From NCBI RefSeq assembly GCF_900660755.1, contig NZ_LR215050.1:806001-870000 (forward strand): a stretch of DNA of 64,000 nucleotides, in the 5' to 3' direction. The notes under the pieces were generated by a model. That model searched no databases and was not told where the DNA came from. It worked only from the letters and a program-made list of their open reading frames with translations. This document shows, in pieces, positions 1 through 64,000 of the stretch. Position numbers and translations under genes: made by a program. Numbering within the stretch: position 1 is the first letter of the stretch; each line of letters begins with the position of its first letter. The stretch is from Acholeplasma hippikon (GTDB lineage Bacteria > Bacillota_I > Bacilli_A > Acholeplasmatales > Acholeplasmataceae).

Positions 1-916
1 ATTCACTAATGATATAAAACTCAACACCACCAAATCTAGCAACAAAGTCAGTTTGAGGGATACTTGTACGTAATAAATATGCCGTCATTTTTAATGCTTC
101 ATCACCAATATGATGGCCCATTGTATCGTTAATCATTTTAAAGTCGTCTAAATCGACTAAAATGACCGAAAATCCTTCTTTTGTTTTCCTTGCTAACTTA
201 AATGTCTTCAATGTAATAATCTAATTGACGTCGATTAAAGAGCCCTGTTAAATAATCATGGTTAATCTTCTTATTTTGTAGATTAACATATTTTACAATG
301 AGAGCTAATACAACTGAATGTACTGCAACTGGATAACCTTCAAAGAATATTTGTAAAACTAATCCAATCATTGGGATTAAGATGACAATAAGATACGTTT
401 TAATATGTTCATAAGTTAAACGTTTTTTGTACATTAAAATTAAGATCACAGTACCCAATAAAATCGTGAGGTTCAGTAATTCAGTTAACATGAAAACTGT
501 TCCTCTTTCATATGCATAGTTTGAAGATAATGTATATAAAAATCCAAATTTTAGATTAATTAACACGATAATTAAGTTAAGTCCTACAACGAGTAGTCCA
601 TAGTACCAAACATTTTTAAGCAATTTGTCACTTGAGTGAATTTGGTAATGAATATACATAAACCATAAAGTTGCAAGTAACGGATTTAATGCATAAAGTA
701 AGAAATTGCCCACTTGAGAAAAGATAAGCCCAAAATCAGTGTTTAATGTGTGCATTCTAGAAAAAATTTCAACTAAAACAAGTAATTGTGTTCCAAACAC
801 AAGGAAAAAAAGATTTTCTCCCCTGTATTTTTTAATTTATTTGCTCGCATTGAATATTTAATAGCAGCTAAAATTGTTAATGAGAATAAACCCATAATGA
901 AAGACGTGACGATCAT
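1..916 (-). pseudogene. Membrane GGDEF-domain protein (putative diguanylate cyclase), frameshifted and cut by the window edge
   Basis: The longest open piece (198-800) encodes at least five hydrophobic segments followed by the start of a GGDEF domain (HDYLTGLFNRRQLDYYIE). The coding sense continues in other frames on both sides. Upstream, an ATG at 916 preceded by AAGAGGT starts a membrane segment (MIVTSFIMGLFSL) that only joins the main frame if one base is changed near the A7 run at 805-811. Downstream, one base must be removed near 195-205 to read on into KTFKLARK...VILVDLDDFKMIND...ARFGGVEF. The signature is GGVEF instead of GGDEF, so a metal/catalytic acid position is altered. Diguanylate cyclases make c-di-GMP; this copy is probably inactive. 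The family call is firm; whether the two shifts are real decay or sequencing error cannot be told here. Confidence 0.75.
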
Positions 917-1069
917 AATATACCTCTTGATCAATTAAAATAAATTAAATTATTTTACATTGATGTTCCTTATAAATAAGTCTCCCCACTTATTTAAAGT
1001 TAATTTTTCGTATTAGTATATTATCATAAGTTAATATTTCAGTCACGAAAAGTGATACTTTTAAATAAA

Positions 1070-1093
1070 AAAGAGCCATTTTTTTGGCTCTTT
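1070..1093 (-). terminator. Intrinsic terminator after the BaiN-like gene
   Basis: On the minus strand AAAGAGCCA, an A6 loop and TGGCTCTTT are followed by a T-rich run. The hairpin starts inside the stop codon of the upstream flavoprotein gene. Confidence 0.85.
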
Positions 1094-2261
1094 AGTCTAA
1101 GTTTACATTGCTTCCTGCAGTAAAACCTGTTGAAAATGCTGAAGTAATGTTAAATCCACCTGTAAATGCGTTAATATCTAAAACCTCTCCACAAAATGAT
1201 ACATATGGATTTAATTTAGAACGCATCGTCTTTGGATCTACTTCTTTTACTTCAACCCCACCGTTTGTAACAAACGCTGCAGGGAAACCTCTGGTTGTAT
1301 AAGTAGTTGCTTCAAATGCTTTAAGCATTTTTAAGTACTCCTTACCTGATTTTTCCTTACAGAAATCAACTAAGCGTTTAGGAACATTATGTAATCTAAA
1401 TAATTCATCTAAGTCTTTTGACTGTTCTAGTTCACCTAAAGATACTTTAGGGATAAAGTCAATTGTAAGTCTAACTGGTTTATTTTCTTTTTCCAATAGG
1501 TTTAAGACATAGAATGATGCACGTAGTGCAGCAGGACCTGAATATCCGAAGTGCGTAATTAAAAGGTCATGCGTAATGGTTTTCTTTATCTTTTTATCAT
1601 CATAAACACTCACTGTTACATCTTTAAAAGATAATCCTTGAAGTGTTTTCTCATGAATAAATTCATCATTTGATACAAGTGGTACTTCGGCAGGTAACAG
1701 TTTAGTTATGGTATGACCATATTTTTTTGCTAACGTGTGCCCTGTACCATCACTACCTGTTTGTGGTAAAGTGATGCCCCCAGTTGCGATAATTAAGTGT
1801 TGATATTTTAATTTTTGATTTTCTATTAGAATTTCTTTTTTGTCTACATCTAAATCAGTTACATAACTATTTAATCGGACAGTGATACGTAACTCTTTTA
1901 TTTTTTCTTTTAAGGTATCTACAATATCTTGTGCTTTATTTGATTGAGGAAACATTCTAAAGTGGTCCTCTTCTTTTAACTTACAGTTCATCTTTTCAAA
2001 AAAATCAATAATGTTTAACGGACCAAAGTTATTTAGCGTTGAATATAAAAATCTTCCGTTTTTAGGAATATATTCAACAACTTCATCAACTGGCATTCTT
2101 GCAGTTACATTACATCTGCCGCCACCCGTTAATTTCATCTTTGTTCCTAAGTCTTTATTGCGTTCTACTAAAATGACTTCATAGCTTTTATTGTGCATTT
2201 TGGCTGAGATTGCAGCCATCATGCCTGCAGGTCCACCACCGATAATTACGATTGGATTCAT
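1092..2261 (-). CDS. NAD(P)/FAD-dependent oxidoreductase, HI0933/YhiN/BaiN family
   Basis: A flavoprotein of about 389 residues. The N-terminal dinucleotide-binding motif is IVIIGGGPAGMMAA, a second motif TGGGRCNVT follows at about residue 50, and LIIATGGITLPQTGSDGTG is typical of this family, as is the C-terminal CGEVLDINAFTGGFN with TSAFSTG. Family members include the clostridial bile-acid reductase BaiN and uncharacterised flavoproteins; the physiological substrate is usually unknown. I start it at 2261 (MNPIVIIGGG) because GAGGA lies 6 nt upstream of that ATG; the longer reading from 2273 would place the ribosome site inside the gene. It is followed by its own terminator and preceded closely by the amino-acid ABC operon, which may read through. 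Confidence 0.88.
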   Translation of the reverse strand: MNPIVIIGGGPAGMMAAISAKMHNKSYEVILVERNKDLGTKMKLTGGGRCNVTARMPVDEVVEYIPKNGRFLYSTLNNFGPLNIIDFFEKMNCKLKEEDHFRMFPQSNKAQDIVDTLKEKIKELRITVRLNSYVTDLDVDKKEILIENQKLKYQHLIIATGGITLPQTGSDGTGHTLAKKYGHTITKLLPAEVPLVSNDEFIHEKTLQGLSFKDVTVSVYDDKKIKKTITHDLLITHFGYSGPAALRASFYVLNLLEKENKPVRLTIDFIPKVSLGELEQSKDLDELFRLHNVPKRLVDFCKEKSGKEYLKMLKAFEATTYTTRGFPAAFVTNGGVEVKEVDPKTMRSKLNPYVSFCGEVLDINAFTGGFNITSAFSTGFTAGSNVNLD

Positions 2262-2294
2262 ATTATTCCTCATTCATCTATAATCTAATTCATA

Positions 2295-3041
2295 TTATAC
2301 ATGAATTACACGTTCTAAGAATTCTTTTGTACGTGGATTTTTTGCGTTGTTAAAAATTTCTTCTGGCGTATTTCTTTCAATAATCTTACCCTTATCCATC
2401 ACAATTAAGTCATCTGCTACTCTTCTTGCAAAGTTCATTTCATGGGTAACAATAATCATGTTCATACCTTGGTTAGCTAAATCTTGCATTACATTTAATA
2501 CTTCTAAAATCATTTCTGGATCTAAAGCTGATGTTGGTTCATCAAATAAAATCACATCTGGATTCATACATAATGATCTTGCGATTGCAATTCTTTGTTT
2601 TTGTCCACCTGATAACTGATTTGGATAAACATCCTTCTTATCAATTAACCCAACCTTTGTTAAGTAGTTAATTGAAATTTCAGTTGCTTCTGCTTCACTT
2701 CGCTTTAAGACATTCATTTGTGCTAAATTTAAGTTCTTTAAGACAGTTAAATGAGGAAATAAATGGAAGTTTTGGAAAACCATACCAACTTTTTGACGGT
2801 ATAAATTTAATTTAAAACCTTTTTCAAAAATATTCGTTGTATCTTTATAGAAGACTTCACCACTAGATGGCGTTTCCATTGCATTAAGCATTCTTAAAAT
2901 TGTTGATTTACCTGAACCAGAAGGTCCAATAATCACAGTTACCCCTTGATTAATTTCTACTGAAACATCATCTAAGGCAACTACACCATTTTTAAATTTC
3001 TTTGTTAAGTTATTAACAGTAAATAATTTATCTTTCATCAT
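2295..3041 (-). CDS. Polar amino-acid ABC transporter, ATP-binding protein (GlnQ/HisP type)
   Basis: ATPase subunit of 248 residues that powers amino-acid uptake at the cytoplasmic face. Walker A is GPSGSGKST (about residues 39-47), the Q-loop region is [13 protein letters not shown], the ABC signature is LSGGQKQR (about 143-150) and Walker B is [13 protein letters not shown], followed by the switch histidine in [10 protein letters not shown]. Length and motif spacing fit the PAAT family. It overlaps the permease gene upstream by 14 nt and is the last gene of the three-gene T-box-controlled operon, so its synthesis should follow availability of a charged tRNA. Which amino acid it moves is not decided by the sequence. 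Confidence 0.93.
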
Positions 3042-3705
3042 GCTTCCTCATTTTCTTTTCAACTAAGCCCATTAATCTTGCTGTGGTGAATGTTAATGTG
3101 AAGTAAAGGACTGCTGTAACAATATAAACTTCCATCATACGGTAAGTTCCATTTTTAACAATTTGTGCTGCATACATTAATTCTGCAATACCTAAGTACA
3201 TAAAAATTGATGTTTCTTTAATTAATGCCGCAAACTCATTACCTAAACTTGGTAAGATGTTTTTTAATGCTTGTGGCATCACAACATAACGCATCGTTTG
3301 ATGTTTTGTTAAACCTAAACTTAATGATGCTTCTGTTTGACCTTTATCAACAGATTGGATACCACCACGGATTAATTCAGCAATATAAGCACTCGCATTA
3401 ATCGTTAAGGCAAGCATACCAGGTATGAAGCTTGAAAGGTCAACCCCTAGGACAATCGTAATTGGTAATTTAACTAGGCTGTAAATAATTAAAACTTGTA
3501 CTAAAAGTGGGGTTCCTCTAATGATTTCAACATAAGCCTGTCCGATAAAGCTAATTGGTTTAATCTTGCTTAAACGCATAAATGCTGGGATAATCCCAAG
3601 AATTGAACCAATAAATACTGCGATTAACGCAAGTATCAATGTCATTAAAAGTCCATTTAATAATGTATATAGAAAATTTGTATCTAATAAAAAATCAAAG
3701 TTCAT
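3028..3705 (-). CDS. Polar amino-acid ABC transporter, permease (HisM/GlnP type)
   Basis: Inner-membrane subunit of 225 residues with about five hydrophobic segments. The EAA-type coupling loop that contacts the ATPase is visible as [34 protein letters not shown] (about residues 142-175), characteristic of the HAAT/PAAT permeases. A single permease gene is present, so the channel is presumably a homodimer. It lies 2 nt after the binding-protein gene and overlaps the ATPase gene, forming one unit. Confidence 0.92.
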
Positions 3706-3707
3706 AA

Positions 3708-4514
3708 TTAGCTATTTAAGATGATTGCATCGTTTACATATTGGTCCATCTTACCAGTTTCAATCAGTGATGCAATCACTTCGTTAATCTTTGAAACTAG
3801 TTCTTGATTTCCTTTTCTAACGGCTACCGCTGCTCCATCTTCTGAATTTCCGATTGTGAAGTTAGCGATCGCGTAGTCAGGTTGATTTGCAATGAACCCT
3901 TTCGCAACTGCAGATTCTAAGACTACTGCATTTACTTTACCTTGTTGTAAGTTGAATAATAAATCATTAACTGATTGTAAGAATAAGTTTTGTGCTGAAC
4001 CAAAGTTTTCAGTTGTTAGGTCTTGTTGGATAGAACCTAATTGTGCACCAACTTTAACTGTTGCAACATTTAATGATTCGATTGATGTATATTTATCTAA
4101 ATCAGTTTTCTTAACAACTACTGATTGTTGTGATTGGAAGTAGATATTTGAGAAATCAACTTGTTCAGCACGCTTAGCTGTTGGAGTTACTGCTGAGATA
4201 ACGAAGTCAACTTTTCCTGCTTCTAAATCATCTAAAAGGAAGTCAAATCCTCTGTTTAAAACTCTTAAGTTCTTTCCTAATGCTTTAGCAATTTCTTTTG
4301 CTAATTCAATATCGAAACCAACTAATTGAGTTTTATTGTTTTCATCAATGATTAACCATTCATATGGTGCATAATCAGCTGATGTACCTAATACCATAAA
4401 CTCTGTATATGATTCATCTAAGATGAAGTCAAATACTGTCGAACTTTCTGTTTGGCAACCTACTAAAGTCACTAAACCTAATACTACAAATAAACTTAAT
4501 AATAATTTTTTCAT
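3708..4514 (-). CDS. Amino-acid ABC transporter substrate-binding lipoprotein
   Basis: Protein of 268 residues with a lipoprotein signal peptide (MKKLLLSLFVVLGLVTLVGC, lipobox LVGC with Cys20), so it is tethered outside the membrane. The body is an SBP_bac_3 fold: MVLGTSADYAPYEW near the start, VGFDIELAKEIAKALGK, and VDFVISAVTPTAKRAEQVDFSNIYF, the usual order of ligand-contacting strands in cystine/glutamine/arginine-type binding proteins. A good ribosome site (AGGAGAGACAAAATG) is present. It is the first gene after the double T-box leader, hence its expression should rise when the cognate tRNA is uncharged. Specificity is unresolved. Confidence 0.92.
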   Translation of the reverse strand: MKKLLLSLFVVLGLVTLVGCQTESSTVFDFILDESYTEFMVLGTSADYAPYEWLIIDENNKTQLVGFDIELAKEIAKALGKNLRVLNRGFDFLLDDLEAGKVDFVISAVTPTAKRAEQVDFSNIYFQSQQSVVVKKTDLDKYTSIESLNVATVKVGAQLGSIQQDLTTENFGSAQNLFLQSVNDLLFNLQQGKVNAVVLESAVAKGFIANQPDYAIANFTIGNSEDGAAVAVRKGNQELVSKINEVIASLIETGKMDQYVNDAIILNS

Positions 4515-4561
4515 TTTGTCTCTCCTCTTTATTTTATTATTATTTTGTTAACTATGGGAAT

Positions 4562-4715
4562 AAAAAAATCCCTGGCATTTAATCATGCCAAGGACGAAAA
4601 TACTTTTCCGCGGTACCACCTTGATTCTAACCTTTTAAAAAAGTTAGCTCTTAAAACCGTTAACGCCAGTTATACGTTTAAACCTGATAGATGAGTTGGT
4701 GTGTGGTATTTAAAG
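4562..4715 (-). promoter_or_regulatory. T-box riboswitch module 2 (antiterminator/terminator unit without Stem I)
   Basis: Read on the minus strand this contains the stem IIA/B-like stretch ACTGGCGTTAACGG, the T-box sequence AAGGTGGTACCGCGG, and a terminator made of TCCTTGGCAT / ATGCCAGGGA (4585-4594 and 4569-4578) followed by T7. Only about 35 nt separate the previous terminator from the pseudoknot region, and I see neither the AGAGAG nor the GGTTGGTG Stem I signatures there, so this copy lacks its own codon reader. The UGGU bulge predicts a tRNA with discriminator A. Confidence 0.85.
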
Positions 4716-4954
4716 AAAAAGTCCCTAGACAAAATAAATTTGTCTAAGGACGAAAATAAACTTCCGTGGTACCACCTTAGTTCTAGGGAACCTAGCACTT
4801 TAAATCGTTAACGCCGACTTACGTTTAAACCTCATCATATTTCGATTTAAAAGCTCCAAAACACGTTCATAAACTTCCTTGACTGATTTGCACCAACCAT
4901 CAGCTCTCTTTACAATTATCATTTATTACTACTTTTTTTCATCGCTTGGGTAAT
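4716..4954 (-). promoter_or_regulatory. T-box riboswitch module 1 (with Stem I)
   Basis: A full leader on the minus strand: AGAGAG then GATGGTTGGTGCAA (Stem I distal loop), GAACGTGTTTTGGAGC (end of the specifier region), GTCGGCGTTAACG (stem IIA/B), the T-box AAGGTGGTACCACGG (canonical G changed to A) and a terminator GTCCTTAGACA / TGTCTAGGGAC (4741-4751, 4721-4731) with T5. The specifier codon probably lies at or just after GAAC (GUG Val is the simplest reading; CGU Arg or an overlapping AUG Met are alternatives). It controls the amino-acid ABC operon at 4514-2295. Confidence 0.88.
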
Positions 4955-4982
4955 ATTATATAACTTCTCAATCTTTTTTCAA
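4955..4982 (-). promoter_or_regulatory. Promoter of the T-box/amino-acid ABC operon
   Basis: On the minus strand TTGAAA (4982-4977), a 16-nt spacer and a perfect TATAAT (4960-4955) stand immediately before the T-box leader. Confidence 0.8.
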
Positions 4983-5073
4983 GAAGTTAACTTTAATTGC
5001 GTAAAAGTTATTCGATTTATTGAAAATTTTGTAAATCTACACAAATTGTTTGTTGAAAATGTTTATTTTTAAC

Positions 5074-6216
5074 TTATTTGCTTGTCTTCACGTCATTAAG
5101 CATGTTTAATAAACGGCTTAATACTTCGTTACTAAAGTTAGCATATGGCACACCATGGAAATCTCCAGTATCTGGATAATAATCTTGTTGTGCTCTTGCC
5201 CATGAAGTTAACCACTCATCATCGCCTTCATAATAAGCAATCGCATCATATGTTTGTTGTAGAGGTGTTGCATAACCAACAACTCCAGCATTTTCATATG
5301 CGTTATCTGGATTTAAGAAGAAATTGATGAATTCATGTGCTAAATCAACATGGCGTGCTTTTGTTGGAATAACAAACGCATCCATAAATGCCATTGTGTT
5401 TTCTGGAATATAGATGTCATATAATTTTTCATCGTAATTCATACCTTCATCTAAATCAACGTATAAAACATCTAAGAAGTCTCCAGTCCATACATACGCT
5501 AAATCTAAGTTGTTTGATTGAATATCTTTCTTTAATTGGTCATCTGCAAATACTGTGAATTTAGCGGCTTTTAATGTTTGACGTGCTAATTCAAGGTTTG
5601 TTAATGTTTGACCTTCTGAAACAGTTTCAGGTAATGATAATGGTGAAATATGATGATATAACATTGCAGTTGAATAAGCATATTGCGCAACATCATACAT
5701 ACCTACACGATTTGTAGGACGTTTTGATGGTTCAAAGTATGCTGCCCAACCATGTTCATGTAAAGCTTCTTCTAAACCAGCTACACGCTTGTTATACATT
5801 AATCCAAATGATCCCCAGAAGTAAGGAACAAAATAATCTCTATCTTCTACTTCCATGGTATTGATAATACCTTGAAGGCCTTGCATATATGGATTATTTT
5901 CTGGATCATAGTTTGATAATTTGTCAAATTGAATCGGTTGAATTAACTTTTCATCGACCATTTTTGCAATCATGTAATCTGAAGGTAAAACTAAATCATA
6001 TGCAGTTGTACCTGATTTAACCTTTGAGTAGAATAATTCGTTACTATCTGCAATTGAAATTGAAACTTCAACGTTAAATTCTTCTTCAAATGCTAAGACT
6101 AAGTCTTCGTTAATATATTCTCCCCAGTTTAGGATTAATAATTTTTGAGTTGTATTACAACTTGTTAAGAATAAAATTGAAAGAAAAGTAAATGCTAATG
6201 TTAAAATCTTCTTCAT
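5074..6216 (-). CDS. potD: Spermidine/putrescine ABC transporter substrate-binding lipoprotein
   Basis: Binding protein of 380 residues. The signal peptide ends in lipobox LTSC (Cys20). The mature protein opens with LLILNWGEYINEDLVLAFEEEF, the classical PotD/PotF start that carries polyamine-contacting aromatic and acidic residues; FVPYFWGSFGLMYNKR and AYVWTGDF are also family typical. It captures polyamines outside the membrane and delivers them to PotBC. It overlaps potC by 4 nt and is the last gene of the operon. No clear terminator follows before the T-box promoter region. Confidence 0.93.
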   Translation of the reverse strand: MKKILTLAFTFLSILFLTSCNTTQKLLILNWGEYINEDLVLAFEEEFNVEVSISIADSNELFYSKVKSGTTAYDLVLPSDYMIAKMVDEKLIQPIQFDKLSNYDPENNPYMQGLQGIINTMEVEDRDYFVPYFWGSFGLMYNKRVAGLEEALHEHGWAAYFEPSKRPTNRVGMYDVAQYAYSTAMLYHHISPLSLPETVSEGQTLTNLELARQTLKAAKFTVFADDQLKKDIQSNNLDLAYVWTGDFLDVLYVDLDEGMNYDEKLYDIYIPENTMAFMDAFVIPTKARHVDLAHEFINFFLNPDNAYENAGVVGYATPLQQTYDAIAYYEGDDEWLTSWARAQQDYYPDTGDFHGVPYANFSNEVLSRLLNMLNDVKTSK

Positions 6217-7070
6217 TTTTTCTTATTTCCTTTCTTAACAATGATTTGGTAACTTACTAACACAACTAATGTGAATAATGTTAATAATGTTGAGAATGCA
6301 TAAACTGATGGACTTAAGCTCTTTCTACCAATTGAACCATAAATCCAAATTGATAAGTTGTCAAATCCGTTACCTGTTGTATAGTATGAAATAACAAAGT
6401 CATCAATACTCATTGTTAATGCTAATAACATACCTGAGAAGATTCCGGCTTTAATTGCAGGAACAATTACTTTAACTAATGCTTTATAAGGTTTAACCCC
6501 TAAGTCAAGCGCAGCATCCATCATATTTGGATCCATTTCTTTTAGTTTAGGTAAAACACTTAAGACCACATAAGGTAATGTGAAGAATAAATGTGCTAAG
6601 ACTAATGTCACTGGCCCGAAAATATAAGGGAAAATTGGTAATAATAAACTAAATACTAACATTAATGAGATACCTGATACGATATCCGCATTTAAAATTG
6701 GAATGTTGTTTAATAAAACGATTTGTTGACGACGTTTTTTAGTTAATGCATGCATACCTACTGCAATTAATGTACCAAGTACAGTTGCTAAAATCGTAGA
6801 GATAAAGCTTGTCATTAATGTATTTAAAATTGCACTTCTTAAACTTCTAAGTTCAAACATATTGAAGTACCATTTTAAAGTGAAACTTTGGAATGAGTTA
6901 ATGTTTGGACTTGAGTTAACTGATTGGATTAATAACATTGTTGTAGGAATGTATAATGAGAAAACAATTAATACAACAGCAATTTTTCTAACCCATGCAA
7001 AGATATTTTTTAGTTTTGTTCTATCTTTATATCCGTACTCTTCAAGAGTAGCCTTTGGATAATTACTCAT
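6213..7070 (-). CDS. potC: Spermidine/putrescine ABC transporter permease
   Basis: Integral membrane subunit of 285 residues with about six hydrophobic segments (the first at about residues 28-50). The EAA loop reads MMDAALDLGVKPYKALVKVIVPAIKAGI, followed by the PotC-typical segment LALTMSIDDFVISYYTTG. With PotB it forms the polyamine channel. It touches potB (shared nucleotide in TAATG) and overlaps potD by 4 nt, so the four pot genes are translationally coupled. Confidence 0.93.
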   Translation of the reverse strand: MSNYPKATLEEYGYKDRTKLKNIFAWVRKIAVVLIVFSLYIPTTMLLIQSVNSSPNINSFQSFTLKWYFNMFELRSLRSAILNTLMTSFISTILATVLGTLIAVGMHALTKKRRQQIVLLNNIPILNADIVSGISLMLVFSLLLPIFPYIFGPVTLVLAHLFFTLPYVVLSVLPKLKEMDPNMMDAALDLGVKPYKALVKVIVPAIKAGIFSGMLLALTMSIDDFVISYYTTGNGFDNLSIWIYGSIGRKSLSPSVYAFSTLLTLFTLVVLVSYQIIVKKGNKKK

Positions 7071-7909
7071 TATAGTAATGTTTCTCCTTCCTTATCAACT
7101 TTGTTAACAATGAATAACGCTAAGAAGATAATCAGTAAGATAACAACAGATAAAATAGAACCTACGTTATAATCCATGTATCTAAATGATTGTTCAATAA
7201 TGTTACCCACTAAAAGGATGTTACCACTACCTAAGATTTCTGGAATCGCAAAACCAGACATTGATGGTAAGAATACCATGATAGAACCAGTTGCTACCCC
7301 TGTTAATGATAATGGAATGATCACTTTCCAGAATTTTTGCATATCTGTTAAGCCTAAGTCATGTGCTGCTTCTTCTAAAGCATATTCAATCTTTTCTAAG
7401 GCTGTGTAAATTGGCAGAATCATAAATGGTAAGTAAGTAATCACTAAACCAACGATAACTGCTAAAGGCGTACCTTTAAATGATGCAAACGTAATATTTG
7501 TATTAAAGATTTTGCTTAAGATATCAGCAATAATATTATTAGCATTCATTAGGTTACCTAATGCCTCTGTTCTAAGTAATAGATTAGACCACATTGGTAA
7601 GATAAAGATTGCTAAAATTAAGAATTTATTTTTAATTTTTGAACGGAATACAGTATATGCAACTGCATAACCTAGTACCATACAAATAATGGTTGTAATA
7701 ACTGCGTATAATAATGAGTTACCAATCGCATTTAATGTCGCACGGTCTAATAACACTTCCATTGGATAGGTAGTGAATTCATGATTTGAAAAATTTAAAC
7801 CTTCAGTGTATGAAAATGATAGGAAAATCATGACCAAGAATGGAATTACCGCAAGCACCATTAACCATACAACATAAGGAATGGATAATAATCTAAACGG
7901 CTTTTTCAT
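7070..7909 (-). CDS. potB: Spermidine/putrescine ABC transporter permease
   Basis: Permease of 279 residues with six predicted membrane segments. The EAA loop EEAAHDLGLTDMQKFWKVIIPLSLTGVATGSIMVFLPSMSGFAIPEILG is characteristic of PotB/PotH. The start lies inside the end of potA (17-nt overlap) with AAGG about 9 nt upstream. Together with PotC it takes up polyamines driven by PotA. Confidence 0.93.
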   Translation of the reverse strand: MKKPFRLLSIPYVVWLMVLAVIPFLVMIFLSFSYTEGLNFSNHEFTTYPMEVLLDRATLNAIGNSLLYAVITTIICMVLGYAVAYTVFRSKIKNKFLILAIFILPMWSNLLLRTEALGNLMNANNIIADILSKIFNTNITFASFKGTPLAVIVGLVITYLPFMILPIYTALEKIEYALEEAAHDLGLTDMQKFWKVIIPLSLTGVATGSIMVFLPSMSGFAIPEILGSGNILLVGNIIEQSFRYMDYNVGSILSVVILLIIFLALFIVNKVDKEGETLL

Positions 7910-9014
7910 CTTGACTAACCTTCATTAAATGAATTTCGTAAGCATCAATCGCTAAACCGATTTTATCTCCTACTTCATAGTTTTCATAAGTGTTAACCAT
8001 TAATTTTTGGTCTCCTACCATAACGTCTAATTCGTTATGAACACCTTTGAAGATGCTTGATACTACTTCACCAACTAATTTAGCTTTTTCAACTGGAACA
8101 ACATCCCAGTCTTCAGGACGAATCACAACATCCACTTTTTCACCGTTAGCGAATTTATATCCTGTACAATCAAAATCAACACCTAAGAAGTTAACAACAT
8201 CCTTTTTAACATATGTTCCTTCTAAGATATCTGATTCACCAATGAAGTTAGCAACATAACGGTTAACTGGTTCATTGTAAATTGCTTTAGGTGTACCTAA
8301 TTGTTGGATAACACCATCTTTCATTACAACGATTCTATCTGACATTGTCATTGCTTCTTCCTGATCGTGTGTAACGAAGATAAATGTAATACCTAATTTT
8401 CTTTGCATTTCTTTTAATTCATATTGCATGTTTTGTCTTAGTTTTAAGTCAAGTGCTGCAAGGGGTTCATCTAGTAATAAAATTTGTGGTTTATTTACTA
8501 AAGCACGTGCTAAGGCAACGCGTTGTTGTTGTCCACCTGACATTTGATTGATTTTTCTTGAACCAAAACCAGCAAGTTTAACTAATGCTAATGCATCAAC
8601 TACTGCTTTATCAATGTTTTCTTTAATTAATTTGTTAATTTCTTTCTTTGGTAAGTTTGCATCAATACCGAAGAAATTAATTAAAAATTCATTACTTCTA
8701 TTTTTTAATCCAAACGCAACGTTTTCAGCAACATTTAAATGTGGGAATAACGCATACTTTTGAAATACTGTGTTAATTGGTCTTGCATATGGAGGTAAGT
8801 CATTAAATACTTTTCCATTAATAATAATGTCACCACTATTAGGTTTTTCAAAACCACCAATCATGCGCAGTGTAGTTGTTTTACCACATCCGGAAGGTCC
8901 TAATAATGTGATAAATTCATTCTTATATATTTTTAAATTTAAATCTTTTACAATAAGTTCTCCATCGAACTCTTTTACAACGTGAGATAACTCAATTAAC
9001 ACGTCTTGGCTCAC
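7893..9014 (-). CDS. potA: Spermidine/putrescine ABC transporter ATP-binding protein
   Basis: ATPase with Walker A GPSGCGKTT, signature MSGGQQQR, Walker B ILLLDEPLAALD, switch His in FVTHDQEEAM, and a C-terminal TOBE-like domain (VVIRPEDW). A roughly 30-residue insertion (RSNEFLINFFGIDANLPKKE...) separates the Q-loop region from the helical subdomain; similar insertions occur in mollicute PotA proteins. I prefer the GTG start at 9014 (MSQDVLIELS) because GGAGG lies 8 nt before it; the ATG at 9029 would put that site inside the gene and has no ribosome site of its own. TTG at 9017 is also possible. First gene of potABCD. Confidence 0.92.
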   Translation of the reverse strand: MSQDVLIELSHVVKEFDGELIVKDLNLKIYKNEFITLLGPSGCGKTTTLRMIGGFEKPNSGDIIINGKVFNDLPPYARPINTVFQKYALFPHLNVAENVAFGLKNRSNEFLINFFGIDANLPKKEINKLIKENIDKAVVDALALVKLAGFGSRKINQMSGGQQQRVALARALVNKPQILLLDEPLAALDLKLRQNMQYELKEMQRKLGITFIFVTHDQEEAMTMSDRIVVMKDGVIQQLGTPKAIYNEPVNRYVANFIGESDILEGTYVKKDVVNFLGVDFDCTGYKFANGEKVDVVIRPEDWDVVPVEKAKLVGEVVSSIFKGVHNELDVMVGDQKLMVNTYENYEVGDKIGLAIDAYEIHLMKVSQDEKAV

Positions 9015-9330
9015 CAAAAAATCCTCCATAAATTTTTATTTTACGAATACTAATTATATATCATTTTTTAAATAAGTCTATCAAAAAACTTAATAAAAAA
9101 AATAAAAATTTTTTATGTTGTCTTTTTACACCGTTTTCAAAAAAGTATTTATTTATAAATAAATAAAAGGTTTATTTTCACATATTTTTCAAGCTTAATT
9201 TTCATCAAGATTTTTGTCGTTTTTTTTACGCTTTTGAAAGTTTTTTTACCTTCAGTTTTTAAAATGCCTTTTATTTTATGTGTAATAGATAGGCTAAACT
9301 AATAGTTTTTTTATCCTAAACCAAGAAAAA
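9015..9330 (-). promoter_or_regulatory. AT-rich upstream region of potABCD with probable promoter
   Basis: Roughly 300 nt without a gene. On the minus strand TTGATA is followed by an AT-rich stretch ending in GATATATAAT just before the potA ribosome site; a -10 of TATATA gives an 18-nt spacer and TATAAT gives 20. The rest is A/T-run DNA in which I see no RNA motif or ORF. Confidence 0.5.
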
Positions 9331-9354
9331 AGCCAAGTCATAACAAACTTGGCT
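9325..9354 (-). terminator. Terminator after the PgpA-like gene
   Basis: On the minus strand AGCCAAGT, an 8-nt loop, ACTTGGCT and a T6 run. Confidence 0.88.
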
Positions 9355-9362
9355 AGATTTTT

Positions 9363-9902
9363 TTATTTAAAACTATCTACAATTTCAGGACTTTCTGCAT
9401 ATTTATGTGCAACACTTGATGCAGCAGCTGCAGCAATTGCTCCAACAATATCATCTAAGAATGTATTGCATGAATGATTAGGAGAATTTTTATCATCTAA
9501 TCTTCCCATTAACCCTGGTTTTGTTTTATCAACATAACCGAAATTAGTTAAACCAATTGAACCATAGACATTTACAATCGATAAAGCTAAGATTTCATCG
9601 ATACCATATAAACCATAATCACTGGTAAGAATGGTTTGTAGTGGTTCACTTAGCATATTTTTTTCTGCTAAGATATCAAGTTCTAATCCTGTAAGGATCG
9701 CATGTTGTACTTCACGCTTCATGACAACTCTTTCAACATGTGCTAAACATGTATCCAAAGTAATCTCTGGTAAGTACTTCTTTTGTAAGTCTAAAGTGAT
9801 TTGGGCAATCTCCTTTAAAGATACACCACGTTCATTTAGTCTTTTTACGACTAAATCGTACTTCTTTGCATCATTTAATCTGTATTGTTGTTCTTCCATC
9901 AT
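9363..9902 (-). CDS. Phosphatidylglycerophosphatase A-like protein (YutG type)
   Basis: Protein of 179 residues. The C-terminal half carries NHSCNTFLDDIVGAIAAAAA, in which the acidic pair and following alanine-rich helix match the PgpA/YutG family; YGSIGLTNFGYVDKTKPG is also recognisable. PgpA enzymes dephosphorylate phosphatidylglycerophosphate; YutG-type members are soluble-looking and their exact role is less certain. A strong ribosome site (GGAGGG) precedes the ATG. It follows the alpha/beta hydrolase by 12 nt and, with the glycerophosphodiesterase further up, suggests a lipid-related operon. Confidence 0.8.
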   Translation of the reverse strand: MMEEQQYRLNDAKKYDLVVKRLNERGVSLKEIAQITLDLQKKYLPEITLDTCLAHVERVVMKREVQHAILTGLELDILAEKNMLSEPLQTILTSDYGLYGIDEILALSIVNVYGSIGLTNFGYVDKTKPGLMGRLDDKNSPNHSCNTFLDDIVGAIAAAAASSVAHKYAESPEIVDSFK

Positions 9903-9914
9903 AATTTTGCCCTC

Positions 9915-11141
9915 CTATGCTGGTAAGTTTTGTAAATAAGCTAATACCTTATCTAAAGTCTCCATTGCGTAATTTCTACCTGTTTCTTCTTCAACGGTAC
10001 CTAAATTAAATTGGTACTCATGCGCAAGTTCGGCATCATAGAAAACAGTTTCTACTGATACACCTAAGTTTTCTAATTTAGATGCTAATCTTTTACCATG
10101 TTCTTCAAATGATATATTTTTAGCATCCGTAATAAACGTAGGTGGGAAATCACTTGTTACATAATTTGTTAAGGTTAAAATATCCCATTTAGGATCTTGT
10201 GCCCAATTTTTTTCACCTAAGAAGGCGTATCCTATTTTTTGAGCAAAGAATCCTACAATCTTAGTTAACGCACTTCCTCCAGCACTTCTATTTAATCTTG
10301 TCACTGGATCACCTAATAAATTTAAAAGTAAACTAAAGTCATATGGACCACAATAGAGGATTGCACCTTTGATTTGGTCTTTTGTTAAAACTGGAGAAAC
10401 CTTAGAAAGTTCTGAATATGCTGGATTTGTATTGTTAATAACAAACTGTGCCGCTAAGAATGCGCCAGCAGAATCCCCTCCAACAATCATATTGTCTAAA
10501 TCAAGATACGGGTACTTAGCAATTTCATTTTTAACATGTGTATATGCTTCACCAATTTGAATTAATGGTGTTGGATATTGATACTCATAACCTAAGCCAT
10601 AATTGATACTAATGACTGCATATCCTTCATTTGCTAAGACATACATATAACTTGCTACATCATCTTTATCTCCGGCAACAAATGCGCCAGCAGAATCCCC
10701 TCCAACAATCATATTGTCTAAATCAAGATACGGGTACTTAGCAATTTCATTTTTAACATGTGTATATGCTTCACCAATTTGAATTAATGGTGTTGAATAT
10801 TGATACTCATAACCTAAGCCATAATTGATACTAATGACTGCATATCCTTCATTTGCTAAGACATACATATAACTTGCTACATCATCTTTATCTCCGGCAA
10901 CAAATGCGCCGCCATGAATCCATAAAATGATTGGTACATTTACCTCATCCATTAAATCAGTCTTAATAAAGATATCTAATTCATTCATGCCGTTACTTGA
11001 AACATAGGTAATATCGCTTAGTAAAGTCACATTCTCTTTAATCTCTAAAATATTTTCATGTTCAGTATATGTTGTTAAACTAAATAATTTTCTAACTAAC
11101 CAAACACTTGGTTTAGGTGAAACAAATAAGTAAGTTGTCAT
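9915..11141 (-). CDS. Alpha/beta hydrolase (esterase/lipase, HSL type) with an internal 74-residue tandem duplication
   Basis: The oxyanion-hole motif is IHGGAF (residues about 75-80). The nucleophile motif GGDSAG occurs twice because residues about 78-151 are repeated almost exactly as 152-225 (one Ser/Pro difference). The remaining triad is plausible in FITDAKN and ELAHEYQF. Without the repeat the protein would be about 334 residues, normal for the family; with it, 408. The annotated ATG at 11141 has no good ribosome site. The frame stays open upstream to a TAA that overlaps AAGGGGAA, and encodes a hydrophobic segment (GLRIFLFILGTLVILLGA), so the real start may be a non-standard ATA at 11204. 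Function after duplication is uncertain. Confidence 0.82.
   Translation of the reverse strand: MTTYLFVSPKPSVWLVRKLFSLTTYTEHENILEIKENVTLLSDITYVSSNGMNELDIFIKTDLMDEVNVPIILWIHGGAFVAGDKDDVASYMYVLANEGYAVISINYGLGYEYQYSTPLIQIGEAYTHVKNEIAKYPYLDLDNMIVGGDSAGAFVAGDKDDVASYMYVLANEGYAVISINYGLGYEYQYPTPLIQIGEAYTHVKNEIAKYPYLDLDNMIVGGDSAGAFLAAQFVINNTNPAYSELSKVSPVLTKDQIKGAILYCGPYDFSLLLNLLGDPVTRLNRSAGGSALTKIVGFFAQKIGYAFLGEKNWAQDPKWDILTLTNYVTSDFPPTFITDAKNISFEEHGKRLASKLENLGVSVETVFYDAELAHEYQFNLGTVEEETGRNYAMETLDKVLAYLQNLPA
10459..10902. repeat. 222-bp in-frame tandem duplication
   Basis: Units 10459-10680 and 10681-10902 are identical except for a single base I could find (near 10571 against 10793). The 8-mer AATGCGCC stands at 10459, 10681 and 10903, so the duplication is bounded by short direct repeats, as expected from slippage or unequal recombination. 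Confidence 0.95.
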
Positions 11142-11220
11142 TGCACCTAGTAAAATGACAAGCGTACCTAAAATAAATAAAAATATCCTTAACCCTTTTC
11201 TTATAAATTCCCCTTATTTT

Positions 11221-11916
11221 TTAATATGTTGTAAAATCCAAAATCCCATCCGTTGTAATATAATCAACACCACAAGCAATCATACGTTTAGCATCTTCCC
11301 AAGTGTTTACTGTAAACACATTGACTGTTAAATCTTTTTCTTTTAACATCTCTACTAATTCTCTTGTGACGTTTTTGTGATACATATCTAAATTGATACG
11401 ATTTTCTGTTAAATATTCATAATCAGCTAATGTAAATTCGCCTAATAAAAGTTCTAACTTAATCGTTTTATCAATTTTTCGCATCCACTTTAAATAATCT
11501 CTGTTAAATGAAATAAACGTAATTTTATCTAAATCCTGTAACTTTTTACATTCCTCGTAAATATACTTTACATTATCTTCTGTGAATTGCCCTTTTAACT
11601 CGATTACAGCCTGTTTTTCGCCCTTTTTACAAATATCTAGATATTCTTCCAATGTAGGGAAAGAAAAAGGAATTTCAAGCAATTCTTTGAATTCGGTTTC
11701 TTTAATTAATTTATCAACACCTGTTAGGCGTTTGACGTTACTATCATGATGGACTATTATTTTACCATCTTTTGTTAAATGTATGTCACATTCCATTCCA
11801 AAAAAAGGTAGCTTAGCGGCATTTTCAAAAGAATCGATTGTATTTTCAATCGATTTTGAGGATAAACCTCTATGTGCTACCCACTTAACATCTAATTTAA
11901 ATAGATCATTCTGCAT
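11221..11916 (-). CDS. Glycerophosphodiester phosphodiesterase
   Basis: Cytoplasmic-type GDPD of 231 residues; it hydrolyses glycerophosphodiesters to glycerol 3-phosphate and an alcohol. It has WVAHRGLSSKSIENT at the start (catalytic HRG), FFGMECDIHLTKDGKIIVHHD (metal ligands E, D and the second catalytic His), VIELKGQF and the C-terminal VNVFTVNTWEDAKRMIACGVDYITTDG. No signal peptide. It is followed after about 80 nt by the hydrolase and preceded after 4 nt by the DUF402 gene. Confidence 0.92.
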   Translation of the reverse strand: MQNDLFKLDVKWVAHRGLSSKSIENTIDSFENAAKLPFFGMECDIHLTKDGKIIVHHDSNVKRLTGVDKLIKETEFKELLEIPFSFPTLEEYLDICKKGEKQAVIELKGQFTEDNVKYIYEECKKLQDLDKITFISFNRDYLKWMRKIDKTIKLELLLGEFTLADYEYLTENRINLDMYHKNVTRELVEMLKEKDLTVNVFTVNTWEDAKRMIACGVDYITTDGILDFTTY

Positions 11917-11920
11917 ATTA

Positions 11921-12490
11921 TCACTTCTTCTTTGTTTTTATTAATGTTGTTTTTTCTTGATAATTACTTAAAATTTTTGTAAATACTTCATGTTGTTTTA
12001 AAACTGATTTTCTATCAAAAGGTTCTTTCTTATCAATAATCATTTTCTTTAATTTCTCAATTGAATGATCAATGATTTTACGAACATCTTCAGGATAGTT
12101 CATTCTTTTACTATTCTCATCATATTCTTTTTGGTCAAGAATATATAACTTATGATTTGGATAAACCTTGATATCTAAATCATAATCAATGTACTTAATG
12201 GCTTCACCATCATATACATATGGACTTGAAATGTTACAGTAGTAATGAATGCCATCTTTTTTGAGCATAGCGATAATGTTAAACCATTCTCTCTCAAAAA
12301 AATAACAGATTGCTGGCTCTTTTGTATACCAACTTCTGCCATCAGATTCGATAACTTTTGTTCGCTGGTTCCCAGTTATTAAAAATGGATTTGTATCGTC
12401 AATAATAAACGAAGAAATCCAAACACGGTGAAGTGATCCATCATGCTTATAACTATGTATTTGTACTTTCTTTCCGGATTTTAATTTCAT
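11921..12490 (-). CDS. DUF402 protein, nucleoside di/triphosphatase-like (Ntdp/YgaC type)
   Basis: Protein of 189 residues. AICYFFEREWFNIIAMLKKDGIHYYCNISSPYVYDGEAIKYIDYDLDIKVYPN holds the DUF402 core, with conserved Tyr, Asp and Lys positions seen in the staphylococcal nucleotide phosphatase group. The C-terminal helix is charged. It is the first gene of a small run with the glycerophosphodiesterase (4-nt gap). Confidence 0.75.
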   Translation of the reverse strand: MKLKSGKKVQIHSYKHDGSLHRVWISSFIIDDTNPFLITGNQRTKVIESDGRSWYTKEPAICYFFEREWFNIIAMLKKDGIHYYCNISSPYVYDGEAIKYIDYDLDIKVYPNHKLYILDQKEYDENSKRMNYPEDVRKIIDHSIEKLKKMIIDKKEPFDRKSVLKQHEVFTKILSNYQEKTTLIKTKKK

Positions 12491-12590
12491 AAATATTTCA
12501 CCTTTCTTAAATTATAACACAGGATTACAAGTCAATAAAGTTAAAAAGTCTTTGATTTTTCAAGTATGTTTGATACTTTATATAACAAAA

Positions 12591-12640
12591 AAGAACAAAT
12601 ACTTGTAAACTCAAAATTAAGGGGAGAGGTATTTGTTCTT
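12591..12640 (-). terminator. Hairpin after the azoreductase gene
   Basis: AAGAACAAATAC (12591-12602) pairs perfectly with GTATTTGTTCTT (12629-12640) around a 26-nt loop. On the minus strand the stem is followed by T6, so it can terminate the azoreductase transcript, although the stem is AT-rich and the loop large. Confidence 0.6.
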
Positions 12641-12685
12641 AATTGTGCTATATTTTTAATTTAAATCAGAAAATTCAAAAAAGTG

Positions 12686-13306
12686 CTAGAAGGTTTTCGC
12701 GATTTTCTTCGCGTCAGCAATAATTTCATTCAAGATTTCTTGTGCATGCGCTGGATCTTGATCTAGTCCATCAACTGAAATCTTTGTGAAGTCTTTTACT
12801 CCAATGAATGAAAATGCTTGTTTAATAAATAATGATCCTAAATCTTGGTTTTGATAAACGCCACCAGCTGATTGGATATGAAGGACCTTCTTATCTCCTG
12901 CTAATCCAACTGGACCGTTTGCAGTATACTTAAATGTTTTACCTGCAACATTGATTGTGTCGATCCAAGCTTTTAATCTTGTTGGAATTGATAAATTCCA
13001 TAGTGGGTTTGCAATAATAACTTTATCTGATGCTAAGAATTGTTCAGTTGAAGCGGCAAATGAAGAGACTAATGTTTGTTCTTCTTGGCTTAATTTGTCA
13101 AATGCTACACCACTTCTTAATTTACCCCAAGCACCTAATAAAGTTGCGTTAATTTCTGGGAAATTTTCGTCAAATACATTTACTGTTTTGATTTCATCTT
13201 CAGGATTTGTTTCTTTATATGTTTCTAAAAATGCATCTAAAGTTTTTAAAGTTCTTGATTCATTTTTTGTTAATGCATGTGCATTGACAACTAATACTTT
13301 CTTCAT
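12686..13306 (-). CDS. azoR: FMN-dependent NADH-azoreductase
   Basis: Flavodoxin-like quinone/azo reductase of 206 residues. KKVLVVNAHALTKNESRTLKTLDAFLETYKE is the FMN phosphate-binding start, IIANPLWNLSIPTRLKAWIDTINVAGKTFKYTANGPVGL is the hallmark of the AzoR/AcpD family, and LHIQSAGGVY follows. Such enzymes reduce quinones and azo compounds with NADH. It appears to be a single-gene unit with a terminator downstream. Confidence 0.92.
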   Translation of the reverse strand: MKKVLVVNAHALTKNESRTLKTLDAFLETYKETNPEDEIKTVNVFDENFPEINATLLGAWGKLRSGVAFDKLSQEEQTLVSSFAASTEQFLASDKVIIANPLWNLSIPTRLKAWIDTINVAGKTFKYTANGPVGLAGDKKVLHIQSAGGVYQNQDLGSLFIKQAFSFIGVKDFTKISVDGLDQDPAHAQEILNEIIADAKKIAKTF

Positions 13307-13466
13307 GTCGTTTTCTCCTCATCTTTTTTCATAACGTGATTAATTCTATATAAATATATTTATATTTCAAATTTCATGCTTAAAGTGTGAAAACTTTCAT
13401 ATAATTTTCACTTATATATCAAAACAATTCGGTTTTTTTAACACGATTACATTTTATAAATAAAAA

Positions 13467-13490
13467 AACCAGCGCGCGCTGGTTAAATTA
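13467..13490 (-). terminator. Terminator of the 26-codon gene
   Basis: An 18-nt perfect GC-rich palindrome (AACCAGCGCGCGCTGGTT, 13467-13484) followed on the minus strand by T7. Confidence 0.9.
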
Positions 13491-13500
13491 TTTTAACGAA

Positions 13501-13581
13501 TTAACGTTTTCTAGTTAGAATCGCATGCTTTCTTTGATTCTTCTTTAAGTGCGTAGATTTACGCTTTTTACCCATGATCAT
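13501..13581 (-). CDS. Small highly basic protein, 26 codons
   Basis: An ATG at 13581 (or an in-frame ATG at 13575) opens a short frame whose product is very rich in Lys and Arg (MGKKRKSTHLKKNQRKHA and ILTRKR). AAGGAG lies 9 nt upstream of the first ATG, a TATAAT lies just before that, and a strong terminator follows, so this is a complete transcription unit. It resembles ribosome-associated peptides in composition, but it is not L34, L36 or Thx by sequence, and I do not recognise the family. Confidence 0.7.
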   Translation of the reverse strand: MIMGKKRKSTHLKKNQRKHAILTRKR

Positions 13582-13640
13582 AGTTAAATTCTCCTTAATC
13601 TATTCCTATTATACAATAAAATATTCGTTTTTCATTAAAA

Positions 13641-13666
13641 AAAGAGACTTTGTTGAAAAGCCTCTT
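13641..13666 (-). terminator. Terminator of the 17-gene amino-sugar operon
   Basis: On the minus strand AAAGAGGCTTT, a short loop and AAAGTCTCTTT are followed by more T. It lies 40 nt after the ROK gene and is the first clear terminator since the one at 34717. Confidence 0.82.
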
Positions 13667-13705
13667 TTTTAATCTATCTTTTCTTCTTTTAATAATCTTT
13701 ACTTT

Positions 13706-15064
13706 TTATAGCTTAACAAGACTAGCTGCTGCAACTGATTGTCCAACTCGTCTTGCTTTTTCATCTGGTAATGAGATTTCAATCTTTTCACCTAAGTCTG
13801 CAAAGTTTTCTTTTAATGTCTTCTTCGCATAATCAACGATGATATTTCCACCTTCACCTGATGTCACACGTCCTAATAAAAGTACGTTTTCAATTTCATA
13901 GAACTCGCTATAGTAAGCAAGTGTGTAACCTAAATATGTTCCAATTGTTTGGAAGATATCTTGGTAAACTTCACTTTCAGGTCCTAATTTTTGAACAACT
14001 TTTAAGCGTTCTGCAAGTGGCATATCGTGTGGGAATGTGATTCCACAAGTTTCAGCTAAACGAATAACTGCATCTTGTGAGAAGTATTTTAATCCACAAC
14101 CAAAATCGCCACTCCATTCATCAACTGGTCCATTTGCTTGGAAGTCAACTGGAACGAATGCTAATTCGTTAATCCAACCAGTAATGTTACCTTCATGGTT
14201 GATATAACCTGCTGCTTCACTTGTACCCATTGCAATACCTAAAAGGTTATTCTTTTCTAAACTCATTGCTCCAGCAAGTGCAGTAACGTCTCCGTCATTT
14301 GCAACTTCAATTGGAACATTTAATTCATTTGCAATGTCGATGTAAATGTTTTTAATGTGTTTGTCAAATGCTTCATCTGGAACTTGAATAAATAGTGATG
14401 CAACTTTTGCTTGGTTATTTACATAAACCCCAGCACTTGATACACCAATTGCATCTAAGCGTGGCATTTTTGATTTAGCAAGCATAATTGCTTCTCTAAT
14501 ATATTTCTTATGATATTCAGGATCACTATTTAATTTAGGGAACCATACGATTTCTTCTGAGAAGATTGGTTCACCATTTACAACTGCTGATACTTTCATA
14601 TCTGATCCACCAGCATCAAAACCGATGCGGTAACCATCTAAGTTCTTACCAATTGATTGGTAATTTTGTTTAATTTCTGGTTTTGCTGTTGCATGTAACA
14701 CTTCAAATGGTTGTTCATAAACACGAGTCATAAACTTAGCATCAAATGTACGTTCTTTATTTGCATAAATTTCTTTTAATGCTTCATAAATTTTTTTATT
14801 ACCAACGATTGTTACTTTGTAACCACCATAAATCCATAATAATGATTTAACTAAACGTTCAACATAGAATAGATTTTCATCAAAGTGTTTTTCATCTTTA
14901 AAGATAATTGTATCGAAGCATTCGCTGTTTCCGTCATTTCTTTCAACAACTACTGATAAATTATCATATCCTTCTTTTAATGCGTTTGCTTTAAATTCTC
15001 TAAAGAATAAAACCGCTGGAGCATATTTTGGGTCTAACTTAAGTGGGCGTACTGGAATATTCAT
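13706..15064 (-). CDS. ROK-family sugar kinase-like protein with N-terminal extension
   Basis: Protein of 452 residues. Residues about 1-145 are an extra domain I do not recognise. The ASKHA/ROK kinase core starts at about 148 with YRIGFDAGGSDMKVSAVVNGE (phosphate 1 loop), then AIGVSSAGVYVNNQ, VANDGDVTALAGAM and LLGIAMGTSEAAGYI (phosphate 2 region). Last gene of the operon, 14 nt after nagB, so an amino sugar is the likely substrate. A regulatory or non-kinase role cannot be excluded, since the classical ROK zinc-binding cysteine cluster is not obvious. Confidence 0.75.
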   Translation of the reverse strand: MNIPVRPLKLDPKYAPAVLFFREFKANALKEGYDNLSVVVERNDGNSECFDTIIFKDEKHFDENLFYVERLVKSLLWIYGGYKVTIVGNKKIYEALKEIYANKERTFDAKFMTRVYEQPFEVLHATAKPEIKQNYQSIGKNLDGYRIGFDAGGSDMKVSAVVNGEPIFSEEIVWFPKLNSDPEYHKKYIREAIMLAKSKMPRLDAIGVSSAGVYVNNQAKVASLFIQVPDEAFDKHIKNIYIDIANELNVPIEVANDGDVTALAGAMSLEKNNLLGIAMGTSEAAGYINHEGNITGWINELAFVPVDFQANGPVDEWSGDFGCGLKYFSQDAVIRLAETCGITFPHDMPLAERLKVVQKLGPESEVYQDIFQTIGTYLGYTLAYYSEFYEIENVLLLGRVTSGEGGNIIVDYAKKTLKENFADLGEKIEISLPDEKARRVGQSVAAASLVKL

Positions 15065-15078
15065 TTTAAACCCTCCGA

Positions 15079-15801
15079 TTATAATTTGCTTGCTGCATCA
15101 GTATCTAGATAAACAGTTACTTTTGCATGGTTTTGTAAAACTGAAGCTGGTAATTCTTCATTGATTTGACCTTTAATCATACCAAAAACAGCGTCTGCTT
15201 TATTTTTACCAGTTGCAATCACAATCACTTCTTTAGCTTCCATAATATCGCTAATACCCATTGTAATTGCGTGCGTTGGAACTTCATCGATTGAATTGAA
15301 TAATCTTGAGTTATCAATTCTTGTTTGTTCCTTTAATACCACTTTATGAGTTTTTGAATCAAATAAAGTTCCTGGTTCATTAAAACCAATGTGACCATTT
15401 GATCCAATACCTAATAATTGGATATCAATTTTAGCATTGTCTAACATATCTTGGTATGCTTTGATTGATGCTTCAATCATTGATGCGTCCCCGTTTGGAA
15501 CGTGACAATTATTTAAATCAATATCAATATGATTGAATAATTGTGCTCTCATAAAGTTAAAATAAGTTTCTTTATGATCTTTTGGTAATCCGATGTATTC
15601 ATCTAAGTTAAATGATTTAACATTTTTAAATGATACTTTACCATTTTTGTATGCTTCAATTAGATTTTGATATAAAGCAATTGGAGTCGTACCTGTTGCA
15701 AGACCTAAAGTCATATTTGGGTTTGCGTTAATTCTTTCTACATAATAGTTTGCAACACTTTCATAAAGTGCAGCTTTGCTATCAAAAACTTTAATTTCCA
15801 T
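15079..15801 (-). CDS. nagB: Glucosamine-6-phosphate deaminase
   Basis: Converts glucosamine 6-phosphate to fructose 6-phosphate and ammonia, the entry of amino sugars into glycolysis. Length 240 matches Gram-positive NagB. Motifs: [20 protein letters not shown] (phosphate site), FNLDEYIGL (catalytic Asp), [15 protein letters not shown] (ring-opening His and neighbours). It follows the GNAT gene by 1 nt. No GlcNAc-6-phosphate deacetylase (NagA), the enzyme that feeds NagB, is present in the window. Confidence 0.95.
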
Positions 15802-15802
15802 T

Positions 15803-16276
15803 TTAATATAATCCTCTCACAAATCTATCGTAAACATTACCTTCAAGATTAATTACGATTGCACCACATGTCTTTTGATAGAATGGAGCAACATTTTCAT
15901 TTACTCCACCGATGATTCCGTATCCGTAACCATCGTGATACATACCTTCTAAGGCTGCGAATAGCAATGCTTTACCAATATTTTTTCCTCTTAATGTTTC
16001 ATCAACACCAATTGGTCCAAAGTATCCTTTTGCTGTTGCATCATATGCTGAGAAGCCCACAATTTTCCCTTCGTAAAACGCAACAAAACATGTTGGGTTT
16101 GGTTTGTATAAAGCCGCTTTAACTTCAGATGCCCAACCTTTAGAGAAGTTTTTTTCAACAAACGCAATGATCGCATCACTGTTTGGAGATAACGCCCTAA
16201 CTATTTTAACATCTTCACTTGCTTTTTTACCCTCGATATAATCTTTTCGATAAAGTCCAACTAATAAATCTGCCAT
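15803..16276 (-). CDS. GNAT-family N-acetyltransferase (YbbJ-like by context)
   Basis: Acetyltransferase of 157 residues. The acetyl-CoA-binding motif is [17 protein letters not shown] (about residues 97-113), followed by [19 protein letters not shown]. The B. subtilis muropeptide cluster also carries a GNAT gene (ybbJ) near murQ-nagZ-namZ, so a role with amino sugars is plausible, but the acceptor is unknown. Located between murQ (5-nt gap) and nagB (1-nt gap). Confidence 0.82.
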
Positions 16277-16281
16277 ATTTT

Positions 16282-17196
16282 TTATTCCTCTGCTTTTAAT
16301 GTATATTTAATCGCTTCTCTTATATTACCATGATGCATATCTAAAATTCTATTAATTTCATCAATACTTTCAATTTTTGAGATAATTGCGAAAATTGATT
16401 GCTTAACTGAACCATATTTTTGAAGATTTGCTTGTGCAACATCATCCGTTACACCAGTTACCTCTTTAACAATAGAAACAGCACGAGACTCTAATTTCTT
16501 ATTACTCATTTGTACATCAATCATTAAGTTCTCATATACTTTACCTAACTTAACCATTGCTGTTGTTGAAATCATGTTTAAGATTAATTTTTGAGCAGTA
16601 CCTGATTTCATTCTTGTAGAACCAGTTAAAGGTTCAGGTCCTGTAACAGCTTCAATTGGATAATCTACATTTGCTGATAACTCAGTTTTATAACTTGTTG
16701 TTACACCGGCAGTCTTTGCACCGATTGAACGGGCATAACGACAACCTGAAACGACATAAGGTGTGCGTCCACTTGCTGCGATTCCCACAACAAAGTCTTT
16801 TGATGATAGGTTATATGCTTGTAAATCTTTGATTGCAGCTTCCATATCATCTTCAGCACCTTCAACAGGTAATCTTAATGCTTTATCTGTACCTGCAATG
16901 ATTCCAATAACCATATCACTAGGCACACCAAATGTTGGCACACATTCACTTGCATCTAAGACACCTAATCTACCTGAAGTACCAGCTCCGATATAGAATA
17001 AACGACCACCATTTGCTAATGTTTCTGCAACTGCATCAACAAGTTCAGCAATTTCAGGTAATACAGCTTCAATCGCTAGAGGAACTTTTTTATCCTCGTT
17101 GTTGATCATTTTTAAGATTTCTAAAGTTGAACTGATATCCATGTTTTTAGTCAGATTATTACGTTGTTCTGTACTAATTTTTTTGATATCTACCAT
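16282..17196 (-). CDS. murQ: N-acetylmuramic acid 6-phosphate etherase
   Basis: Cleaves the lactyl ether of MurNAc-6-phosphate to GlcNAc-6-phosphate and D-lactate. Length 304 is normal. The SIS domain shows FYIGAGTSGRLGVLDASECVPTFG (catalytic Glu region), VGIAASGRTPYVVSGCRYA and GPEPLTGSTRMKSGTAQKLILNM, all diagnostic for MurQ. It lies 1 nt after the kinase gene, giving a coupled kinase-etherase step. The D-lactate it releases may be used by the FAD oxidase at 49048-50451. Confidence 0.96.
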   Translation of the reverse strand: MVDIKKISTEQRNNLTKNMDISSTLEILKMINNEDKKVPLAIEAVLPEIAELVDAVAETLANGGRLFYIGAGTSGRLGVLDASECVPTFGVPSDMVIGIIAGTDKALRLPVEGAEDDMEAAIKDLQAYNLSSKDFVVGIAASGRTPYVVSGCRYARSIGAKTAGVTTSYKTELSANVDYPIEAVTGPEPLTGSTRMKSGTAQKLILNMISTTAMVKLGKVYENLMIDVQMSNKKLESRAVSIVKEVTGVTDDVAQANLQKYGSVKQSIFAIISKIESIDEINRILDMHHGNIREAIKYTLKAEE

Positions 17197-17197
17197 A

Positions 17198-18094
17198 TTA
17201 TGATTCCTTTCTATCGGATATTAAAGCCATCATATAACCGCCATATACGGCCTCTTTAACATCCACTTCGACGATAAAGTCCAAGTTCTTTTTCTTTAAT
17301 ATTTCAATAATTTGTTCTTTAACGCCATAAGCTTTTTCAATAAACCCACCACGTAAAGCTAACATGAATTTTGAATTGATTCCTGATTTTTTATATACAG
17401 TAAGTATATTTGAAGTAATTTTCTTTGCTTCATTTTTTAGAATTTTCTTAGCATAACTAGAACTGCTATGCATACTTAAAACTTGTGCCAGACTCGCAAT
17501 TTCTTGTTTCTTTGATCGATAAATATAACCAATTAAACTTGTACGATCTGTTGCTCCAATTGTCTTAAGTATATGTTGTTGAAATTTATTTAGTGATTTA
17601 TTTAAATCCATTGTTTCTAAAATGTCTTTAAATAATGACATCACAACGCTATATGCGGAGCCTTCATCACCAAATAAATGTCCATAACCTCCATAACGAT
17701 TGATCTTGTCGTTATTTAAAGTATAGATGATGCTACCAGTACCACCTACCACATAAATAAGTGGTAGGTTTTCTTGGTAAACAGAATATAAACCTAAATG
17801 TGCATCTGGATGGATATTAACCTTTGAATGGAATTGATTTGATAATTCTTCTTCTAAAGCTTTTATATCCTTAATCATACTATATCCAGCAACACCAATA
17901 TGCATTACGGGTGCATGTTCGACTTTAATCAGTTGGTAGATAACATCTTGAATGACTTTTTTTGCTTGGATTGCATCAACCGCAAAGTTTGAGCTCGGTG
18001 CAACCACTCTTTTTGTTTCTAAGCCATTTAGATTATATAAAACTCCTAAAGTTTTTGTTCCCCCGCCATCAATACTAATTACAAAATTACTCAT
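17198..18094 (-). CDS. BadF/BadG-type N-acetylglucosamine/MurNAc kinase (MurK-like)
   Basis: Cytoplasmic ASKHA kinase of 298 residues: ISIDGGGTKTLGVLYN (phosphate 1), LIYVVGGTGSIIYTLN (phosphate 2), and GGYGHLFGDEGSAY, which is typical of the GlcNAc kinase/BcrA group. In Clostridium acetobutylicum the MurK member phosphorylates both GlcNAc and MurNAc next to MurQ. Here it directly precedes murQ and overlaps nagZ by 8 nt, so the same role is the best guess and fits the absence of a MurNAc PTS in the window. Confidence 0.85.
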   Translation of the reverse strand: MSNFVISIDGGGTKTLGVLYNLNGLETKRVVAPSSNFAVDAIQAKKVIQDVIYQLIKVEHAPVMHIGVAGYSMIKDIKALEEELSNQFHSKVNIHPDAHLGLYSVYQENLPLIYVVGGTGSIIYTLNNDKINRYGGYGHLFGDEGSAYSVVMSLFKDILETMDLNKSLNKFQQHILKTIGATDRTSLIGYIYRSKKQEIASLAQVLSMHSSSSYAKKILKNEAKKITSNILTVYKKSGINSKFMLALRGGFIEKAYGVKEQIIEILKKKNLDFIVEVDVKEAVYGGYMMALISDRKES

Positions 18095-19658
18095 ACTTAA
18101 TCGGCGCCTTTCCAGTTGGAATTAATTCACCTTTTAAGTACTTGATGACCGCATCGTTTGAATTTGGAGTGTATTCGTAGAATGCTACATAATTTTTAAT
18201 TGCTTTTGTGTAATATAAATCATACGGATTACGTAGTGCAAGGATATGTAAATCTTTATTTAGTGTTGCTAATTTATCTACTAAATTAATTTGTGATTGA
18301 TAAACATTACCGTTATAAGTTGTATAAATCACTTGGTCATATCCTTTAGCTTTTTCTATTACTTCTTCCATTTCAGCATCTGTAGGAGATACTGCAATTT
18401 CTAAAATATCTAAAAAAGGAATTTCTTTTTTAACTTTTCTTGTTAATGTTGACCCACCATCAGTGTCATCAGCAATTGTTGTTGCTTTAGGTAGTGTTGT
18501 AACTAATAAAGCATTGTTGCTTAATTTGATTGGCTCACCCTTAATTAAGGTAACAGCTTCTTCACAAATTTTTGCAGCTAGTGCTTTTGTTTCATCATTT
18601 TCAACTAATGCTTTCACATCTTCATACGTTACATTAAAGTCAATTGGTTTTAACATTTTTTTATAACGTAAGATTCTTTCAACTCTTTCATCAAGAGTTT
18701 CCATTGTTAATTCACCAGTCGCTAAGGCTTTTTCAATTCTATCTGCTGCGCCAGTTTGATATGGTAGATCATGACAGATACATAAGAGGTTTGCACCAGC
18801 ATTTAATGTCATTAATGAAGCTTCAACTGCACCATAATGTGTATCGATTGCTTTCATTTCTAATGCATCGGTAACGATTAATCCATCAAAGCCCATTTCT
18901 CCTCTTAGAAGATCTGTTAAAACTTTTTTAGATAATGTCGCTGGAACCCCTTCAGTTAAATCTGTGAAATTGATATGTGCACTCATGATGGCTTGGACAC
19001 CTTCATTAATTGCACTTCTGAATGGTTTGAACTCGAATTTTTCTAACTCAGAACGCGTTTTTGTAACAGTTGGTAACCCTAGGTGAGAATCCACTGTTGT
19101 ATCGCCATGACCCGGGAAGTGTTTAGCAGTTGCTACAATACTGTTTTGTAATCCTTTAATAGTTGCATTCGCATATAAAGATACTAATTCAGGTGTATCT
19201 GCATAACTTCTAACCCCAATGACTGGATTTCTTGGATTATTGTTAATATCTAAGATGGGAGCAAGATCCATATTAACCCCAAGGTTAATTAATTCTTTAC
19301 CCATTAAATCTCCAACTTGATACGCATATGCTAATTTGTTAGTTGCTGCAATTGTCATTGCCCCAGGGAAGAATGTTGCACCATCTTGAATTCGTGAAAC
19401 CATTCCACCTTCTTGGTCAATTGAAATATATAAAGGAATTCCAATTTCTTCCATTGCAATCTTTTGCAGTTCTTTGTTTAATTCAAATAGTTGTTTAGGT
19501 GAAACAATATTTCTAGCAAATAGAATAATGTTACCTACTTTATAATCTCTAATTAACATGCGCACATCATCATTAACTTCTGTGCCATGGAAACCAGCCA
19601 TAATAAGTTGGCCAATTTTTTCTTTTGTTGATAAATTCTTGAGTTCAAATTTATTCAT
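18087..19658 (-). CDS. nagZ: Glycoside hydrolase family 3 beta-N-acetylhexosaminidase
   Basis: Releases terminal beta-GlcNAc from GlcNAc-MurNAc material. The GH3 domain includes IDQEGGMVSRI, the NagZ-type catalytic loop AKHFPGHGDTTVDSHLGLP (Asp-His dyad) and FDGLIVTDALEMKAI with the nucleophile Asp. At 523 residues it has the C-terminal alpha/beta extension found in Gram-positive NagZ. No signal peptide, so it acts on imported or internally made substrate, unlike B. subtilis NagZ which is exported. Overlaps namZ and the kinase gene by 8 nt each. Confidence 0.94.
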   Translation of the reverse strand: MNKFELKNLSTKEKIGQLIMAGFHGTEVNDDVRMLIRDYKVGNIILFARNIVSPKQLFELNKELQKIAMEEIGIPLYISIDQEGGMVSRIQDGATFFPGAMTIAATNKLAYAYQVGDLMGKELINLGVNMDLAPILDINNNPRNPVIGVRSYADTPELVSLYANATIKGLQNSIVATAKHFPGHGDTTVDSHLGLPTVTKTRSELEKFEFKPFRSAINEGVQAIMSAHINFTDLTEGVPATLSKKVLTDLLRGEMGFDGLIVTDALEMKAIDTHYGAVEASLMTLNAGANLLCICHDLPYQTGAADRIEKALATGELTMETLDERVERILRYKKMLKPIDFNVTYEDVKALVENDETKALAAKICEEAVTLIKGEPIKLSNNALLVTTLPKATTIADDTDGGSTLTRKVKKEIPFLDILEIAVSPTDAEMEEVIEKAKGYDQVIYTTYNGNVYQSQINLVDKLATLNKDLHILALRNPYDLYYTKAIKNYVAFYEYTPNSNDAVIKYLKGELIPTGKAPIKYE

Positions 19659-20781
19659 ATAAATGATACCTCTTCTTCAGTTCTCTAAAAGTATTTTCAT
19701 CTTTTTCAAATTGTTTAAATATTTCATCAAGAGGTGTTCCATTTTTTACATCTTCGCCACCAGTTAAGAGGTTAATCATTGGATTAGCTCCTTCTTTAAA
19801 TGGCTTTAAGAATTCGAAACCTTCGTAAGTTCTGATAATATTAAAAATTTGATAACCACTTCTTACTGGACTAAATTTAGTTTTGTCAGTTAAGAAGATT
19901 TCGATACCATGACAAGTTTGTCCTTGATGTTTAGAAAAACTTGGTGTGAAATGAATAGGTCTTACTTTAATACCGTCTAGGTTTAAAGCACGAACCTTTT
20001 CACATAGGTCATCCGCATCAATAAATGGCGCACCGATTAATTGGAATGGTCTTGTTGTACCGCGACCTTCAGATACGTTTGTTCCTTCATAGTAACAAGT
20101 AGCCGCATAGACAAAAGCACTGTCTATTGTCGGAAGATTTGGTGATGGACTTAACCATGGTAAGTTATATGTTTTATAATCTGCTTTTGGATCATAATTT
20201 TCCATAGGAATAACGACTAAATCACAATTGATTTCAAAAGCTTCGTTAAATAACATCGCTAACTCGCCAACAGTTAATCCATAACGTTGTGGGATACTAT
20301 AATATCCAACAAATGAGCGGTAATTTAAATCAAGTAAGTTACCTTCAACATCACGTCCCAATGGATTAGGTCGATCAAAGACAACAAACTTAATGTTATT
20401 TTCTTTTGCTGCAATCATCGCATATGCCATGGTGTAGATGTAGGTATAAAATCTTAAACCTACATCTTGCATGTCATAACATAAAATATCTACACCTTCA
20501 AGTATTTCAGAAGATGGCTTTTTATTTTTACCATATAAAGAGTGCACAGTTAATTGTAATTTTTGATCAAAATAACTTTCAATATGTGCCCCTGCTTCTT
20601 GGTCTCCACGAATACCATGTTCAGGTGCGTATAAACTAACTAAATTAACTTTTTCTTTTAGGATTTCAGATGTTAATTTTAAATTGCTATCAACACCTGT
20701 TGGGTTAGTAATCAATCCAACATTTTTTCCTTTAAATAAATCTATGTATGAATCAATACGATCAATTCCTAATTTAAGCAT
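19651..20781 (-). CDS. namZ: Exo-beta-N-acetylmuramidase (DUF1343, GH171)
   Basis: NamZ removes MurNAc from the non-reducing end of glycan chains and works together with NagZ. The 376-residue protein has the DUF1343 landmarks LYAPEHGIRGDQEAGAH, CYDMQDVGLRFYTYIYTM, FVVFDRPNPLGR, and NVSEGRGTTRPFQLIGAPF. There is no signal peptide, so it works in the cytoplasm, whereas the B. subtilis protein is secreted. Overlaps the DUF624 gene and nagZ by 8 nt each. Confidence 0.92.
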   Translation of the reverse strand: MLKLGIDRIDSYIDLFKGKNVGLITNPTGVDSNLKLTSEILKEKVNLVSLYAPEHGIRGDQEAGAHIESYFDQKLQLTVHSLYGKNKKPSSEILEGVDILCYDMQDVGLRFYTYIYTMAYAMIAAKENNIKFVVFDRPNPLGRDVEGNLLDLNYRSFVGYYSIPQRYGLTVGELAMLFNEAFEINCDLVVIPMENYDPKADYKTYNLPWLSPSPNLPTIDSAFVYAATCYYEGTNVSEGRGTTRPFQLIGAPFIDADDLCEKVRALNLDGIKVRPIHFTPSFSKHQGQTCHGIEIFLTDKTKFSPVRSGYQIFNIIRTYEGFEFLKPFKEGANPMINLLTGGEDVKNGTPLDEIFKQFEKDENTFRELKKRYHLYE

Positions 20782-21418
20782 TTTCTCTATCCAATTCCTC
20801 TATGAATTTAACAACTGGTTTAAATAATAACGCATAAAGTACAACTGGTGTTGATAAACCAACAAAGATGAATAATAACATTGTAATTGGAGTCAGCATA
20901 AGTGCAACTGGAATTAATGCGATTAAGACTGCTAAGACAGTTCTAAAGATGTATTTGCCACTTAAGAAGAAAGCAAACTTCATCATTAACCAAAGATTGG
21001 TCTTTGGATAAGTAATCATTAAAGGTAATGTATAAATTAACACAAACACAACTGTTGCAACCATGATAATCATCACATAAGTACCAATGGTATTAATTGG
21101 TGATGGGTCTAAAGCTGCAATGTCAGCATAAATTGTTAAGTTAAAGATTGCAACTCCAATTGCTAAGGCTAACATTAAGCCAAGTTGCATTTTAATTGAG
21201 AAATCTTCAATAAAGTATTTGAAAAAAGTTTTAATAATTGGTTTTTCGTTTTTATTTGCATAATCGTTAAATAATTTATAACCTGCAACGAATGCTGGAT
21301 AAATTGTAAGAATTGGTAATGAACAAATCACCATTAAAATATTGATTAATGTGATTCTAATTACCCAGTCAGCAAATGTATTTAATTTTTGGTGTAATTT
21401 AGATTCAACGTTTTTCAT
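20774..21418 (-). CDS. YesL/DUF624 family membrane protein
   Basis: Protein of 214 residues with about five hydrophobic segments; the start (FADWVIRITLINILMVICSLPILTIYPAFVAGYKLF) is the DUF624 signature. Genes of this family are nearly always linked to CUT1 sugar ABC importers, but the function is unknown. It overlaps the permease gene upstream by one nucleotide and namZ downstream. Confidence 0.85.
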   Translation of the reverse strand: MKNVESKLHQKLNTFADWVIRITLINILMVICSLPILTIYPAFVAGYKLFNDYANKNEKPIIKTFFKYFIEDFSIKMQLGLMLALAIGVAIFNLTIYADIAALDPSPINTIGTYVMIIMVATVVFVLIYTLPLMITYPKTNLWLMMKFAFFLSGKYIFRTVLAVLIALIPVALMLTPITMLLFIFVGLSTPVVLYALLFKPVVKFIEELDRENA

Positions 21419-22416
21419 TAGCCGACGATACCTGTTCTTTCAATAGATTCAACGAATTGTTTTTGTACGAATAAGTACATAATTAATAATGGTAACATCA
21501 TTAATAATGCTGCAACGTTAGAAACTAACGCTAAGAACATTGGGTTTGACCAAATATCTTTACCGATTAAGTGTAACGCACCAGCATAAGATAATGCTGC
21601 ATAAATATTTTCTGATGCATTTAATAAACGCATTGTTAGAATTGGGAATTGTGCTGTTGATACTTCAAAAATCTTAGCGAAGTAAACATCATTCCATTGC
21701 CATACAAATGCGAATAATGCAACTGTAATAATCGCACCACGAGCGTTTGGTAACATAACGTTCCAGAAGATTCTTGGTACGCCAGCACCATCGATTTGTG
21801 CAGATTCTTCTAATTCTTTAGGTAAACCTTTAAAGAATGATTGGAAAATATAAATGAAGATACCACTACGAATCCCCATACCAAGCACGCTCATTAAGTA
21901 AATTGATGTTTCTTTACCAATTAATTTAACTTCTCTGAAATATAGATATTGTGCAAGTGATAATGCTTGTGGAGGGATTACAATTGTTAAGATAACAAAG
22001 ATAAATAAGACCTTTGTTAATGGTGATTTTAATCTTGCAAATGCATAACCAGCTAATGCTGTTGATATAACTTGTAAGACCATTGAGATACTTGATAATT
22101 TGATTGTATTTACTAATGCATCCCAGTAATCAAGTACCATGGCAGCGTATCTAAAGTTTTCCACAGACCAGTTTTTTGGAATCCAAATAACTGATGGGTC
22201 ATTAATATCTGCCGCTGCTCTGAATGCTAATAAGATTTGCTGAATTGTTGGATATAAAATAACGAAACATAAACCAGCAAGGAATACAGTTCTAAAGAAT
22301 GCAGTCAAGAATGCCTCAAACTTTCTTTTTCTTCTAACTTTATCGCCTCTTAATTTAATTTCATTTGTTTGAACCAACTTTTGTTCTTTTAAGTTTGCAC
22401 TAATGTTAACGTTCAT
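21418..22416 (-). CDS. Carbohydrate ABC transporter permease, MalG-like (second pair)
   Basis: Six-segment membrane subunit of the CUT1 family. The EAA loop is ELEESAQIDGAGVPRIFWNVMLPNARGAIITVALFAFVWQWNDVYF. I begin it at 22416 (MNVNISANLK), which has GGAGA about 9 nt upstream; a longer frame to 22458 only reads into the end of the previous gene. An unusually long charged N-terminal tail (about 35 residues) precedes the first membrane segment. Confidence 0.88.
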   Translation of the reverse strand: MNVNISANLKEQKLVQTNEIKLRGDKVRRKRKFEAFLTAFFRTVFLAGLCFVILYPTIQQILLAFRAAADINDPSVIWIPKNWSVENFRYAAMVLDYWDALVNTIKLSSISMVLQVISTALAGYAFARLKSPLTKVLFIFVILTIVIPPQALSLAQYLYFREVKLIGKETSIYLMSVLGMGIRSGIFIYIFQSFFKGLPKELEESAQIDGAGVPRIFWNVMLPNARGAIITVALFAFVWQWNDVYFAKIFEVSTAQFPILTMRLLNASENIYAALSYAGALHLIGKDIWSNPMFLALVSNVAALLMMLPLLIMYLFVQKQFVESIERTGIVG

Positions 22417-23344
22417 AATGGCTATCTCCAATCTTAAGTGCCTTGAATAATAAGACAATAATCATCAAGATACCTAAAATACAAATTACATAAATCCATG
22501 CCATTGCACTACTTAATCCCCAGTTTTGACTGTTTAATTCATCTGAAATAATTTCAGAAACCGGTGATGTTAAGAATGTATCAACTAATGCATAAATTGT
22601 AACGGTTAAAATGTGTGGTGTAACGTTAGGTAACGTAATTAACCAGAACATTTCATATGATGTTGCACCTTCAATCTTAGCCGCTTCATATAAGTGGCTT
22701 GGAATTGATTGAATACTTGCTAAGAATAATAGGATTGGAACCCCAGATAGTGCTAAAATGTCATAGATTCTGCTGATTAAACCAACAACTAGACCAACAG
22801 CAAATTGTGGGAACCCTGATTGAAGTAAATAGAACTCCAAGTCAAAGATTTTTCCAATACCTTGTTGAGCAAGAATTTCAGTAATTGCATCTCCTCCACC
22901 TAAAGCAGTAGCTACTGCAGCAGAGTTTAGGATAACTGGAATGAAGAAGATCGCACGAACGATCGCGCGTCCTCTAAATTTCATGTTAAGTAAAACTGCA
23001 ATAAATAGTGAGAAGATTAATAATACAGGTAAGTTGATTGCAACGTCTGATAATGTATTAACTAACTCAACTTTGAATGATGTAGCACCACTTGTGTGGA
23101 TGTTAAGTGCATAAATATAGTTTTCAATACCTACCCAAGTTTCTCTAATAAATCCGACTTCTGGTTTTAATTCAAAGAAACTATAACGTAGTGAGTTGAA
23201 AAACGGTAATATGAATAAAATTGCTAAACCGGCGATCCATGGTAATAAGAACACTAATGACCATATGAACTTTTGTTGTTCATATGTGAATTGTTTTTTA
23301 TTTTTTGGAGTTGGGTTTACTTCTTTTTTAACTGTATCTTGCAT
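22406..23344 (-). CDS. Carbohydrate ABC transporter permease, MalF-like (second pair)
   Basis: Permease of 312 residues with six hydrophobic segments. The EAA loop reads LYEAAKIEGATSYEMFWLITLPNVTPHILTVTIYALVDTF. Together with the gene at 21418 it would form one channel. It shares one nucleotide with the DUF5696 gene, and there is no ATPase or binding protein next to this pair; binding proteins are found further upstream in the same operon. Confidence 0.88.
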   Translation of the reverse strand: MQDTVKKEVNPTPKNKKQFTYEQQKFIWSLVFLLPWIAGLAILFILPFFNSLRYSFFELKPEVGFIRETWVGIENYIYALNIHTSGATSFKVELVNTLSDVAINLPVLLIFSLFIAVLLNMKFRGRAIVRAIFFIPVILNSAAVATALGGGDAITEILAQQGIGKIFDLEFYLLQSGFPQFAVGLVVGLISRIYDILALSGVPILLFLASIQSIPSHLYEAAKIEGATSYEMFWLITLPNVTPHILTVTIYALVDTFLTSPVSEIISDELNSQNWGLSSAMAWIYVICILGILMIIVLLFKALKIGDSHYER

Positions 23345-25953
23345 TAGTTAGCCCCTCCTATAACAACATAGTTCATGCCAGTTACATGATGTGTACCAAC
23401 AGTCACTGCATATTGGTTGTAGTTAATCATAATTTCTAAACCATTTGAGTAAGTCACCTTATACACATTATTTTGTAATCTTTCATGGTTTACTAATACG
23501 CCTTCATGAAGTTTTAAACTGTCTACAATTTCAATTTGATTTTCAATTTGATCTAACCAGTTTACATAGTGTGTTGACATGTATTGGTTATGTTTGGTAT
23601 TTAGTAATTTTTGACTTGATTCATAAGATAAAGTGTACTTTAAGTTAGAACCAGTTTCTAATACTTTTAAGAATTGATATTGTGTACTTCTATTTGAAGT
23701 TAAGTTAATTGATTCTGAAGTGTAATCTACTAAGCCAGATAATACTAATTGTAATAATGGTATTTGATAATCAATTAAAGCATATAAAGTTGTTTCAGTT
23801 GGTAAATCATTAACGAATGATGCATAAGGTAATGCAAATCCAAGTGGATTAGATAATAAGATCTCTTCATTCATAATTTCTAATAAATTCTTTTGTAAGT
23901 TTAATGCATCTTGTTTATATAGTGTCTTGTTGTAGTCATAATGTGACGCAAGTGATGAACCAACAAAATCAAGTGCTAATCCACTAACATTTGATTGCTT
24001 AGTGAAGTTCTTATACATTGCTTCGTATAATAATGGATTTAATACATATTGGTCTAAAATATTTTCTTTATCAAATTCTGATGAAGGCAATTTAGATGGC
24101 ACATGATATACAAAGTACATTGCAGAAGAGCCACGAACTCTCATTGAATTGTATCTAAATGAATCAACAAATCCACGATACTTAGTTGTTGTTACAAAGT
24201 TAGCATGTTGATATAAGTCAATATCTAAATCATTTAAATATGTATTTAAACTATCTAAACCAGATTTTCCACCTAATACATCAGCCACTTCGTTACGGTC
24301 AAACATTAAGTTACTTAAACCACCATTAGATACCCCTAAATAACTTACATTTAAGTGTGTCACGTTACGGTCTTGTAACTTTTCAATAATTTCTTTTGCT
24401 TGTTCAAAAGTTGTTAATGAATCTAATGTTGAATATGGAACACCTAAGAAGAATGATTGTTTATCGAATGCTCCGATAAATTCAGCTGTTAACACAGTTT
24501 TAGTTGTATTATCTTTTTGTTCCATACCTAAATTATTAATTAAGTAATTTCTATAAACATTTGCGATGCCAACATAACTATTTTCATTTCCTTTTAAGAA
24601 TGTATAGTTTACTGCAAAGTCTGATTTCACAATGTCTTTTGTCCATAATGTCACACCATAACGGTTATAACCTGTACCTAAGACAACTGATTCAGTTTCT
24701 CTTAATTGGAATGAAGTATAAATTTTATTGTAAGCATCAATTCTTCCAGAGATATCGGCATTGATATATGCCATTGCATCCCCTTCTGTAATGATTGCTG
24801 CAAAGCCACCAACATTTTTCTTAACCATGCCATAAACTGGAATGTTAATTTTTTGTTGTTCTTCTGGCATTGAAAATGGCATTAATGAAAGGTCTGTTCC
24901 ATATAGACGTTTACGATAAGCATTTTGTGAAGTCTTTGTATTATTAAATTCAATGACTGCACCAGCACCATCTGGAACAACTAAATATCCTTCAGTTGGT
25001 TTGTTTTCTTCATCGATTGCAATTGCCGTACCAAATAACGGATATAAAGAAACTTCTGCTAGGTGTGCGCCAACCTCAACGATTGACTCTCTTAAAATCT
25101 TAGCTTCAATACCGCTATCTAATAATTTGATTTGAACTGCCATTTGGAATTCAACGCGTTCTTCTTCATCAAAAATTTCATGTAATGCATTTTCTTCTGC
25201 GACACGGTCTAGTGTATAACCATACTTAGTGTAAAGAATTTCATAAAGATTTCTCTTTAATAGTAATGTCATTGATGAATCATATTTTTCAATAAAGTAG
25301 AACTTTTCATCATCAGTAAATTGGCCATCACCATTCATATCTTTTTCTTCATATTTTGTATAAGCTAAACTCTTTAATCTATTCGCATCACGTGATTCAA
25401 ATTCAGCTAATTGCGCTTCAGATAGATATTTAGGGAAGTATAAGAATGAAATCTCTAAGTTCTTCATTGTGTAAAGAACTTGTACTGCATTTTCAGATTC
25501 AATATACTTAATAGCAAATGTTCTTTGACCTTCAGGTGTTGTAACACTTGCAGGGTGATAAATTGATAATGTGTAGTTGTTTACTGAAGTAATTGATCCA
25601 GCATCATTATAGTAAGAATACTCCAATGTTGCTTTTTGTTTATTTTTAGCAGCAATAATTGGTTCAGTTGGGTCTTCAATTGTAGGATTTGATTGCCATT
25701 TTGTACCAGAAACTTTGTCTACTAATGTAATGTATGAAGTTGTTTCATCAATAAATAATTGATATTTACCATTTTCGGCAACTAATTTTTCTGTGTTTGA
25801 TAATTCCATTGATTCAACGAAACCATCTTTAGTAAAACTTTGAGTTGTTGCGTAAGTGTATTTTGTATTCTTTAGTGGAATTCCAATAACTAAGAATGCT
25901 ACTAAGGCTACAGCTAACACTGAAATAATAATTTTCTTTAATAATGTGTTCAT
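23344..25953 (-). CDS. DUF5696 membrane-anchored extracellular protein, possible glycosidase
   Basis: Protein of 869 residues with an N-terminal membrane anchor (IIISVLAVALVAFLVIGIPL). Residues about 50-330 look beta-rich. DMNGDGQFTDDE near residue 210 matches an EF-hand type calcium loop. From about 490 the order LTTFEQAKEIIEKLQDRNVTHLNVSYLG, LYQHANFV and VSGLALDFVGSSLASHYD looks like strands of a TIM-barrel hydrolase, with Asp in LALDFV a candidate catalytic residue. DUF5696 genes occur beside CUT1 importers and YesL in Gram-positive bacteria. The hydrolase idea is inference. Confidence 0.7.
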   Translation of the reverse strand: MNTLLKKIIISVLAVALVAFLVIGIPLKNTKYTYATTQSFTKDGFVESMELSNTEKLVAENGKYQLFIDETTSYITLVDKVSGTKWQSNPTIEDPTEPIIAAKNKQKATLEYSYYNDAGSITSVNNYTLSIYHPASVTTPEGQRTFAIKYIESENAVQVLYTMKNLEISFLYFPKYLSEAQLAEFESRDANRLKSLAYTKYEEKDMNGDGQFTDDEKFYFIEKYDSSMTLLLKRNLYEILYTKYGYTLDRVAEENALHEIFDEEERVEFQMAVQIKLLDSGIEAKILRESIVEVGAHLAEVSLYPLFGTAIAIDEENKPTEGYLVVPDGAGAVIEFNNTKTSQNAYRKRLYGTDLSLMPFSMPEEQQKINIPVYGMVKKNVGGFAAIITEGDAMAYINADISGRIDAYNKIYTSFQLRETESVVLGTGYNRYGVTLWTKDIVKSDFAVNYTFLKGNENSYVGIANVYRNYLINNLGMEQKDNTTKTVLTAEFIGAFDKQSFFLGVPYSTLDSLTTFEQAKEIIEKLQDRNVTHLNVSYLGVSNGGLSNLMFDRNEVADVLGGKSGLDSLNTYLNDLDIDLYQHANFVTTTKYRGFVDSFRYNSMRVRGSSAMYFVYHVPSKLPSSEFDKENILDQYVLNPLLYEAMYKNFTKQSNVSGLALDFVGSSLASHYDYNKTLYKQDALNLQKNLLEIMNEEILLSNPLGFALPYASFVNDLPTETTLYALIDYQIPLLQLVLSGLVDYTSESINLTSNRSTQYQFLKVLETGSNLKYTLSYESSQKLLNTKHNQYMSTHYVNWLDQIENQIEIVDSLKLHEGVLVNHERLQNNVYKVTYSNGLEIMINYNQYAVTVGTHHVTGMNYVVIGGAN

Positions 25954-26591
25954 CTTCGTAACCCCAACTCTTCTATAATAGATGCAATGAATGAAATGAA
26001 TTGTTGGATTAAATCAAAGAATAATAATCCGATAAACATCATAACTAACATCGCAAGTACAGTTAGTAAGAAACATGCGATCGTCTTAAATAATCCATAT
26101 TCATGAATATTTAGAATACCCATGAATAACATCCAACCTGTCATTACATAACTTAATGCAATAGCAAGTGTATAGAATGAAATTTCGTCTAATGTTAAGA
26201 GGTTAGAAATGAAAACTGCTGGGAATCCTACAATAACGATAGGGAATAATGCATACCCAGTTACCATTAAGATTTCTTTAAATTTTCCTTTTCCTTCCAT
26301 TAACGTAGTCACAGACCAGTTACCTTCGACAAATAAACCGATAATTAATACCACAGAGAAAATCTGTTCGATATTATTTAATTTCATTGGATTTCTTAAG
26401 TTAATAATAAATGCTTCATATTGGTAAGTAACAATATTAAGTAGAGCGAATAATGCAATCATTGTGATTGCAACCCACAACTTACCCTTCTTTTGTGTCT
26501 TAAATTCGTCGTATCCATCAAATGGATGCGCTAATATGTAAGCAGGAAAGGAGATTAAATCATTAAAGAATGAACCTATTTTTTCTTTCAT
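25950..26591 (-). CDS. Yip1-domain membrane protein
   Basis: Protein of 213 residues with about five hydrophobic stretches; the opening FISFPAYILAHPFDGYDEFKTQKKGKLWVAITMIALFALLNIV matches the bacterial Yip1 family. It overlaps both neighbours by 4 nt (ATGA junctions), implying translational coupling with the beta-propeller protein and DUF5696 protein, possibly as a membrane complex with the importer. Function unknown. Confidence 0.72.
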   Translation of the reverse strand: MKEKIGSFFNDLISFPAYILAHPFDGYDEFKTQKKGKLWVAITMIALFALLNIVTYQYEAFIINLRNPMKLNNIEQIFSVVLIIGLFVEGNWSVTTLMEGKGKFKEILMVTGYALFPIVIVGFPAVFISNLLTLDEISFYTLAIALSYVMTGWMLFMGILNIHEYGLFKTIACFLLTVLAMLVMMFIGLLFFDLIQQFISFIASIIEELGLRR

Positions 26592-28177
26592 GACACTTTA
26601 CTTCCTTTTCTTTTTTTGATTTGCTTCCAAACATATAAACCAGTTGGAATAATGATAATTATCGCTAGGATATATCCGAAGTTTGCTTTGATAATGTTAT
26701 TTCTGTATTGTTTGAATGCTTTTGAGTAATAATATTGGTCATGTCCATACTTAAAGTATTCCATAGCAGTTTTATAGTCACCATTTCTTAAGTAGTATTT
26801 ACCAATACCTTTATATGCAACTTCATAGTTTGTGTTTAGTACTAATACTTCTTCCCAAACTTTAGCTGCTTGTTCAAATTCTCCCATGCCATGGAACATA
26901 ATTGCTTCATTTACTTTTTTACCGAAGTTTGTATGTTCATATACAACTACTGTTCTTTGACGTCTGTCTAAAACTAATAAGTTATCATTGAAGTAAGTAA
27001 TCGCAACCCCTTCAGCAAATTTATCAGATTGGTTTCCTGCTTCACCATTGATGTATAATAGGTTACCTTCTGAATCATAAGTGAATAGTCTTGAACGTTT
27101 TTGATCTAATACTGTATAAATTCCATCTTTATAAATCGCAATATCTGCTAAAGTTGATGGTCCATCAACAACGTAGTTATTCATGTTAATTACGTATTGT
27201 TGGTCCCCCTTTGGAATTGCATATCCTTCACGTTGTAAGACATCGACCCCTTTAGGGTTGATTAACTGAATCATCGCCTCATCGTTATTTTTTGATGGGA
27301 GTGATGTAGCATAAATGAAGTTTTCAGCAGTCATTGTAACGTTTGTATATTCTGTTGGTAAGAATTTAGGAAGTCTTGCAATTTGTTCTTCTGACATTAA
27401 TGAACGTTTGAAAATATCAAATGGTGTTAATTTAATTGGGTTAACACCAGTGAAACGGTTGAATGAACCATTATTTTCTAACTCAATAATACCTTCGAAC
27501 ATATCTTGCGCAACCACATACATACGTCCTGTTGTATCTGTTGTAATTTTCTTAGGTTTAAATGCCTTACCTTCAAATGCGATATTATCTACTTCTGTGA
27601 AAATATCTACTACTTCAAAATCATGGTTTAATTTTAAAATTCTTAGGTTTTCAGTATCAGCAATGTAAATACCAGTATCCTTAACATCTAAACCTCTTGG
27701 TTTATTTAATGTATAGTATTCAGGAACTGATTCGCCTTGTTCAATTAAATAATCTTTATACGATTCTGAAGGCACGAAGTAAGTTACTGCTAACTTACCA
27801 TCTTCTTTTAAAAACTTTTCAACTTCAATTTCTTTTGTTGGATTTGGATTATCCTCTGTTGGTTCTTTTGAATCATCAGGAACAGTTTCTGTAACTTTCT
27901 TAAAGACATAACGAGGACCCATTGCAACATCAAATCTTTCATCAACAACAACTAAGTTATTGCTGCCTGATGTTATAATGTATAATTTCCCATCATATAC
28001 AACCATATCTTCAGGTGAATTGAATGGAACACCTAAAGTTTGTTCATTGAAATATGCTGAGAAGTTTAACCCTGGAGCCGAGTGAATGACTTCTCCATAG
28101 TAAGAATAGTTGTATCTAACAACTGCTAATTGGAAAGGTAGTAAAATTAATAATAAAATTTTAAAAGTTAATTTCAT
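26588..28177 (-). CDS. Membrane-anchored beta-propeller (NHL-like) protein with TPR segment
   Basis: Protein of 529 residues. A signal or anchor segment (FKILLLILLPFQLAVV) is followed by repeated blades: PFNSPEDMVVYDGKLYIITSGSNNLVVVD, KPRGLDVKDTGIYIADTENLRILKL, KKITTDTTGRMYVVAQD and LADIAIYKDGIYTVLD. Residues about 425-490 contain TPR-like helices (EFEQAAKVWEEVLVLNTNYEVAYKGIGKYYLRNGDYKTAMEYFKYG). A C-terminal membrane helix (ILAIIIIIPTGLYVW) ends in a positive tail. Probably displayed outside; role in glycan binding or complex scaffolding is inference. Ends in TGA within an ATGA overlap. Confidence 0.72.
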   Translation of the reverse strand: MKLTFKILLLILLPFQLAVVRYNYSYYGEVIHSAPGLNFSAYFNEQTLGVPFNSPEDMVVYDGKLYIITSGSNNLVVVDERFDVAMGPRYVFKKVTETVPDDSKEPTEDNPNPTKEIEVEKFLKEDGKLAVTYFVPSESYKDYLIEQGESVPEYYTLNKPRGLDVKDTGIYIADTENLRILKLNHDFEVVDIFTEVDNIAFEGKAFKPKKITTDTTGRMYVVAQDMFEGIIELENNGSFNRFTGVNPIKLTPFDIFKRSLMSEEQIARLPKFLPTEYTNVTMTAENFIYATSLPSKNNDEAMIQLINPKGVDVLQREGYAIPKGDQQYVINMNNYVVDGPSTLADIAIYKDGIYTVLDQKRSRLFTYDSEGNLLYINGEAGNQSDKFAEGVAITYFNDNLLVLDRRQRTVVVYEHTNFGKKVNEAIMFHGMGEFEQAAKVWEEVLVLNTNYEVAYKGIGKYYLRNGDYKTAMEYFKYGHDQYYYSKAFKQYRNNIIKANFGYILAIIIIIPTGLYVWKQIKKRKGSKVS

Positions 28178-28186
28178 GGCTACCTC

Positions 28187-29071
28187 CTACTTCATACCAG
28201 AGTGACTGAATGTCTCAACAATACGAGATTGAGAGAAAATAAAGAATGTCACTGGAACGATCATCATGATGAATGAAACGGCTGCAATTGTACCTTGACG
28301 TTCAATTGAACCTTGTGCAATTTGTTTTAATGCGTAAGATAATGGTTTCCATTCTTCTGAGAAGATGTAAGTACCACCATCTGCAGTCCATAATCTTTGG
28401 AATAAAAGAATAATTAATGTTAACCACGCTGGTTTAACAAGTGGCATAACAATTTGGAAGAAAATTCTATATTCAGATGCGCCGTCGATTTTAGCTGATT
28501 CGATTAATTCAAATGGAATTTGTTCCATGAATTGCTTCATTAAGTAAAGACCTAATGAAGAAGCAATCGCTGGTAAAATGATTGCCCATGGTGTATCAAT
28601 TAAACCTAACCATGAAATCATCATATAGTTAGGCGTTGCTGTTACTTGTGGAGCAAACATTAATGAGTAAACGACTAATCCGAAGACTAAATTTCTGCCT
28701 GGGAATTTATATTTAGCTAATGGGTAAGCTGCCATTGAGGCAATTAAAACGTGACCTACAGTACCAAGTAATGTAACAAAGATGGTATTAAAGAAATATC
28801 TTGAGAATGGAATCCATGAGTTTCCAATTAATTCTGATAAATCTCTAAAGTTATCAAATGTAGCATTTCTTGGGAATAGTGTTGGAGGGAATACGAATAA
28901 TTCATCTAATGGTTTGAATGCATTTGACGCAGTCATTACTAATGGATATGCTGAGAATATGCCAAATAATGCTAATAAAATGAATAATGATATGTCCCCA
29001 GCAACTGAACGATTAATACGTTTTTTCTTGCTGTATTTACGTTTAAGAAGGTAATTTTTAATTACTTGCAT
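28187..29071 (-). CDS. Carbohydrate ABC transporter permease, MalG-like (first pair)
   Basis: CUT1 permease of about 294 residues with six membrane segments and EAA loop ELIESAKIDGASEYRIFFQIVMPLVKPAWLTLIILLFQRLW. The ATG at 29071 has AGGTG about 6 nt before it and just overlaps the end of the upstream gene; a GTG at 29080 is an alternative start. Pairs with the gene at 29073. Confidence 0.9.
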   Translation of the reverse strand: MQVIKNYLLKRKYSKKKRINRSVAGDISLFILLALFGIFSAYPLVMTASNAFKPLDELFVFPPTLFPRNATFDNFRDLSELIGNSWIPFSRYFFNTIFVTLLGTVGHVLIASMAAYPLAKYKFPGRNLVFGLVVYSLMFAPQVTATPNYMMISWLGLIDTPWAIILPAIASSLGLYLMKQFMEQIPFELIESAKIDGASEYRIFFQIVMPLVKPAWLTLIILLFQRLWTADGGTYIFSEEWKPLSYALKQIAQGSIERQGTIAAVSFIMMIVPVTFFIFSQSRIVETFSHSGMK

Positions 29072-29072
29072 C

Positions 29073-30002
29073 TTATTCACCTAACCTTCTTAAGAAATTT
29101 CTAACTAATACGTTCGCACCAATCATAATTAAGAATAAGACGGTTGCGATTGCTGATGCATAACCTAGGTCAAATCGTATTGAACCGTAGTCAATTAAGT
29201 GGGTAACAATCGTATGTCCTTCATATTGAACAGATGGGAACCCTACCAATTGCATCGATACTTCGGCAATAGCAAGTGATGTTGTAATTTGCATCACAGC
29301 ACCGAATAATAATTGTGGTTTCATTGAAGGAATGGTAATGAACCATAGTTCTTGCCAACGGTTTTTAACACCATCGATTGCGCCAGCTTCATATAATGTT
29401 CTATCAACTGATTGTAAACCAGCAATGAATGATAAGAATGAAACACCTAAACTTAACCATAATTGAACGATGATAATTACAAGTAACATGTAATCCGGAT
29501 CTTTTAACCATAGAATTGGGTTATCGATTAAACCCCAGTTCATTAAGAACGCATTGGCATAACCATGTACGTCACCTGAGAAGATTAATAACCAAATTAA
29601 GAATGCATTACCAGAAATGGATGGTGCATAGAAAATTAAAGTCATGAATGCTCTCATTCTAGGTTTTAATTCATTAATTAACCAAGCGAATACGAAGGCT
29701 AGTAAGTAACTTACTGGCCCTGTAACAACCGCTAGGATAATTGTGTTTCTAATTGCAATAATAAATATTTCATCATCTAAAAGTAATTTGATGTAGTTGT
29801 CTAATCCAATAAACTTAGGTGTTTCTAACATATTGAATTGAGTAAAACTGATACCTAAAGACATGAACACAGGAATTACAGTGAACAGAATGAACAGTAA
29901 CACATAAGGCGCCATTAAAATATAATGGTGCTTATGAGCTTTCATTTCTTGCCACATATACTTGGATCTAGTTTTGAAATCCAATTTTGTTGCTGCTTGC
30001 AT
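29073..30002 (-). CDS. Carbohydrate ABC transporter permease, MalF-like (first pair)
   Basis: CUT1 permease of 309 residues, six hydrophobic segments, EAA loop LYEAGAIDGVKNRWQELWFITIPSMKPQLLFGAVMQI. It lies 12 nt after the large binding protein gene. No ATPase lies in the cluster, so the pair presumably uses a shared MsmK/UgpC-type ATPase encoded elsewhere. Confidence 0.9.
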   Translation of the reverse strand: MQAATKLDFKTRSKYMWQEMKAHKHHYILMAPYVLLFILFTVIPVFMSLGISFTQFNMLETPKFIGLDNYIKLLLDDEIFIIAIRNTIILAVVTGPVSYLLAFVFAWLINELKPRMRAFMTLIFYAPSISGNAFLIWLLIFSGDVHGYANAFLMNWGLIDNPILWLKDPDYMLLVIIIVQLWLSLGVSFLSFIAGLQSVDRTLYEAGAIDGVKNRWQELWFITIPSMKPQLLFGAVMQITTSLAIAEVSMQLVGFPSVQYEGHTIVTHLIDYGSIRFDLGYASAIATVLFLIMIGANVLVRNFLRRLGE

Positions 30003-30014
30003 AAGATCCTTCTC

Positions 30015-32930
30015 CTACTCTAGTCCGAATTCACGACGTTTCTTCGCAAGTTCTTCATTAATCATTTGTACGTAATCATAGATTGTTTCACGTGGGTTTG
30101 TTGATTCATTGTAAACCATACGGAATGCATTATCTAAGTGACGTCCTGTCATATATCCACCTGGAACTTCGGGAATTCCACGAACCCAAGACCATTGTTC
30201 TTGAAGTTTTTCTAATTCGCCTAATGTCCATGGTAGTAAACTTAACGCTTCAACGTTTGCTGTTGGGTAACGAGCCGCAGCACCTAAGATTCCTTCCATT
30301 TCTCTACCAAATCTTACTTGAGTTTCTGTAGAAGTCCACCATTTAAGGAACTCCCAAGCTTCTTCTTTCTTGTCTGATTGGTTTAAGATAATTGAAGATG
30401 AACCACTTGCTACTGTTTCTCTTCTAATTTGTGTTTGACCAAATTCATCTACATATTCAGTTCCTGGAACTGGAATAAAGTTCCATTTACCTCTAATCTC
30501 AGGTGCAAACACTGCTAATGTATTGTATGTATTGTAGTTAACGATACCGATTGGCATTTGGCCTGAACGGAATCTGTTAACAAAGTTTGCTTCAACAGGG
30601 AATGAATAGTTTGTATAGAAGCTTGTCCATTGTTCAAATACTTCTGGTCCTTTACCTTCATTGAATCCTGATTGACGATCTCCATCAATATAGAACTGTC
30701 CATCATTTTGGAAGAACATTGTTGAGAAGATTGGGTTTGGTTCTAACGCAATGGCAGCACCTTGTGTTAAAGGAACTGGTAGGTAGAACTCTAAGTTGTA
30801 TTTTTGAAGCGATGGAATCATTTCAGTTAACTCTTGCCATGTGTTTGGTGGAGTTAAGCCAAATTCTTCAAAAATATCAGTTCTATAGAATAACATTAAG
30901 AATGTTTGTTGTTCTGGTAAAGCATATGTACCACCATTGAATTGGTAAGGAACGAATGCTTCTGCCATAAATCTTGTCTTAATTTCATCAAAATCATCAA
31001 ATTGTGATAAATCATAAGTTGCACTACGCATTGCATAGTTAACTGGTGTTGCATTACTTTGACCTAACGCAACGTCTGGTCCACGTCCTGATAATGTAGC
31101 AGGTAATAAAGATGAACCTGCAACTAATTTTAAGTCAACTTGAATACCAGTTCTTGGAGCGAATGTTTCATCAATTAATTTTCTTAAAATATTAGCTTGG
31201 TCTTGACCAGTTGATAACCATACTTCAATAGTTTCAACAACTTCACCAGTATCTTTTCTACCAACAGCTGCATAGTTTGTTGTGAATGTTGCGATAAACG
31301 CTCTTGTGCTATACCAAGTTGATTCGAAGAATCCTGCTTGTGTAGCTGGAAGTTTTGCTTTTGGTTGATGGAACATGAAGTAATCAATTTCAAGTGGCTG
31401 ACTTGATAAAAGAATAATTAATGAACCTAGTGATGAAATATTTGATACGTATGTATTTAAATTCTTTTGAATTTCTCTTGGTTTCTTAATAAAATCTTGT
31501 AATTGTAAAATCGCAGTATCTAAAATACCAGTCTTTTCAGACTTAGAACCTGAAACATCAATTAAAGTTTGACGTAAAGATTTTAAAATATCTAATTCTT
31601 CTTGGAAACGATCAAGTAATCCAGGAATATTAATTTGTAATTCATAGTCTCTGTATTGGTCTGGAGACGGACCTGTGAAAATTAAAATTTCACGATAAAT
31701 TTTGTTTAAGTTATTTACAACGTCTTGTAAATCAGAAATAACTGAACCATACACACCAAGTGATACTTCCATCTTAAGTTGGTGTTTACCTGGTTCAAAA
31801 TAGAATAAGAAAGCTTCACCTTTTGTACCTAATGTTTGGATTCTCCAGTCATTAGATTGAACAAATGAATAGTTTTCTAATTCAGCAAAAGGAACTTCAC
31901 CATCAATATAAATATTTCTAAATACTGACATACCAGTTGCTAAACGCTGTTTAACACGTAAACTAATTTCATATAAACCTGCTTCTTCAATATCAAATTC
32001 CCAAGTAATATAATCCCCCGCTGTACCCCAGTTTGTCCCACCAATTGTGTTTAACTTAATTAGTTTTGGATCTGAAGGCATAGTCTTTGGACTTGTTCTA
32101 TCGTTTAATGGATAAATTGTTGGAGAAGTTGTACGTGTTGCGGTTTCTGCTTGTAAGAAATTAATTGGTTGGTTTGCAATTTGATAACCATTTTGTTCAT
32201 ATGTTGCTTTTACTTCAACATATGTTGGTAATGATTTAATTGATTCAACTGTAATTTTTTCAATTAACAACGGTTCTCTAATTGAATCAAGTTTAATCTT
32301 ATTAACGCCTTCTTCAAAATAGAAATAGAATGGTTCGTCAATATAACCAATGCTGTCTTTTAAATATGCGTCAGTCCAAATTGGCTTTTCTTCTTGGCTT
32401 GGTCTGATATCATTTCCTAAGAAATCTTGTTCAACGATATCTTTTGCCCCATAAAAACGATGGAATACAACTTGCTCCACCGCTTCAAATGGTACTTCAT
32501 CATTTAAGTAGAATTTACGTTCAATAGCTGAACCTTTACCTTCATATGCAAAGTATCTTAACTTAATATGATAAAATCCCGCTTCTTCAACGTCTACTTC
32601 AAATTCGAAAGAACCGGCTTCTTTAGTTAGAAGTGATTTATCAACACCTTGATAATTATTAAGGATTTCAAAATCTCCTGTAGCGCTAGAGAAATCAGTT
32701 CCGTAGACTACTATCTCTTTTCCTTGTGGGAATGTTTGATTTTTAGAAAGGACATAGTCTTGATAGTTTTTGACATAGGAGTCATCTGCATTGGCTCTTC
32801 CTGACTCTACTGAAACTGACTGATTGTACTTTAAAGTGTCTGTGTCAAAAGCTATAAGAAGCGCATCAGTTACGATATACGCAAAGAATACTAACACAAT
32901 GCTTAAAATGATAATATGTATCTTTTTCAT
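30015..32930 (-). CDS. Giant membrane-anchored solute-binding protein with two carbohydrate-binding-like modules
   Basis: Protein of about 971 residues. An uncleaved-looking N-terminal helix (IIILSIVLVFFAYIVTDALLIAF) is followed by two related modules that end in sequences like EAGFYHIKLRYFAYEGKGSAIERKFYLNDEVPFEA and EAGLYEISLRVKQRLATGMSVFRNIYIDGEVPFAE, reminiscent of CBM6/35-type beta-sandwiches. A helical linker follows. Residues about 565-970 are a family 1 type binding protein (GPDVALGQSNATPVNYAM, GGTYALPEQQTFLMLFYRTDIFEEFGLTPPNTWQEL, KKEEAWEFLKWWTS). Start chosen at 32930 with GAGG upstream. About twice the normal binding-protein size. Confidence 0.82.
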   Translation of the reverse strand: MKKIHIIILSIVLVFFAYIVTDALLIAFDTDTLKYNQSVSVESGRANADDSYVKNYQDYVLSKNQTFPQGKEIVVYGTDFSSATGDFEILNNYQGVDKSLLTKEAGSFEFEVDVEEAGFYHIKLRYFAYEGKGSAIERKFYLNDEVPFEAVEQVVFHRFYGAKDIVEQDFLGNDIRPSQEEKPIWTDAYLKDSIGYIDEPFYFYFEEGVNKIKLDSIREPLLIEKITVESIKSLPTYVEVKATYEQNGYQIANQPINFLQAETATRTTSPTIYPLNDRTSPKTMPSDPKLIKLNTIGGTNWGTAGDYITWEFDIEEAGLYEISLRVKQRLATGMSVFRNIYIDGEVPFAELENYSFVQSNDWRIQTLGTKGEAFLFYFEPGKHQLKMEVSLGVYGSVISDLQDVVNNLNKIYREILIFTGPSPDQYRDYELQINIPGLLDRFQEELDILKSLRQTLIDVSGSKSEKTGILDTAILQLQDFIKKPREIQKNLNTYVSNISSLGSLIILLSSQPLEIDYFMFHQPKAKLPATQAGFFESTWYSTRAFIATFTTNYAAVGRKDTGEVVETIEVWLSTGQDQANILRKLIDETFAPRTGIQVDLKLVAGSSLLPATLSGRGPDVALGQSNATPVNYAMRSATYDLSQFDDFDEIKTRFMAEAFVPYQFNGGTYALPEQQTFLMLFYRTDIFEEFGLTPPNTWQELTEMIPSLQKYNLEFYLPVPLTQGAAIALEPNPIFSTMFFQNDGQFYIDGDRQSGFNEGKGPEVFEQWTSFYTNYSFPVEANFVNRFRSGQMPIGIVNYNTYNTLAVFAPEIRGKWNFIPVPGTEYVDEFGQTQIRRETVASGSSSIILNQSDKKEEAWEFLKWWTSTETQVRFGREMEGILGAAARYPTANVEALSLLPWTLGELEKLQEQWSWVRGIPEVPGGYMTGRHLDNAFRMVYNESTNPRETIYDYVQMINEELAKKRREFGLE

Positions 32931-32951
32931 GTTCACCTCATGAAAATGGCA

Positions 32952-32990
32952 TAACCTTCCTAGACCTTAAGGTAAGGTTTAGGAAGGTTA
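32952..32990 (-). promoter_or_regulatory. 17-bp intercistronic hairpin between two binding-protein genes
   Basis: TAACCTTCCTAGACCTT (32952-32968) pairs with AAGGTTTAGGAAGGTTA (32974-32990), with one G-T pair and a 5-nt loop. No T-run follows on the minus strand, so it looks like an mRNA-stabilising or processing hairpin or partial attenuator rather than a full terminator. Confidence 0.75.
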
Positions 32991-33007
32991 CTACCAAGTT
33001 CTTTTTT

Positions 33008-34573
33008 TTATTTGCCTGATAAATAAGCTTCTAGTGCTGCTTCATAGATTGGTTTAATTTCATCCATTGCAGTTCTTGAAGATTTAGTTTTAATACCTGT
33101 ATTAATTCTAGCCATCCAACCAGTTGCTGTATCATATTGTGAGATGCCTAAAGCATTTAATAAATCTAATTGAGTCTTATCATAGATAGCTAAGTAAGCT
33201 TCAACAGATTTTTCATCATTTAATCTTGAAATTAATGTTAATTCGAATTCATCTCTAAATTCTTCATCTGTTTGCCATAATTGTAATGCGTTCCAAACAC
33301 GGAATGCTAATTCTTCTTTAGTTTCAGATAAACCAGCTGCAATATTAAAGACTGCTAATCCACTTACACGTGAAACGTAACCACCTTTATATGTATCGCT
33401 TGATGGATAAGGAACAAATCCTAAATTGAAGTTTAATCCCTTCCATCTGTTTTCTGCATTTAAGAACCAGAATGAACCTGGGTGAATTAACACGTTACCA
33501 GAAGTCCATGCTGCAGAACCTGAGTCATATGAACCATTTTGTTCGAATACACCTTTATCTACATATAGTTTTGATAAGAAATCATATGTATCTAATGCCG
33601 CTTGTTGATGGAACGCAACTCTGTTAGTTACTGTGTTGATTAATGATCCACCGTTTAATGGAACCATGTTTTGTGCCCAAACACCAACTACTCCACCTAA
33701 TGCGCTATAACCATCGCCCTTAGAAGCTAATGCCGCTTGTGCTTGTTCAGCCCATGCTTCAAACTTAGACCAAGTCCAGTTTCCTTCTAAGTACATTTCT
33801 GTTGGATTTTTAATACCTAAGTCTTCAATTAAGTCCATATTGTAGTATAGACCTACATCGACTGTCGGTTTACCTGTCATCATTGCATAAACTTTACCGT
33901 TGTATGAACCGATTTGTTTAGCTTCTTCTGTAATATTTTCACCAAGTCCTTTTTCAAAATACTTATCAAGTGGAACAATGGCATTACCTTTAGCTAATTG
34001 TTGAGTCCAGTCTGATGTTGTCCAGTAAATATCCGCAAGTGGAGTTCCTGAAACTGATGCATTAACAATCGCACTCACGCGTGATGGACCCCATGCAGCA
34101 TTTGAAGGATAAGGTTTGTAAACAACTTTAACGTTTAATTCTTGTTCAACTTTTCTTTGAAGATCTTGACGTTCTTTTTGTTGTTTACCTGTATAAGATG
34201 GGTCAAATGGGTCAATTTCATTTGGTGCCCCATGCATAATTACAATTTCAGTAGCTGTTGTTGAGCCACCCGCTTTAACTGTAACTTTTCTTGTTGCTGA
34301 AGTTGTTTTTCCATCTGAACCAACAACCTTATATGTTAATGTGTAAGTATTTGCAACGTTAGTGTTAACTGCACCTTCAATTGTAATATTCGCAGTTAAA
34401 TCTTCGTTTGTTGCTTTATCCTTAGCAGTTACACCCGCCTTAGGATCAAATGTATCCCCAACATTGATAGTAACGTCAGAAACACCACTGAACACAGCTG
34501 TGTTGCCTCCACCACATGCAACTAGGACGAATAACATTGCAGCGAAAATTAATAAACCATAAATTTTTTTCAT
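33008..34573 (-). CDS. Carbohydrate ABC transporter substrate-binding lipoprotein with N-terminal Ig-like domain
   Basis: Lipoprotein of 521 residues (signal peptide, lipobox LVAC). Residues about 28-100 form an Ig/DUF5011-like domain (VTINVGDTFDPKAGVTAKDKATNEDLTANITIEG...YTLTYKVVGSDGKTTSATRKVTVKAG). From 110 on it is a family 1 binding protein (PLADIYWTTSDWTQQLAKGNAIVPLDKYFEKG, YNMDLIEDLGIKNPTEMY). The Ig domain may act as a stalk. First gene of the 17-gene operon, behind a promoter with cre-like boxes, and separated from the giant binding protein by a stable hairpin that could raise its relative expression. Confidence 0.88.
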   Translation of the reverse strand: MKKIYGLLIFAAMLFVLVACGGGNTAVFSGVSDVTINVGDTFDPKAGVTAKDKATNEDLTANITIEGAVNTNVANTYTLTYKVVGSDGKTTSATRKVTVKAGGSTTATEIVIMHGAPNEIDPFDPSYTGKQQKERQDLQRKVEQELNVKVVYKPYPSNAAWGPSRVSAIVNASVSGTPLADIYWTTSDWTQQLAKGNAIVPLDKYFEKGLGENITEEAKQIGSYNGKVYAMMTGKPTVDVGLYYNMDLIEDLGIKNPTEMYLEGNWTWSKFEAWAEQAQAALASKGDGYSALGGVVGVWAQNMVPLNGGSLINTVTNRVAFHQQAALDTYDFLSKLYVDKGVFEQNGSYDSGSAAWTSGNVLIHPGSFWFLNAENRWKGLNFNLGFVPYPSSDTYKGGYVSRVSGLAVFNIAAGLSETKEELAFRVWNALQLWQTDEEFRDEFELTLISRLNDEKSVEAYLAIYDKTQLDLLNALGISQYDTATGWMARINTGIKTKSSRTAMDEIKPIYEAALEAYLSGK

Positions 34574-34604
34574 TTTCTATCCTCGTTTCCTTTTTTTTAT
34601 TTTT

Positions 34605-34665
34605 TTGTAAAACGCTTACTTAAATTATACTATATATATAGTATGATTCATCCAAGCGCTTACAT
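34605..34665 (-). promoter_or_regulatory. Promoter and two cre-like operators of the 17-gene operon
   Basis: Read on the plus strand, GTAAAACGCTTACT (34607-34620) and TCCAAGCGCTTACA (34651-34664) resemble the CcpA/LacI-type cre box (three and two mismatches to TGWAANCGNTNWCA). Between them, on the minus strand, TTGGAT with a 17-nt spacer to TATAGT, or the nearby TATAAT, can serve as promoter. The boxes flank it, consistent with repression. Confidence 0.6.
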
Positions 34666-34716
34666 TTTTTTCTAATAAGTAAAATTTTTTTCAATCGTTA
34701 TCGCTTTTAAAACATA

Positions 34717-34742
34717 AAAAGCCCATTTTTAGGTGGGCTTTT
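34717..34742 (-). terminator. Terminator after the surface protein gene
   Basis: AAAAGCCCA and TGGGCTTTT form a stem followed by a T-rich stretch; the hairpin is symmetric enough to act on either strand. Confidence 0.88.
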
Positions 34743-34753
34743 CATTTTTCAAC

Positions 34754-37063
34754 TTATCTCTTTCTGAATAGTAAGAATGCTCCGCCGAATGATGCTAAAG
34801 CTGAACCTACTGAGATACCTACTGTTGCACCAACGCCAACTTTACCTGAGTTATCTGCAGGTGGGTTGAATGAAGCTAATCTTTCTTCGATTAAAGCTTT
34901 TACTTGGTCTTCAGTTAATAATTTATCAATTTCTTTTTGTAATGGATTTTCAACTACTTCGATTTCAAATGTAACACTTGACGCATTTCCATTTCCATCT
35001 TCAACACCTACTACAACTGTGTATTTACCAGTCTTAGTTAAGTTTAATCCGCCGTTTGATTCAACGAATAAAGCTAAATTAGTATCGTAGTTGTCAAATG
35101 CTACAACGTTTGCGAAGATTGCATCGTTAACGTTTGTAAATTGTCCGATTTGAACTTTGAAAGTTTTGTTTACAGCAACAATAGTTGGAGCTGTGTGGTC
35201 AGTAACTTTTAATGTATAAGATGTCTTAGTTACGATATCTGTATCAAAGTCTGGAGTACCTACTACTGTTGGAGTGTATGTTACTACATCATCAACTTTA
35301 AGTGCTCTAGCAGCTGTTTGATGTGTGCTCACACCGAAGATAACAACGAATCCACCATCTTCAAATGTTAATCCTTCTAACCATGCTTTAACTTTTGCAC
35401 CTGAATCTAATTTTTCGCCACCAACAGTATCCCAGTTAGTTCTGTTAACAGATTTAACTAATTTACCATCTTTATCGAATTGCGCAATTGTAATACTTGC
35501 ATAAGCATCTGTATACACGAATGGCGCTGTGTATAAAGTTGTGAATGTTGAGTATGTTGTGTAGTTTTGGTTAATTCTGATATTTGTAATTTCAGTACCA
35601 TCTAAAACTAATTTAGCAGGAATATCTGGCACACCAGGGATATGAACATGATGAGTGAATTCTAAGTCAATCTTGTATTCACCTGGTTGTGGGTAATAAG
35701 GATTGAAGTTTTCAGGATATGAAATTACGATGTTTTTAGTCTTATCATTACCATAACCATCATCTGCAGTGATTAATCCTAATAAATCAATTGGTTGATC
35801 TTCTTTATGGAATCTGTTTGCAACATTCTTGAATTTAGGAGGCATAACCCCGATAACAACATCTACTTCAACTTCTTGTGCTTTTCCGTTAGGAATTTGA
35901 GCTTTGAATACTGCTTTATAACCAGCACCGAATACTGAAGAGTCAACTACTGTTACAGGACCTGAAGCAGTATATTTATCTGTTTCTGCATCGTATGCAT
36001 AGTCAATTGTTTCTAATAAATCTTCGCCTTTGTAAATTTCAACTACGAAAGGTAATTTAGTTGTTTTGTTGATAATCTTTCCATCTTCATCGAACATCTT
36101 AACGTATGATGCTGATAAGTTGTTAGGTAATGTGAATGTACCATTGAATTCAACAACTTTGTTGATACCTGGTGTTACAGCGTCATCATCCATTGATGAT
36201 ACACCTGCAAATACTGGAGCTTGTGTATCATATTCAAGAACTAAACGTCCTTCGAATTTATCAACAATCTTAGATGGCATTGTTCTAATTAATTTTTCAG
36301 TTGCAACGTTTGCTCCGTCTCTATCTTTTGTACCGAATGACCAAACAGTCCATCCTGCAGGGATGTGAACATAGTTTGGATTATCGTTTAAAATAGTTGA
36401 AACTAAAGCATCTTCTGTACCAACGTGATCGAAGTTAACCCATTGTAAGTTAACGATTGGTTCAAGAACATATCCTTGATCATCTTCGTCATCTGCCTTC
36501 ATACGGATAGAAGCTTCAACTTTAGTTACTTCTGGATCTGCAATTTCAGCTTCAGTTGCAAAACGGTAATCTGGTTCAGCAGTAGTTCCGTCATTAACAA
36601 GTTTGTACTTGTTTAATTGGTCTTCGAACATTACTAATTTACCAGTAGCATCAAAATATGCATAGTATCTGTGTACTACAGATGTGATATCTGTACGTGC
36701 ATTTGTTGTGCTAAGAATAAAGTCTTCTTCTGTGTCATTAATAATTACTTGCGCGAACGCGTTCCAAGATAAACTGCCTGATGTAATTTCACTTACTTCG
36801 ATATAACCATCGGCATTTTTGTCTTCGAAATCTTTAGCGTATCTTACGCCACCTCTTACCACGTGATATCTATGACCATCATAAATTACGTCCCAGTTAG
36901 AGTCCCCTACTAGCGTATTTCCTGGTTTTGCTGATGGACCATATAATGCACCTGGATCATCATATGGATATAAATCCACAAGTTCATCATCTGCTGCAAA
37001 AGTTGGAACAACTAATAATGCTGCAGACAATAACAACATAAATAATGCTGTAATTTTTTTCAT
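34754..37063 (-). CDS. Large surface protein with signal peptide, Ig/cadherin-like repeats and C-terminal anchor
   Basis: Protein of 769 residues. Signal peptide MKKITALFMLLLSAALLVVPTFA with cleavage after AFA/A-type sequence. The body is beta-rich; EDKNADGYIEVSE resembles a calcium loop, and HTAPTIVAVNKTFKVQIGQF...FDNYDTNLALFVESNGGLNLTKTGKYTVVVGVEDGNGNASSVTFEIEVVE is a DUF5011-type Ig-like repeat. The C-terminus has a glycine-rich membrane helix (VGATVGISVGSALASFGGAFLLF) and FRKR tail, with no LPXTG. It has its own strong promoter and terminator, so it is independently expressed. I do not recognise a catalytic domain. Confidence 0.72.
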   Translation of the reverse strand: MKKITALFMLLLSAALLVVPTFAADDELVDLYPYDDPGALYGPSAKPGNTLVGDSNWDVIYDGHRYHVVRGGVRYAKDFEDKNADGYIEVSEITSGSLSWNAFAQVIINDTEEDFILSTTNARTDITSVVHRYYAYFDATGKLVMFEDQLNKYKLVNDGTTAEPDYRFATEAEIADPEVTKVEASIRMKADDEDDQGYVLEPIVNLQWVNFDHVGTEDALVSTILNDNPNYVHIPAGWTVWSFGTKDRDGANVATEKLIRTMPSKIVDKFEGRLVLEYDTQAPVFAGVSSMDDDAVTPGINKVVEFNGTFTLPNNLSASYVKMFDEDGKIINKTTKLPFVVEIYKGEDLLETIDYAYDAETDKYTASGPVTVVDSSVFGAGYKAVFKAQIPNGKAQEVEVDVVIGVMPPKFKNVANRFHKEDQPIDLLGLITADDGYGNDKTKNIVISYPENFNPYYPQPGEYKIDLEFTHHVHIPGVPDIPAKLVLDGTEITNIRINQNYTTYSTFTTLYTAPFVYTDAYASITIAQFDKDGKLVKSVNRTNWDTVGGEKLDSGAKVKAWLEGLTFEDGGFVVIFGVSTHQTAARALKVDDVVTYTPTVVGTPDFDTDIVTKTSYTLKVTDHTAPTIVAVNKTFKVQIGQFTNVNDAIFANVVAFDNYDTNLALFVESNGGLNLTKTGKYTVVVGVEDGNGNASSVTFEIEVVENPLQKEIDKLLTEDQVKALIEERLASFNPPADNSGKVGVGATVGISVGSALASFGGAFLLFRKR

Positions 37064-37108
37064 TCTATACTACTCCCTCTTCTTTTTTTGTTTTGAGTTT
37101 ACTCATTC

Positions 37109-37137
37109 ATTTTAATGAATAATGAAAGCTCTGTCAA
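37109..37137 (-). promoter_or_regulatory. Strong promoter of the surface protein gene
   Basis: On the minus strand a consensus TTGACA (37137-37132), a 17-nt spacer and TAAAAT (37114-37109), about 45 nt before the surface-protein ATG. Confidence 0.8.
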
Positions 37138-37223
37138 TGACTTTTCATTTTAATACCATTAACAGCGCTTTTTTTTTACGTTTTGAACATTTTTTTCAAA
37201 ATAAACGTTTATTTAGTTTGAAT

Positions 37224-40223
37224 TTATCTAACTGTACCTGGGATTAATACTTGGAAAGTACGTGATGAAGTTACACCATTTTCAGTAACTGTAATTGTAT
37301 AACTTACGTTTGTAGCTTTTTCTGGCATCTTCACGATACGACCTGTATGATCTAGTAAATCTGTATTATGAGATTCAAACATAATTTGTGCATTTGCATG
37401 TTCTGTAGCAATCTTATATTCAATATCTGCGAATAATTCGAAGTACTGAATTAATCCTGATGTAATTAATACATTTGGACAAATCTTTCCTGAGAAGTCT
37501 CTATGATATTTAAGATGTGTTCTTGGTAAATTCCAACGAACTAATGCTTCTGCAGCAAATTTAGCAGTTCTTTGCCATACTCTCCATAAGTCATCTGTTA
37601 AAGCAACTGATGTTTCAATACCAATACCATTACGGTTACCACCACCAGTGTATGAACCTTGACCTGGAAGGTTAGATCCATCACCAGCATGATAAGCTAC
37701 TTCATCTTCTGGGATGTGTTGATAAATATCAATATCATCAATTGTATAGTGCCAAGAAGTATTTAATACAGTTCCGCTATTTGCGTGTTGTAGTAAATAG
37801 TTAGCATGTGATAATGCTGAACTCGATGAATCTGTATTTGCAGTATCATGGATAATTACCCAATAAACATGTTTATCGTTATATCTTGGTAATCCAGCAG
37901 GAATTGGATTTCTAGAAGATCCTGGGCGAATTCCATTTGAAACTGGAACCATTTTTGTATCATTCACAACTAATTCATCAAAGTAATATCTAGAAACACT
38001 TTCATATTGTGTAACAGTGTAAGTTAAACCAACACCGCTTGCTGTATATGTGAATGCTTCAGTAAATGCTACCTGGTTAACTGTTAAGAAATCTAATAAA
38101 CTATTTTGTGAATCTAATGATGAATAGAATGTTGCATAGTACTCCGCGATCACATGATGGTCTGTTGCTAATTTAGCAGTGAATTTAACTTCACCCGCAC
38201 TTAAACTAGTTACTTTACCTGTGTTATCAATCGTTGCAACACTTGGGTTATTTGATTCAAAAATAACTTCTTCATTTTTTAATATATATGGGAATGGATT
38301 AGCTGTTAAACTGAATGGTTCTCCAACTAGTAAGCCTTGTTCCTTCTTAGAAGGAGTTAAATCAATACCAGGATCTGTTGTTACACTAATTTCCATTGGT
38401 GTATTAATTGAAGTGTTTGCACTTAAACGTGCAGTAATTGTTGCAAGTCCACTCTTCTTACCTTCTAATGTACCGTTGTTAGATACCATTAAAACTTCTG
38501 CGTTTGATGTAATAAATCTAACAAGTGCAGTTGTTTCATATGGTAAGAATTCCCATGATAAACGATATGAATCATTTACTCTAATTTCATCGATGCCGTT
38601 TGTTACTAAGATTTTTAATGGTTGACCATCAATCACTTTATTTTCAGCAGTAATTGACGCTTTAGTTTCATAATTACCTGCTAAATATCTTTGAGAAATA
38701 TTAACAAACTTGTTTAAGTCTAAGTCTATTGTTCCCCAATAGTTTAATGTGAAATCAAAGTCACTTCCTTGGTAAGCCTTTGCAGCAAACTCAGTATAAT
38801 TTTCCACTGAGTTAAAACGTGCATAACCTAATTTTAATTTTTGTTTTGTTTGTACATCAAAACCAACTTTAACAGTTGATACATTATTACGTGTAATCAT
38901 GACAATCGAATTAGTTTCAATATCGCCATCCATTTTCACTGCTGTTTCAACATTTGAAATTGTGTTTTTATGAATCGTTACATTGCCATCTTTTAAATCA
39001 ACTAATTCAATTGCAGCTTTTGCTACTTGATTGAATGTGTTTGATTCAATTGTTACATTGCTAACTTTTTCTAATCTAATTGCTGCAACTTGTGCAGTAA
39101 TATTTTCAAACTTATTGTTCTTTAATGTAATGTTAGAGATATCTTCATTTGCTTCAACTGAGCCGTTTTGAGCAAATGAAAGGTTAGAAATGGAAACATT
39201 TGAAGAACTTAGTGTTAAACGTGCTTTCATTGTTGCGCCAGTTTGACCGATAATTTCAACAAAATCATCTTTTACTGTTGCTTCACTTTCGTAGTTACCA
39301 GCAAATACGTGTACTTTTGTACCTTCTAATGTGTTTCTTAATGCTTCATCTAAAGTCGCGAATAATTTGTCACCAAAGACAAATTCTAATCCGTCTTGTG
39401 TTACTTTATCACCACTTACTTTAGTTGCATCAACAATGATTATATTCTTAACAACTACAGTCTTCTTAGCGGAAATTTCTTCATCGTTTGCTAACTTAAC
39501 TGTAAATTCTACTAAACCCTCTTTTAAGAAACTAACCATTCCAGTTTCTGAAACTTTTGCGATAGTTTCATCTGATGATTCATAAATGAATAATCCTGAT
39601 GCATTTTCAGGTGCATTAAGAATTCCTAATTGCTTAAGCGTACCTGCATTATGTACATCAGCAAAGTCAATTACTAATTCAGATAATGCTTCAATAACAG
39701 TGACGTTAATACTTGCTTTAACATTAGCATTTTTTGCAGATTGAATTGTAATTATTGCGGTCCCAACAGAAACAGCCGTTAATAAACCTGTGTTATTTAC
39801 AGTGACTGCTGATGAACTTGAAGTAAATATTACATCATCATTTGCGGTGTAAATTAATTGATAAGTCGACCCCTCAAACAATGGACTTTCTACTTCTTTA
39901 ATCGAAACTAAATATTCTTTAGTAACTGTAACTGCCACTTCTTTAAAGACTTTACTGTTTGATTTTGCTTCAACTTTGATTTTTGTTTCGCCTACTGCAA
40001 CAGCTGTGATTAAACCTGATTCAGATACGGTTGCAATTGAAGCATTGTTGCTTGTTATAATATAACCTTCTTCATCAGTTGTTGTAATTGTGAGTTGTTC
40101 AGTTTGCCCAACTTGCAATGAAACTGATGATGTATTGACTGTGACTTCAACAGATGTTTTTTCACAGGCAATTAATACGATGAAACTAAGCATCACTGTA
40201 ATGAACAATAATGTTCTTTTCAT
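37224..40223 (-). CDS. Surface lipoprotein amidase: BIG2 Ig-like repeats, beta-helix segment and N-acetylmuramoyl-L-alanine amidase domain
   Basis: About 999 residues from the ATG at 40223, chosen because AGGAGGGG lies just upstream; the frame to 40271 lacks this. The signal peptide ends in lipobox LIAC. BIG2-like repeats (ASIATVSESGLITAVAVGETKI and relatives) occupy the first part and recur near the middle; a right-handed beta-helix-like stretch (ISNITLKNNKFENITAQVAAIRLEKVSNVTIESNTFN) lies between. The C-terminal amidase_2/PGRP domain has candidate zinc ligands His792 (VIIHDTA), His907 (KYHRDF) and Cys915 (KICPN). The enzyme family removes stem peptides from MurNAc, producing denuded glycan. 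Confidence 0.88.
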   Translation of the reverse strand: MKRTLLFITVMLSFIVLIACEKTSVEVTVNTSSVSLQVGQTEQLTITTTDEEGYIITSNNASIATVSESGLITAVAVGETKIKVEAKSNSKVFKEVAVTVTKEYLVSIKEVESPLFEGSTYQLIYTANDDVIFTSSSSAVTVNNTGLLTAVSVGTAIITIQSAKNANVKASINVTVIEALSELVIDFADVHNAGTLKQLGILNAPENASGLFIYESSDETIAKVSETGMVSFLKEGLVEFTVKLANDEEISAKKTVVVKNIIIVDATKVSGDKVTQDGLEFVFGDKLFATLDEALRNTLEGTKVHVFAGNYESEATVKDDFVEIIGQTGATMKARLTLSSSNVSISNLSFAQNGSVEANEDISNITLKNNKFENITAQVAAIRLEKVSNVTIESNTFNQVAKAAIELVDLKDGNVTIHKNTISNVETAVKMDGDIETNSIVMITRNNVSTVKVGFDVQTKQKLKLGYARFNSVENYTEFAAKAYQGSDFDFTLNYWGTIDLDLNKFVNISQRYLAGNYETKASITAENKVIDGQPLKILVTNGIDEIRVNDSYRLSWEFLPYETTALVRFITSNAEVLMVSNNGTLEGKKSGLATITARLSANTSINTPMEISVTTDPGIDLTPSKKEQGLLVGEPFSLTANPFPYILKNEEVIFESNNPSVATIDNTGKVTSLSAGEVKFTAKLATDHHVIAEYYATFYSSLDSQNSLLDFLTVNQVAFTEAFTYTASGVGLTYTVTQYESVSRYYFDELVVNDTKMVPVSNGIRPGSSRNPIPAGLPRYNDKHVYWVIIHDTANTDSSSSALSHANYLLQHANSGTVLNTSWHYTIDDIDIYQHIPEDEVAYHAGDGSNLPGQGSYTGGGNRNGIGIETSVALTDDLWRVWQRTAKFAAEALVRWNLPRTHLKYHRDFSGKICPNVLITSGLIQYFELFADIEYKIATEHANAQIMFESHNTDLLDHTGRIVKMPEKATNVSYTITVTENGVTSSRTFQVLIPGTVR

Positions 40224-40245
40224 TTTTTCCCCTCCTATTAATTTA

Positions 40246-43200
40246 TTATTTTTTCTTTTTAATTGAAACAATTAATGAAATTACAACAAGTACTAAGACT
40301 CCGGATACAGTTCCTGCAATAATAATCCCTAAAGTTGATTCTTCTCTTGGTTTCTCTGGATCAACTGGGTCTGTAGGATCGACTGGATCTACCGGATCAA
40401 TAGGAGCTTCGACTTTTGTTTGCCATGGTAAATCAGGTCTTTCAGTCCAGAAGTAATTATTTAATCTACTGATTGCTTGTGTTACAAATGTATGTTGACT
40501 ATTTAAAGTTTTGTATGAGAAGAATGAACTACCAACAATTTCTTCATATTGACTAATATATCTTAATTGTTCTAATAATTCATTTTGGTCTTTCCAGTTA
40601 TTTGAAGTTTCTGCATAACGGTAGAAACCATGACCAATAATTAAATCAACATTTGTATCTTTAACAACATCTACCCACCAATCTACTAAATCAGCAAATC
40701 TTGCTGTTGAGTGGTTAAACTCCCAATATAGTTGAGGCATAATATAGTGAACCCAACCTTCTTTTACCCATTTATAAGTGTCAGCATATTGTGCTGAATA
40801 ACTTGATAAACCTTGAGAATTTGAACCAAGTGGATCTTGTGATTTATTTCTCCAAATTCCAAATGGAGAAATACCAAATTTAATAAATGTATTTTTTTCA
40901 GCGTTATGTTCTTCAACCATTTCGAAGATTGTCTTCACTAATTCATTAACATTTTCTCTTCTCCAGTCATCACGAGATAATCCTTGCGGATTAAATCTTT
41001 GGAACTGTGTTTGGTCTTCAGCATTATTTGTGCCGTTATATGAATAGAAGTAATCATCAAAATGAATTCCATCAATGTCATATTTATTCATGAGTTCATC
41101 AACAATATTATATAAATATTGTCTTACAGATGGCTCACCAGGGTTTAAGATTAAGTAACCATTATTATCTTGCATTACATATTCTGGATTTAATTTCGCA
41201 AAGTTCTTAGATGATAAAGCATTTAATTGTGTTTGTTTATCACCAGCTGAACTTGATACACGATATGGATTCATCCATGCGTGGAATTCAATTCCATTTT
41301 TATGTGCTTGTTCAATGATATAAGCTAATACATCCCAACCAGGATTAATACCTTCTGCTCCGCCTAAATAGCGTGACCATGGAGCAAATTCTGATTCATA
41401 AAATGCATCATTCATTGGTCTGACTTGGAAGAACATTGCATTGAAGTTATTGTCTTTTAAAGTCTTAATAATCTTATCAATTTCTTCTTTATAAGCAACT
41501 TCTCCACGATGTTGAGGGATATCAATATTACTTACTGTAGATACCCAAACTGCTCTAAATTCTTCAGTTTTTTCTGTGTAAGTTGTAGGTAGTTCTACAG
41601 GGATGTTTGTGTTGTAATAGAAAACGTTTTGACCGTTTCTAATCACGTATGGATTATTCTCATTATATGGAATATCCACACGAACAATTTTAGATTCTTT
41701 TTCACTTTGTTCTAAAGCTAAGTTTTGGCTATAAAACTCAATTGAATATGTACCATTGTTCTTAATCATAAATGGTTCAGTGTATTCTGTATAATTTGAC
41801 CAACTTGAACCATTATGGATACGATAGAATATTTTTTCTCCTTCTGCTGCACCTAGTGTAACTTTTACTTCAGATTTATAGTAGAAATCATCTAATGAAC
41901 CTTCAAGTTCAATTGTTGGAACACTCACTGGTGAAACGATTGTAAATTGTTTTACTAAAATGTTGCCGTTTGTTCCTGCACGATATTCAAACTTATATGT
42001 ACCTGGTGTTCTAAATTCTACTGGATCATTATATACAGTCCAAGCACCATTATTTATTCTATATTGTGTCGTTGATGTTTTCGGATCCAATGTAAGCTCA
42101 AGCCAAGTGTAATAAGGATCATTACCGTCACCAGCGACACCCAGTATAGGATCATTGGGAACATCAACTACTTTCACAAGCAAATCAATTTCATTAGATT
42201 CTGCTAAATTCTCATCGATTGTTTTTGCATAAATAACATAGTTACCATTGACTAATGTTGCATCATTTAACTTGAATGGTCCTGTATATAATGTCCATTC
42301 ATTTATTGATTGTGAACCATGATTATATTTGTAGTAAATTTGAGCGCCATTTGAAGTAATTGTTACCTCTGCTCCAACTTGATAGTTATTTCCTACCTTT
42401 GTACCATTTACTTTAATTAAAGGTACATCATTGTTGACTTGATTAATAATAAACTGTCGTGAAACGATTTGCGAATCTTCACCATTTTCAGTTGCTTTAA
42501 ATGCGATTATATGTGAACCATTCTTCTTCACTTGAATTGGCGCTGTATAAGCTTGCCATGGTTCTCCGTCTAAACTATATGTAATTGGGTTTGCACTTGT
42601 TAACGTAATGGTAACTGCTGAAGTATATTCAGCACCATTTAAGGTACCTTGAAGATTAATCGAAGGTGCTACTACATTTGAGTTATAAGTTAAACCTAAA
42701 TGATTTGTTTGTGATAATGCTCTTACGCCATATTCGTAATTTGAACTATTATCACCTGTTTGATATGTCATTTGTGCAATATCTTTATGTCCCACCACAC
42801 CAACGATTTGTTCATTACCATATGATAAACCTGAATTTGAGCGATAAATATAATAGAATTTAGCTCCAGGTATTGTATCAAATGTTAAGGTACCATTTGA
42901 ATGACTAATATTTTCAACAGCCGGTAAAATAACTGGCTCAAAACTCTTTAATGGTGCTAAAGGAACTTTCGTATTTAGGTAATTATTTTTAGCATTATTC
43001 ATGTTACCTGTAACCGCAGTACCTGCGCCATTATACGCACTTAACATCGTGTTATATGAATATATACTGTGTCCATCGACATTTTCTAATGATTTTATTA
43101 GGTTAAGTTGTGTAGAGAATTGTGTTGTTGTGTTATACCATGAGTAGGCTGAACTATTTTCTGCCATGTATAAACCAATACCTGAATAAAGGTTAACCGG

Positions 43201-44298
43201 TAAATATTTAACAACTTTATTCCACCAAGTCATTAACTTGTCATAAGAACCTGCTGGATGGTCTGTTGCCCAATAAGATTGAGGCAGAATATAATCTAAC
43301 CAACCTTGTTTAATCCAATGTACAGTATCTGCAAATAAGTATGATGAATAGTGTGTTTGACCTGTTGTTTGTGAGCCGGTTGTAATTGGCATACCATTTT
43401 GGTCATAAGTAACTTCACCATTACCATTTTTCCAAATACCTGTTGGAGCAATACCAAATTGAACATAGCGACCATTTGCAGCATTATAAGCTTTAATCGA
43501 GTTACTTACCATTTCGATAAGTTTGTTAACTTGTTCTCTTCTCCAGTTAGCTTTATCAGTAGCACTGTTTGTATTATAACCTTGACCATATTGAATAAAT
43601 GTTTGTTGGTCTGGTTCAGTTAAAATTGTTGTTGCACCTGATGTTGCACCATTTGCACCCATATTGATATAGAAGTAATCATCAAAGTGAATTGCATCCA
43701 CATTATAGTTTTCTAATACTTCTTCAATTGTCGCTACAATATGCTCTCTAACTGCTGGAATCCCGGGGTTAAGAATTGCATTTGAGCCTGCGGTTAAAAT
43801 ATTTGCTGAATTGCTCTGTGGATTTGCTGCTGGGATTGACCCTGAAATTTGACCACCACTTGTACTTAGACGATATGGATTAAACCACGCGTGAAATTCA
43901 AATCCACGACGGTGTGATTCTTCGATTAACCATGCCATTGGATCAAATGTGTTAAAGTTAACATTTGCAAACCAACTCGCTTTAGGGTTAATTTCTGATT
44001 TATATAACGCATTATTGTGTGTTCTAAAGTGAATAATAATTGCGTTATAGTTGTAATATGATAAAACATCTAAAATCTTTGTTGCTTGTGATTTAAAAGT
44101 TGCTTCAGTTGTATAACTCGGAAGTGAAGAAATCCAATGTGATACCCACGCTGCTCTAAACTCCCCATTTTGTTCTGTTGTGATCGATGTTGGCAACAAC
44201 GCTTCAGCTTCTTCAACAACTGTAGCGTTCGTTTTTGGAACGCCAATTGAGAATGCCAGGAGTGCCAAGGTGATTAAGATTGAAAATTTCTTTATCAT
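40246..44298 (-). CDS. Surface protein with two GHL10 (DigH/YddW-like) glycosidase domains
   Basis: Protein of 1350 residues with a signal peptide and a C-terminal membrane helix (GIIIAGTVSGVLVLVVISLIV, KKKK tail) preceded by PVDP repeats. GHL10 domain 1 (about 45-430) shows EFRAAWVSHW, EFHAWFNPYRLS and DAIHFDDYFY; domain 2 (about 905-1300) shows EFRAVWVSTV, EFHAWMNPYRVS and DGIHFDDYFY. Between them are about 450 residues of FN3-like and chitobiase-C-like (YSLDGEPWQAYTAPIQVKKNGSHIIAFKATENG) modules. The E. coli GHL10 protein DigH cleaves denuded peptidoglycan glycans, which pairs logically with the amidase encoded 22 nt downstream. Confidence 0.88.
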   Translation of the reverse strand: MIKKFSILITLALLAFSIGVPKTNATVVEEAEALLPTSITTEQNGEFRAAWVSHWISSLPSYTTEATFKSQATKILDVLSYYNYNAIIIHFRTHNNALYKSEINPKASWFANVNFNTFDPMAWLIEESHRRGFEFHAWFNPYRLSTSGGQISGSIPAANPQSNSANILTAGSNAILNPGIPAVREHIVATIEEVLENYNVDAIHFDDYFYINMGANGATSGATTILTEPDQQTFIQYGQGYNTNSATDKANWRREQVNKLIEMVSNSIKAYNAANGRYVQFGIAPTGIWKNGNGEVTYDQNGMPITTGSQTTGQTHYSSYLFADTVHWIKQGWLDYILPQSYWATDHPAGSYDKLMTWWNKVVKYLPVNLYSGIGLYMAENSSAYSWYNTTTQFSTQLNLIKSLENVDGHSIYSYNTMLSAYNGAGTAVTGNMNNAKNNYLNTKVPLAPLKSFEPVILPAVENISHSNGTLTFDTIPGAKFYYIYRSNSGLSYGNEQIVGVVGHKDIAQMTYQTGDNSSNYEYGVRALSQTNHLGLTYNSNVVAPSINLQGTLNGAEYTSAVTITLTSANPITYSLDGEPWQAYTAPIQVKKNGSHIIAFKATENGEDSQIVSRQFIINQVNNDVPLIKVNGTKVGNNYQVGAEVTITSNGAQIYYKYNHGSQSINEWTLYTGPFKLNDATLVNGNYVIYAKTIDENLAESNEIDLLVKVVDVPNDPILGVAGDGNDPYYTWLELTLDPKTSTTQYRINNGAWTVYNDPVEFRTPGTYKFEYRAGTNGNILVKQFTIVSPVSVPTIELEGSLDDFYYKSEVKVTLGAAEGEKIFYRIHNGSSWSNYTEYTEPFMIKNNGTYSIEFYSQNLALEQSEKESKIVRVDIPYNENNPYVIRNGQNVFYYNTNIPVELPTTYTEKTEEFRAVWVSTVSNIDIPQHRGEVAYKEEIDKIIKTLKDNNFNAMFFQVRPMNDAFYESEFAPWSRYLGGAEGINPGWDVLAYIIEQAHKNGIEFHAWMNPYRVSSSAGDKQTQLNALSSKNFAKLNPEYVMQDNNGYLILNPGEPSVRQYLYNIVDELMNKYDIDGIHFDDYFYSYNGTNNAEDQTQFQRFNPQGLSRDDWRRENVNELVKTIFEMVEEHNAEKNTFIKFGISPFGIWRNKSQDPLGSNSQGLSSYSAQYADTYKWVKEGWVHYIMPQLYWEFNHSTARFADLVDWWVDVVKDTNVDLIIGHGFYRYAETSNNWKDQNELLEQLRYISQYEEIVGSSFFSYKTLNSQHTFVTQAISRLNNYFWTERPDLPWQTKVEAPIDPVDPVDPTDPVDPEKPREESTLGIIIAGTVSGVLVLVVISLIVSIKKKK

Positions 44299-44300
44299 GC

Positions 44301-45512
44301 CTATACCTTCTTCCCGTTTAATAATTGCTTAACTAAATCCATACCAGGTCTTGTTGGACCCTCTTCAATAAATGTTTTGTATGTAAAAAAACAATTTCCC
44401 TTCACTGTTTCATGTTGATTCGCAAACTTAAGTTGATTAACAACTTCATATTTATTTTCATATCCACCTTCACTACCTAATCGATATGCACCGTGACCAA
44501 TGTATAAATCAACGTTTGTGTCTTTACATAATTCTACCCACCACTCAAGTAAATCACCATATGGTGCAATTGGATGAGCAAAGTCCCAATATAATTGTGG
44601 AATGATGTAATCAATATAGCCATTTTTTACCCATTCATAACTATCTGCATATTGATTATCATAGCTTTGTGAACACTTAATATCTGTGTTAGAACCTCTT
44701 GGATCATTTGGTTTATTCTTCCAAATACCAAATGGTGAAACACCAAATTTTTTCGTAGGATAATTTGTCTTAATTAAATCATGCATGTCTTTAATCACTT
44801 CCGTGATTTGGTTTCTTCTAAATTGATCTAAATCGATTGTTTTATCCGTTCTTGCTTCAAAATCAGCTAAGTCATTATCTGTATCTGATAAACCTGCATA
44901 TGGATAGAAGTAATCATCAAAGTGAATACCAGCCACATCATAATTTTCTAAAATTTCAAGCATTGATTGTTTAATAAATTCTTTTACTTCTTTCTTCGCC
45001 GGATTTAGGATGATTAATCCGTTTTTATCTGTAACTGTAAATTCCGGATGAATTTTTGCGAAGTTTAAATCATCACATTCTGCTAGATATTCTGATTTAG
45101 TTAGTGGAGTTTTCATTGAAACACGATATGGATTACACCATGCATGTACTTCAATGTTATATTTCTTAGCTTCTTCTAAAACATATGCTAAGACATCAAA
45201 TTCAGGAGCTACCCCTTCTTTTCCTGTTAAGAATCTTGAATATGGATTGAGCTTAGAACGGTAAAATGCATCGTTAGTCGTTCTTACTTGGAAAAAGATT
45301 GTATTGATGTTATACGCTTTTGCAGTTTCAAACATTTCTTTGATTTTGTTTTTATAGTTTGGGTCTGTTACTTTAGGTAAATCAATGTTCACAACATTTG
45401 ATACCCAAAATGCACGCATTGGTTTTAATTTAAAATCTTCAGGTATTTCAATTTGAATATCTGTTTGATAGTAATTTAAAGGCAAGTTTGTTTTATAGTT
45501 AACTAATTTCAT
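44301..45512 (-). CDS. Single-domain GHL10 protein, apparently cytoplasmic
   Basis: Protein of 403 residues and a close relative of the two domains in the next gene: KPMRAFWVSNVVNIDLP, EVHAWCNPYRVS, AGIHFDDYFYPYAG and DLYIGHGAYRLGSEGG all align. It has no signal peptide or membrane helix, which is unusual for GHL10, and lies between genes for cytoplasmic enzymes (GH4, AnmK) and secreted ones. It probably processes imported glycan oligomers. It overlaps the GH4 gene by 4 nt and the start of the next gene follows after 2 nt. Confidence 0.85.
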   Translation of the reverse strand: MKLVNYKTNLPLNYYQTDIQIEIPEDFKLKPMRAFWVSNVVNIDLPKVTDPNYKNKIKEMFETAKAYNINTIFFQVRTTNDAFYRSKLNPYSRFLTGKEGVAPEFDVLAYVLEEAKKYNIEVHAWCNPYRVSMKTPLTKSEYLAECDDLNFAKIHPEFTVTDKNGLIILNPAKKEVKEFIKQSMLEILENYDVAGIHFDDYFYPYAGLSDTDNDLADFEARTDKTIDLDQFRRNQITEVIKDMHDLIKTNYPTKKFGVSPFGIWKNKPNDPRGSNTDIKCSQSYDNQYADSYEWVKNGYIDYIIPQLYWDFAHPIAPYGDLLEWWVELCKDTNVDLYIGHGAYRLGSEGGYENKYEVVNQLKFANQHETVKGNCFFTYKTFIEEGPTRPGMDLVKQLLNGKKV

Positions 45513-46807
45513 TTTTTATATTCTCCGTAATATCCTAGATGTGATTTATTTTTCTCATATAATGCATCAAACGCTTTTTTTGTTTGTTTAAATGATGTTG
45601 TATGTGGGTGATTTTGGAAAGCCATTAATGCTTTATTGATGTTCTTCTCATAAATTGCATCCACCAATAATTCTTCATAAGATTTCACATGTTGAATAAC
45701 CCCTCTGATTTGTAGAGGTAATCGTCCAATATGTACGGGTAATGGCCCACGGTCGGTGATTCTACATGTAATCTCAATTGCACAATCTTCTGAAAGGTCT
45801 GTAATATGACCTCTATTTATGGTGTCTAAAACCATATATTCTTTTGAGTTATTATGAATACCTGAAATAATATCTAGACATTGTAATGAATAGTCTTTAC
45901 CATTTCTTAACTTCATTAACTCAGGATCATAATCATTTGCTAAATTGCTGTAGTGATCAAATAAAGTCTTTTCAACTTTCATAACTTCGTTTGCTCTAAT
46001 TTTTCCATTTTTAATATCGTTTAGATAATCAGCTAAAATTTCATCATAGTTGATATAATAATCAAAATCGATATGTGGATAAGTTTCTAGGTTCTTTAAA
46101 TATGTTTTATCGTATTTAAATTTTTGAAGCATTTCATCATTCTTTAAAATCTTTGGTAACCAATCTTTGTGATTCCAGTAAAGATTTGTCACAAATGATA
46201 AGTGGTTAATCCCTGCAAAGTAAGGAATGATTTCTTCTTTTGGTGCACCAAGTGCTTCAGCTAAATCGTTTGTAATTTGTACTGGGTCTGAACATACACC
46301 GATGAAGCGGTCAAACTCTGAATATCTAAAGATTGCTTCACTAATAATCCCAGTAGGGTTAGTTACATTTAATACCCAAGCCTGAGGACAAACATCTTTC
46401 ACATCTTCAATAATGTCAAAGATAACTGGAACTGTACGAAGTGCATTGAATAGTCCCCCAATACCAAATGTTTCATGTCCCAGTAATCCGTATTCTGCTG
46501 GAAGTGTTTCATCATATAATCTTGATTCCATTTTTCCAACTCTAATTTGAATCACAACATAATGTGAATCTACTAAAGCCACTTTACGGTTGGTACTGTA
46601 TGTTAAATTAATTTTTAATTTTGCTTTATCTAGCATTTGTTTAGAAAAATCATAGATTGTTTTTAAATGTTTTTCATTATTTTCTAAATCAATCAACATC
46701 AGTTCTGTTACAGGTACATTTTTATAAAACTTGATAACGTTGTATACAAATTCCGGAGTATATGAACTTCCTGCACCGATGATTGAGATTTTTAATTTTT
46801 TGGGCAT
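45509..46807 (-). CDS. Glycoside hydrolase family 4 (6-phospho-beta-glucosidase-like)
   Basis: NAD- and metal-dependent hydrolase of 432 residues: KISIIGAGSSYTPEFVYNVI (Rossmann fold), WVLNVTNPTGIISEA, GVCSDPVQITNDLA (metal-binding Cys) and GINHLSFVTN (metal-binding His). These match the 6-phospho-beta-glucosidase branch. GH4 enzymes act by an oxidation-elimination mechanism on 6-phosphorylated glycosides. In this context the substrate may be a phosphorylated amino-sugar disaccharide, but that is inference. Its TGA stop overlaps the ATG of the GHL10 gene, direct evidence for the standard genetic code. Confidence 0.87.
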   Translation of the reverse strand: MPKKLKISIIGAGSSYTPEFVYNVIKFYKNVPVTELMLIDLENNEKHLKTIYDFSKQMLDKAKLKINLTYSTNRKVALVDSHYVVIQIRVGKMESRLYDETLPAEYGLLGHETFGIGGLFNALRTVPVIFDIIEDVKDVCPQAWVLNVTNPTGIISEAIFRYSEFDRFIGVCSDPVQITNDLAEALGAPKEEIIPYFAGINHLSFVTNLYWNHKDWLPKILKNDEMLQKFKYDKTYLKNLETYPHIDFDYYINYDEILADYLNDIKNGKIRANEVMKVEKTLFDHYSNLANDYDPELMKLRNGKDYSLQCLDIISGIHNNSKEYMVLDTINRGHITDLSEDCAIEITCRITDRGPLPVHIGRLPLQIRGVIQHVKSYEELLVDAIYEKNINKALMAFQNHPHTTSFKQTKKAFDALYEKNKSHLGYYGEYKK

Positions 46808-46819
46808 ATATTTTCCCCC

Positions 46820-47968
46820 TTATTTATAAAACGATATGCTTCCTGTAATAACTGATTTTTTTGCACCTGTTGTACTTTTTAGTGTTGCCGGTTTATGCTT
46901 AATTGCTTGATTGCCTAAGATAATGAAGGCAAGTGCTTCTTTAAAGTCACTATCAAGTTTTAATTCTGTTGTTGTTAAAACTTCAATACCATCTAAGTTA
47001 TTTCTTAGTTCATCCATAATAAAGTCATTATGAATTCCTCCACCAGCGACAATTAACTGATCAATTTGAAATCTGTTTAACACAAACCTTTTAATCGCAT
47101 CAATCATTGTAAATGCACTGGCTTTAGTTAATGTATGAACAATATCTTCTTTCTTTTCTTCTTCGTATTTATCAAGAATTTTTTGAGTATAATCTACACC
47201 AAACTGTTCTCTACCACATGATTTAGGGGGCATTTTCCCTAAGTATGGGTGGGTAATTATTTCTTCAAATAATGCTTTGATTAACTTTCCAGATTTCGCA
47301 ACCTTACCATGGTCATCATATGATTTTTGAAATAAAACTTCCATCGCATAATTAATCATCATGTTGCCTGGACCAGTGTCAAAGGCGTAAGTATCTTCTT
47401 CCTTCATACCGTTTGGTAAAACAGTTATATTGCTGATACCCCCAATATTTTGTAGAATTCTTGAAGTCTTCTTAGAACCATAGAGTAAGAAATCGACAAA
47501 TGGAACTAAGGGGGCACCTTGACCACCTTGCGCCATGTCTGCTGCTCTAAAATCTGTAATCACTGTTGTTTGTAAAAGTTGTGCCATTACTGGACCTGAA
47601 CCAAGTTGAAGTGTTGAAGGTAAAAAATTTTCATCCTTTGCACCTTGGTGATAAACTGTTTGTCCGTGAGATGCCACAAAGTATAAATTTTTTGTATCAA
47701 TATTCACTTCTTTAGCTAGTTTTAATACACAGTCTGCATAGACTCTAGCAAGTGAGAAATTCAAGTCTGATACTTCACTGACATTCATTTGATTCAGAGT
47801 TGCCTTTTTAATCTTTACCAGTAAATCATCTGGATAAGGGAAAGTCTTTCCTGCAATTTGATTTATTTTTGTATGTTTACCGAATCCTTTAATTTCCGCA
47901 AAGGCAACATCAATACCATCTAAAGAAGTACCGCTCATAATGCCTGCTGCAATTTTTCTCTTTAACAT
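46820..47968 (-). CDS. anmK: Anhydro-N-acetylmuramic acid kinase
   Basis: Opens and phosphorylates 1,6-anhydro-MurNAc to MurNAc-6-phosphate, the substrate of MurQ. Length 382. Motifs: AGIMSGTSLDGIDVAFAEIKG (ATP site), FVASHGQTVYHQ, ITDFRAADMAQGGQGAPLVPFVDFLL, and LIVAGGGIHNDFIMDEL. No signal peptide. First gene of the upstream transcription unit (anmK, GH4, GHL10, GHL10x2, amidase) behind a palindromic operator. Its presence implies that lytic, anhydro-forming cleavage products are consumed. Confidence 0.95.
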   Translation of the reverse strand: MLKRKIAAGIMSGTSLDGIDVAFAEIKGFGKHTKINQIAGKTFPYPDDLLVKIKKATLNQMNVSEVSDLNFSLARVYADCVLKLAKEVNIDTKNLYFVASHGQTVYHQGAKDENFLPSTLQLGSGPVMAQLLQTTVITDFRAADMAQGGQGAPLVPFVDFLLYGSKKTSRILQNIGGISNITVLPNGMKEEDTYAFDTGPGNMMINYAMEVLFQKSYDDHGKVAKSGKLIKALFEEIITHPYLGKMPPKSCGREQFGVDYTQKILDKYEEEKKEDIVHTLTKASAFTMIDAIKRFVLNRFQIDQLIVAGGGIHNDFIMDELRNNLDGIEVLTTTELKLDSDFKEALAFIILGNQAIKHKPATLKSTTGAKKSVITGSISFYK

Positions 47969-48000
47969 AGTTAAACCTCGTAAATGTCCGTTTCCTCTCT

Positions 48001-48042
48001 ATTATACTTTAAGTTGCTTACATATATATGTAAGCGCTATTA
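48001..48042 (-). promoter_or_regulatory. anmK promoter with 20-bp perfect palindrome and cre-like box
   Basis: GCTTACATATATATGTAAGC (48016-48035) is a perfect palindrome lying over the -35 area; TATAAT on the minus strand is at 48006-48001. TGTAAGCGCTATTA (48029-48042) matches the cre consensus with one mismatch and overlaps the palindrome, so two regulators may compete here. Confidence 0.65.
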
Positions 48043-48072
48043 TTTTTGGTATATTATTTCAAAAAAAGAAAA

Positions 48073-48096
48073 AAAGTGCGAAACTAATCGCACTTT
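48073..48096 (-). terminator. Terminator after the RpiR-type regulator
   Basis: AAAGTGCGA and TCGCACTTT with a 6-nt loop, followed by a long T-rich tail on the minus strand. Confidence 0.9.
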
Positions 48097-48106
48097 TCAC
48101 ATTTTT

Positions 48107-48952
48107 TTATCGCTTATATTTCTTAATTGTTCGATATGTCTCTTCCAGCGCTTGGACTGAACGGTCAATATCTAAGTAAGCACACTTAGCAAATAACGCA
48201 TCAATCACTGACATTTGAGAGATACGTGAAGTCATCGCAGCTGATCTAAAATCACTTTCCAGACTTGAAGTATATAATACAACATCTGAAAGGTCAGCTA
48301 AAATTGATGAACCCACTTTAACAACTGAGATAATTGGTGTTTTATTTTCTTTAGCAAGTAGTGCTGCAGAAATAATTTCCTTTGTTTTACCTGAGTTTGA
48401 TACGAAGACAATTACATCTTTAGCATTTGTAAATGAAGCATCCACGATTTGGTCATGTGACTCACCTTGAGAAATCGCGAACTTATTAATTCTTCTTAAC
48501 TTCATTTCTAAGTCTTTACATACTAAGTACGAAGAACCTTTACCAAAGATAAGAATTTTTCTTGCATTCATGATTAAAGATGCAGCTTTAGTGTAGTTCT
48601 TTTCATCATAAAGTTTGATTGTTTCTTCTAACGCTCTAATATTATTTTCAATTGCCTTTTTACCAGAGTTTTGATCTTTAATTAAGATAATATCTTTATA
48701 CTCTGCTGTCTCTGGAATTTCAACTTTAGAATTAGATAAAATAAAATCAATTTTAAAATCTTTAAAACCTTTATAACCTAACTTTTTGCACATTCTCACA
48801 ACGCTTGCTGGAGACGTATAAGCAGCCTCGGCAATTTTTTCCACACTAAAATCCTTGAGAGTTGCCTTGTTCTCAATTAAGTAATCAAGGACAACACGCT
48901 CAGCCATACTAAGTACTTCTTTATTTTTTAGCATATTTAACATTACACTCAT
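48107..48952 (-). CDS. RpiR/MurR-family transcriptional regulator
   Basis: Regulator of 281 residues. The N-terminal HTH_6 domain (about 1-75) contains FSVEKIAEAAYTSPASVVRMCKKLGYKGFKDFKIDFIL. The C-terminal SIS sugar-phosphate-sensing domain (about 110-270) has ILIFGKGSSYLVCKDLEMKLRRI and DVIVFVSNSGKTKEIISAALLAKENKTPIISV. MurR of this family senses MurNAc-6-phosphate. It lies directly upstream of anmK, transcribed as its own unit, and is the obvious candidate for control of the cluster. Its own promoter carries a cre-like box, so it may be under carbon control. Confidence 0.9.
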   Translation of the reverse strand: MSVMLNMLKNKEVLSMAERVVLDYLIENKATLKDFSVEKIAEAAYTSPASVVRMCKKLGYKGFKDFKIDFILSNSKVEIPETAEYKDIILIKDQNSGKKAIENNIRALEETIKLYDEKNYTKAASLIMNARKILIFGKGSSYLVCKDLEMKLRRINKFAISQGESHDQIVDASFTNAKDVIVFVSNSGKTKEIISAALLAKENKTPIISVVKVGSSILADLSDVVLYTSSLESDFRSAAMTSRISQMSVIDALFAKCAYLDIDRSVQALEETYRTIKKYKR

Positions 48953-48992
48953 ATCATATGACCTCTTTAAATGCCTTCTTATTCTTTAAATT

Positions 48993-49019
48993 ATTATAAC
49001 ATGAATGTAAACGTTTTAA
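48993..49019 (-). promoter_or_regulatory. Promoter of the RpiR-type gene with cre-like box
   Basis: TATAAT on the minus strand at 48998-48993. TGTAAACGTTTTAA (49006-49019) differs from the cre consensus at one position and covers the spacer/-35 area. Confidence 0.55.
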
Positions 49020-49047
49020 ATATGATTATTGAAAATAATTAAGTGAA

Positions 49048-50451
49048 TTATACGATTTTTTTCGGATTTAAGATGTATTTTGGATCAAACACTTGTTTAA
49101 TGCCGCGCATTAACATAAGTTGCTCATCTCCTAAGAGTTTATGCATGTAGGATTTCTTCGCAAGGCCAATTCCGTGTTCTCCAGAAACTAGTCCTCCTAA
49201 TTCAAATGCTTTTGAATAAAGACGGTCAAATCCTTCTTTAACTCTTTCTTTCCACTCTTCATCTGATACATTATCTTTACATAAGTAGATGTGTAAGTTA
49301 CCATCTCCAATATGTCCAAAATATGGGATTCTTACGTTCATTTCCTCACTTACCTTACGTACGTGAGCAAAGAATTCAGAGATGTTTGAACGTGGTAAGA
49401 CAACATCACATTCATCAATGAAGTCACTTGATGCTTTGATTGCTTCTAAGAATCCACCACGAACGTTCCAAATATTACTACGTTTTGATTGTGCATCAAC
49501 AACAAATGCCTCTAATGCACCATACTCTTTTAATACTAATTTTTCTACATAAGCTAAATCACGATTTAATGCTTCTTCATCATTTGCATCATAGCTTAAT
49601 AATAAGTATGCATTAAAGTGATCATTTTCAATTGTTTTACCAAAGAATGCTTCACTATATCCTAGTGCTTGTTTTTCAAAGAATTCTACAGCTGTAGGTA
49701 AAACATAATCTTTAATTAATCTTGGAGATGCCTCAATGGCTTTTTCTCTATTTTCAAACGCTACTAATAAACTCTTAGAGAATCTAGGTTTTGGAATTAA
49801 TTTAAGTGTTGCAGTTACAATAACAGCCAAAGTACCTTCACTACCAATAATCAAATCTTTTAGGCCATAACCTGTTGAGTTTTTTACAACCTTACTACCA
49901 AATGTTAATAATTCGCCTTTAGGAGTTACAACTTCTAATGCTCTAACCCACTCTCTTGTTGTTCCGTATTTGATTGCACGCATTCCACCTGCATTGGTAG
50001 ATATATTACCACCAATTGATGCTAACTTTTGACCTGGGTCCGGTGCATAGAATAATCCCTCTGGTTCTACACACTCATAAATTTCATATAATTTAACACC
50101 TGGTTGTACAGTTAGTGTTAGGTTAGTTTTGTCTAACTCTAAAATTTTATTCATTGGTGTCATATCCAAAAGGATACCACCTAAAACAGGAACAGCACCA
50201 CCAACTAAACCTGTACCTGCACCACGTACAGTGACTGGAATAGTTTCTTCATATGCATATTGCATCACTTTTTGAACAACAAATTTATCAGTTGCTAAAA
50301 CAACAACCTCAGGATAACTAATTGCTGTACCTAGTTCATCATGTGAATATTTTTCATGAATATCATCTTTGAATTTGATATTTTCTTTACCAGCAATTTG
50401 GATAAGTTGATCCACATCTTGTTGATTTATCTTTTTATAGCTTGAATTCAT
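49048..50451 (-). CDS. FAD-binding oxidase, GlcD/D-lactate dehydrogenase type
   Basis: Protein of 467 residues. The FAD_binding_4 domain shows VVVLATDKFVVQKVMQYAYEE, VTVRGAGTGLVGGAVPVLGGILLDM, and GLFYAPDPGQKLASIGGNISTNAGGMRAIKYGTTREWV. The C-terminal FAD-oxidase domain has IPYFGHIGDGNLHIYL (His/Asn site) and ELGGLVSGEHGIGLAKKSYM. Such enzymes oxidise D-lactate or glycolate. D-lactate fits well because MurQ in the neighbouring operon produces it. It follows the phosphodiester glycosidase gene by 24 nt. Confidence 0.87.
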   Translation of the reverse strand: MNSSYKKINQQDVDQLIQIAGKENIKFKDDIHEKYSHDELGTAISYPEVVVLATDKFVVQKVMQYAYEETIPVTVRGAGTGLVGGAVPVLGGILLDMTPMNKILELDKTNLTLTVQPGVKLYEIYECVEPEGLFYAPDPGQKLASIGGNISTNAGGMRAIKYGTTREWVRALEVVTPKGELLTFGSKVVKNSTGYGLKDLIIGSEGTLAVIVTATLKLIPKPRFSKSLLVAFENREKAIEASPRLIKDYVLPTAVEFFEKQALGYSEAFFGKTIENDHFNAYLLLSYDANDEEALNRDLAYVEKLVLKEYGALEAFVVDAQSKRSNIWNVRGGFLEAIKASSDFIDECDVVLPRSNISEFFAHVRKVSEEMNVRIPYFGHIGDGNLHIYLCKDNVSDEEWKERVKEGFDRLYSKAFELGGLVSGEHGIGLAKKSYMHKLLGDEQLMLMRGIKQVFDPKYILNPKKIV

Positions 50452-50475
50452 TTTTCTCTCCTAAAAATATAGTCT

Positions 50476-52008
50476 TTATGCTAATTGTCTCATCAAGTCT
50501 AATATTTTTTGTACATCTTGCTTGTGAATATTGTATGTAAACACTTCTGAGTAATCTGAAGATGCAGTTGTACCATCACCTTTAACTTTAACTTGAATTT
50601 CATATGAACCAGCATTTAATAATAATGACATTGACTCCTTTGTTAAGTAAGTTTCACGACCATTAATCTTTAATACATAACTTGCATGTTCATTATTTCC
50701 TACAAAGTGTAATACGCCTTCATCATCTACATAAACACCTGTTGGAGCGTTAAATTTATCTCTTGTATCTGGATAAGGAATTGGAGTAAATACCGGTTCA
50801 TAATCACCTTTAACAAATAATAAACCGTTTGAAATTGAACGCATGCGTCCATCTGATAATTGGTTTAGTGTTTTTAACTCTAATGTTTCTGCATCTCTTA
50901 ATAACATTGTTGAAGATCCACCACCATCAAGGTTGTAAGCTTCTACTGCATTTAAGGCTTTCATTAAGTGTGCAAACTCATTTAGTTTTAATCCGACTCT
51001 ACCGCTAGCACCATCTCTACCGTCTACAACAACGAAGAAAATCGTACCATCTGCTAACACACCCATACCAGTTCTTGGGTTACGTGTAGGTGCACTTGAG
51101 TGATTGAATGTTGTTTGAACAACGCCACCTTTAACTAATGCATCGCCCATACCAATAGCAAATCTTGTGTTTTCAAAACCATTACCTAATAATTCTTGAA
51201 CAATGATTTGATCGGTTGAAGTAATTAAATTTTCATCTTGAAGTGCTTTACCTACTAAAACGAATTCTCTTTCTTTAACTGTATATGCTTCAGTTGTTCT
51301 TTGTAACATTGCACCTTTAGCATATTGTACAGTTGAACCTGCAACTTTAATATCTGAAGATTTAACAATTACTTTTGGTAATCCCGCAGGAATCTCAAGT
51401 TTATATGAATCATAGAATACTGCTAATTCAATATCACTTGCAGGTAATGCATTTGTTTTATTGATCTTAATTCTTTGTTTTAATTCTTTATCCGCATTTA
51501 AAATGTTTAAATGTTGTCCTAAGAATGTTGGTTTACCAAATACGACAGAACCATCATCTAAGAAACCTGCTGCAGTTTGATTTGTAGAACCTTTATTGAT
51601 AACTTCAAAGTTAGTCACATGAATATTTGATGGTCTACCTGTGTTATTAATATCGTAGAAGTCCGCATTTACTCCACCAGCAACATGTAATTGTGAGTAC
51701 TTATTCATTGTGTTTTCAACATGATAAGTTAGTGGTTGCATCGAATATGTATATGGACTATATCCATCTGATGCAATCACTTTATAAGGAGTTGTCTTTG
51801 TGTTTACACCAATATATGAAAATACTTGAGGTTGTTTATCACCATTAAGTGACATATTGGCAACCGCTTTAATTTGACGAATACCATCATAATATACGTT
51901 TTCTCTTGAAACGTATTCTAAAACAAACTCATCAGCTGCATGCACATATGGAGCAACTGAAATAATTGCGAAGAATGCTAAGAAGATTGCTATAAATAGT
52001 TTTTTCAT
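50476..52008 (-). CDS. Secreted phosphodiester glycosidase (NAGPA domain)
   Basis: Protein of 510 residues with a signal peptide ending VHA (about residue 24). The NAGPA/DUF2233 domain occupies about 90-390: LHVAGGVNADFYD, FAIGMGDALVKGG, APTRNPRTGMGVLADGTIFFVVVDGRDGASGRVGLKLNEFAHLMKALNAVEAYNLDGGGSSTM. Related enzymes release N-acetylglucosamine or other sugars from phosphodiesters. A short beta domain follows at the C-terminus (VLHFVGNNEHASYVLKINGRETYL). In this cluster it could trim sugar-phosphate polymers attached to cell walls, which is inference. One nucleotide separates it from the lipoprotein gene upstream. Confidence 0.85.
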   Translation of the reverse strand: MKKLFIAIFLAFFAIISVAPYVHAADEFVLEYVSRENVYYDGIRQIKAVANMSLNGDKQPQVFSYIGVNTKTTPYKVIASDGYSPYTYSMQPLTYHVENTMNKYSQLHVAGGVNADFYDINNTGRPSNIHVTNFEVINKGSTNQTAAGFLDDGSVVFGKPTFLGQHLNILNADKELKQRIKINKTNALPASDIELAVFYDSYKLEIPAGLPKVIVKSSDIKVAGSTVQYAKGAMLQRTTEAYTVKEREFVLVGKALQDENLITSTDQIIVQELLGNGFENTRFAIGMGDALVKGGVVQTTFNHSSAPTRNPRTGMGVLADGTIFFVVVDGRDGASGRVGLKLNEFAHLMKALNAVEAYNLDGGGSSTMLLRDAETLELKTLNQLSDGRMRSISNGLLFVKGDYEPVFTPIPYPDTRDKFNAPTGVYVDDEGVLHFVGNNEHASYVLKINGRETYLTKESMSLLLNAGSYEIQVKVKGDGTTASSDYSEVFTYNIHKQDVQKILDLMRQLA

Positions 52009-52009
52009 C

Positions 52010-52603
52010 TTACTTTACCTCCGGTAATTGAACACTTGATTGTCCAACATTAGAAATTGTTAGTGTCACACTATATTTAGTTCCATCAACAGTAATTGAG
52101 AATGAAATCTTATCCAAACTGTTTGTGTTGAAATCTAATTGAACATTTTCAATCTTTGCATCACTACCAGCAATTAAACTGAAAGATTCTAATGCATCGT
52201 ATTGATCGTATTTTAGTAAGTAACTTCCATTTGATTCAGTAAACATTTCATAAGTAAATTTGTAGTAGAAATCTCTTTCCTTCTTAGCGACTTCTTTTAC
52301 TTCAAAGCCACCTAATATTTGTGTATATACTTTAGTCTTAGATCCACTGTGATCGTAGAATGCTACATAACTACCATCTTGATATTTTGTTTTATTGCCA
52401 TCAAACACCATATTAACGATTGTTGAATCAAGCGTTTGATAGTCATAAATTGATACTTCCATAGCGTAATTATTAGCACCCGCTAAAAAACTCATTTTGT
52501 TTTCAAATGCTACTTTGTTCTCATCAACTGATTCTTTTGTCTTCTTACAAGCAACTAAACCAACGACAAGTACAAGCATTAAAACATACCATACTTTTTT
52601 CAT
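52010..52603 (-). CDS. Small lipoprotein of unknown function
   Basis: Protein of 197 residues, signal peptide MKKVWYVLMLVLVVGLVAC with lipobox LVAC. The mature part looks like an all-beta LolA/LppX-like half barrel (MSFLAGANNYAMEVSIYD, FDGNKTKYQDGSYVAFYDHSGSKTKVYTQ), but no family is certain. First gene of the unit lipoprotein-NAGPA-FAD oxidase. Confidence 0.75.
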   Translation of the reverse strand: MKKVWYVLMLVLVVGLVACKKTKESVDENKVAFENKMSFLAGANNYAMEVSIYDYQTLDSTIVNMVFDGNKTKYQDGSYVAFYDHSGSKTKVYTQILGGFEVKEVAKKERDFYYKFTYEMFTESNGSYLLKYDQYDALESFSLIAGSDAKIENVQLDFNTNSLDKISFSITVDGTKYSVTLTISNVGQSSVQLPEVK

Positions 52604-52702
52604 TTTAAGTTCCTATCTCCTATTAATTAATTTTTTTATGTCCTTATATGTTTATTTTAATAAACAGTTATTGAAAGTTTTTTTTAATATGTGGTAAAAG
52701 TA

Positions 52703-52716
52703 TGTAATCGCTATCA
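52703..52716 (+). promoter_or_regulatory. cre box upstream of the lipoprotein-NAGPA-oxidase operon
   Basis: TGTAATCGCTATCA matches TGWAANCGNTNWCA at every position. It lies about 100 nt upstream of the lipoprotein start. Confidence 0.65.
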
Positions 52717-52744
52717 TTTCATCACTTTTTTTTGATAAAAACAA

Positions 52745-52769
52745 AAAAGGACATTCAAAATGTCCTTTT
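52745..52769 (-). terminator. Terminator after the serine dehydratase gene
   Basis: AAAAGGACAT / ATGTCCTTTT hairpin with short loop, overlapping the stop codon and followed by T6 on the minus strand. Confidence 0.88.
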
Positions 52770-53982
52770 ACCAACAGTTATCATCCTTATGTTTATCATA
52801 ATTTGTAGCAAGACCGCCTAAAGAGGTTTCCTTGTAGGAAGTATGCATATCAAGTCCTGTTTCATACATTGTTTTAACAACCATGTCAAAACTAATTTTT
52901 CTTGAATCACTTAAGAAGTAACTTAAGCCACATGCATCGATTGCACGAAGTGCTGCAACTGCATTTCTTTCAATACACGGAATTTGAACATATCCATTAA
53001 TTGGATCACAAGTTAAACCTAGGTGATGTTCCATGGCAATCTCTGCTGCATATTCAACTTGGTCAATTGAAAGGTTAAATAATGTTGCGTGAGCGGCTGC
53101 AGCCATGCTACAAGCCGAACCAACTTCTGCTTGACATCCAGCTACTGCACCAGAAATTGATGCATTATACTTAATCAAGTTACCAAATAAACCAGCTACA
53201 GCTAAGCCCTGTAAAACTCTTTCTTCACTAATAAATTTATGTTTTTTATGCATGTAATAAAGTAGTGCAGGTAATACACCACAAGCACCACATGTAGGAG
53301 CTGTTACAATCACACCACCTGCTGCATTTTCTTCACTCACTGCAAACGCATATGCACTAACTAATCGATTTTCTAATACCTCTGCTGGTTCATTCTTCAT
53401 TTTCTTTTCATAAAGTGTTTTTGCTTTACGAGTTACTTTTAATGGTCCGGGTAATGTACCTTCAGTTTGAATACCGCGTTCTACTGCGGCTTTTATCGCA
53501 TCCCAAATTTCACGAAGAAAATCCAAGATACCTTCGCCTTCAACTTCTAAAACATACTCATATAAACTTATATTTTTTTCTAAACAATATTTTTTTATTT
53601 CTCTAAACGTATGATGTGGATAAATCTCTTTTTCAACATCTTCTTCACCCACAAATAAAATCCTGCCTCCACCAACACTTTTTACTTCTTTTTCAACAAC
53701 TAACTGATCATAAATATATCCTTTAAAGATTAAAGTGTTTGCATGCTTTTCTAAATCAATTTTATTTTGAAATGTTACTGTTGCAGGTTTAAGTGTATCT
53801 TCAATAGCAATCTCAGTTAAATGTCCTTTACCAGTCAATGCCAAAGAGTTAAAAAGCGTAATTTCATAACGCGTAACATCTGGGTACTCTAATTTAATTC
53901 TTTTTGCAGCTTTAGCAGGTCCCATGGTATGAGAACTGGATGGTCCATGTCCAATTTGATATAATGATCTTAAACTAAGCAT
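52768..53982 (-). CDS. sdaA: L-serine dehydratase, iron-sulfur dependent, single chain
   Basis: Converts L-serine to pyruvate and ammonia. Of 404 residues, the N-terminal beta domain starts with YQIGHGPSSSHTMGPAKAAKRI and the C-terminal alpha domain has VTAPTCGACGVLPALLYYM, GCQAEVGSACSMAAAAHA and LTCDPINGYVQIPCIERNAVA, whose cysteines hold the 4Fe-4S cluster. Gram-positive bacteria often encode the two domains separately; here they are fused and somewhat shorter than the gammaproteobacterial enzyme. Monocistronic with its own terminator. Confidence 0.94.
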   Translation of the reverse strand: MLSLRSLYQIGHGPSSSHTMGPAKAAKRIKLEYPDVTRYEITLFNSLALTGKGHLTEIAIEDTLKPATVTFQNKIDLEKHANTLIFKGYIYDQLVVEKEVKSVGGGRILFVGEEDVEKEIYPHHTFREIKKYCLEKNISLYEYVLEVEGEGILDFLREIWDAIKAAVERGIQTEGTLPGPLKVTRKAKTLYEKKMKNEPAEVLENRLVSAYAFAVSEENAAGGVIVTAPTCGACGVLPALLYYMHKKHKFISEERVLQGLAVAGLFGNLIKYNASISGAVAGCQAEVGSACSMAAAAHATLFNLSIDQVEYAAEIAMEHHLGLTCDPINGYVQIPCIERNAVAALRAIDACGLSYFLSDSRKISFDMVVKTMYETGLDMHTSYKETSLGGLATNYDKHKDDNCW

Positions 53983-54058
53983 CTAAACACTCCTTAAAAT
54001 AAAACATCAATCATATTATATCTTTTATTCTAGGTTTTTTTATAATTATGAAAGAAAA

Positions 54059-54078
54059 AAGAAGGTTAAGTCCTTCTT
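54059..54078 (-). terminator. Terminator after the 90-residue gene
   Basis: AAGAAGG / CCTTCTT stem with 6-nt loop and T6 on the minus strand. Confidence 0.75.
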
Positions 54079-54350
54079 TATAAAATGTTTGTTAGCTTAT
54101 TTGTTAAATCAATGAGTGATTCAAAGGTCACATAAAGCATTTGACGAGTCATTTGATAACTAGAAAATACAGACCATAAATTATTTTTATCACGATGAAA
54201 CACTAATTTATTTCCCTGCTTTTCATATAGTGTAAATCGATCACTATCTATCTCAAAATGAAAATCATTCACATCAAAAACATCATCAAAGATAAGTGTC
54301 TGATTGCATAAAATTTTTATTTTTTTATCGTTTTTTTCTATAGTAAACAT
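54078..54350 (-). CDS. Hypothetical protein, 90 residues
   Basis: I do not recognise this protein. It looks beta-rich and soluble (FTIEKNDKKIKILCNQTLIFDDVFDVNDFHFEIDSDRFTLYEKQ), with no signal or membrane segment. It overlaps the acetyltransferase gene by 13 nt and ends in a terminator, so it is the second gene of a two-gene unit. Confidence 0.6.
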   Translation of the reverse strand: MFTIEKNDKKIKILCNQTLIFDDVFDVNDFHFEIDSDRFTLYEKQGNKLVFHRDKNNLWSVFSSYQMTRQMLYVTFESLIDLTNKLTNIL

Positions 54351-54862
54351 TTATTACCTAAATCCATTTCGTACTGATATTCAATAGTTTCAACATCAGC
54401 ATGAAAATTCTTTCGCTTTCCTGAATCACTTACTCGTTTCATTCCTATTTTTTCCATAACCTTATATGAAGCAATATTTTCAGAATCGCAATTAGCAGTT
54501 AATTTTTTTAACCCTAAAGATTTAGCAAATTCAACCATTTTAAAAGCTGCTTCAGAAATTATACCTCGATTCCAATATTTTTTATTTAAAATCCAGCCAA
54601 TCTCAGCTCTATCATCTTCTATATATAAACTAATCGCCCCTACATGCTTGTTTTCAAAAAGAATAGCAAACTCATAATATGTGATTGGAAATTGATTCCA
54701 TGCTAAATCAACACCAATTAAAAATGCAGCTGTTGTTTCAATATTTTCATTGTGAAAAAACATATATTTGGTAACATCTTTATCTGATGAATATTCATGG
54801 GTTGATTCTAAATATTTAATACCTAATGGTACTAAAGTTAAACGTTCAGTATGTAATTTCAT
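54338..54862 (-). CDS. GNAT acetyltransferase, RimJ/RimL type
   Basis: About 174 residues from ATG at 54862, which has GAGG 6-7 nt upstream; a TTG at 54874 is less likely. LHTERLTLVPL at the start, AEIGWILNKKYWNRGIISEAAFKMVEFAKSLGLKKLTANCDSENIASYKVMEKIGMKRVSDSGKRK is the classical Acetyltransf_3 signature for proteins that acetylate N-termini or small molecules. Target unknown. Confidence 0.88.
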   Translation of the reverse strand: MKLHTERLTLVPLGIKYLESTHEYSSDKDVTKYMFFHNENIETTAAFLIGVDLAWNQFPITYYEFAILFENKHVGAISLYIEDDRAEIGWILNKKYWNRGIISEAAFKMVEFAKSLGLKKLTANCDSENIASYKVMEKIGMKRVSDSGKRKNFHADVETIEYQYEMDLGNKCLL

Positions 54863-54950
54863 TATAAGCCTCAATTCATAGGGTTTCTCATCAATCCTAT
54901 CACTTCTATTAAACTACTTTTTATAAACTTTAGTTATTTATATATAAAAA

Positions 54951-54975
54951 AGAATGGCTTATTATAAGCCACTCT
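54951..54975 (-). terminator. Terminator after the 154-residue membrane protein gene
   Basis: AGAATGGCTTA pairs with TAAGCCACTCT (one G-T) and is followed by T6 on the minus strand. Confidence 0.85.
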
Positions 54976-54982
54976 ATCAAAT

Positions 54983-55447
54983 TTATCTTGCACGATTGGA
55001 TATTAAATTAACATATGCTTTAGGTAACTTTTCATAATCTTCTTTTACTAATTTAATAAAAAGATATTTTCTATATCGAACAGGTTCTTTTAACTTAATG
55101 TTTAGTGCCTTTTTAACCAATACATAACTATATGTTTCTAGAGTATCTTCCATTTGAGTTGGATCATATTTAATATCTTTAATATTTTTTATATCGATAA
55201 AAATTTCCTTTTTACCCTTAATAATTATGATGCCATTTTCTTCAAATTTAGCTTCATAACTTATAAATGAAAAAAATTGTTTGTAGATTAATAAAATAGA
55301 AATAAGTAAACCCATTCCAAAGCAAATATCTTCTAGAAAATAATAAGTTTCCCCCATTAATTTTTCTATAAATAAACTAAAAAATGTAAATGGAATAGTA
55401 ATTAATAAGTAGAGCCAAAACAATGTTTTTTTATATTTAACATGCAT
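54983..55447 (-). CDS. Membrane protein with PH-like cytoplasmic domain
   Basis: Protein of 154 residues with two N-terminal membrane helices (LFWLYLLITIPFTFFSLFI and FGMGLLISILLIYKQFF) followed by a small beta-rich domain (EENGIIIIKGKKEIFIDIKNIKDIKY) similar to bacterial PH-like modules. Function unknown. It lies 30 nt after the SHOCT gene and likely shares its transcript. Confidence 0.6.
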   Translation of the reverse strand: MHVKYKKTLFWLYLLITIPFTFFSLFIEKLMGETYYFLEDICFGMGLLISILLIYKQFFSFISYEAKFEENGIIIIKGKKEIFIDIKNIKDIKYDPTQMEDTLETYSYVLVKKALNIKLKEPVRYRKYLFIKLVKEDYEKLPKAYVNLISNRAR

Positions 55448-55477
55448 AGCTATGCACCTTTCTAGGCGTAATTAAAC

Positions 55478-55924
55478 CTATTTAATTCCTAAGATGCGTT
55501 TTTTCAATTCTTGATATTCTGATTCTGAGATTAATTTTTGTTCGAATAAACTTTTAGCATTAATTAGCTGAGATTCAACATCTTCTTGTCTAAGTTCAAT
55601 AATTGTTTCTTTTACTGCTGGCTTAATACCTTCAGCAACAACAGTTGAAGTTGCTGAAATAGACTCTTCAAGTTCGTCTTTAGCATATTGAACAGATTCA
55701 GATTGTACTTTCGCACTCATACTTGTAAGTTCAGGAGCAAACCCTGCAAAAATAATAATAATTGATATAAACACTAATAAAATACCGGGAACAATCACTT
55801 CCGGTCTAACATGTTTACCAAAAATATCTTCTTCAGCAAAAACAGTATTTGCAGATACAATGAGCATCATACCTAGAATCAATTGTATAAAACCCCATAT
55901 TTTTAATTTAGTTGTTGTTTTCAT
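55478..55924 (-). CDS. Membrane protein with C-terminal SHOCT domain
   Basis: Protein of 148 residues with two hydrophobic segments (IQLILGMMLIVSANTVFA, and VIVPGILLVFISIIIIFAGF) and a C-terminal SHOCT motif (ESQLINAKSLFEQKLISESEYQELKKRIL). The middle is a helical linker. SHOCT domains are short oligomerisation modules. A G9 tract (56042-56050 on the plus strand as C9) lies about 120 nt upstream. Confidence 0.78.
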   Translation of the reverse strand: MKTTTKLKIWGFIQLILGMMLIVSANTVFAEEDIFGKHVRPEVIVPGILLVFISIIIIFAGFAPELTSMSAKVQSESVQYAKDELEESISATSTVVAEGIKPAVKETIIELRQEDVESQLINAKSLFEQKLISESEYQELKKRILGIK

Positions 55925-56099
55925 GTTTATCCCCTCTTAAACATTTTTTCACCTTTATTATACGTTACTTTAATGCTAAAGACGTGAAATTAAATAATAC
56001 ACAAGAGAAAAGTATTAAATAATTCAAAGAATTATAAGAATCCCCCCCCCATACGTCCACCTTAAATCTAACTTAATTCGAGTTTACCAAAGTAAAAAA

Positions 56100-56121
56100 G
56101 CTTGACACTTATGTGTCAAGC
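56100..56121 (-). terminator. Isolated intrinsic terminator
   Basis: GCTTGACAC / GTGTCAAGC with a 4-nt loop, followed on the minus strand by T6. No intact gene lies directly upstream of it; the nearest is the broken zinc-ribbon gene. Confidence 0.85.
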
Positions 56122-56177
56122 CTAGAAGGTTCTTAGATGTCTTGCTGTAAATGAAATGCTACAAACTTTCAACTTGT

Positions 56178-56259
56178 TGTGTTTATTTTGCAACATTCTT
56201 TATGTTTGGTGTGTTTATTTTGCAATAAACCCAATAGTTCATGTGTTAATAATGCAACA
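56178..56259. repeat. Three 18-bp iterons with exact 32-bp period
   Basis: TGTGTTTATTTTGCAACA (56178-56195), TGTGTTTATTTTGCAATA (56210-56227) and TGTGTTAATAATGCAACA (56242-56259). The starts are exactly 32 bp apart with unrelated 14-bp spacers. A degenerate copy in the same phase is at 56146-56163 (TGT and TGC-ACA ends kept). Ends are inverted (TGT...ACA), as in protein-binding iterons at transposon ends. Confidence 0.8.
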
Positions 56260-56402
56260 TATTTTTAAAGGTTTGTATTGAGTTTGTTGCATAATCTCTT
56301 ATTCTTATATTGTTATTAAAAAATTCTTCAAGTTGAATAAATAATAATCTTAGCTAAATATAAATATTATGACTAATCCATCCAGTATTTAAGCAGTAGT
56401 TT

Positions 56403-56616
56403 TTATGTTTGAGGACTTAGATCAGCTAACATAACCTGACATGACTCACAATAAAAAACTTTGTTGATAACTGCATGTTTAAAAGGATTAAATGTATTAA
56501 CTTTTTTTCGGTCCCATCATCAAAAATAATTTTGGGTGTTCTATATATATATATCGATAACCTAATTTTCCCGTTTTTAAAATTCCATTACAAAAGGGAC
56601 AATTAATAATTTTCAT
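56403..56616 (-). pseudogene. Small zinc-ribbon protein gene with a frameshift
   Basis: From ATG 56616 (AAGGAA just upstream) the frame reads MKIINCPFCNGILKTGKLGY...LFLMMGPKKS and stops. One frame over, starting at the A7/T7 run 56502-56508, it continues as VNTFNPFKHAVINKVFYCESCQVMLADL to a stop at 56403. Removal of one base in the homopolymer restores a single reading frame of about 70 residues with two CxxC pairs, like the DUF6487-type zinc ribbons. Either a decayed gene, a phase-variable one, or a homopolymer error. Confidence 0.65.
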
Positions 56617-56624
56617 ATAATTCC

Positions 56625-56660
56625 TTGTATACTCAGTAGTGTACTTATTTTAGTATACAA
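56625..56660. promoter_or_regulatory. Inverted repeat TTGTATAC-20-GTATACAA between divergent genes
   Basis: Perfect 8-bp half sites at 56625-56632 and 56653-56660 lie between the start of the zinc-ribbon gene (minus) and the nucleotidyltransferase (plus). They overlap plausible -35/-10 elements for the plus-strand gene, suggesting an operator. Confidence 0.45.
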
Positions 56661-56666
56661 AAAAAT

Positions 56667-56706
56667 GTAGGTAAATAGGCGTTTTCATTCCGCCTTTTAT
56701 CTACAT
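56667..56706 (+). promoter_or_regulatory. Leader hairpin upstream of the nucleotidyltransferase
   Basis: TGTAGGTAAATAGGCG pairs with CGCCTTTTATCTACA with two small irregularities and is followed by a short T-rich stretch. It could be a leader attenuator for the plus-strand gene at 56770. Confidence 0.4.
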
Positions 56707-56769
56707 TTTACAACCGCCCTTTACAAACATCATAGCAAATAGTACAATAAAATCAAAAGGACCAAAAAT

Positions 56770-57513
56770 ATGATAAATGCACTTAATGGTATGATTAAGC
56801 TTGCACAACGTATCGCAAACTATGATGATTGTCTGTGCTTACTTGGTTTAGGTAGTATGAGCGAAACTTTCCGTATGGATGAATTTTCAGACATGGACTT
56901 TTTCTTGATTGTCAAAAACGGAACAAAACCATACTTTATGAAAAATCTCGAATGGCTGGCTTTTGATGAAATTGTCTTCAGTTTTCAAAACTCTAATGAT
57001 GGCTATAAAGCATTATTTAAAGATGGAAATTTCGCCGAATTTGCTATTTTTACTGAAGATGAAATACTTGAAGCAACATTTACATTAGGAAAAGTTTATT
57101 ATGCAAGACCTGGTTTTAATTTAGATAAAATTCGTCCACGTAAAATACATGAACGAAAACTAAACATAGAATACAATGTATGTGAAGCTTTAGCAAATAT
57201 TTACATTGGATTAAATCGCTTAAAGCGTGGTGAAATTGCTTCAGCTACAACCTTTATACAAAGTTACGCATTTAATTTGATTATTGATTTGTTCGGTGTT
57301 GTCTTTACACCAACGAATCAAAATACAGATTATTTTGTCGCAGAAAGACGAATTGAAGAACGCTACAAGGAACATAAAAACTTTATTTCGAACATGCGAA
57401 AAGGCTATGAGTTCAATAAAGAATCTGCAGAAACAATGTTAAACTTTTTAATCCAATATTTTGAGCCAAACATCTACATGGTGAATAAAATCAAAAGATT
57501 ATTACAAGCGTAG
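56770..57513 (+). CDS. Nucleotidyltransferase, lincosamide/aminoglycoside nucleotidyltransferase-like
   Basis: Protein of 247 residues and one of few plus-strand genes here. The polymerase-beta type active site is GLGSMSETFRMDEFSDMDFFLI: Gly28-Ser29, Asp41 and Asp43, with Glu90 in NFAEFAIF as a likely third acid. The C-terminal half is helical (NIEYNVCEALANIYIGLNRLKRGEIASATTFIQSYAFNLI), as in antibiotic nucleotidyltransferases of the Lnu/ANT group. Whether it inactivates an antibiotic or modifies another target cannot be said. AAAGGACC precedes the ATG; a bidirectional terminator follows. Orientation and flanking scars suggest acquisition. Confidence 0.72.
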   Translation: MINALNGMIKLAQRIANYDDCLCLLGLGSMSETFRMDEFSDMDFFLIVKNGTKPYFMKNLEWLAFDEIVFSFQNSNDGYKALFKDGNFAEFAIFTEDEILEATFTLGKVYYARPGFNLDKIRPRKIHERKLNIEYNVCEALANIYIGLNRLKRGEIASATTFIQSYAFNLIIDLFGVVFTPTNQNTDYFVAERRIEERYKEHKNFISNMRKGYEFNKESAETMLNFLIQYFEPNIYMVNKIKRLLQA

Positions 57514-57556
57514 AAAAAATGCGACTTAACTAAAAATTGTTAAGTCGCATTTTTTC
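57514..57556. terminator. Bidirectional terminator between convergent genes
   Basis: AAAAAATGCGACTTAAC and GTTAAGTCGCATTTTTTC form a strong hairpin with A and T tails on both sides, serving the nucleotidyltransferase (plus) and hsp20 (minus). Confidence 0.93.
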
Positions 57557-57957
57557 TATTTAATGTCTAAATATTTTGTGGATGTTGTATTTGTCGAATA
57601 TTTTGGGACTTCAATTTCGAGAATTCCGTTGTCGCATTTACCTTTTAATTCATCAAGGCTTACATCACCGACATAATAACTATGAGTCATTGAACCATAA
57701 CTTCTTTCACGACGAATATAATTGTCTTTTTTATCCTCAATTTCGCTATTTGAAATTGCTGATACGACTAAATAGCCACGTTCAATGCTTACCTTTATAT
57801 CTTCTTTTTTAAAACCTGGTAAATCAATTAGGAAGGTATACGCATTGTCCGTTTCTTTAATATCGGTTTTCATTACTTTGGATTTTGGACGGTCAAACTC
57901 TTTGAAGAAATCCTCGAACAAGTCTCTATCTCTTCTAAAAACATCTACTCTGCACAA
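57556..57957 (-). CDS. Hsp20/alpha-crystallin small heat-shock protein with replaced 5' end
   Basis: The alpha-crystallin domain is complete: KVMKTDIKETDNAYTFLIDLPGFKKEDIKVSIERGYLVVSAI, RRERSYGSMTHSYYVGD and the C-terminal NGILEIEVPKY. The N-terminus is abnormal. Recognisable sHsp sequence begins at about VFRRDRDLFEDFFKEF; just before it the DNA becomes part of an unrelated plus-strand reading frame. The only start available is a TTG at 57957 with no ribosome site, so native promoter, start and perhaps five codons are lost. Probably silent unless an outside transcript reads in. Confidence 0.8.
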   Translation of the reverse strand: MCRVDVFRRDRDLFEDFFKEFDRPKSKVMKTDIKETDNAYTFLIDLPGFKKEDIKVSIERGYLVVSAISNSEIEDKKDNYIRRERSYGSMTHSYYVGDVSLDELKGKCDNGILEIEVPKYSTNTTSTKYLDIK

Positions 57958-58506
57958 ATTGATAAATTATTAGATGAAGGTGCAAATGCATTACTTAAGT
58001 CCAAATTCATCAAAGATGAGATAAATGATTTATTAGAAAAGACAATAAAAGCATCTGGTGTAGATGACAACATTAATGAATTAACCTTAAAAGTTGAATC
58101 ATTAAGTAATGAGTTATCTAATCTAAATTTTCTAAAGATAGATACTTCTGCTAGAAATCAAATCAAAGAAAAACTCAAGGTTGATCTGAGTGAAGTAAAT
58201 GCGCAGTTTCTAACTTTAAGATATAAAAAATTAATGAACTATACATATGAAAAAAACATCCCCTTATTGATGAGAAAGCTTAAGGATCTCAAGAACAAAA
58301 GGGATGTTGATTTAAATGAAATATTTAGTTATGTAATAGCAGTGGATAGAGATAATCTTATTTTATGTATTCATTTATCAAATAGAAACATAAATGAAAT
58401 TGACTTAAATGATAAAATAGATAATATACCCTTAAAATCAGGAAACTATAATTTCATTCAAACAAGGCTTCAAATAGACGTTAACTGGAAAATTATCATC
58501 ATATAA
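57949..58506 (+). pseudogene. 3' fragment of a coiled-coil protein, possibly a large serine recombinase C-terminus
   Basis: An open frame without a start enters from the hsp20 junction and runs to TAA at 58506: AQIDKLLDEGANALLKSKF, IKDEINDLLEKTIKAS, NELTLKVESLSNELSNLNF, then IFSYVIAVDRDNLILCIHL near the end. The heptad-rich helix followed by a small beta segment resembles the C-terminal part of large serine recombinases, but without the catalytic domain this is only a guess. The part from ATG 58234 could be read as a 90-residue protein but has no ribosome site. Best seen as a truncated mobile-element gene. Confidence 0.5.
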
Positions 58507-58680
58507 CTCGAATAGCCTTTATACCTGTTATCAAAAAAGACACAAAATCTCGAATAGCCTTTAATCAACCCTAGTATTTTAGGATTAAAATCAATAGTGA
58601 AAACATCATTTTATTCAAAAATATTAATTTATATAGAAAAACACCATATCACTTCAACAATACTTAACAGATATAAAAAA

Positions 58681-58702
58681 ATGCTACCCATTACGGTAGC
58701 AT
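58681..58702 (-). terminator. Terminator after tRNA-Leu
   Basis: ATGCTACC / GGTAGCAT hairpin with T7 on the minus strand, 15 nt after the tRNA. Confidence 0.88.
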
Positions 58703-58717
58703 TAATAAATATCAAAA

Positions 58718-58803
58718 TGGTGCTCGGGAAGGGATTTGAACCCTCATGAGATTTCTCTCACAACCACCTCAAGGTTGCGTGTATACCATTTCACCACCCG
58801 AGC
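58718..58803 (-). tRNA. tRNA-Leu (anticodon GAG)
   Basis: An 86-nt cloverleaf: acceptor GCTCGGG/CCCGAGC, D-arm GTG...CAC, anticodon arm CAACC-TTGAGGT-GGTTG giving GAG, long variable arm TGAGAGAAATCTCA typical of type II tRNAs, T-arm GAGGG-TTCAAAT-CCCTT, discriminator A and an encoded CCA end. GAG reads CUC/CUU leucine codons. Confidence 0.96.
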
Positions 58804-58858
58804 ATGCGATAAAATGATAACATTTTTTTATCACATTTGCAATTTGTTTTAAACAAAA

Positions 58859-58878
58859 AAGGCACCCTAAGGTGCCTT
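58859..58878 (-). terminator. Terminator after the DAK2/YloV gene
   Basis: AAGGCACC / GGTGCCTT hairpin, T6 on the minus strand. Confidence 0.9.
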
Positions 58879-58885
58879 ATGTTAA

Positions 58886-60571
58886 TTATTCAACTGCAAT
58901 AATGTATGAGTATACGTCTTGTTGACCAAAAATTGTTTCAACTTCGCAATCTTCATTTAATGTTGATACGAATTCTCTTACTTCTTCGATTTCTTCTTCA
59001 GTAACATCTTTACCATAGAAAATTGTTACAATTTCAGAATCTTCATCAATTAATGATTTTAATAATTCCTTGATCGCTTCAGATTTATTAGGTAATGATA
59101 CGATAATCTTAGATTTAGAAATACCAATATAATCGCCATTTCTTACTTGAACGCCATGCATTTCTGTATCACGAACAGCGTAAGTTAATTCAGCAGATTT
59201 CATATTGCTGATAACTTCTTGCATTGTTTCAGCATTTTCTTCTAATGATGCTGTAGGATCGAACGCAATTAAAGATGAGTAACCTTGCGCTACAGTTTTA
59301 GATTTAATAACTGAAATATTTTGACCTTCTGATAATTTAGCTGCTTGTTCAGCAGTTAAAATGATGTTTGAGTTGTTAGGTAAAATAATAATGTTATCCG
59401 CATTGACTGCTTCAATTGCTTTAACAAATTCTTCAGTCGCTGGGTTCATTGTTTGACCACCATCAACGATGTAATCAACACCTAATTCTTCAAATACTGC
59501 TTTAATACCTTCGCCTTGAGCTACAGCAATAATACCATATTCAGTACGTGGTTTTTTAGCAACTTCTTTAATTTCTTCATGCGCATGATTATGTGTATCC
59601 TGTGAATGATCTTGACCAGTGATATTAGAATGTTGAGATCTCATATTTTCAATCTTACAAGTCTTTAATTCACCGAATTTTTGAGCTAATGTAATCGCAA
59701 CACCAGGTTGGTTTGTATGTACGTGTACCTTAAGTAGGTCTTCATCTGTAACAACAACTAATGAATCACCCATTTGTTCTAATGGTTCACGAACTGTTTT
59801 CACGTCAAAGTTTTTCCAGTCGAATAACTCAACGATGAACTCAGTACAATAACCGAACTTAATGTCGATTTCGCCTAAGTTATGTGCACCAACATATTCA
59901 GCATTTGCTGTTTTAGGTGCTGCATTCACTTCAGCTTCAGATAGTAATTGACCTTCAAGTGCCATTACCATACCTTCAATGATTTTTACAAATCCTGCTC
60001 CGCCTGAATCTACAACGCCGGCTTCTTTAAGTACTGGTAATAATTCTGGAGTTCTTTGTAATGATTCTTTAGCTTGTTTTAGATATACTTTTAATACATC
60101 TTCAATTGAGTTAAAGTTCTTTTGTTCTTTTAAAACTTTTTCAGCTGATTCTCTAACTACAGTTAAAATAGTTCCTTCAACTGGATCCATTACAGCACGA
60201 TATGCCATTTCGTATCCACCAACTAAAGCTTGAATAAACTCTTTAATTGTTACAGAACCATTGTTGATTTTAGAGATTTCAGAGTATACACCACGGAAAA
60301 ATTGAGAAAGGATAACACCTGAGTTACCTCTTGCTCCCATGAGTAAGCCTCTTGATAAAATTTTAGAAACATCAACGATTGAACTCGAATTTACAGCAGT
60401 AACTTCTTTGATACCTGCCATCATAGTCATTTGCATATTTGTTCCCGTGTCACCATCTGGTACCGGAAACACATTTAAGTGGTCCACTTCTTTATGATTA
60501 TTCTTCAAGTGGATCGCACCGTTGGTAACCATTTGTTTAAATAGTTCACCACTAATCTTTTTATTGGACAT
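58886..60571 (-). CDS. DAK2-domain protein, YloV/FakA-like (fatty acid kinase family)
   Basis: About 561 residues. The N-terminal DAK2 domain has VFPVPDGDTGTNMQMTM (nucleotide/metal Asp residues), GARGNSGVILSQFFRG and KEAGVVDSGGAGFVKIIEG; the middle and C-terminal DegV-related domains contain GYCTEFIVELFDW, VVVTDEDLLKVHVHTNQPG and IIILPNNSNIILTAEQAA. In Firmicutes FakA phosphorylates fatty acids bound by FakB. Start at 60571 (MSNKKISG) with GGAGG just upstream; a longer frame to 60622 lacks a site. The small Asp23-family gene (yloU) often found upstream is absent here; rpmB lies divergently. Confidence 0.9.
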   Translation of the reverse strand: MSNKKISGELFKQMVTNGAIHLKNNHKEVDHLNVFPVPDGDTGTNMQMTMMAGIKEVTAVNSSSIVDVSKILSRGLLMGARGNSGVILSQFFRGVYSEISKINNGSVTIKEFIQALVGGYEMAYRAVMDPVEGTILTVVRESAEKVLKEQKNFNSIEDVLKVYLKQAKESLQRTPELLPVLKEAGVVDSGGAGFVKIIEGMVMALEGQLLSEAEVNAAPKTANAEYVGAHNLGEIDIKFGYCTEFIVELFDWKNFDVKTVREPLEQMGDSLVVVTDEDLLKVHVHTNQPGVAITLAQKFGELKTCKIENMRSQHSNITGQDHSQDTHNHAHEEIKEVAKKPRTEYGIIAVAQGEGIKAVFEELGVDYIVDGGQTMNPATEEFVKAIEAVNADNIIILPNNSNIILTAEQAAKLSEGQNISVIKSKTVAQGYSSLIAFDPTASLEENAETMQEVISNMKSAELTYAVRDTEMHGVQVRNGDYIGISKSKIIVSLPNKSEAIKELLKSLIDEDSEIVTIFYGKDVTEEEIEEVREFVSTLNEDCEVETIFGQQDVYSYIIAVE

Positions 60572-60684
60572 ATTTTTCCTCCGATTCACCCTGAAGAAAA
60601 GGTGAATTTTTGTCATTATCATTAAGTTTTATTTGTCATCTTTTATAGGTCAAAAAAAGGGTATACCTTCCATTAACGCACATT

Positions 60685-60713
60685 AGTATATCACTTTTGT
60701 CTATCAATTGCAA
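60685..60713 (-). promoter_or_regulatory. Promoter of the DAK2/YloV gene
   Basis: On the minus strand TTGCAA (60713-60708), 17-nt spacer, TATACT (60690-60685). Confidence 0.72.
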
Positions 60714-60829
60714 TACGTAATATAACTATATCATACAGCGATTATATCACAATTTTACAAAATCCTAATAATTTGACTATAACCTTATACCTTTGGTATA
60801 TATTTTTTTGTCTTTATTTATTTTATGTA

Positions 60830-60858
60830 TTGCAATTTAGAATATTCTATGTTAAGAT
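60830..60858 (+). promoter_or_regulatory. Promoter of rpmB
   Basis: TTGCAA (60830-60835), 17-nt spacer, TAAGAT (60853-60858), 29 nt before the ATG. Confidence 0.72.
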
Positions 60859-60886
60859 TAATAAGGCATAAAAGGAGTTGAATATT

Positions 60887-61075
60887 ATGGCTAGATGCTA
60901 TGTAACAGGTAAAACTACATCATTTGGTAATAAACGAAGCCACGCATTAAATGCGACTCGTCGTACTTGGAAAGCTAATCTTCAAACAGTTCGTATTAAA
61001 GATGAAGATGGAAAAGTGATTAAAGTTAAAATTTCTGCAAAAGCTTTAAAGAAATTAACTTTAGAGCGTGCTTAA
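60887..61075 (+). CDS. rpmB: 50S ribosomal protein L28
   Basis: Protein of 62 residues from ATG 60887 ([37 protein letters not shown]), the standard L28 sequence. AAAGGAG lies 9 nt upstream of this ATG; the TTG at 60878 that extends the frame abuts the ribosome site and is not used. Component of the large ribosomal subunit. The single promoter, single gene and terminator make it monocistronic, divergent from the DAK2 gene, as in many Firmicutes. Confidence 0.97.
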
Positions 61076-61096
61076 TTACTATTAATGAAATAAACT

Positions 61097-61113
61097 AAGG
61101 CTTTTCGCCTTTT
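61097..61113 (+). terminator. Terminator after rpmB
   Basis: AAGGC / GCCTT short hairpin followed by T7. Confidence 0.75.
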
Positions 61114-61119
61114 TTTATT

Positions 61120-61728
61120 TTATTTATCCTTTTTAGTCTCAATCACTAAAACTTCTCCCGCATGAACAATCAGTTTTGCTGGTTTTTCTTTTACTTCATT
61201 TGAAATACCAATTGTTGAAAGTTGATCTAATTTATAGCAATCTAATTCATATAAAAAATCTTTTAAACTGATTACTGAATCTGTGTTTGCAAATACTGAA
61301 AAGTATCCATTTGAATTAAATTCATATGTACCAATACCATAAGAACTAATCACCGATTCATCCGTGATTAGTTTTATTTTTTTATAGCGCTTAACATAGT
61401 TAAGATTTGCATATGTGTGTTCAATCCTAGCCCCACCAATGCCTCCGATTAAGTAAATTTCATCCGGTTTTAGTTTTAAAGCCTCTAAAATCGCGTATTC
61501 TGTGTCCGTTTCGTCTTTCATGACATTTAATTCAATTGTATTTAAAGTCTTTAAAATCCCTTTATCTTTAAGCGTATCAAAATCTCCCACTGCTAAATCA
61601 ATGGGAATGTTTTCCCCATAAACAAAACTCACAGCGGAGTCAACCGCTATGAGGTAGTTTGGTTTATATTCATTTATAAGTTCTTTTAAGTTTTTAACAA
61701 ACGGATAAGTAACTATAAATATTTTCAT
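61120..61728 (-). CDS. thiN: Thiamine pyrophosphokinase
   Basis: Transfers pyrophosphate from ATP to thiamine. Of 202 residues: YLIAVDSAVSFVYGENIPIDLAVGDFDTLKDKGIL (Asp residues for Mg/thiamine), KDETDTEYAILEAL (conserved Asp-Thr-Asp), and IYLIGGIGGARIEHTYANLNYV. It follows rpe with a 1-nt overlap in the conserved order rsgA-rpe-thiN known from Firmicutes. Confidence 0.93.
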   Translation of the reverse strand: MKIFIVTYPFVKNLKELINEYKPNYLIAVDSAVSFVYGENIPIDLAVGDFDTLKDKGILKTLNTIELNVMKDETDTEYAILEALKLKPDEIYLIGGIGGARIEHTYANLNYVKRYKKIKLITDESVISSYGIGTYEFNSNGYFSVFANTDSVISLKDFLYELDCYKLDQLSTIGISNEVKEKPAKLIVHAGEVLVIETKKDK

Positions 61729-62360
61729 TATTTTAATGTATTAATTCTTTCTTCACGATTTTCAAAGTTAAAGATATATGTACCGGCAACGACAATTGTA
61801 GCTCCAGCTTCAGCACATTGTTTAGCAGTTGTAGCGTTAATACCACCATCAACTTCAATTTCATATGTATAGCCGTGTTCTTTCTTTAAATCAGCTAACA
61901 TTTTAATTTTATCTAATTGAGATTGGATGAACATTTGTCCACCATAACCAGGCTCAACACCCATAACTAAAACTAAATCTAATTGATTTAAGTACGGCAT
62001 AATAATGTCTACTGGTGTAGATGGTTTAATACATAAACCTGCTTTTTTGCCTAAATATTTGATACGTTTAATACTTTCTGCGTATCTATTACTTTCAGCA
62101 TGCACAGTAATAAATTCAGTTGTCTTAAAGTTTACTTTATCAATCCATAATAATGGGTAGTCTACCATTAAATGAATATCCAGTAAAACATCTGTAACCT
62201 CACTGATTTGACCAGCAATTGCAGGTCCAAAAGAGATATTAGGTACAAAATGTCCATCCATGATATCAACATGGATATAATCTGATCCCTTTTCTACTGA
62301 TTTTATTTCTTGTGCTAAATTTGTAAAATTAGCTGTTAAGATTGATGGTGCAACTTTCAT
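61728..62360 (-). CDS. rpe: Ribulose-phosphate 3-epimerase
   Basis: Interconverts ribulose 5-phosphate and xylulose 5-phosphate. Of 210 residues: KVAPSILTANFTNL, YIHVDIMDGHFVPNISFGP (metal His/Asp), LDIHLMV, VLVMGVEPGYGGQMFI and EIEVDGGINATTAKQCAEAGATIVVAG (catalytic Asp). Full-length TIM barrel. Confidence 0.97.
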   Translation of the reverse strand: MKVAPSILTANFTNLAQEIKSVEKGSDYIHVDIMDGHFVPNISFGPAIAGQISEVTDVLLDIHLMVDYPLLWIDKVNFKTTEFITVHAESNRYAESIKRIKYLGKKAGLCIKPSTPVDIIMPYLNQLDLVLVMGVEPGYGGQMFIQSQLDKIKMLADLKKEHGYTYEIEVDGGINATTAKQCAEAGATIVVAGTYIFNFENREERINTLK

Positions 62361-62375
62361 CTTTTGCCTCCAAAA

Positions 62376-63329
62376 TTAATATTTTTCTTTTCTTGTTTTT
62401 AACTCCTCTACGAAGCTTAAATAACTGTCGTAGCGAGATTTTAAAATTATATTTTCTTTAACTAATCGTTTGACTTCACAATTTGGTTCGCTTAAATGTA
62501 AACATTTAGAGCCAAATTTGCATTCATGTTCTACTTCTTTAAAATCTAAGAAGTAATCTTTAAGTAATGTATAATCATGAAACTCAAATTCAATCTTACT
62601 GAATCCTGGCGTATCGGCAATATATCCTCCACCAAATTCATAAATTTCTGAGTGTCTCGTTGTATGTTTACCTCTACCTAAAGCATCTGAAATTTCTTGT
62701 GTTTTTAATCCTAAATGAGGAAGCAAAGCATTCATTAATGTACTTTTCCCAACACCCGTTTGACCGGCTAATACAGTGATTTTATCTTTAAAAATCGTCT
62801 GTAAGACATCAAAGCCAATGCGTTGTTTACTATTTACATAATAGATATCGAAGTACTTTTCATAATGTTTTAGATTCTCTTTTAGTTTCATTAATTCTGA
62901 TTCTTCAATTAAATCAATTTTGGATACAACTAAAACAGGTCTTAAATCGTGATGTGCTAGGATAACTAAAAATTTATCTAATAAATTAAAACTAAATTCC
63001 GGTCTGATTGATGAGAAGACTAATAAAACTTGGTCTACATTCGCAACATCTGGACGGATAAGTTCATTTTTTCTTTCTAAAACATCAGTGATCATATATT
63101 GATCTGATGTAAATTCATAATGAACAATATCGCCAACCTTAGGACTTAAGACAATGTCTTTAACGTCTTTTTTTGTTTTTTTAGTTAAATTTTTGTTAAA
63201 ACTAGAGTCTTTTTCTACCCTAATTTTTCTAAATTTACCTTTGGCGTAACCTTCATATGTCCTATTTGTATCTAAGTCTTTAAACGTGTAAAGACCACCA
63301 ATTAATTTTGTAATTAAAGCTTTTCCCAA
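62376..63329 (-). CDS. rsgA: Ribosome small subunit-dependent GTPase
   Basis: Circularly permuted GTPase of 317 residues that checks 30S maturation. An N-terminal OB-fold is followed by VVSKIDL (G4) at about 135, GQTGVGKSTLMNALLP (G1, about 189-204), HTTRHSEIYEF (G2) and IADTPGFSKIEF (G3), then the C-terminal zinc site in HECKFGSKCLHLSEPNCEVKR. Order of motifs G4-G1-G3 is diagnostic. Confidence 0.97.
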   Translation of the reverse strand: MGKALITKLIGGLYTFKDLDTNRTYEGYAKGKFRKIRVEKDSSFNKNLTKKTKKDVKDIVLSPKVGDIVHYEFTSDQYMITDVLERKNELIRPDVANVDQVLLVFSSIRPEFSFNLLDKFLVILAHHDLRPVLVVSKIDLIEESELMKLKENLKHYEKYFDIYYVNSKQRIGFDVLQTIFKDKITVLAGQTGVGKSTLMNALLPHLGLKTQEISDALGRGKHTTRHSEIYEFGGGYIADTPGFSKIEFEFHDYTLLKDYFLDFKEVEHECKFGSKCLHLSEPNCEVKRLVKENIILKSRYDSYLSFVEELKTRKEKY

Positions 63330-63339
63330 GAAAAATCTC

Positions 63340-64000
63340 CTATAAGTTTTGACTTCTTAATTGACCACAAGCCGCATTAATATCATGACCTTGTTCACGA
63401 CGTAATGTTGCAGTGATTCTATTATCTTTTAATATTTGATAGAACTTTTCTCTTCTTTCAAGTGAAGAACGTTCGTATGGTGCTTCTTTAACCTTGTTAT
63501 AAGGGATTAAGTTCACATAAACATTCATACCCTTTAATAACTTAGCTAATTCCTTAGCAGTTTCTTCACTATCATTTAACTCTTGAATCATAATGTATTC
63601 AATCGTTACACGGCGATTAGTCACATTGATATAGTACTTAATTGCTTCCATCACTTGTTCAATATTAAAACGTTCATTAATCTTCATTAATTTAGAACGA
63701 ATTTCATTGTTTGGTGCATGTAATGAAATTGCTAAGTTCACTTGCATACCTAAATGTGCAAATTCTTTAATTTTAGGAACTAAACCAGATGTTGAAACTG
63801 TAATATGTCTAGCGCCAATCGCTAATCCTTTAGGATGGTTAACAATTTGTAAGAACTTCACCAAGTTCTTATAGTTATCAAACGGTTCACCAATACCCAT
63901 CACAACGATTGATGAGATTCTTACACCTGAGTCTTTTTCTGTTTTAATAATTTGGGCAACAATTTCACCCGCTGATAAGTCTCTATGTTTCTTTAAGATA
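63340..64000 (-). CDS. rlmN: 23S rRNA (adenine-2503-C2)-methyltransferase, 3' part
   Basis: Radical-SAM enzyme; only the C-terminal about 220 residues are in the window and the frame runs off the edge at 64000. The visible part begins in SAGEIVAQI and continues through [52 protein letters not shown] and [23 protein letters not shown] to [19 protein letters not shown]-like C-terminal sequence, where the Cys in CGQL carries the methyl group. The CxxxCxxC motif lies outside the window. The ATG at 63903 is internal, not the start. Confidence 0.95.

Follow-up and report, generated by a model that had tools for sequence, protein, structure and literature searches.

The window analysed here is a stretch of 64,000 nucleotides from the Acholeplasma hippikon contig NZ_LR215050.1, and all coordinates below are positions within it. 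On its minus strand, a single T-box Stem I is followed by two antiterminator/terminator modules and then by an amino-acid importer operon. This leader sits between a spermidine/putrescine-type solute-binding gene, which ends at 5074, and an SBP_bac_3-permease-ATPase operon, which starts at 4514. From family profile matches, the operon (also minus strand) encodes an extracellular solute-binding protein (SBP) of the SBP_bac_3 family (3708-4514, Lys/Arg/Orn-like), an amino-acid ABC permease (3028-3705, BPD_transp_1 and HEQRo_perm_3TM) and a GlnQ-like amino-acid ABC ATPase (2295-3041). The nearest family of the SBP is Lys/Arg/Orn at 106.7 bits, under the family cut-off of 256.35. Because the importer proteins score under the curated cut-offs of named transporters, the substrate is taken from the leader: given the tRNA-Arg specifier described below, it is most likely arginine.

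Everything in the leader lies on the minus strand. It begins with a predicted promoter (4955-4982), made up of a -35 TTGAAA (4982-4977), a 16-nt spacer and a -10 TATAAT (4960-4955). This agrees with the consensus at 11 of 12 positions and lies immediately 5' of Stem I. The sole Stem I (4854-4951), placed by covariance model and sequence, carries AGAGAG (4909-4904), GGTTGGTG (4898-4891), GAAC (4868-4865) and GGAG (4857-4854). The specifier CGU (4863-4865) is followed by the purine G4862. Right after Stem I comes 5A, UUUAAAUC (4844-4851), the single IIA 5' strand, which is complementary to both modules.

Module 1 (4743-4831) consists of the IIA/B core, Stem III and an antiterminator. It opens with A1, GGUUUAAA (4824-4831), which is its IIA 3' strand, abutted by the loop segment LP1, GAUGAG (4831-4836). 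T-box 1, GGTGGTACCACGG (4776-4764), lies in its antiterminator, and the terminator 1 hairpin (4721-4751) has 13 pairs and a 3' U-tract. The linker that follows contains K, CUCAUC (4690-4695), which is complementary to LP1 and covaries with it. Module 2 (4586-4684) starts with A2, again GGUUUAAA (4677-4684). This is the IIA 3' strand of module 2; it is complementary to 5A and has no conserved local 5' partner. A IIB hairpin with a GCGUUAA loop, Stem III and an antiterminator with T-box 2, GGTGGTACCGCGG (4620-4608), complete the module, and the terminator 2 hairpin (4568-4595) has 11 pairs and a 3' U-tract. Both modules are delimited by the covariance model and by pair covariation.

The RF00230 covariance model matches 4951-4743 with 148.3 bits, where the gathering threshold is 93. 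Stem I and module 1 are covered by this match and by this score form a T-box leader. Searched by itself, 4745-4480 yields 50.7 bits (E 1.5e-10, match 4741-4587), which is below the gathering cut-off. That alignment skips the Stem I positions, squeezing 89 of them into 13 nt, as befits a module without a Stem I. The leader is therefore a partially tandem T-box, with one Stem I for two antiterminator/terminator modules, and not a fully tandem one, in which each module would have its own. A cryptic Stem I in 4680-4716 was also considered and rejected: the search of 4745-4480 found none, and this region is a linker too short to hold one. The terminator search gave two hairpins with U-tracts, where shuffled sequences average 0.2. 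Across the genome, RF00230 gives 12 matches, which are 11 T-boxes plus module 2 of this leader, the sole second module among them.

A preliminary description of this DNA, which named no strand, had proposed one Stem I serving two antiterminator/terminator modules, and RF00230 on both parts, together with the two terminators, bears this out. It had further assigned AGAGAG, GGTTGGTG and GAAC to the upstream module only, and a terminator to each T-box. These Stem I motifs are indeed found 5' of module 1, while module 2 has no specifier or elbow-binding elements, and the hairpins at 4751-4721 and 4595-4568 lie 3' of T-boxes 1 and 2. Its statement that module 2 repeats the pseudoknot and T-box only was right about the T-box. 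Stem III is repeated as well, and IIA/B is incomplete, its IIA 5' strand being absent.

The codon after GAA in the leader is CGU, then G. Relatives have, in the same frame, CGC-A (G001, L018/L163) and CGA-G (G300, L127); reading one position further on would instead give GUG in the window, GCA in G001 and GAG in G300. The genome has a tRNA-Arg(ACG), with discriminator G and 3' end GCCA, and the only tRNA-Val seen among the 30 of 36 tRNA loci examined reads UAC. Because CGC and CGA fix the frame, tRNA-Arg(ACG) is present and the one tRNA-Val seen reads UAC, the specifier is Arg, and on this sequence evidence the leader is read as sensing tRNA-Arg. Val, Arg and Met had been put forward as candidate tRNAs; Arg stands, and Val and Met are ruled out by the codons in relatives and the tRNA set (30 of 36 loci). 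The T-box UGGU pairs with the GCCA end of tRNA-Arg, with a U.G wobble at the discriminator. In G149, G150 and G152, T-box 2 is GGTGGCACC, with C at the variable position. Such a T-box would pair fully with a G discriminator (GCCA) like that of the tRNA-Arg in the window's genome, which serves as the reference here in place of the tRNAs of those three genomes.

T-box 1 was correctly noted to have A for the canonical G. The A in TGGTACCACGG has as its partner the U of CGUCC, at the base of the antiterminator helix A2 (a helix, to be distinguished from the strand A2), so that A-U replaces G.U. Among 16 two-module leaders, the pair at that base is GU in 10 and AU in 6 for module 1, and GU in 9, AU in 6 and GC in 1 for module 2, with no mismatch in either. 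As a defect of T-box 1 the substitution is rejected; judging from these alignments it is harmless.

Relatives were sought in several ways: 88 genomes of the family were searched at the DNA level; a specifier pattern was run against 160 genomes of the order, where it matched in 20, of which 16 have a T-box, and against 395 genomes of the class, where it matched in 38 (8 matches were not retrieved); and genome contigs were scanned with a pattern. This led to 23 leaders 5' of an orthologous importer, with SBPs 47-57% identical to that of the window; for L125 the comparison covers 126 aligned residues only. Two modules are present in 16 of the 23: the window, G003, G004, G005, G148-G154, UBA12489 (L110), L125, G300 (L127), G318 and G417. 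Single-module leaders are found in six genomes (G001, G002, G010, G014, G015 and G388), and that of G388 has an apparent remnant of A2. Because these serve orthologous operons, module 2 is dispensable. In the remaining Arg leader, that of G394 (L193), module 2 is decayed and its broken T-box 2 reads AGATGGTACTGTGG. A full tandem of two near-identical Arg T-boxes, each with Stem I features, lies 5' of a related permease in G228 (L204, contig C17).

One- and two-module leaders are interspersed on a tree of the importers of 22 leaders (L125 was omitted as too short; two distant rows serve as outgroup); at least 5 changes are required. In a tree of 39 modules, placing all 16 modules 2 in one clade gives a log-likelihood 3.29 above that of the free tree (p-AU 0.541). 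Module 2 mostly reads AATCAA-GGTGG...CCTTGG, and module 1 AACTAA-GGTGG...CCTTAG. The simplest reading is one old duplication followed by several losses. Repeated gains of module 2 are a possible alternative history.

Module 2 bears the marks of selection. Over 26 pairs in 16 leaders, 96.2% of the 416 cells (one pair in one leader) are standard pairs, and both sides have changed in 14 of the 26 pairs. Not one of 500 shuffles matches this on any measure, and slid partners are at most 53.6% paired. For module 1 in the same 16 leaders, 99.3% of cells are paired and 12 pairs have changed on both sides, and 38 of 500 shuffles attain its number of pair types. These comparisons indicate that module 2 is under selection.

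The IIA helix of module 1 is formed by 5A, which adjoins Stem I, with A1; 127 of 128 cells are paired. For A2, a local 5' strand in the linker was considered and is not supported: in 15 of 16 leaders, the linker:A2 duplex energy is no better than with shuffled linkers. The exception is UBA12489, with a shuffle value of 0.04. The window's own linker holds UUUAAAUA, which is 7/8 complementary to A2.

What A2 does match is 5A, with 126 of 128 cells paired over the 16 leaders. In a count of 5A:A2 alone, both sides have changed at 5 of the 8 pairs (7 cells). Out of 500 shuffles none is as high on either measure, and slid partners are at most 60.9% paired. Some of this complementarity is expected because A2 is a copy of A1. 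The two-sided changes also come from few lineages, namely UBA12489 with G300, and G417, as 11 of the 16 leaders carry exactly UUUAAAUC with G[GA]UUUAAA. De-duplicated to 7 distinct combinations, the shuffle value is 0.025.

The linker in turn matches the loop next to A1. Over the 16 leaders, the best-duplex energies of each linker with its own IIA loop sum to -140.8, and 0 of 20000 permutations are as low; with 12 representatives it is 2 of 20000. Linkers tend to form a stronger duplex with the IIA loop of their own leader than with those of other leaders. When 31 windows along the leader are scanned, the two over the IIA loop come out on top (z -4.7 and -4.5), followed by the T-box 1 region (z -3.4). 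Many linkers contain GUAC, GUAU or UACC (columns ~156-175 of the alignment), complementary to the T-box GGUACC.

A 7-nt LP1:K register can be drawn for 12 leaders, with 79 of 84 cells paired. The 9 distinct registers have 59 of 63 cells paired versus 46.4 by permutation, and 6 of 20000 permutations are as high. These K registers were chosen by eye for complementarity; the permutation test of the summed energies is free of that choice. In a formal count over 10 distinct rows, one LP1:K pair takes the forms G-C, U-A, C-G, A-U and G-U. The number of pairs with two-sided changes does not exceed shuffles (382 of 500); the number of cells with such changes and the covariation score do, with 0 of 500 as high. 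Pairing of the linker with A1 was rejected as a general rule, being strong only in G300, UBA12489 and G151, and LP1 was adopted instead. In UBA12489 and G300 the linker pairs A1 itself and not LP1; in G318 and G417 neither helix was seen.

The outer 5A:A2 helix and the inner LP1:K helix are nested and incompatible with 5A:A1. This means that one strand has two mutually exclusive helices, as comparison and folding indicate. Folding was done with ViennaRNA on leaders from which Stem I was omitted, as nested structures at equilibrium and free of tRNA; K:LP1 and 5A:A1 might form together as a pseudoknot. For transcripts that stop after terminator 1, the mean probability of 5A:A1 ranges from 0.02 to 0.90 (window 0.47). 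Once A2 is included, 13 of 16 leaders give 5A:A2 a mean probability of 0.67-0.95 (window 0.94). In these 13, state 2, in which 5A is paired with A2, is lower by 3.5-10.3 kcal/mol (window 7.4). Module 1 is a separate domain within the loop of state 2, and terminator 1 has re-formed there. An exchange from 5A:A1 to 5A:A2 is thereby predicted in 13 of the 16 leaders. The poor switchers are UBA12489 (5A:A2 probability 0.21, weak), G318 (0.03) and G417 (0.24).

In 12 of 16 leaders, shuffled linkers attain the native 5A:A2 value no more than 3 times in 60 trials; the exceptions are G149 (4), G151 (6), G318 (32) and G417 (45). Own linkers give an average 5A:A2 probability of 0.75, and foreign linkers, in 240 swaps, 0.41.

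From this, a mechanism can be proposed. In a first step, 5A would pair with A1 and so form IIA/B of module 1. With uncharged tRNA-Arg bound to Stem I, antiterminator 1 would be stabilised; otherwise terminator 1 would stop transcription. Only after read-through would K emerge and pair with LP1, beside A1, as a toehold, after which A2 would take 5A from A1. The nested [5A-LP1]:[K-A2] structure would loop out module 1, with terminator 1 re-formed harmlessly. Stem I would then adjoin module 2 as it had adjoined module 1, and the tRNA end would be freed. In a third step that end would test T-box 2, and terminator 2 would fire if the tRNA is charged or gone. K and A2 can act on the second decision only, because the first precedes their synthesis. 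The benefit would presumably be that leaks are multiplied, which lowers basal expression, with little loss when induced.

We regard such a strand-exchange hand-off of Stem I and its tRNA from module 1 to module 2, in a transcriptional T-box sensing tRNA-Arg, as somewhat favoured by the data. Comparison of the leaders establishes its parts at the level of sequence: the single Stem I, two intact modules, the Arg specifier, conservation, covariation of 5A:A1, 5A:A2 and LP1:K, and their mutual exclusion. That Stem I keeps or rebinds the tRNA, and that module 2 depends on tRNA, we infer. The poor switchers, the few lineages behind the 5A:A2 covariation, the single-module leaders and the negative outcome in Enterococcus partial tandems (below) speak against the hand-off. 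A more specific version, in which the leader is a proofreading T-box whose linker toehold moves Stem I and tRNA between platforms so that one tRNA's amino acid is checked twice, could as easily be wrong as right. The suggestion in the preliminary description that one codon reader may serve two decision points gains support from comparison and modelling, with the shared IIA 5' strand and the covarying linker as the likely structural basis; a sharpening or layering of the response is plausible.

Module 2 could instead be an ordinary back-up attenuator that lessens the leak through terminator 1 with little or no tRNA control, its A2:5A complementarity incidental. Terminator 2 is a good terminator match, and some relatives do without module 2. 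A plain terminator needs no T-box, however, and in 16 leaders T-box 2 and the antiterminator and IIB that go with it are conserved and show covariation, while A2 stays complementary to 5A across substitutions. The sole decayed module, that of G394, has moreover lost the T-box sequence. We consider a back-up attenuator rather unlikely. Alternatively, module 2 might bind a second tRNA without a Stem I and respond independently, which would make a two-tRNA AND gate. The intact T-box 2, with what would be a full match to a G discriminator in three genomes, would suit this, but isolated antiterminators bind tRNA ends weakly and module 2 lacks a specifier and elbow-binding elements, so that we consider an AND gate quite improbable.

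The linker and A2 helices could also be real and have another role: they might take apart module 1 with its bound tRNA, to keep that complex from interfering, or they might protect the 5' end of the mRNA. State 2, which encloses module 1 as a separate domain, would agree with that. It would leave unexplained why a complete IIB, Stem III and T-box follow A2 in the order and spacing of module 1, and such a role seems quite improbable. That module 2 is a relic of duplication being lost, as the interspersed single and double leaders (at least 5 changes), the decay in G394 and the remnant in G388 might suggest, is already unlikely given its pair covariation in the alignments, and we deem it very improbable since 16 of 23 leaders, from several families, keep module 2 intact with compensatory changes.

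The preferred hand-off can be set beside known systems. The window has what an RF00230 T-box leader has: Stem I, specifier, IIA/B, Stem III, antiterminator with T-box, and intrinsic terminator. It differs by adding a second module that lacks a Stem I and its own IIA 5' strand. Partially tandem T-boxes are already in print, and the relevant part of PMC7583486 gives their mode of action as unknown. With one Stem I and more than one regulatory module the window belongs among them, and where that part of the paper describes no mechanism, the shared strand and covarying linker of the window suggest one. Full tandem T-boxes are treated in PMC12452182 and PMC9413887. From the sections concerned, these likewise place two decision points in series before one operon. 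They use two or more complete sensors, whereas the window has one; the full Arg tandem of G228 is a contrasting case.

Strand exchange in riboswitches is the subject of PMC10907184, which in the portion concerned lists T-boxes as hard to classify. As described there, two mutually exclusive helices share one strand, with a toehold, and comparison and folding point to the same in the window. In those riboswitches the exchange joins an aptamer to its platform; in the window it would shift one aptamer between two platforms. A search of open PMC papers turned up neither this leader nor a strand-exchange hand-off in a T-box; two older comparative surveys of T-boxes may describe partial duplications. 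What we have not found described before is the two-module family in front of an orthologous importer (16 of 23 leaders) with its covarying shared-strand architecture. In this conserved family, the covarying pairs spell out a way for one sensor to serve two switches, with every step open to test by point mutation. If true, one aptamer would be used twice in succession, and that design principle would also be useful in building synthetic RNA devices.

Partial tandems look common. The contig pattern scan gave 90 stretches, most of which look like T-boxes by eye; L073, L088, L096, L115 and L136 do not, and L087 and L103 are doubtful. A re-scan of the pattern stretches did not recover L077 and L100. 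Close T-box pairs (L074-L162), most of which by eye have no Stem I between them, are widespread, being found in Enterococcus, Levilactobacillus, Pediococcus, Syntrophomonadaceae MAGs and others. In the Enterococcus partial tandems strand sharing was not supported: 3447 of 5000 permutations were as low in one test, and 5139 of 20000 were as high in another. A permutation test over broad regions, which does not pin down a helix, gave 3 of 5000 for Levilactobacillus, 174 of 5000 for a Clostridia group and 48 of 5000 for other loci.

Of 18 sampled candidate loci, 14 reach RF00230 at the site, and in 13 of these the match ends at the upstream T-box; in L138 it runs on to the downstream one. L157, L118, L119 and L076 do not reach the model at the site. 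At the gathering threshold, module 2 was never reported as a separate match in these 18 loci. Because this threshold misses second modules, current annotation probably undercounts them.

Two other features of the window are worth recording. At 198-800 (minus strand), a membrane protein, for which no Pfam match was found, stops where a GGDEF-like stretch, HDYLTGLFNRRQ, has barely begun, as a truncated or frameshifted protein would. At 9915-11141 (minus strand), an alpha/beta-hydrolase-like ORF of 408 aa contains a near-perfect tandem duplication of some 76 residues, in which GAFVAGDKDD...VGGDSA appears twice.

Follow-up and report, generated by a model that had tools for sequence, protein, structure and literature searches.

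We propose that a gene island of about 38 kb in the wall-less bacterium Acholeplasma hippikon is a peptidoglycan-utilisation system, in which the polymer is probably cut outside the cell and its fragments finished inside. The island lies in the window, by which we mean the whole 64,000-nucleotide stretch of contig NZ_LR215050.1 that was analysed, and includes three GHL10 domains, two of them in one surface protein and the third in a signal-less protein encoded immediately upstream. An earlier note on this DNA had read the GHL10 genes as a two-stage attack, outside then inside. Its division between exported and cytosolic enzymes stands, and neither of the two findings that it named as fatal to the idea was made; it had to be corrected as to the foreign source of the wall, the clade of the short protein, the origin of domain 1 and the nature of the linker.

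A host without wall genes

Family searches of the host Acholeplasma genome (99.46% complete) gave no match for MurC, MraY, FtsW/RodA or a PBP transpeptidase, while the same searches do find all these genes in walled control genomes. Earlier work already reports losses of peptidoglycan genes within this order (PMC10868615). Recycling of the cell's own wall is ruled out by these absences, which are those of family searches, and a host without a wall points instead to the use of foreign peptidoglycan. The earlier note had missed both the wall-less host and the collinear island of ~38 kb.

The short and double GHL10 proteins

The double-GHL10 protein (1350 aa; 40246..44298, (-)) is predicted to be exported and anchored. 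PF02638 matches it in two stretches, with a whole-protein E-value of 7.4e-114, and its order is an N-terminal signal sequence, domain 1 (residues ~45-450), a chain of beta-sandwich modules, domain 2 (~912-1292) and a C-terminal TM-KKKK tail. The short protein (403 aa; 44301..45512, (-)), which has neither a signal sequence nor a C-terminal TM segment, matches PF02638 at 3.6e-61 and Cwp19 (5oq2) at 3.7e-79. The three domains score 171-225 bits against a family cut-off of 27.9 and are the only strong GHL10 domains found by the profile search of the genome; a fourth candidate (C1:362457) scored 20.8 bits, below the cut-off, and was left out of the count. The motifs HAW-NPYR and IHFDDYFY are found at residues 136/203 (domain 1) and 1006/1078 (domain 2) of the long protein, and at 123/196 of the short one. 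The anchored 1350-residue protein with two GHL10 domains, the signal-less copy directly upstream (2 bp gap) and the motifs common to all three domains are thus as the earlier note described them. It had also placed carbohydrate-binding-like modules between the two domains. Modules are indeed there, with beta-sandwich (Ig/Fn3-like) folds, but a role in carbohydrate binding is putative, the family matches being Fn3_assoc and OmpL47-like only and the Foldseek matches Ig/Fn3-like stalks.

The reading frame of the short protein leaves no place for an overlooked signal peptide: an in-frame stop lies just 5' of the ATG, and the stop-to-stop frame holds 404 residues against the 403 of the protein. Signal calls in relatives were made by a hydropathy measure, as distinct from a trained signal predictor. 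By this measure every long protein among the relatives has a strongly hydrophobic N-terminus, while in all examined clade members the segment of the short protein ahead of the GHL10 domain is not signal-like. Where hydropathy is highest among the short proteins (e.g. L063), the stretch responsible lies ahead of the likely ATG. The overlooked signal peptide that the earlier note saw as a danger to its reading is therefore ruled out by the closed frame and the signal-less relatives. The signal peptide of exported GHL10 autolysins and division enzymes is missing from the short protein and its clade and present in the long protein. As this signal-less form is a conserved clade, the earlier statement that GHL10 proteins are normally exported was too strong.

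Export without a signal peptide is known in other bacteria, and the short GHL10 could leave the cell by such a route, with no inside step for that enzyme. We consider this quite improbable, given that no clade member has a signal, that the exported protein encoded next to it never lacks one, and that the island's NamZ and NagZ are signal-less too. A cytosolic short GHL10 is the reading that we carry forward.

Active sites of the GHL10 domains

In the Cwp19 structure paper Asp196, and possibly Arg132, are proposed to be catalytic, and the pocket also includes W36, Q77, W127, D195, Y197, S250, Q295, Y297, G328, F367 and S368 (PMC5765458). Equivalents of Asp196, Arg132 and Trp127 are present in all three domains of the window. 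Domain 2 keeps 13/13 of the proposed positions and the short protein 12/13, its one change (S368T) being common to its whole clade. Domain 1 keeps 10/13 (Q77H, S250A, F367Y), with D196 and R132 retained, and may differ in specificity. Since D196 and R132 are kept throughout, there is no obviously inactive domain among the three; the loss of catalytic residues from one domain, which the earlier note had named as the other danger to its proposal, did not occur when the domains were compared with Cwp19. The kept core residues rule out a degenerate domain here, and a dead domain 2 was seen only in a relative, G006, whose domain 2 lacks D196. By analogy with characterised members of the family, the chemistry would be either Cwp19-like lytic transglycosylation or DigH-like hydrolysis.

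History of the GHL10 domains

The earlier note had suggested a phylogeny of the three domains, which, when run, put the short protein in a clade of its own and domain 1 in a different GHL10 lineage from domain 2. Two quick trees were built, with SH-aLRT support only. In the first, which covers 86 domains, the short proteins group as a single clade (27 rows, SH-aLRT 99), none of them with a signal peptide; the idea that the short protein is a truncated copy is ruled out by this placement. The pairing of a short with a long GHL10 protein recurs in many genera, and in most of them the first and last domains of the long protein nest with each other. For the window's genus the picture is different, domain 1 being placed inside a separate exported GHL10 family (support 100, second tree), whose members have ~500-1125 residues, are encoded elsewhere in related genomes and mostly carry H at position 77. 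Domain 1 was apparently replaced, within this genus, by a copy of another exported GHL10, and the tree placements do not support a simple tandem duplication of the three domains.

The signal-less GHL10 is also present in genomes of f9, another family of the class, that have transpeptidases, which rules it out as a mark of wall-less life. As it is carried by relatives with wall genes, it is not bound up with wall loss, and would be older than, or independent of, that loss.

Gene content of the island

All genes of the island described here lie on the (-) strand. The first is a small lipoprotein gene (52010..52603), collinear in relatives, whose product has the lipobox LVAC and no Pfam match. 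It is followed by genes for an exported NAGPA-domain phosphodiester glycosidase with a signal segment (50476..52008; PF09992, 1.5e-32), a GlcD-like FAD oxidase assigned by Pfam that is a possible D-lactate dehydrogenase, with TIGR00387 below cut-off (49048..50451), and a MurR/RpiR-family regulator with HTH_6 and SIS domains (48107..48952), which is 85-93% identical in the genus. A scan for cre-like operators gave nothing clearly above chance, with 7/100 shuffles reaching the score.

The next genes encode AnmK, an anhydro-MurNAc kinase (46820..47968; NF007142, 499 bits, over cut-off), and a GH4 enzyme of 6-phospho-beta-glucosidase type (45509..46807; PF02056/PF11975; 1s6y, 6.8e-87). The GH4 structure ranking, in which 1s6y, 5c3m and 1up6 stand above alpha-type enzymes, puts the protein nearest to the 6-phospho-beta-glucosidase branch. 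The earlier note was right to set the GHL10 pair beside these two genes. AnmK and GH4 are 12 bp apart, the GH4 stop and the short GHL10 start overlap in AATGA, and the long GHL10 gene, close behind the short one, is ~22 bp from the amidase gene; such tight spacing from AnmK through the amidase indicates one operon. The amidase is a lipoprotein (37224..40223; lipobox LIAC) with Big_2, beta-helix and C-terminal Amidase_2 domains, the last of N-acetylmuramoyl-L-alanine amidase type (PF01510, 4e-16; XlyA 3hmb, 7.5e-17). Its gene probably starts at ATG 40223, behind AGGAGGGG, which gives a classical lipoprotein start, and the listed TTG at 40271 is probably wrong. Beyond it lies the gene for a 769-aa surface protein (34754..37063), exported by its signal and anchored by a C-terminal TM segment, collinear in relatives and without a Pfam match.

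The uptake and membrane block (20774..34573), assigned by Pfam and NCBIfam and collinear in relatives, contains DUF624/MusI-like, DUF5696, Yip1 and NHL proteins, permeases at 21418, 22406, 28187 and 29073, and two substrate-binding proteins, one anchored and of 973 aa (30015), the other a lipoprotein with an Ig domain (33008). The AlphaFold model of the DUF5696 protein (mean pLDDT 59) was too poor for use.

The remaining genes encode mainly catabolic enzymes. Both NamZ domains (PF07075, 8e-80; PF20732, 5e-45) are found in a NamZ-family exo-beta-N-acetylmuramidase (19651..20781), and a GH3 protein (18087..19658; PF00933, 1e-99) is of the NagZ beta-N-acetylglucosaminidase type by its matches to 6k5j and B. 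subtilis YbbD/NagZ; neither has a signal peptide. A MurK-like BadF-type sugar kinase (17198..18094; PF01869) has a MurNAc/GlcNAc kinase as its nearest structure (8zo3, E 1.1e-22). MurQ, the MurNAc-6-phosphate etherase (16282..17196; TIGR00274, 380.6 bits), and NagB, the glucosamine-6-phosphate deaminase (15079..15801; TIGR00502, 270.5 bits), both score over cut-off. At the downstream end a ROK-like protein (13706..15064; Pfam ROK, 5e-6), collinear in five same-genus genomes, is a possible regulator or kinase. NagA, over its curated cut-off, is encoded elsewhere in the host genome. A MurNAc catabolic pathway is thus represented by MurQ and AnmK, each over its cut-off, and the MurK-like kinase.

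Muramic acid sugars are the specific substrates of AnmK, MurQ and NamZ, with AnmK confined to the anhydro form. This, and the N-acetylmuramoyl-L-alanine amidase in the same operon, make it highly improbable that the target is some other amino-sugar polymer (chitin oligomers, or host or plant glycans) to which the MurNAc genes are incidental. That alternative draws on the GH3, GH4, NagA, NagB and ABC importers, which also serve chitin and glucan use. Nor is GHL10 uniformly a peptidoglycan family: Deinococcus DogH, discussed with GHL10, is reported to act on starch in the available part of its source (PMC9967864).

The NAGPA enzyme, amidase, double GHL10, DUF5696 and substrate-binding proteins are predicted to be exported or anchored; the short GHL10, GH4, AnmK, NamZ, GH3, sugar kinase, MurQ, NagB and GlcD proteins are predicted to be cytosolic. 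The wall-less Anaeroplasma bactoclasticum, a rumen relative, is described as bacteriolytic, and enzymes anchored at the surface of a producer that is itself immune to them could also serve antagonism, lysing live neighbouring cells so as to eliminate competitors or set free what they contain, with the sugar pathway secondary. We think this unlikely, as most genes of the island are for uptake or cytosolic catabolism, alongside a MurR/RpiR-type regulator, a content that fits feeding better.

Proposed pathway of foreign peptidoglycan use

Feeding on foreign peptidoglycan would begin at the cell surface (gene families and export signals are our guide throughout). The Amidase_2 lipoprotein likely strips foreign peptidoglycan of its stem peptides, while the anchored double-GHL10 protein, spaced from the membrane by its Ig/Fn3-like modules, would cut the glycan strands. 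Cwp19 releases 1,6-anhydroMurNAc muropeptides and also fragments that end in unsubstituted reducing MurNAc (PMC6016235), and DigH cuts strands that amidases have already denuded (PMC12288456); a surface amidase together with a double GHL10 would suit either activity. A possible role for the exported NAGPA enzyme is the removal of linked polymers; that it cuts the GlcNAc-1-phosphate link of wall teichoic acids is a guess.

Glycan oligomers would be imported through the substrate-binding proteins and permeases. The presence of a cytosolic GHL10 with NamZ and NagZ makes most sense if such oligomers, and not only monosaccharides, enter the cell. There the signal-less GHL10 is proposed to shorten them, NamZ to take off MurNAc and the NagZ-type GH3 to take off GlcNAc. 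AnmK, acting on anhydro ends, and the MurK-like kinase, acting on reducing MurNAc, would give MurNAc-6-P (and GlcNAc-6-P). Anhydro-MurNAc products of the Cwp19 type lead to the substrate of AnmK, which fits its place in the same operon. A GH4 of 6-phospho-beta type suggests a phosphorylated disaccharide as an intermediate, and the enzyme likely cleaves a 6-phospho-disaccharide. Finally, MurQ, NagA and NagB would yield fructose-6-P and D-lactate. In a cell without a wall, the sugars could only be catabolised or used elsewhere.

Conservation and distribution

The ~38-kb island is collinear in five same-genus genomes by tblastn and occurs with small losses in G010, G033, G052 and G011 (short contig), making nine other genomes in all. 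A rearranged version is present in G021, a genome with transpeptidase, mraY and murC-like genes. A separate scan for related loci returned one locus only. AnmK is found in 36/150 genomes of the order, all 36 of which have GHL10 and 35 of which lack a PBP transpeptidase (the exception being G021), in counts uncorrected for relatedness. The island is missing from some wall-less relatives, and none of these genes was among those listed for the small genomes of genus g8.

The related locus in G021 and the signal-less GHL10 of transpeptidase-bearing f9 genomes bear on a further explanation, in which the locus was kept from the recycling system of a walled ancestor and serves only to scavenge soluble turnover fragments, the surface enzymes trimming soluble glycans and sparing intact walls. 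The action of DigH on denuded strands (PMC12288456) is also in its favour. However, an exported amidase lipoprotein that is paired with a double-GHL10 surface protein points to attack on the polymer, and Cwp19 lyses whole Micrococcus cells (PMC5765458, PMC6016235). We regard scavenging of this kind as possible though somewhat doubtful, and prefer attack on foreign walls. Whether Acholeplasma and its relatives, A. laidlawii included, are more broadly cell-wall eaters that cut at the surface, import oligomers by ABC-type systems and finish them with a cytosolic GHL10 is a question on which we are evenly divided.

In manure slurry, 13C from dead E. coli was assimilated early on chiefly by Acholeplasma; the study in question ascribed this for the most part to amino acids, peptides and nucleic acid precursors that had been released, and not to wall sugars (PMC4628116). 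If our proposal is true, it could explain this fast uptake of carbon from dead bacteria. The usual view of wall-less bacteria is of degenerate parasites dependent on host nutrients; here wall loss would have gone with, or would at least permit, a niche of eating the walls of others at no risk of self-lysis. The locus would also be open to genetic work in a cultured model strain, and it would offer biochemistry a cytosolic GHL10 with a predicted oligosaccharide substrate.

Comparison with known systems

In B. subtilis the murQ-murR-murP-amiE-nagZ-namZ locus encodes an exported amidase, NagZ and NamZ, and free MurNAc enters by a PTS. The island likewise brings together the MurQ, amidase, NagZ and NamZ families with a MurR-type regulator. 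It differs in that NamZ and NagZ are signal-less, in having ABC importers, which fits oligomer import, and in the addition of GHL10 and AnmK.

Among solved structures, the short GHL10 is most closely related to Cwp19, the Clostridioides difficile lytic transglycosylase (5oq2/5oq3; PMC6016235, PMC5765458). Cwp19 is of the same TIM-barrel family, and the domains are 40-43% identical to it. Whereas Cwp19 is a single-GHL10 exported autolysin of its own wall, here a double-domain surface protein and a signal-less enzyme occur in a wall-less cell. E. coli DigH (YddW), which is also a GHL10 protein, acts on amidase-made denuded strands and is 31-36% identical to the domains here (PMC12288456), is a division enzyme with a signal sequence, unlike the short GHL10.

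A promoter study of A. laidlawii mentions, in one passage, regulated 'catabolism of cell wall components' and names ACL_RS01290 as a regulator of 'murein' metabolism; its main text gives no gene set, GHL10 pair or mechanism (PMC5138195). The main text of the A. oculi genome paper mentions neither peptidoglycan nor muramic acid. No description of this locus was found in the literature searched, to which the main A. laidlawii and A. brassicae genome papers did not belong.

Hepatoplasmataceae and Spiroplasma, also wall-less, are likewise predicted to use the wall sugars of other bacteria (PMC10928387, PMC3563533); the available parts of these two papers describe only a monosaccharide MurNAc PTS, and no wall-cutting or oligomer-processing enzymes. 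Tannerella forsythia too relies on exogenous muropeptides and a MurNAc kinase (PMC10465942, PMC7670621). That species is walled and auxotrophic for MurNAc, and rebuilds the wall that it has, whereas Acholeplasma has none to rebuild.

GHL10 domains in the surface protein and its relatives

In the window's genus, the N-terminal GHL10 domain (domain 1) of the exported, anchored double-GHL10 surface protein (40246-44298, minus strand) groups with a different exported GHL10 family (L107-L114), most of whose members carry a histidine, as domain 1 does, at the position equivalent to residue 77 of the Clostridioides difficile lytic transglycosylase Cwp19. This grouping suggests that domain 1 is the product of domain replacement. 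In the long protein of a related genome, G006 (L047:8932-12165), the C-terminal domain 2 lacks the catalytic Asp and further pocket residues and, judged on sequence, is a naturally inactivated domain. The signal-less type of GHL10 protein also occurs in relatives bearing PBP transpeptidases, namely L100, L102, L106 (f9, another family of the class) and L074 (G021).

Other island features and neighbouring loci

Further proteins predicted to be exported or anchored are encoded in the island. The predicted exported NAGPA phosphodiester glycosidase (50476-52008) could cleave the GlcNAc-1-P linkage joining wall teichoic acid to MurNAc. The membrane-anchored, 973-residue substrate-binding protein (SBP; 30015-32936) begins to match an SBP only at approximately residue 580, its N-terminal 550 residues matching no Pfam family. 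The DUF5696 protein (23344-25953), which has an N-terminal transmembrane segment or signal, is kept in the island copies read; its structure model is of too low quality for assignment.

Cre-like palindromes, for example TGTAAGCGCTATTA, lie upstream of four island transcription units (34651-34664, 48029-48042, 49006-49019, and 52703-52716). Their total in the whole window is not clearly above chance.

The island is separated from the next gene by a minus-strand region (13307-13705). In it, an ORF of 26 codons specifies a highly basic peptide, MIMGKKRKSTHLKKNQRKHAILTRKR, and a terminator-like hairpin comes after this ORF. At 5074-9029, an SBP, two permease-sized ORFs, and a TOBE-type ABC ATPase are encoded consecutively, a gene order resembling that of spermidine/putrescine systems.
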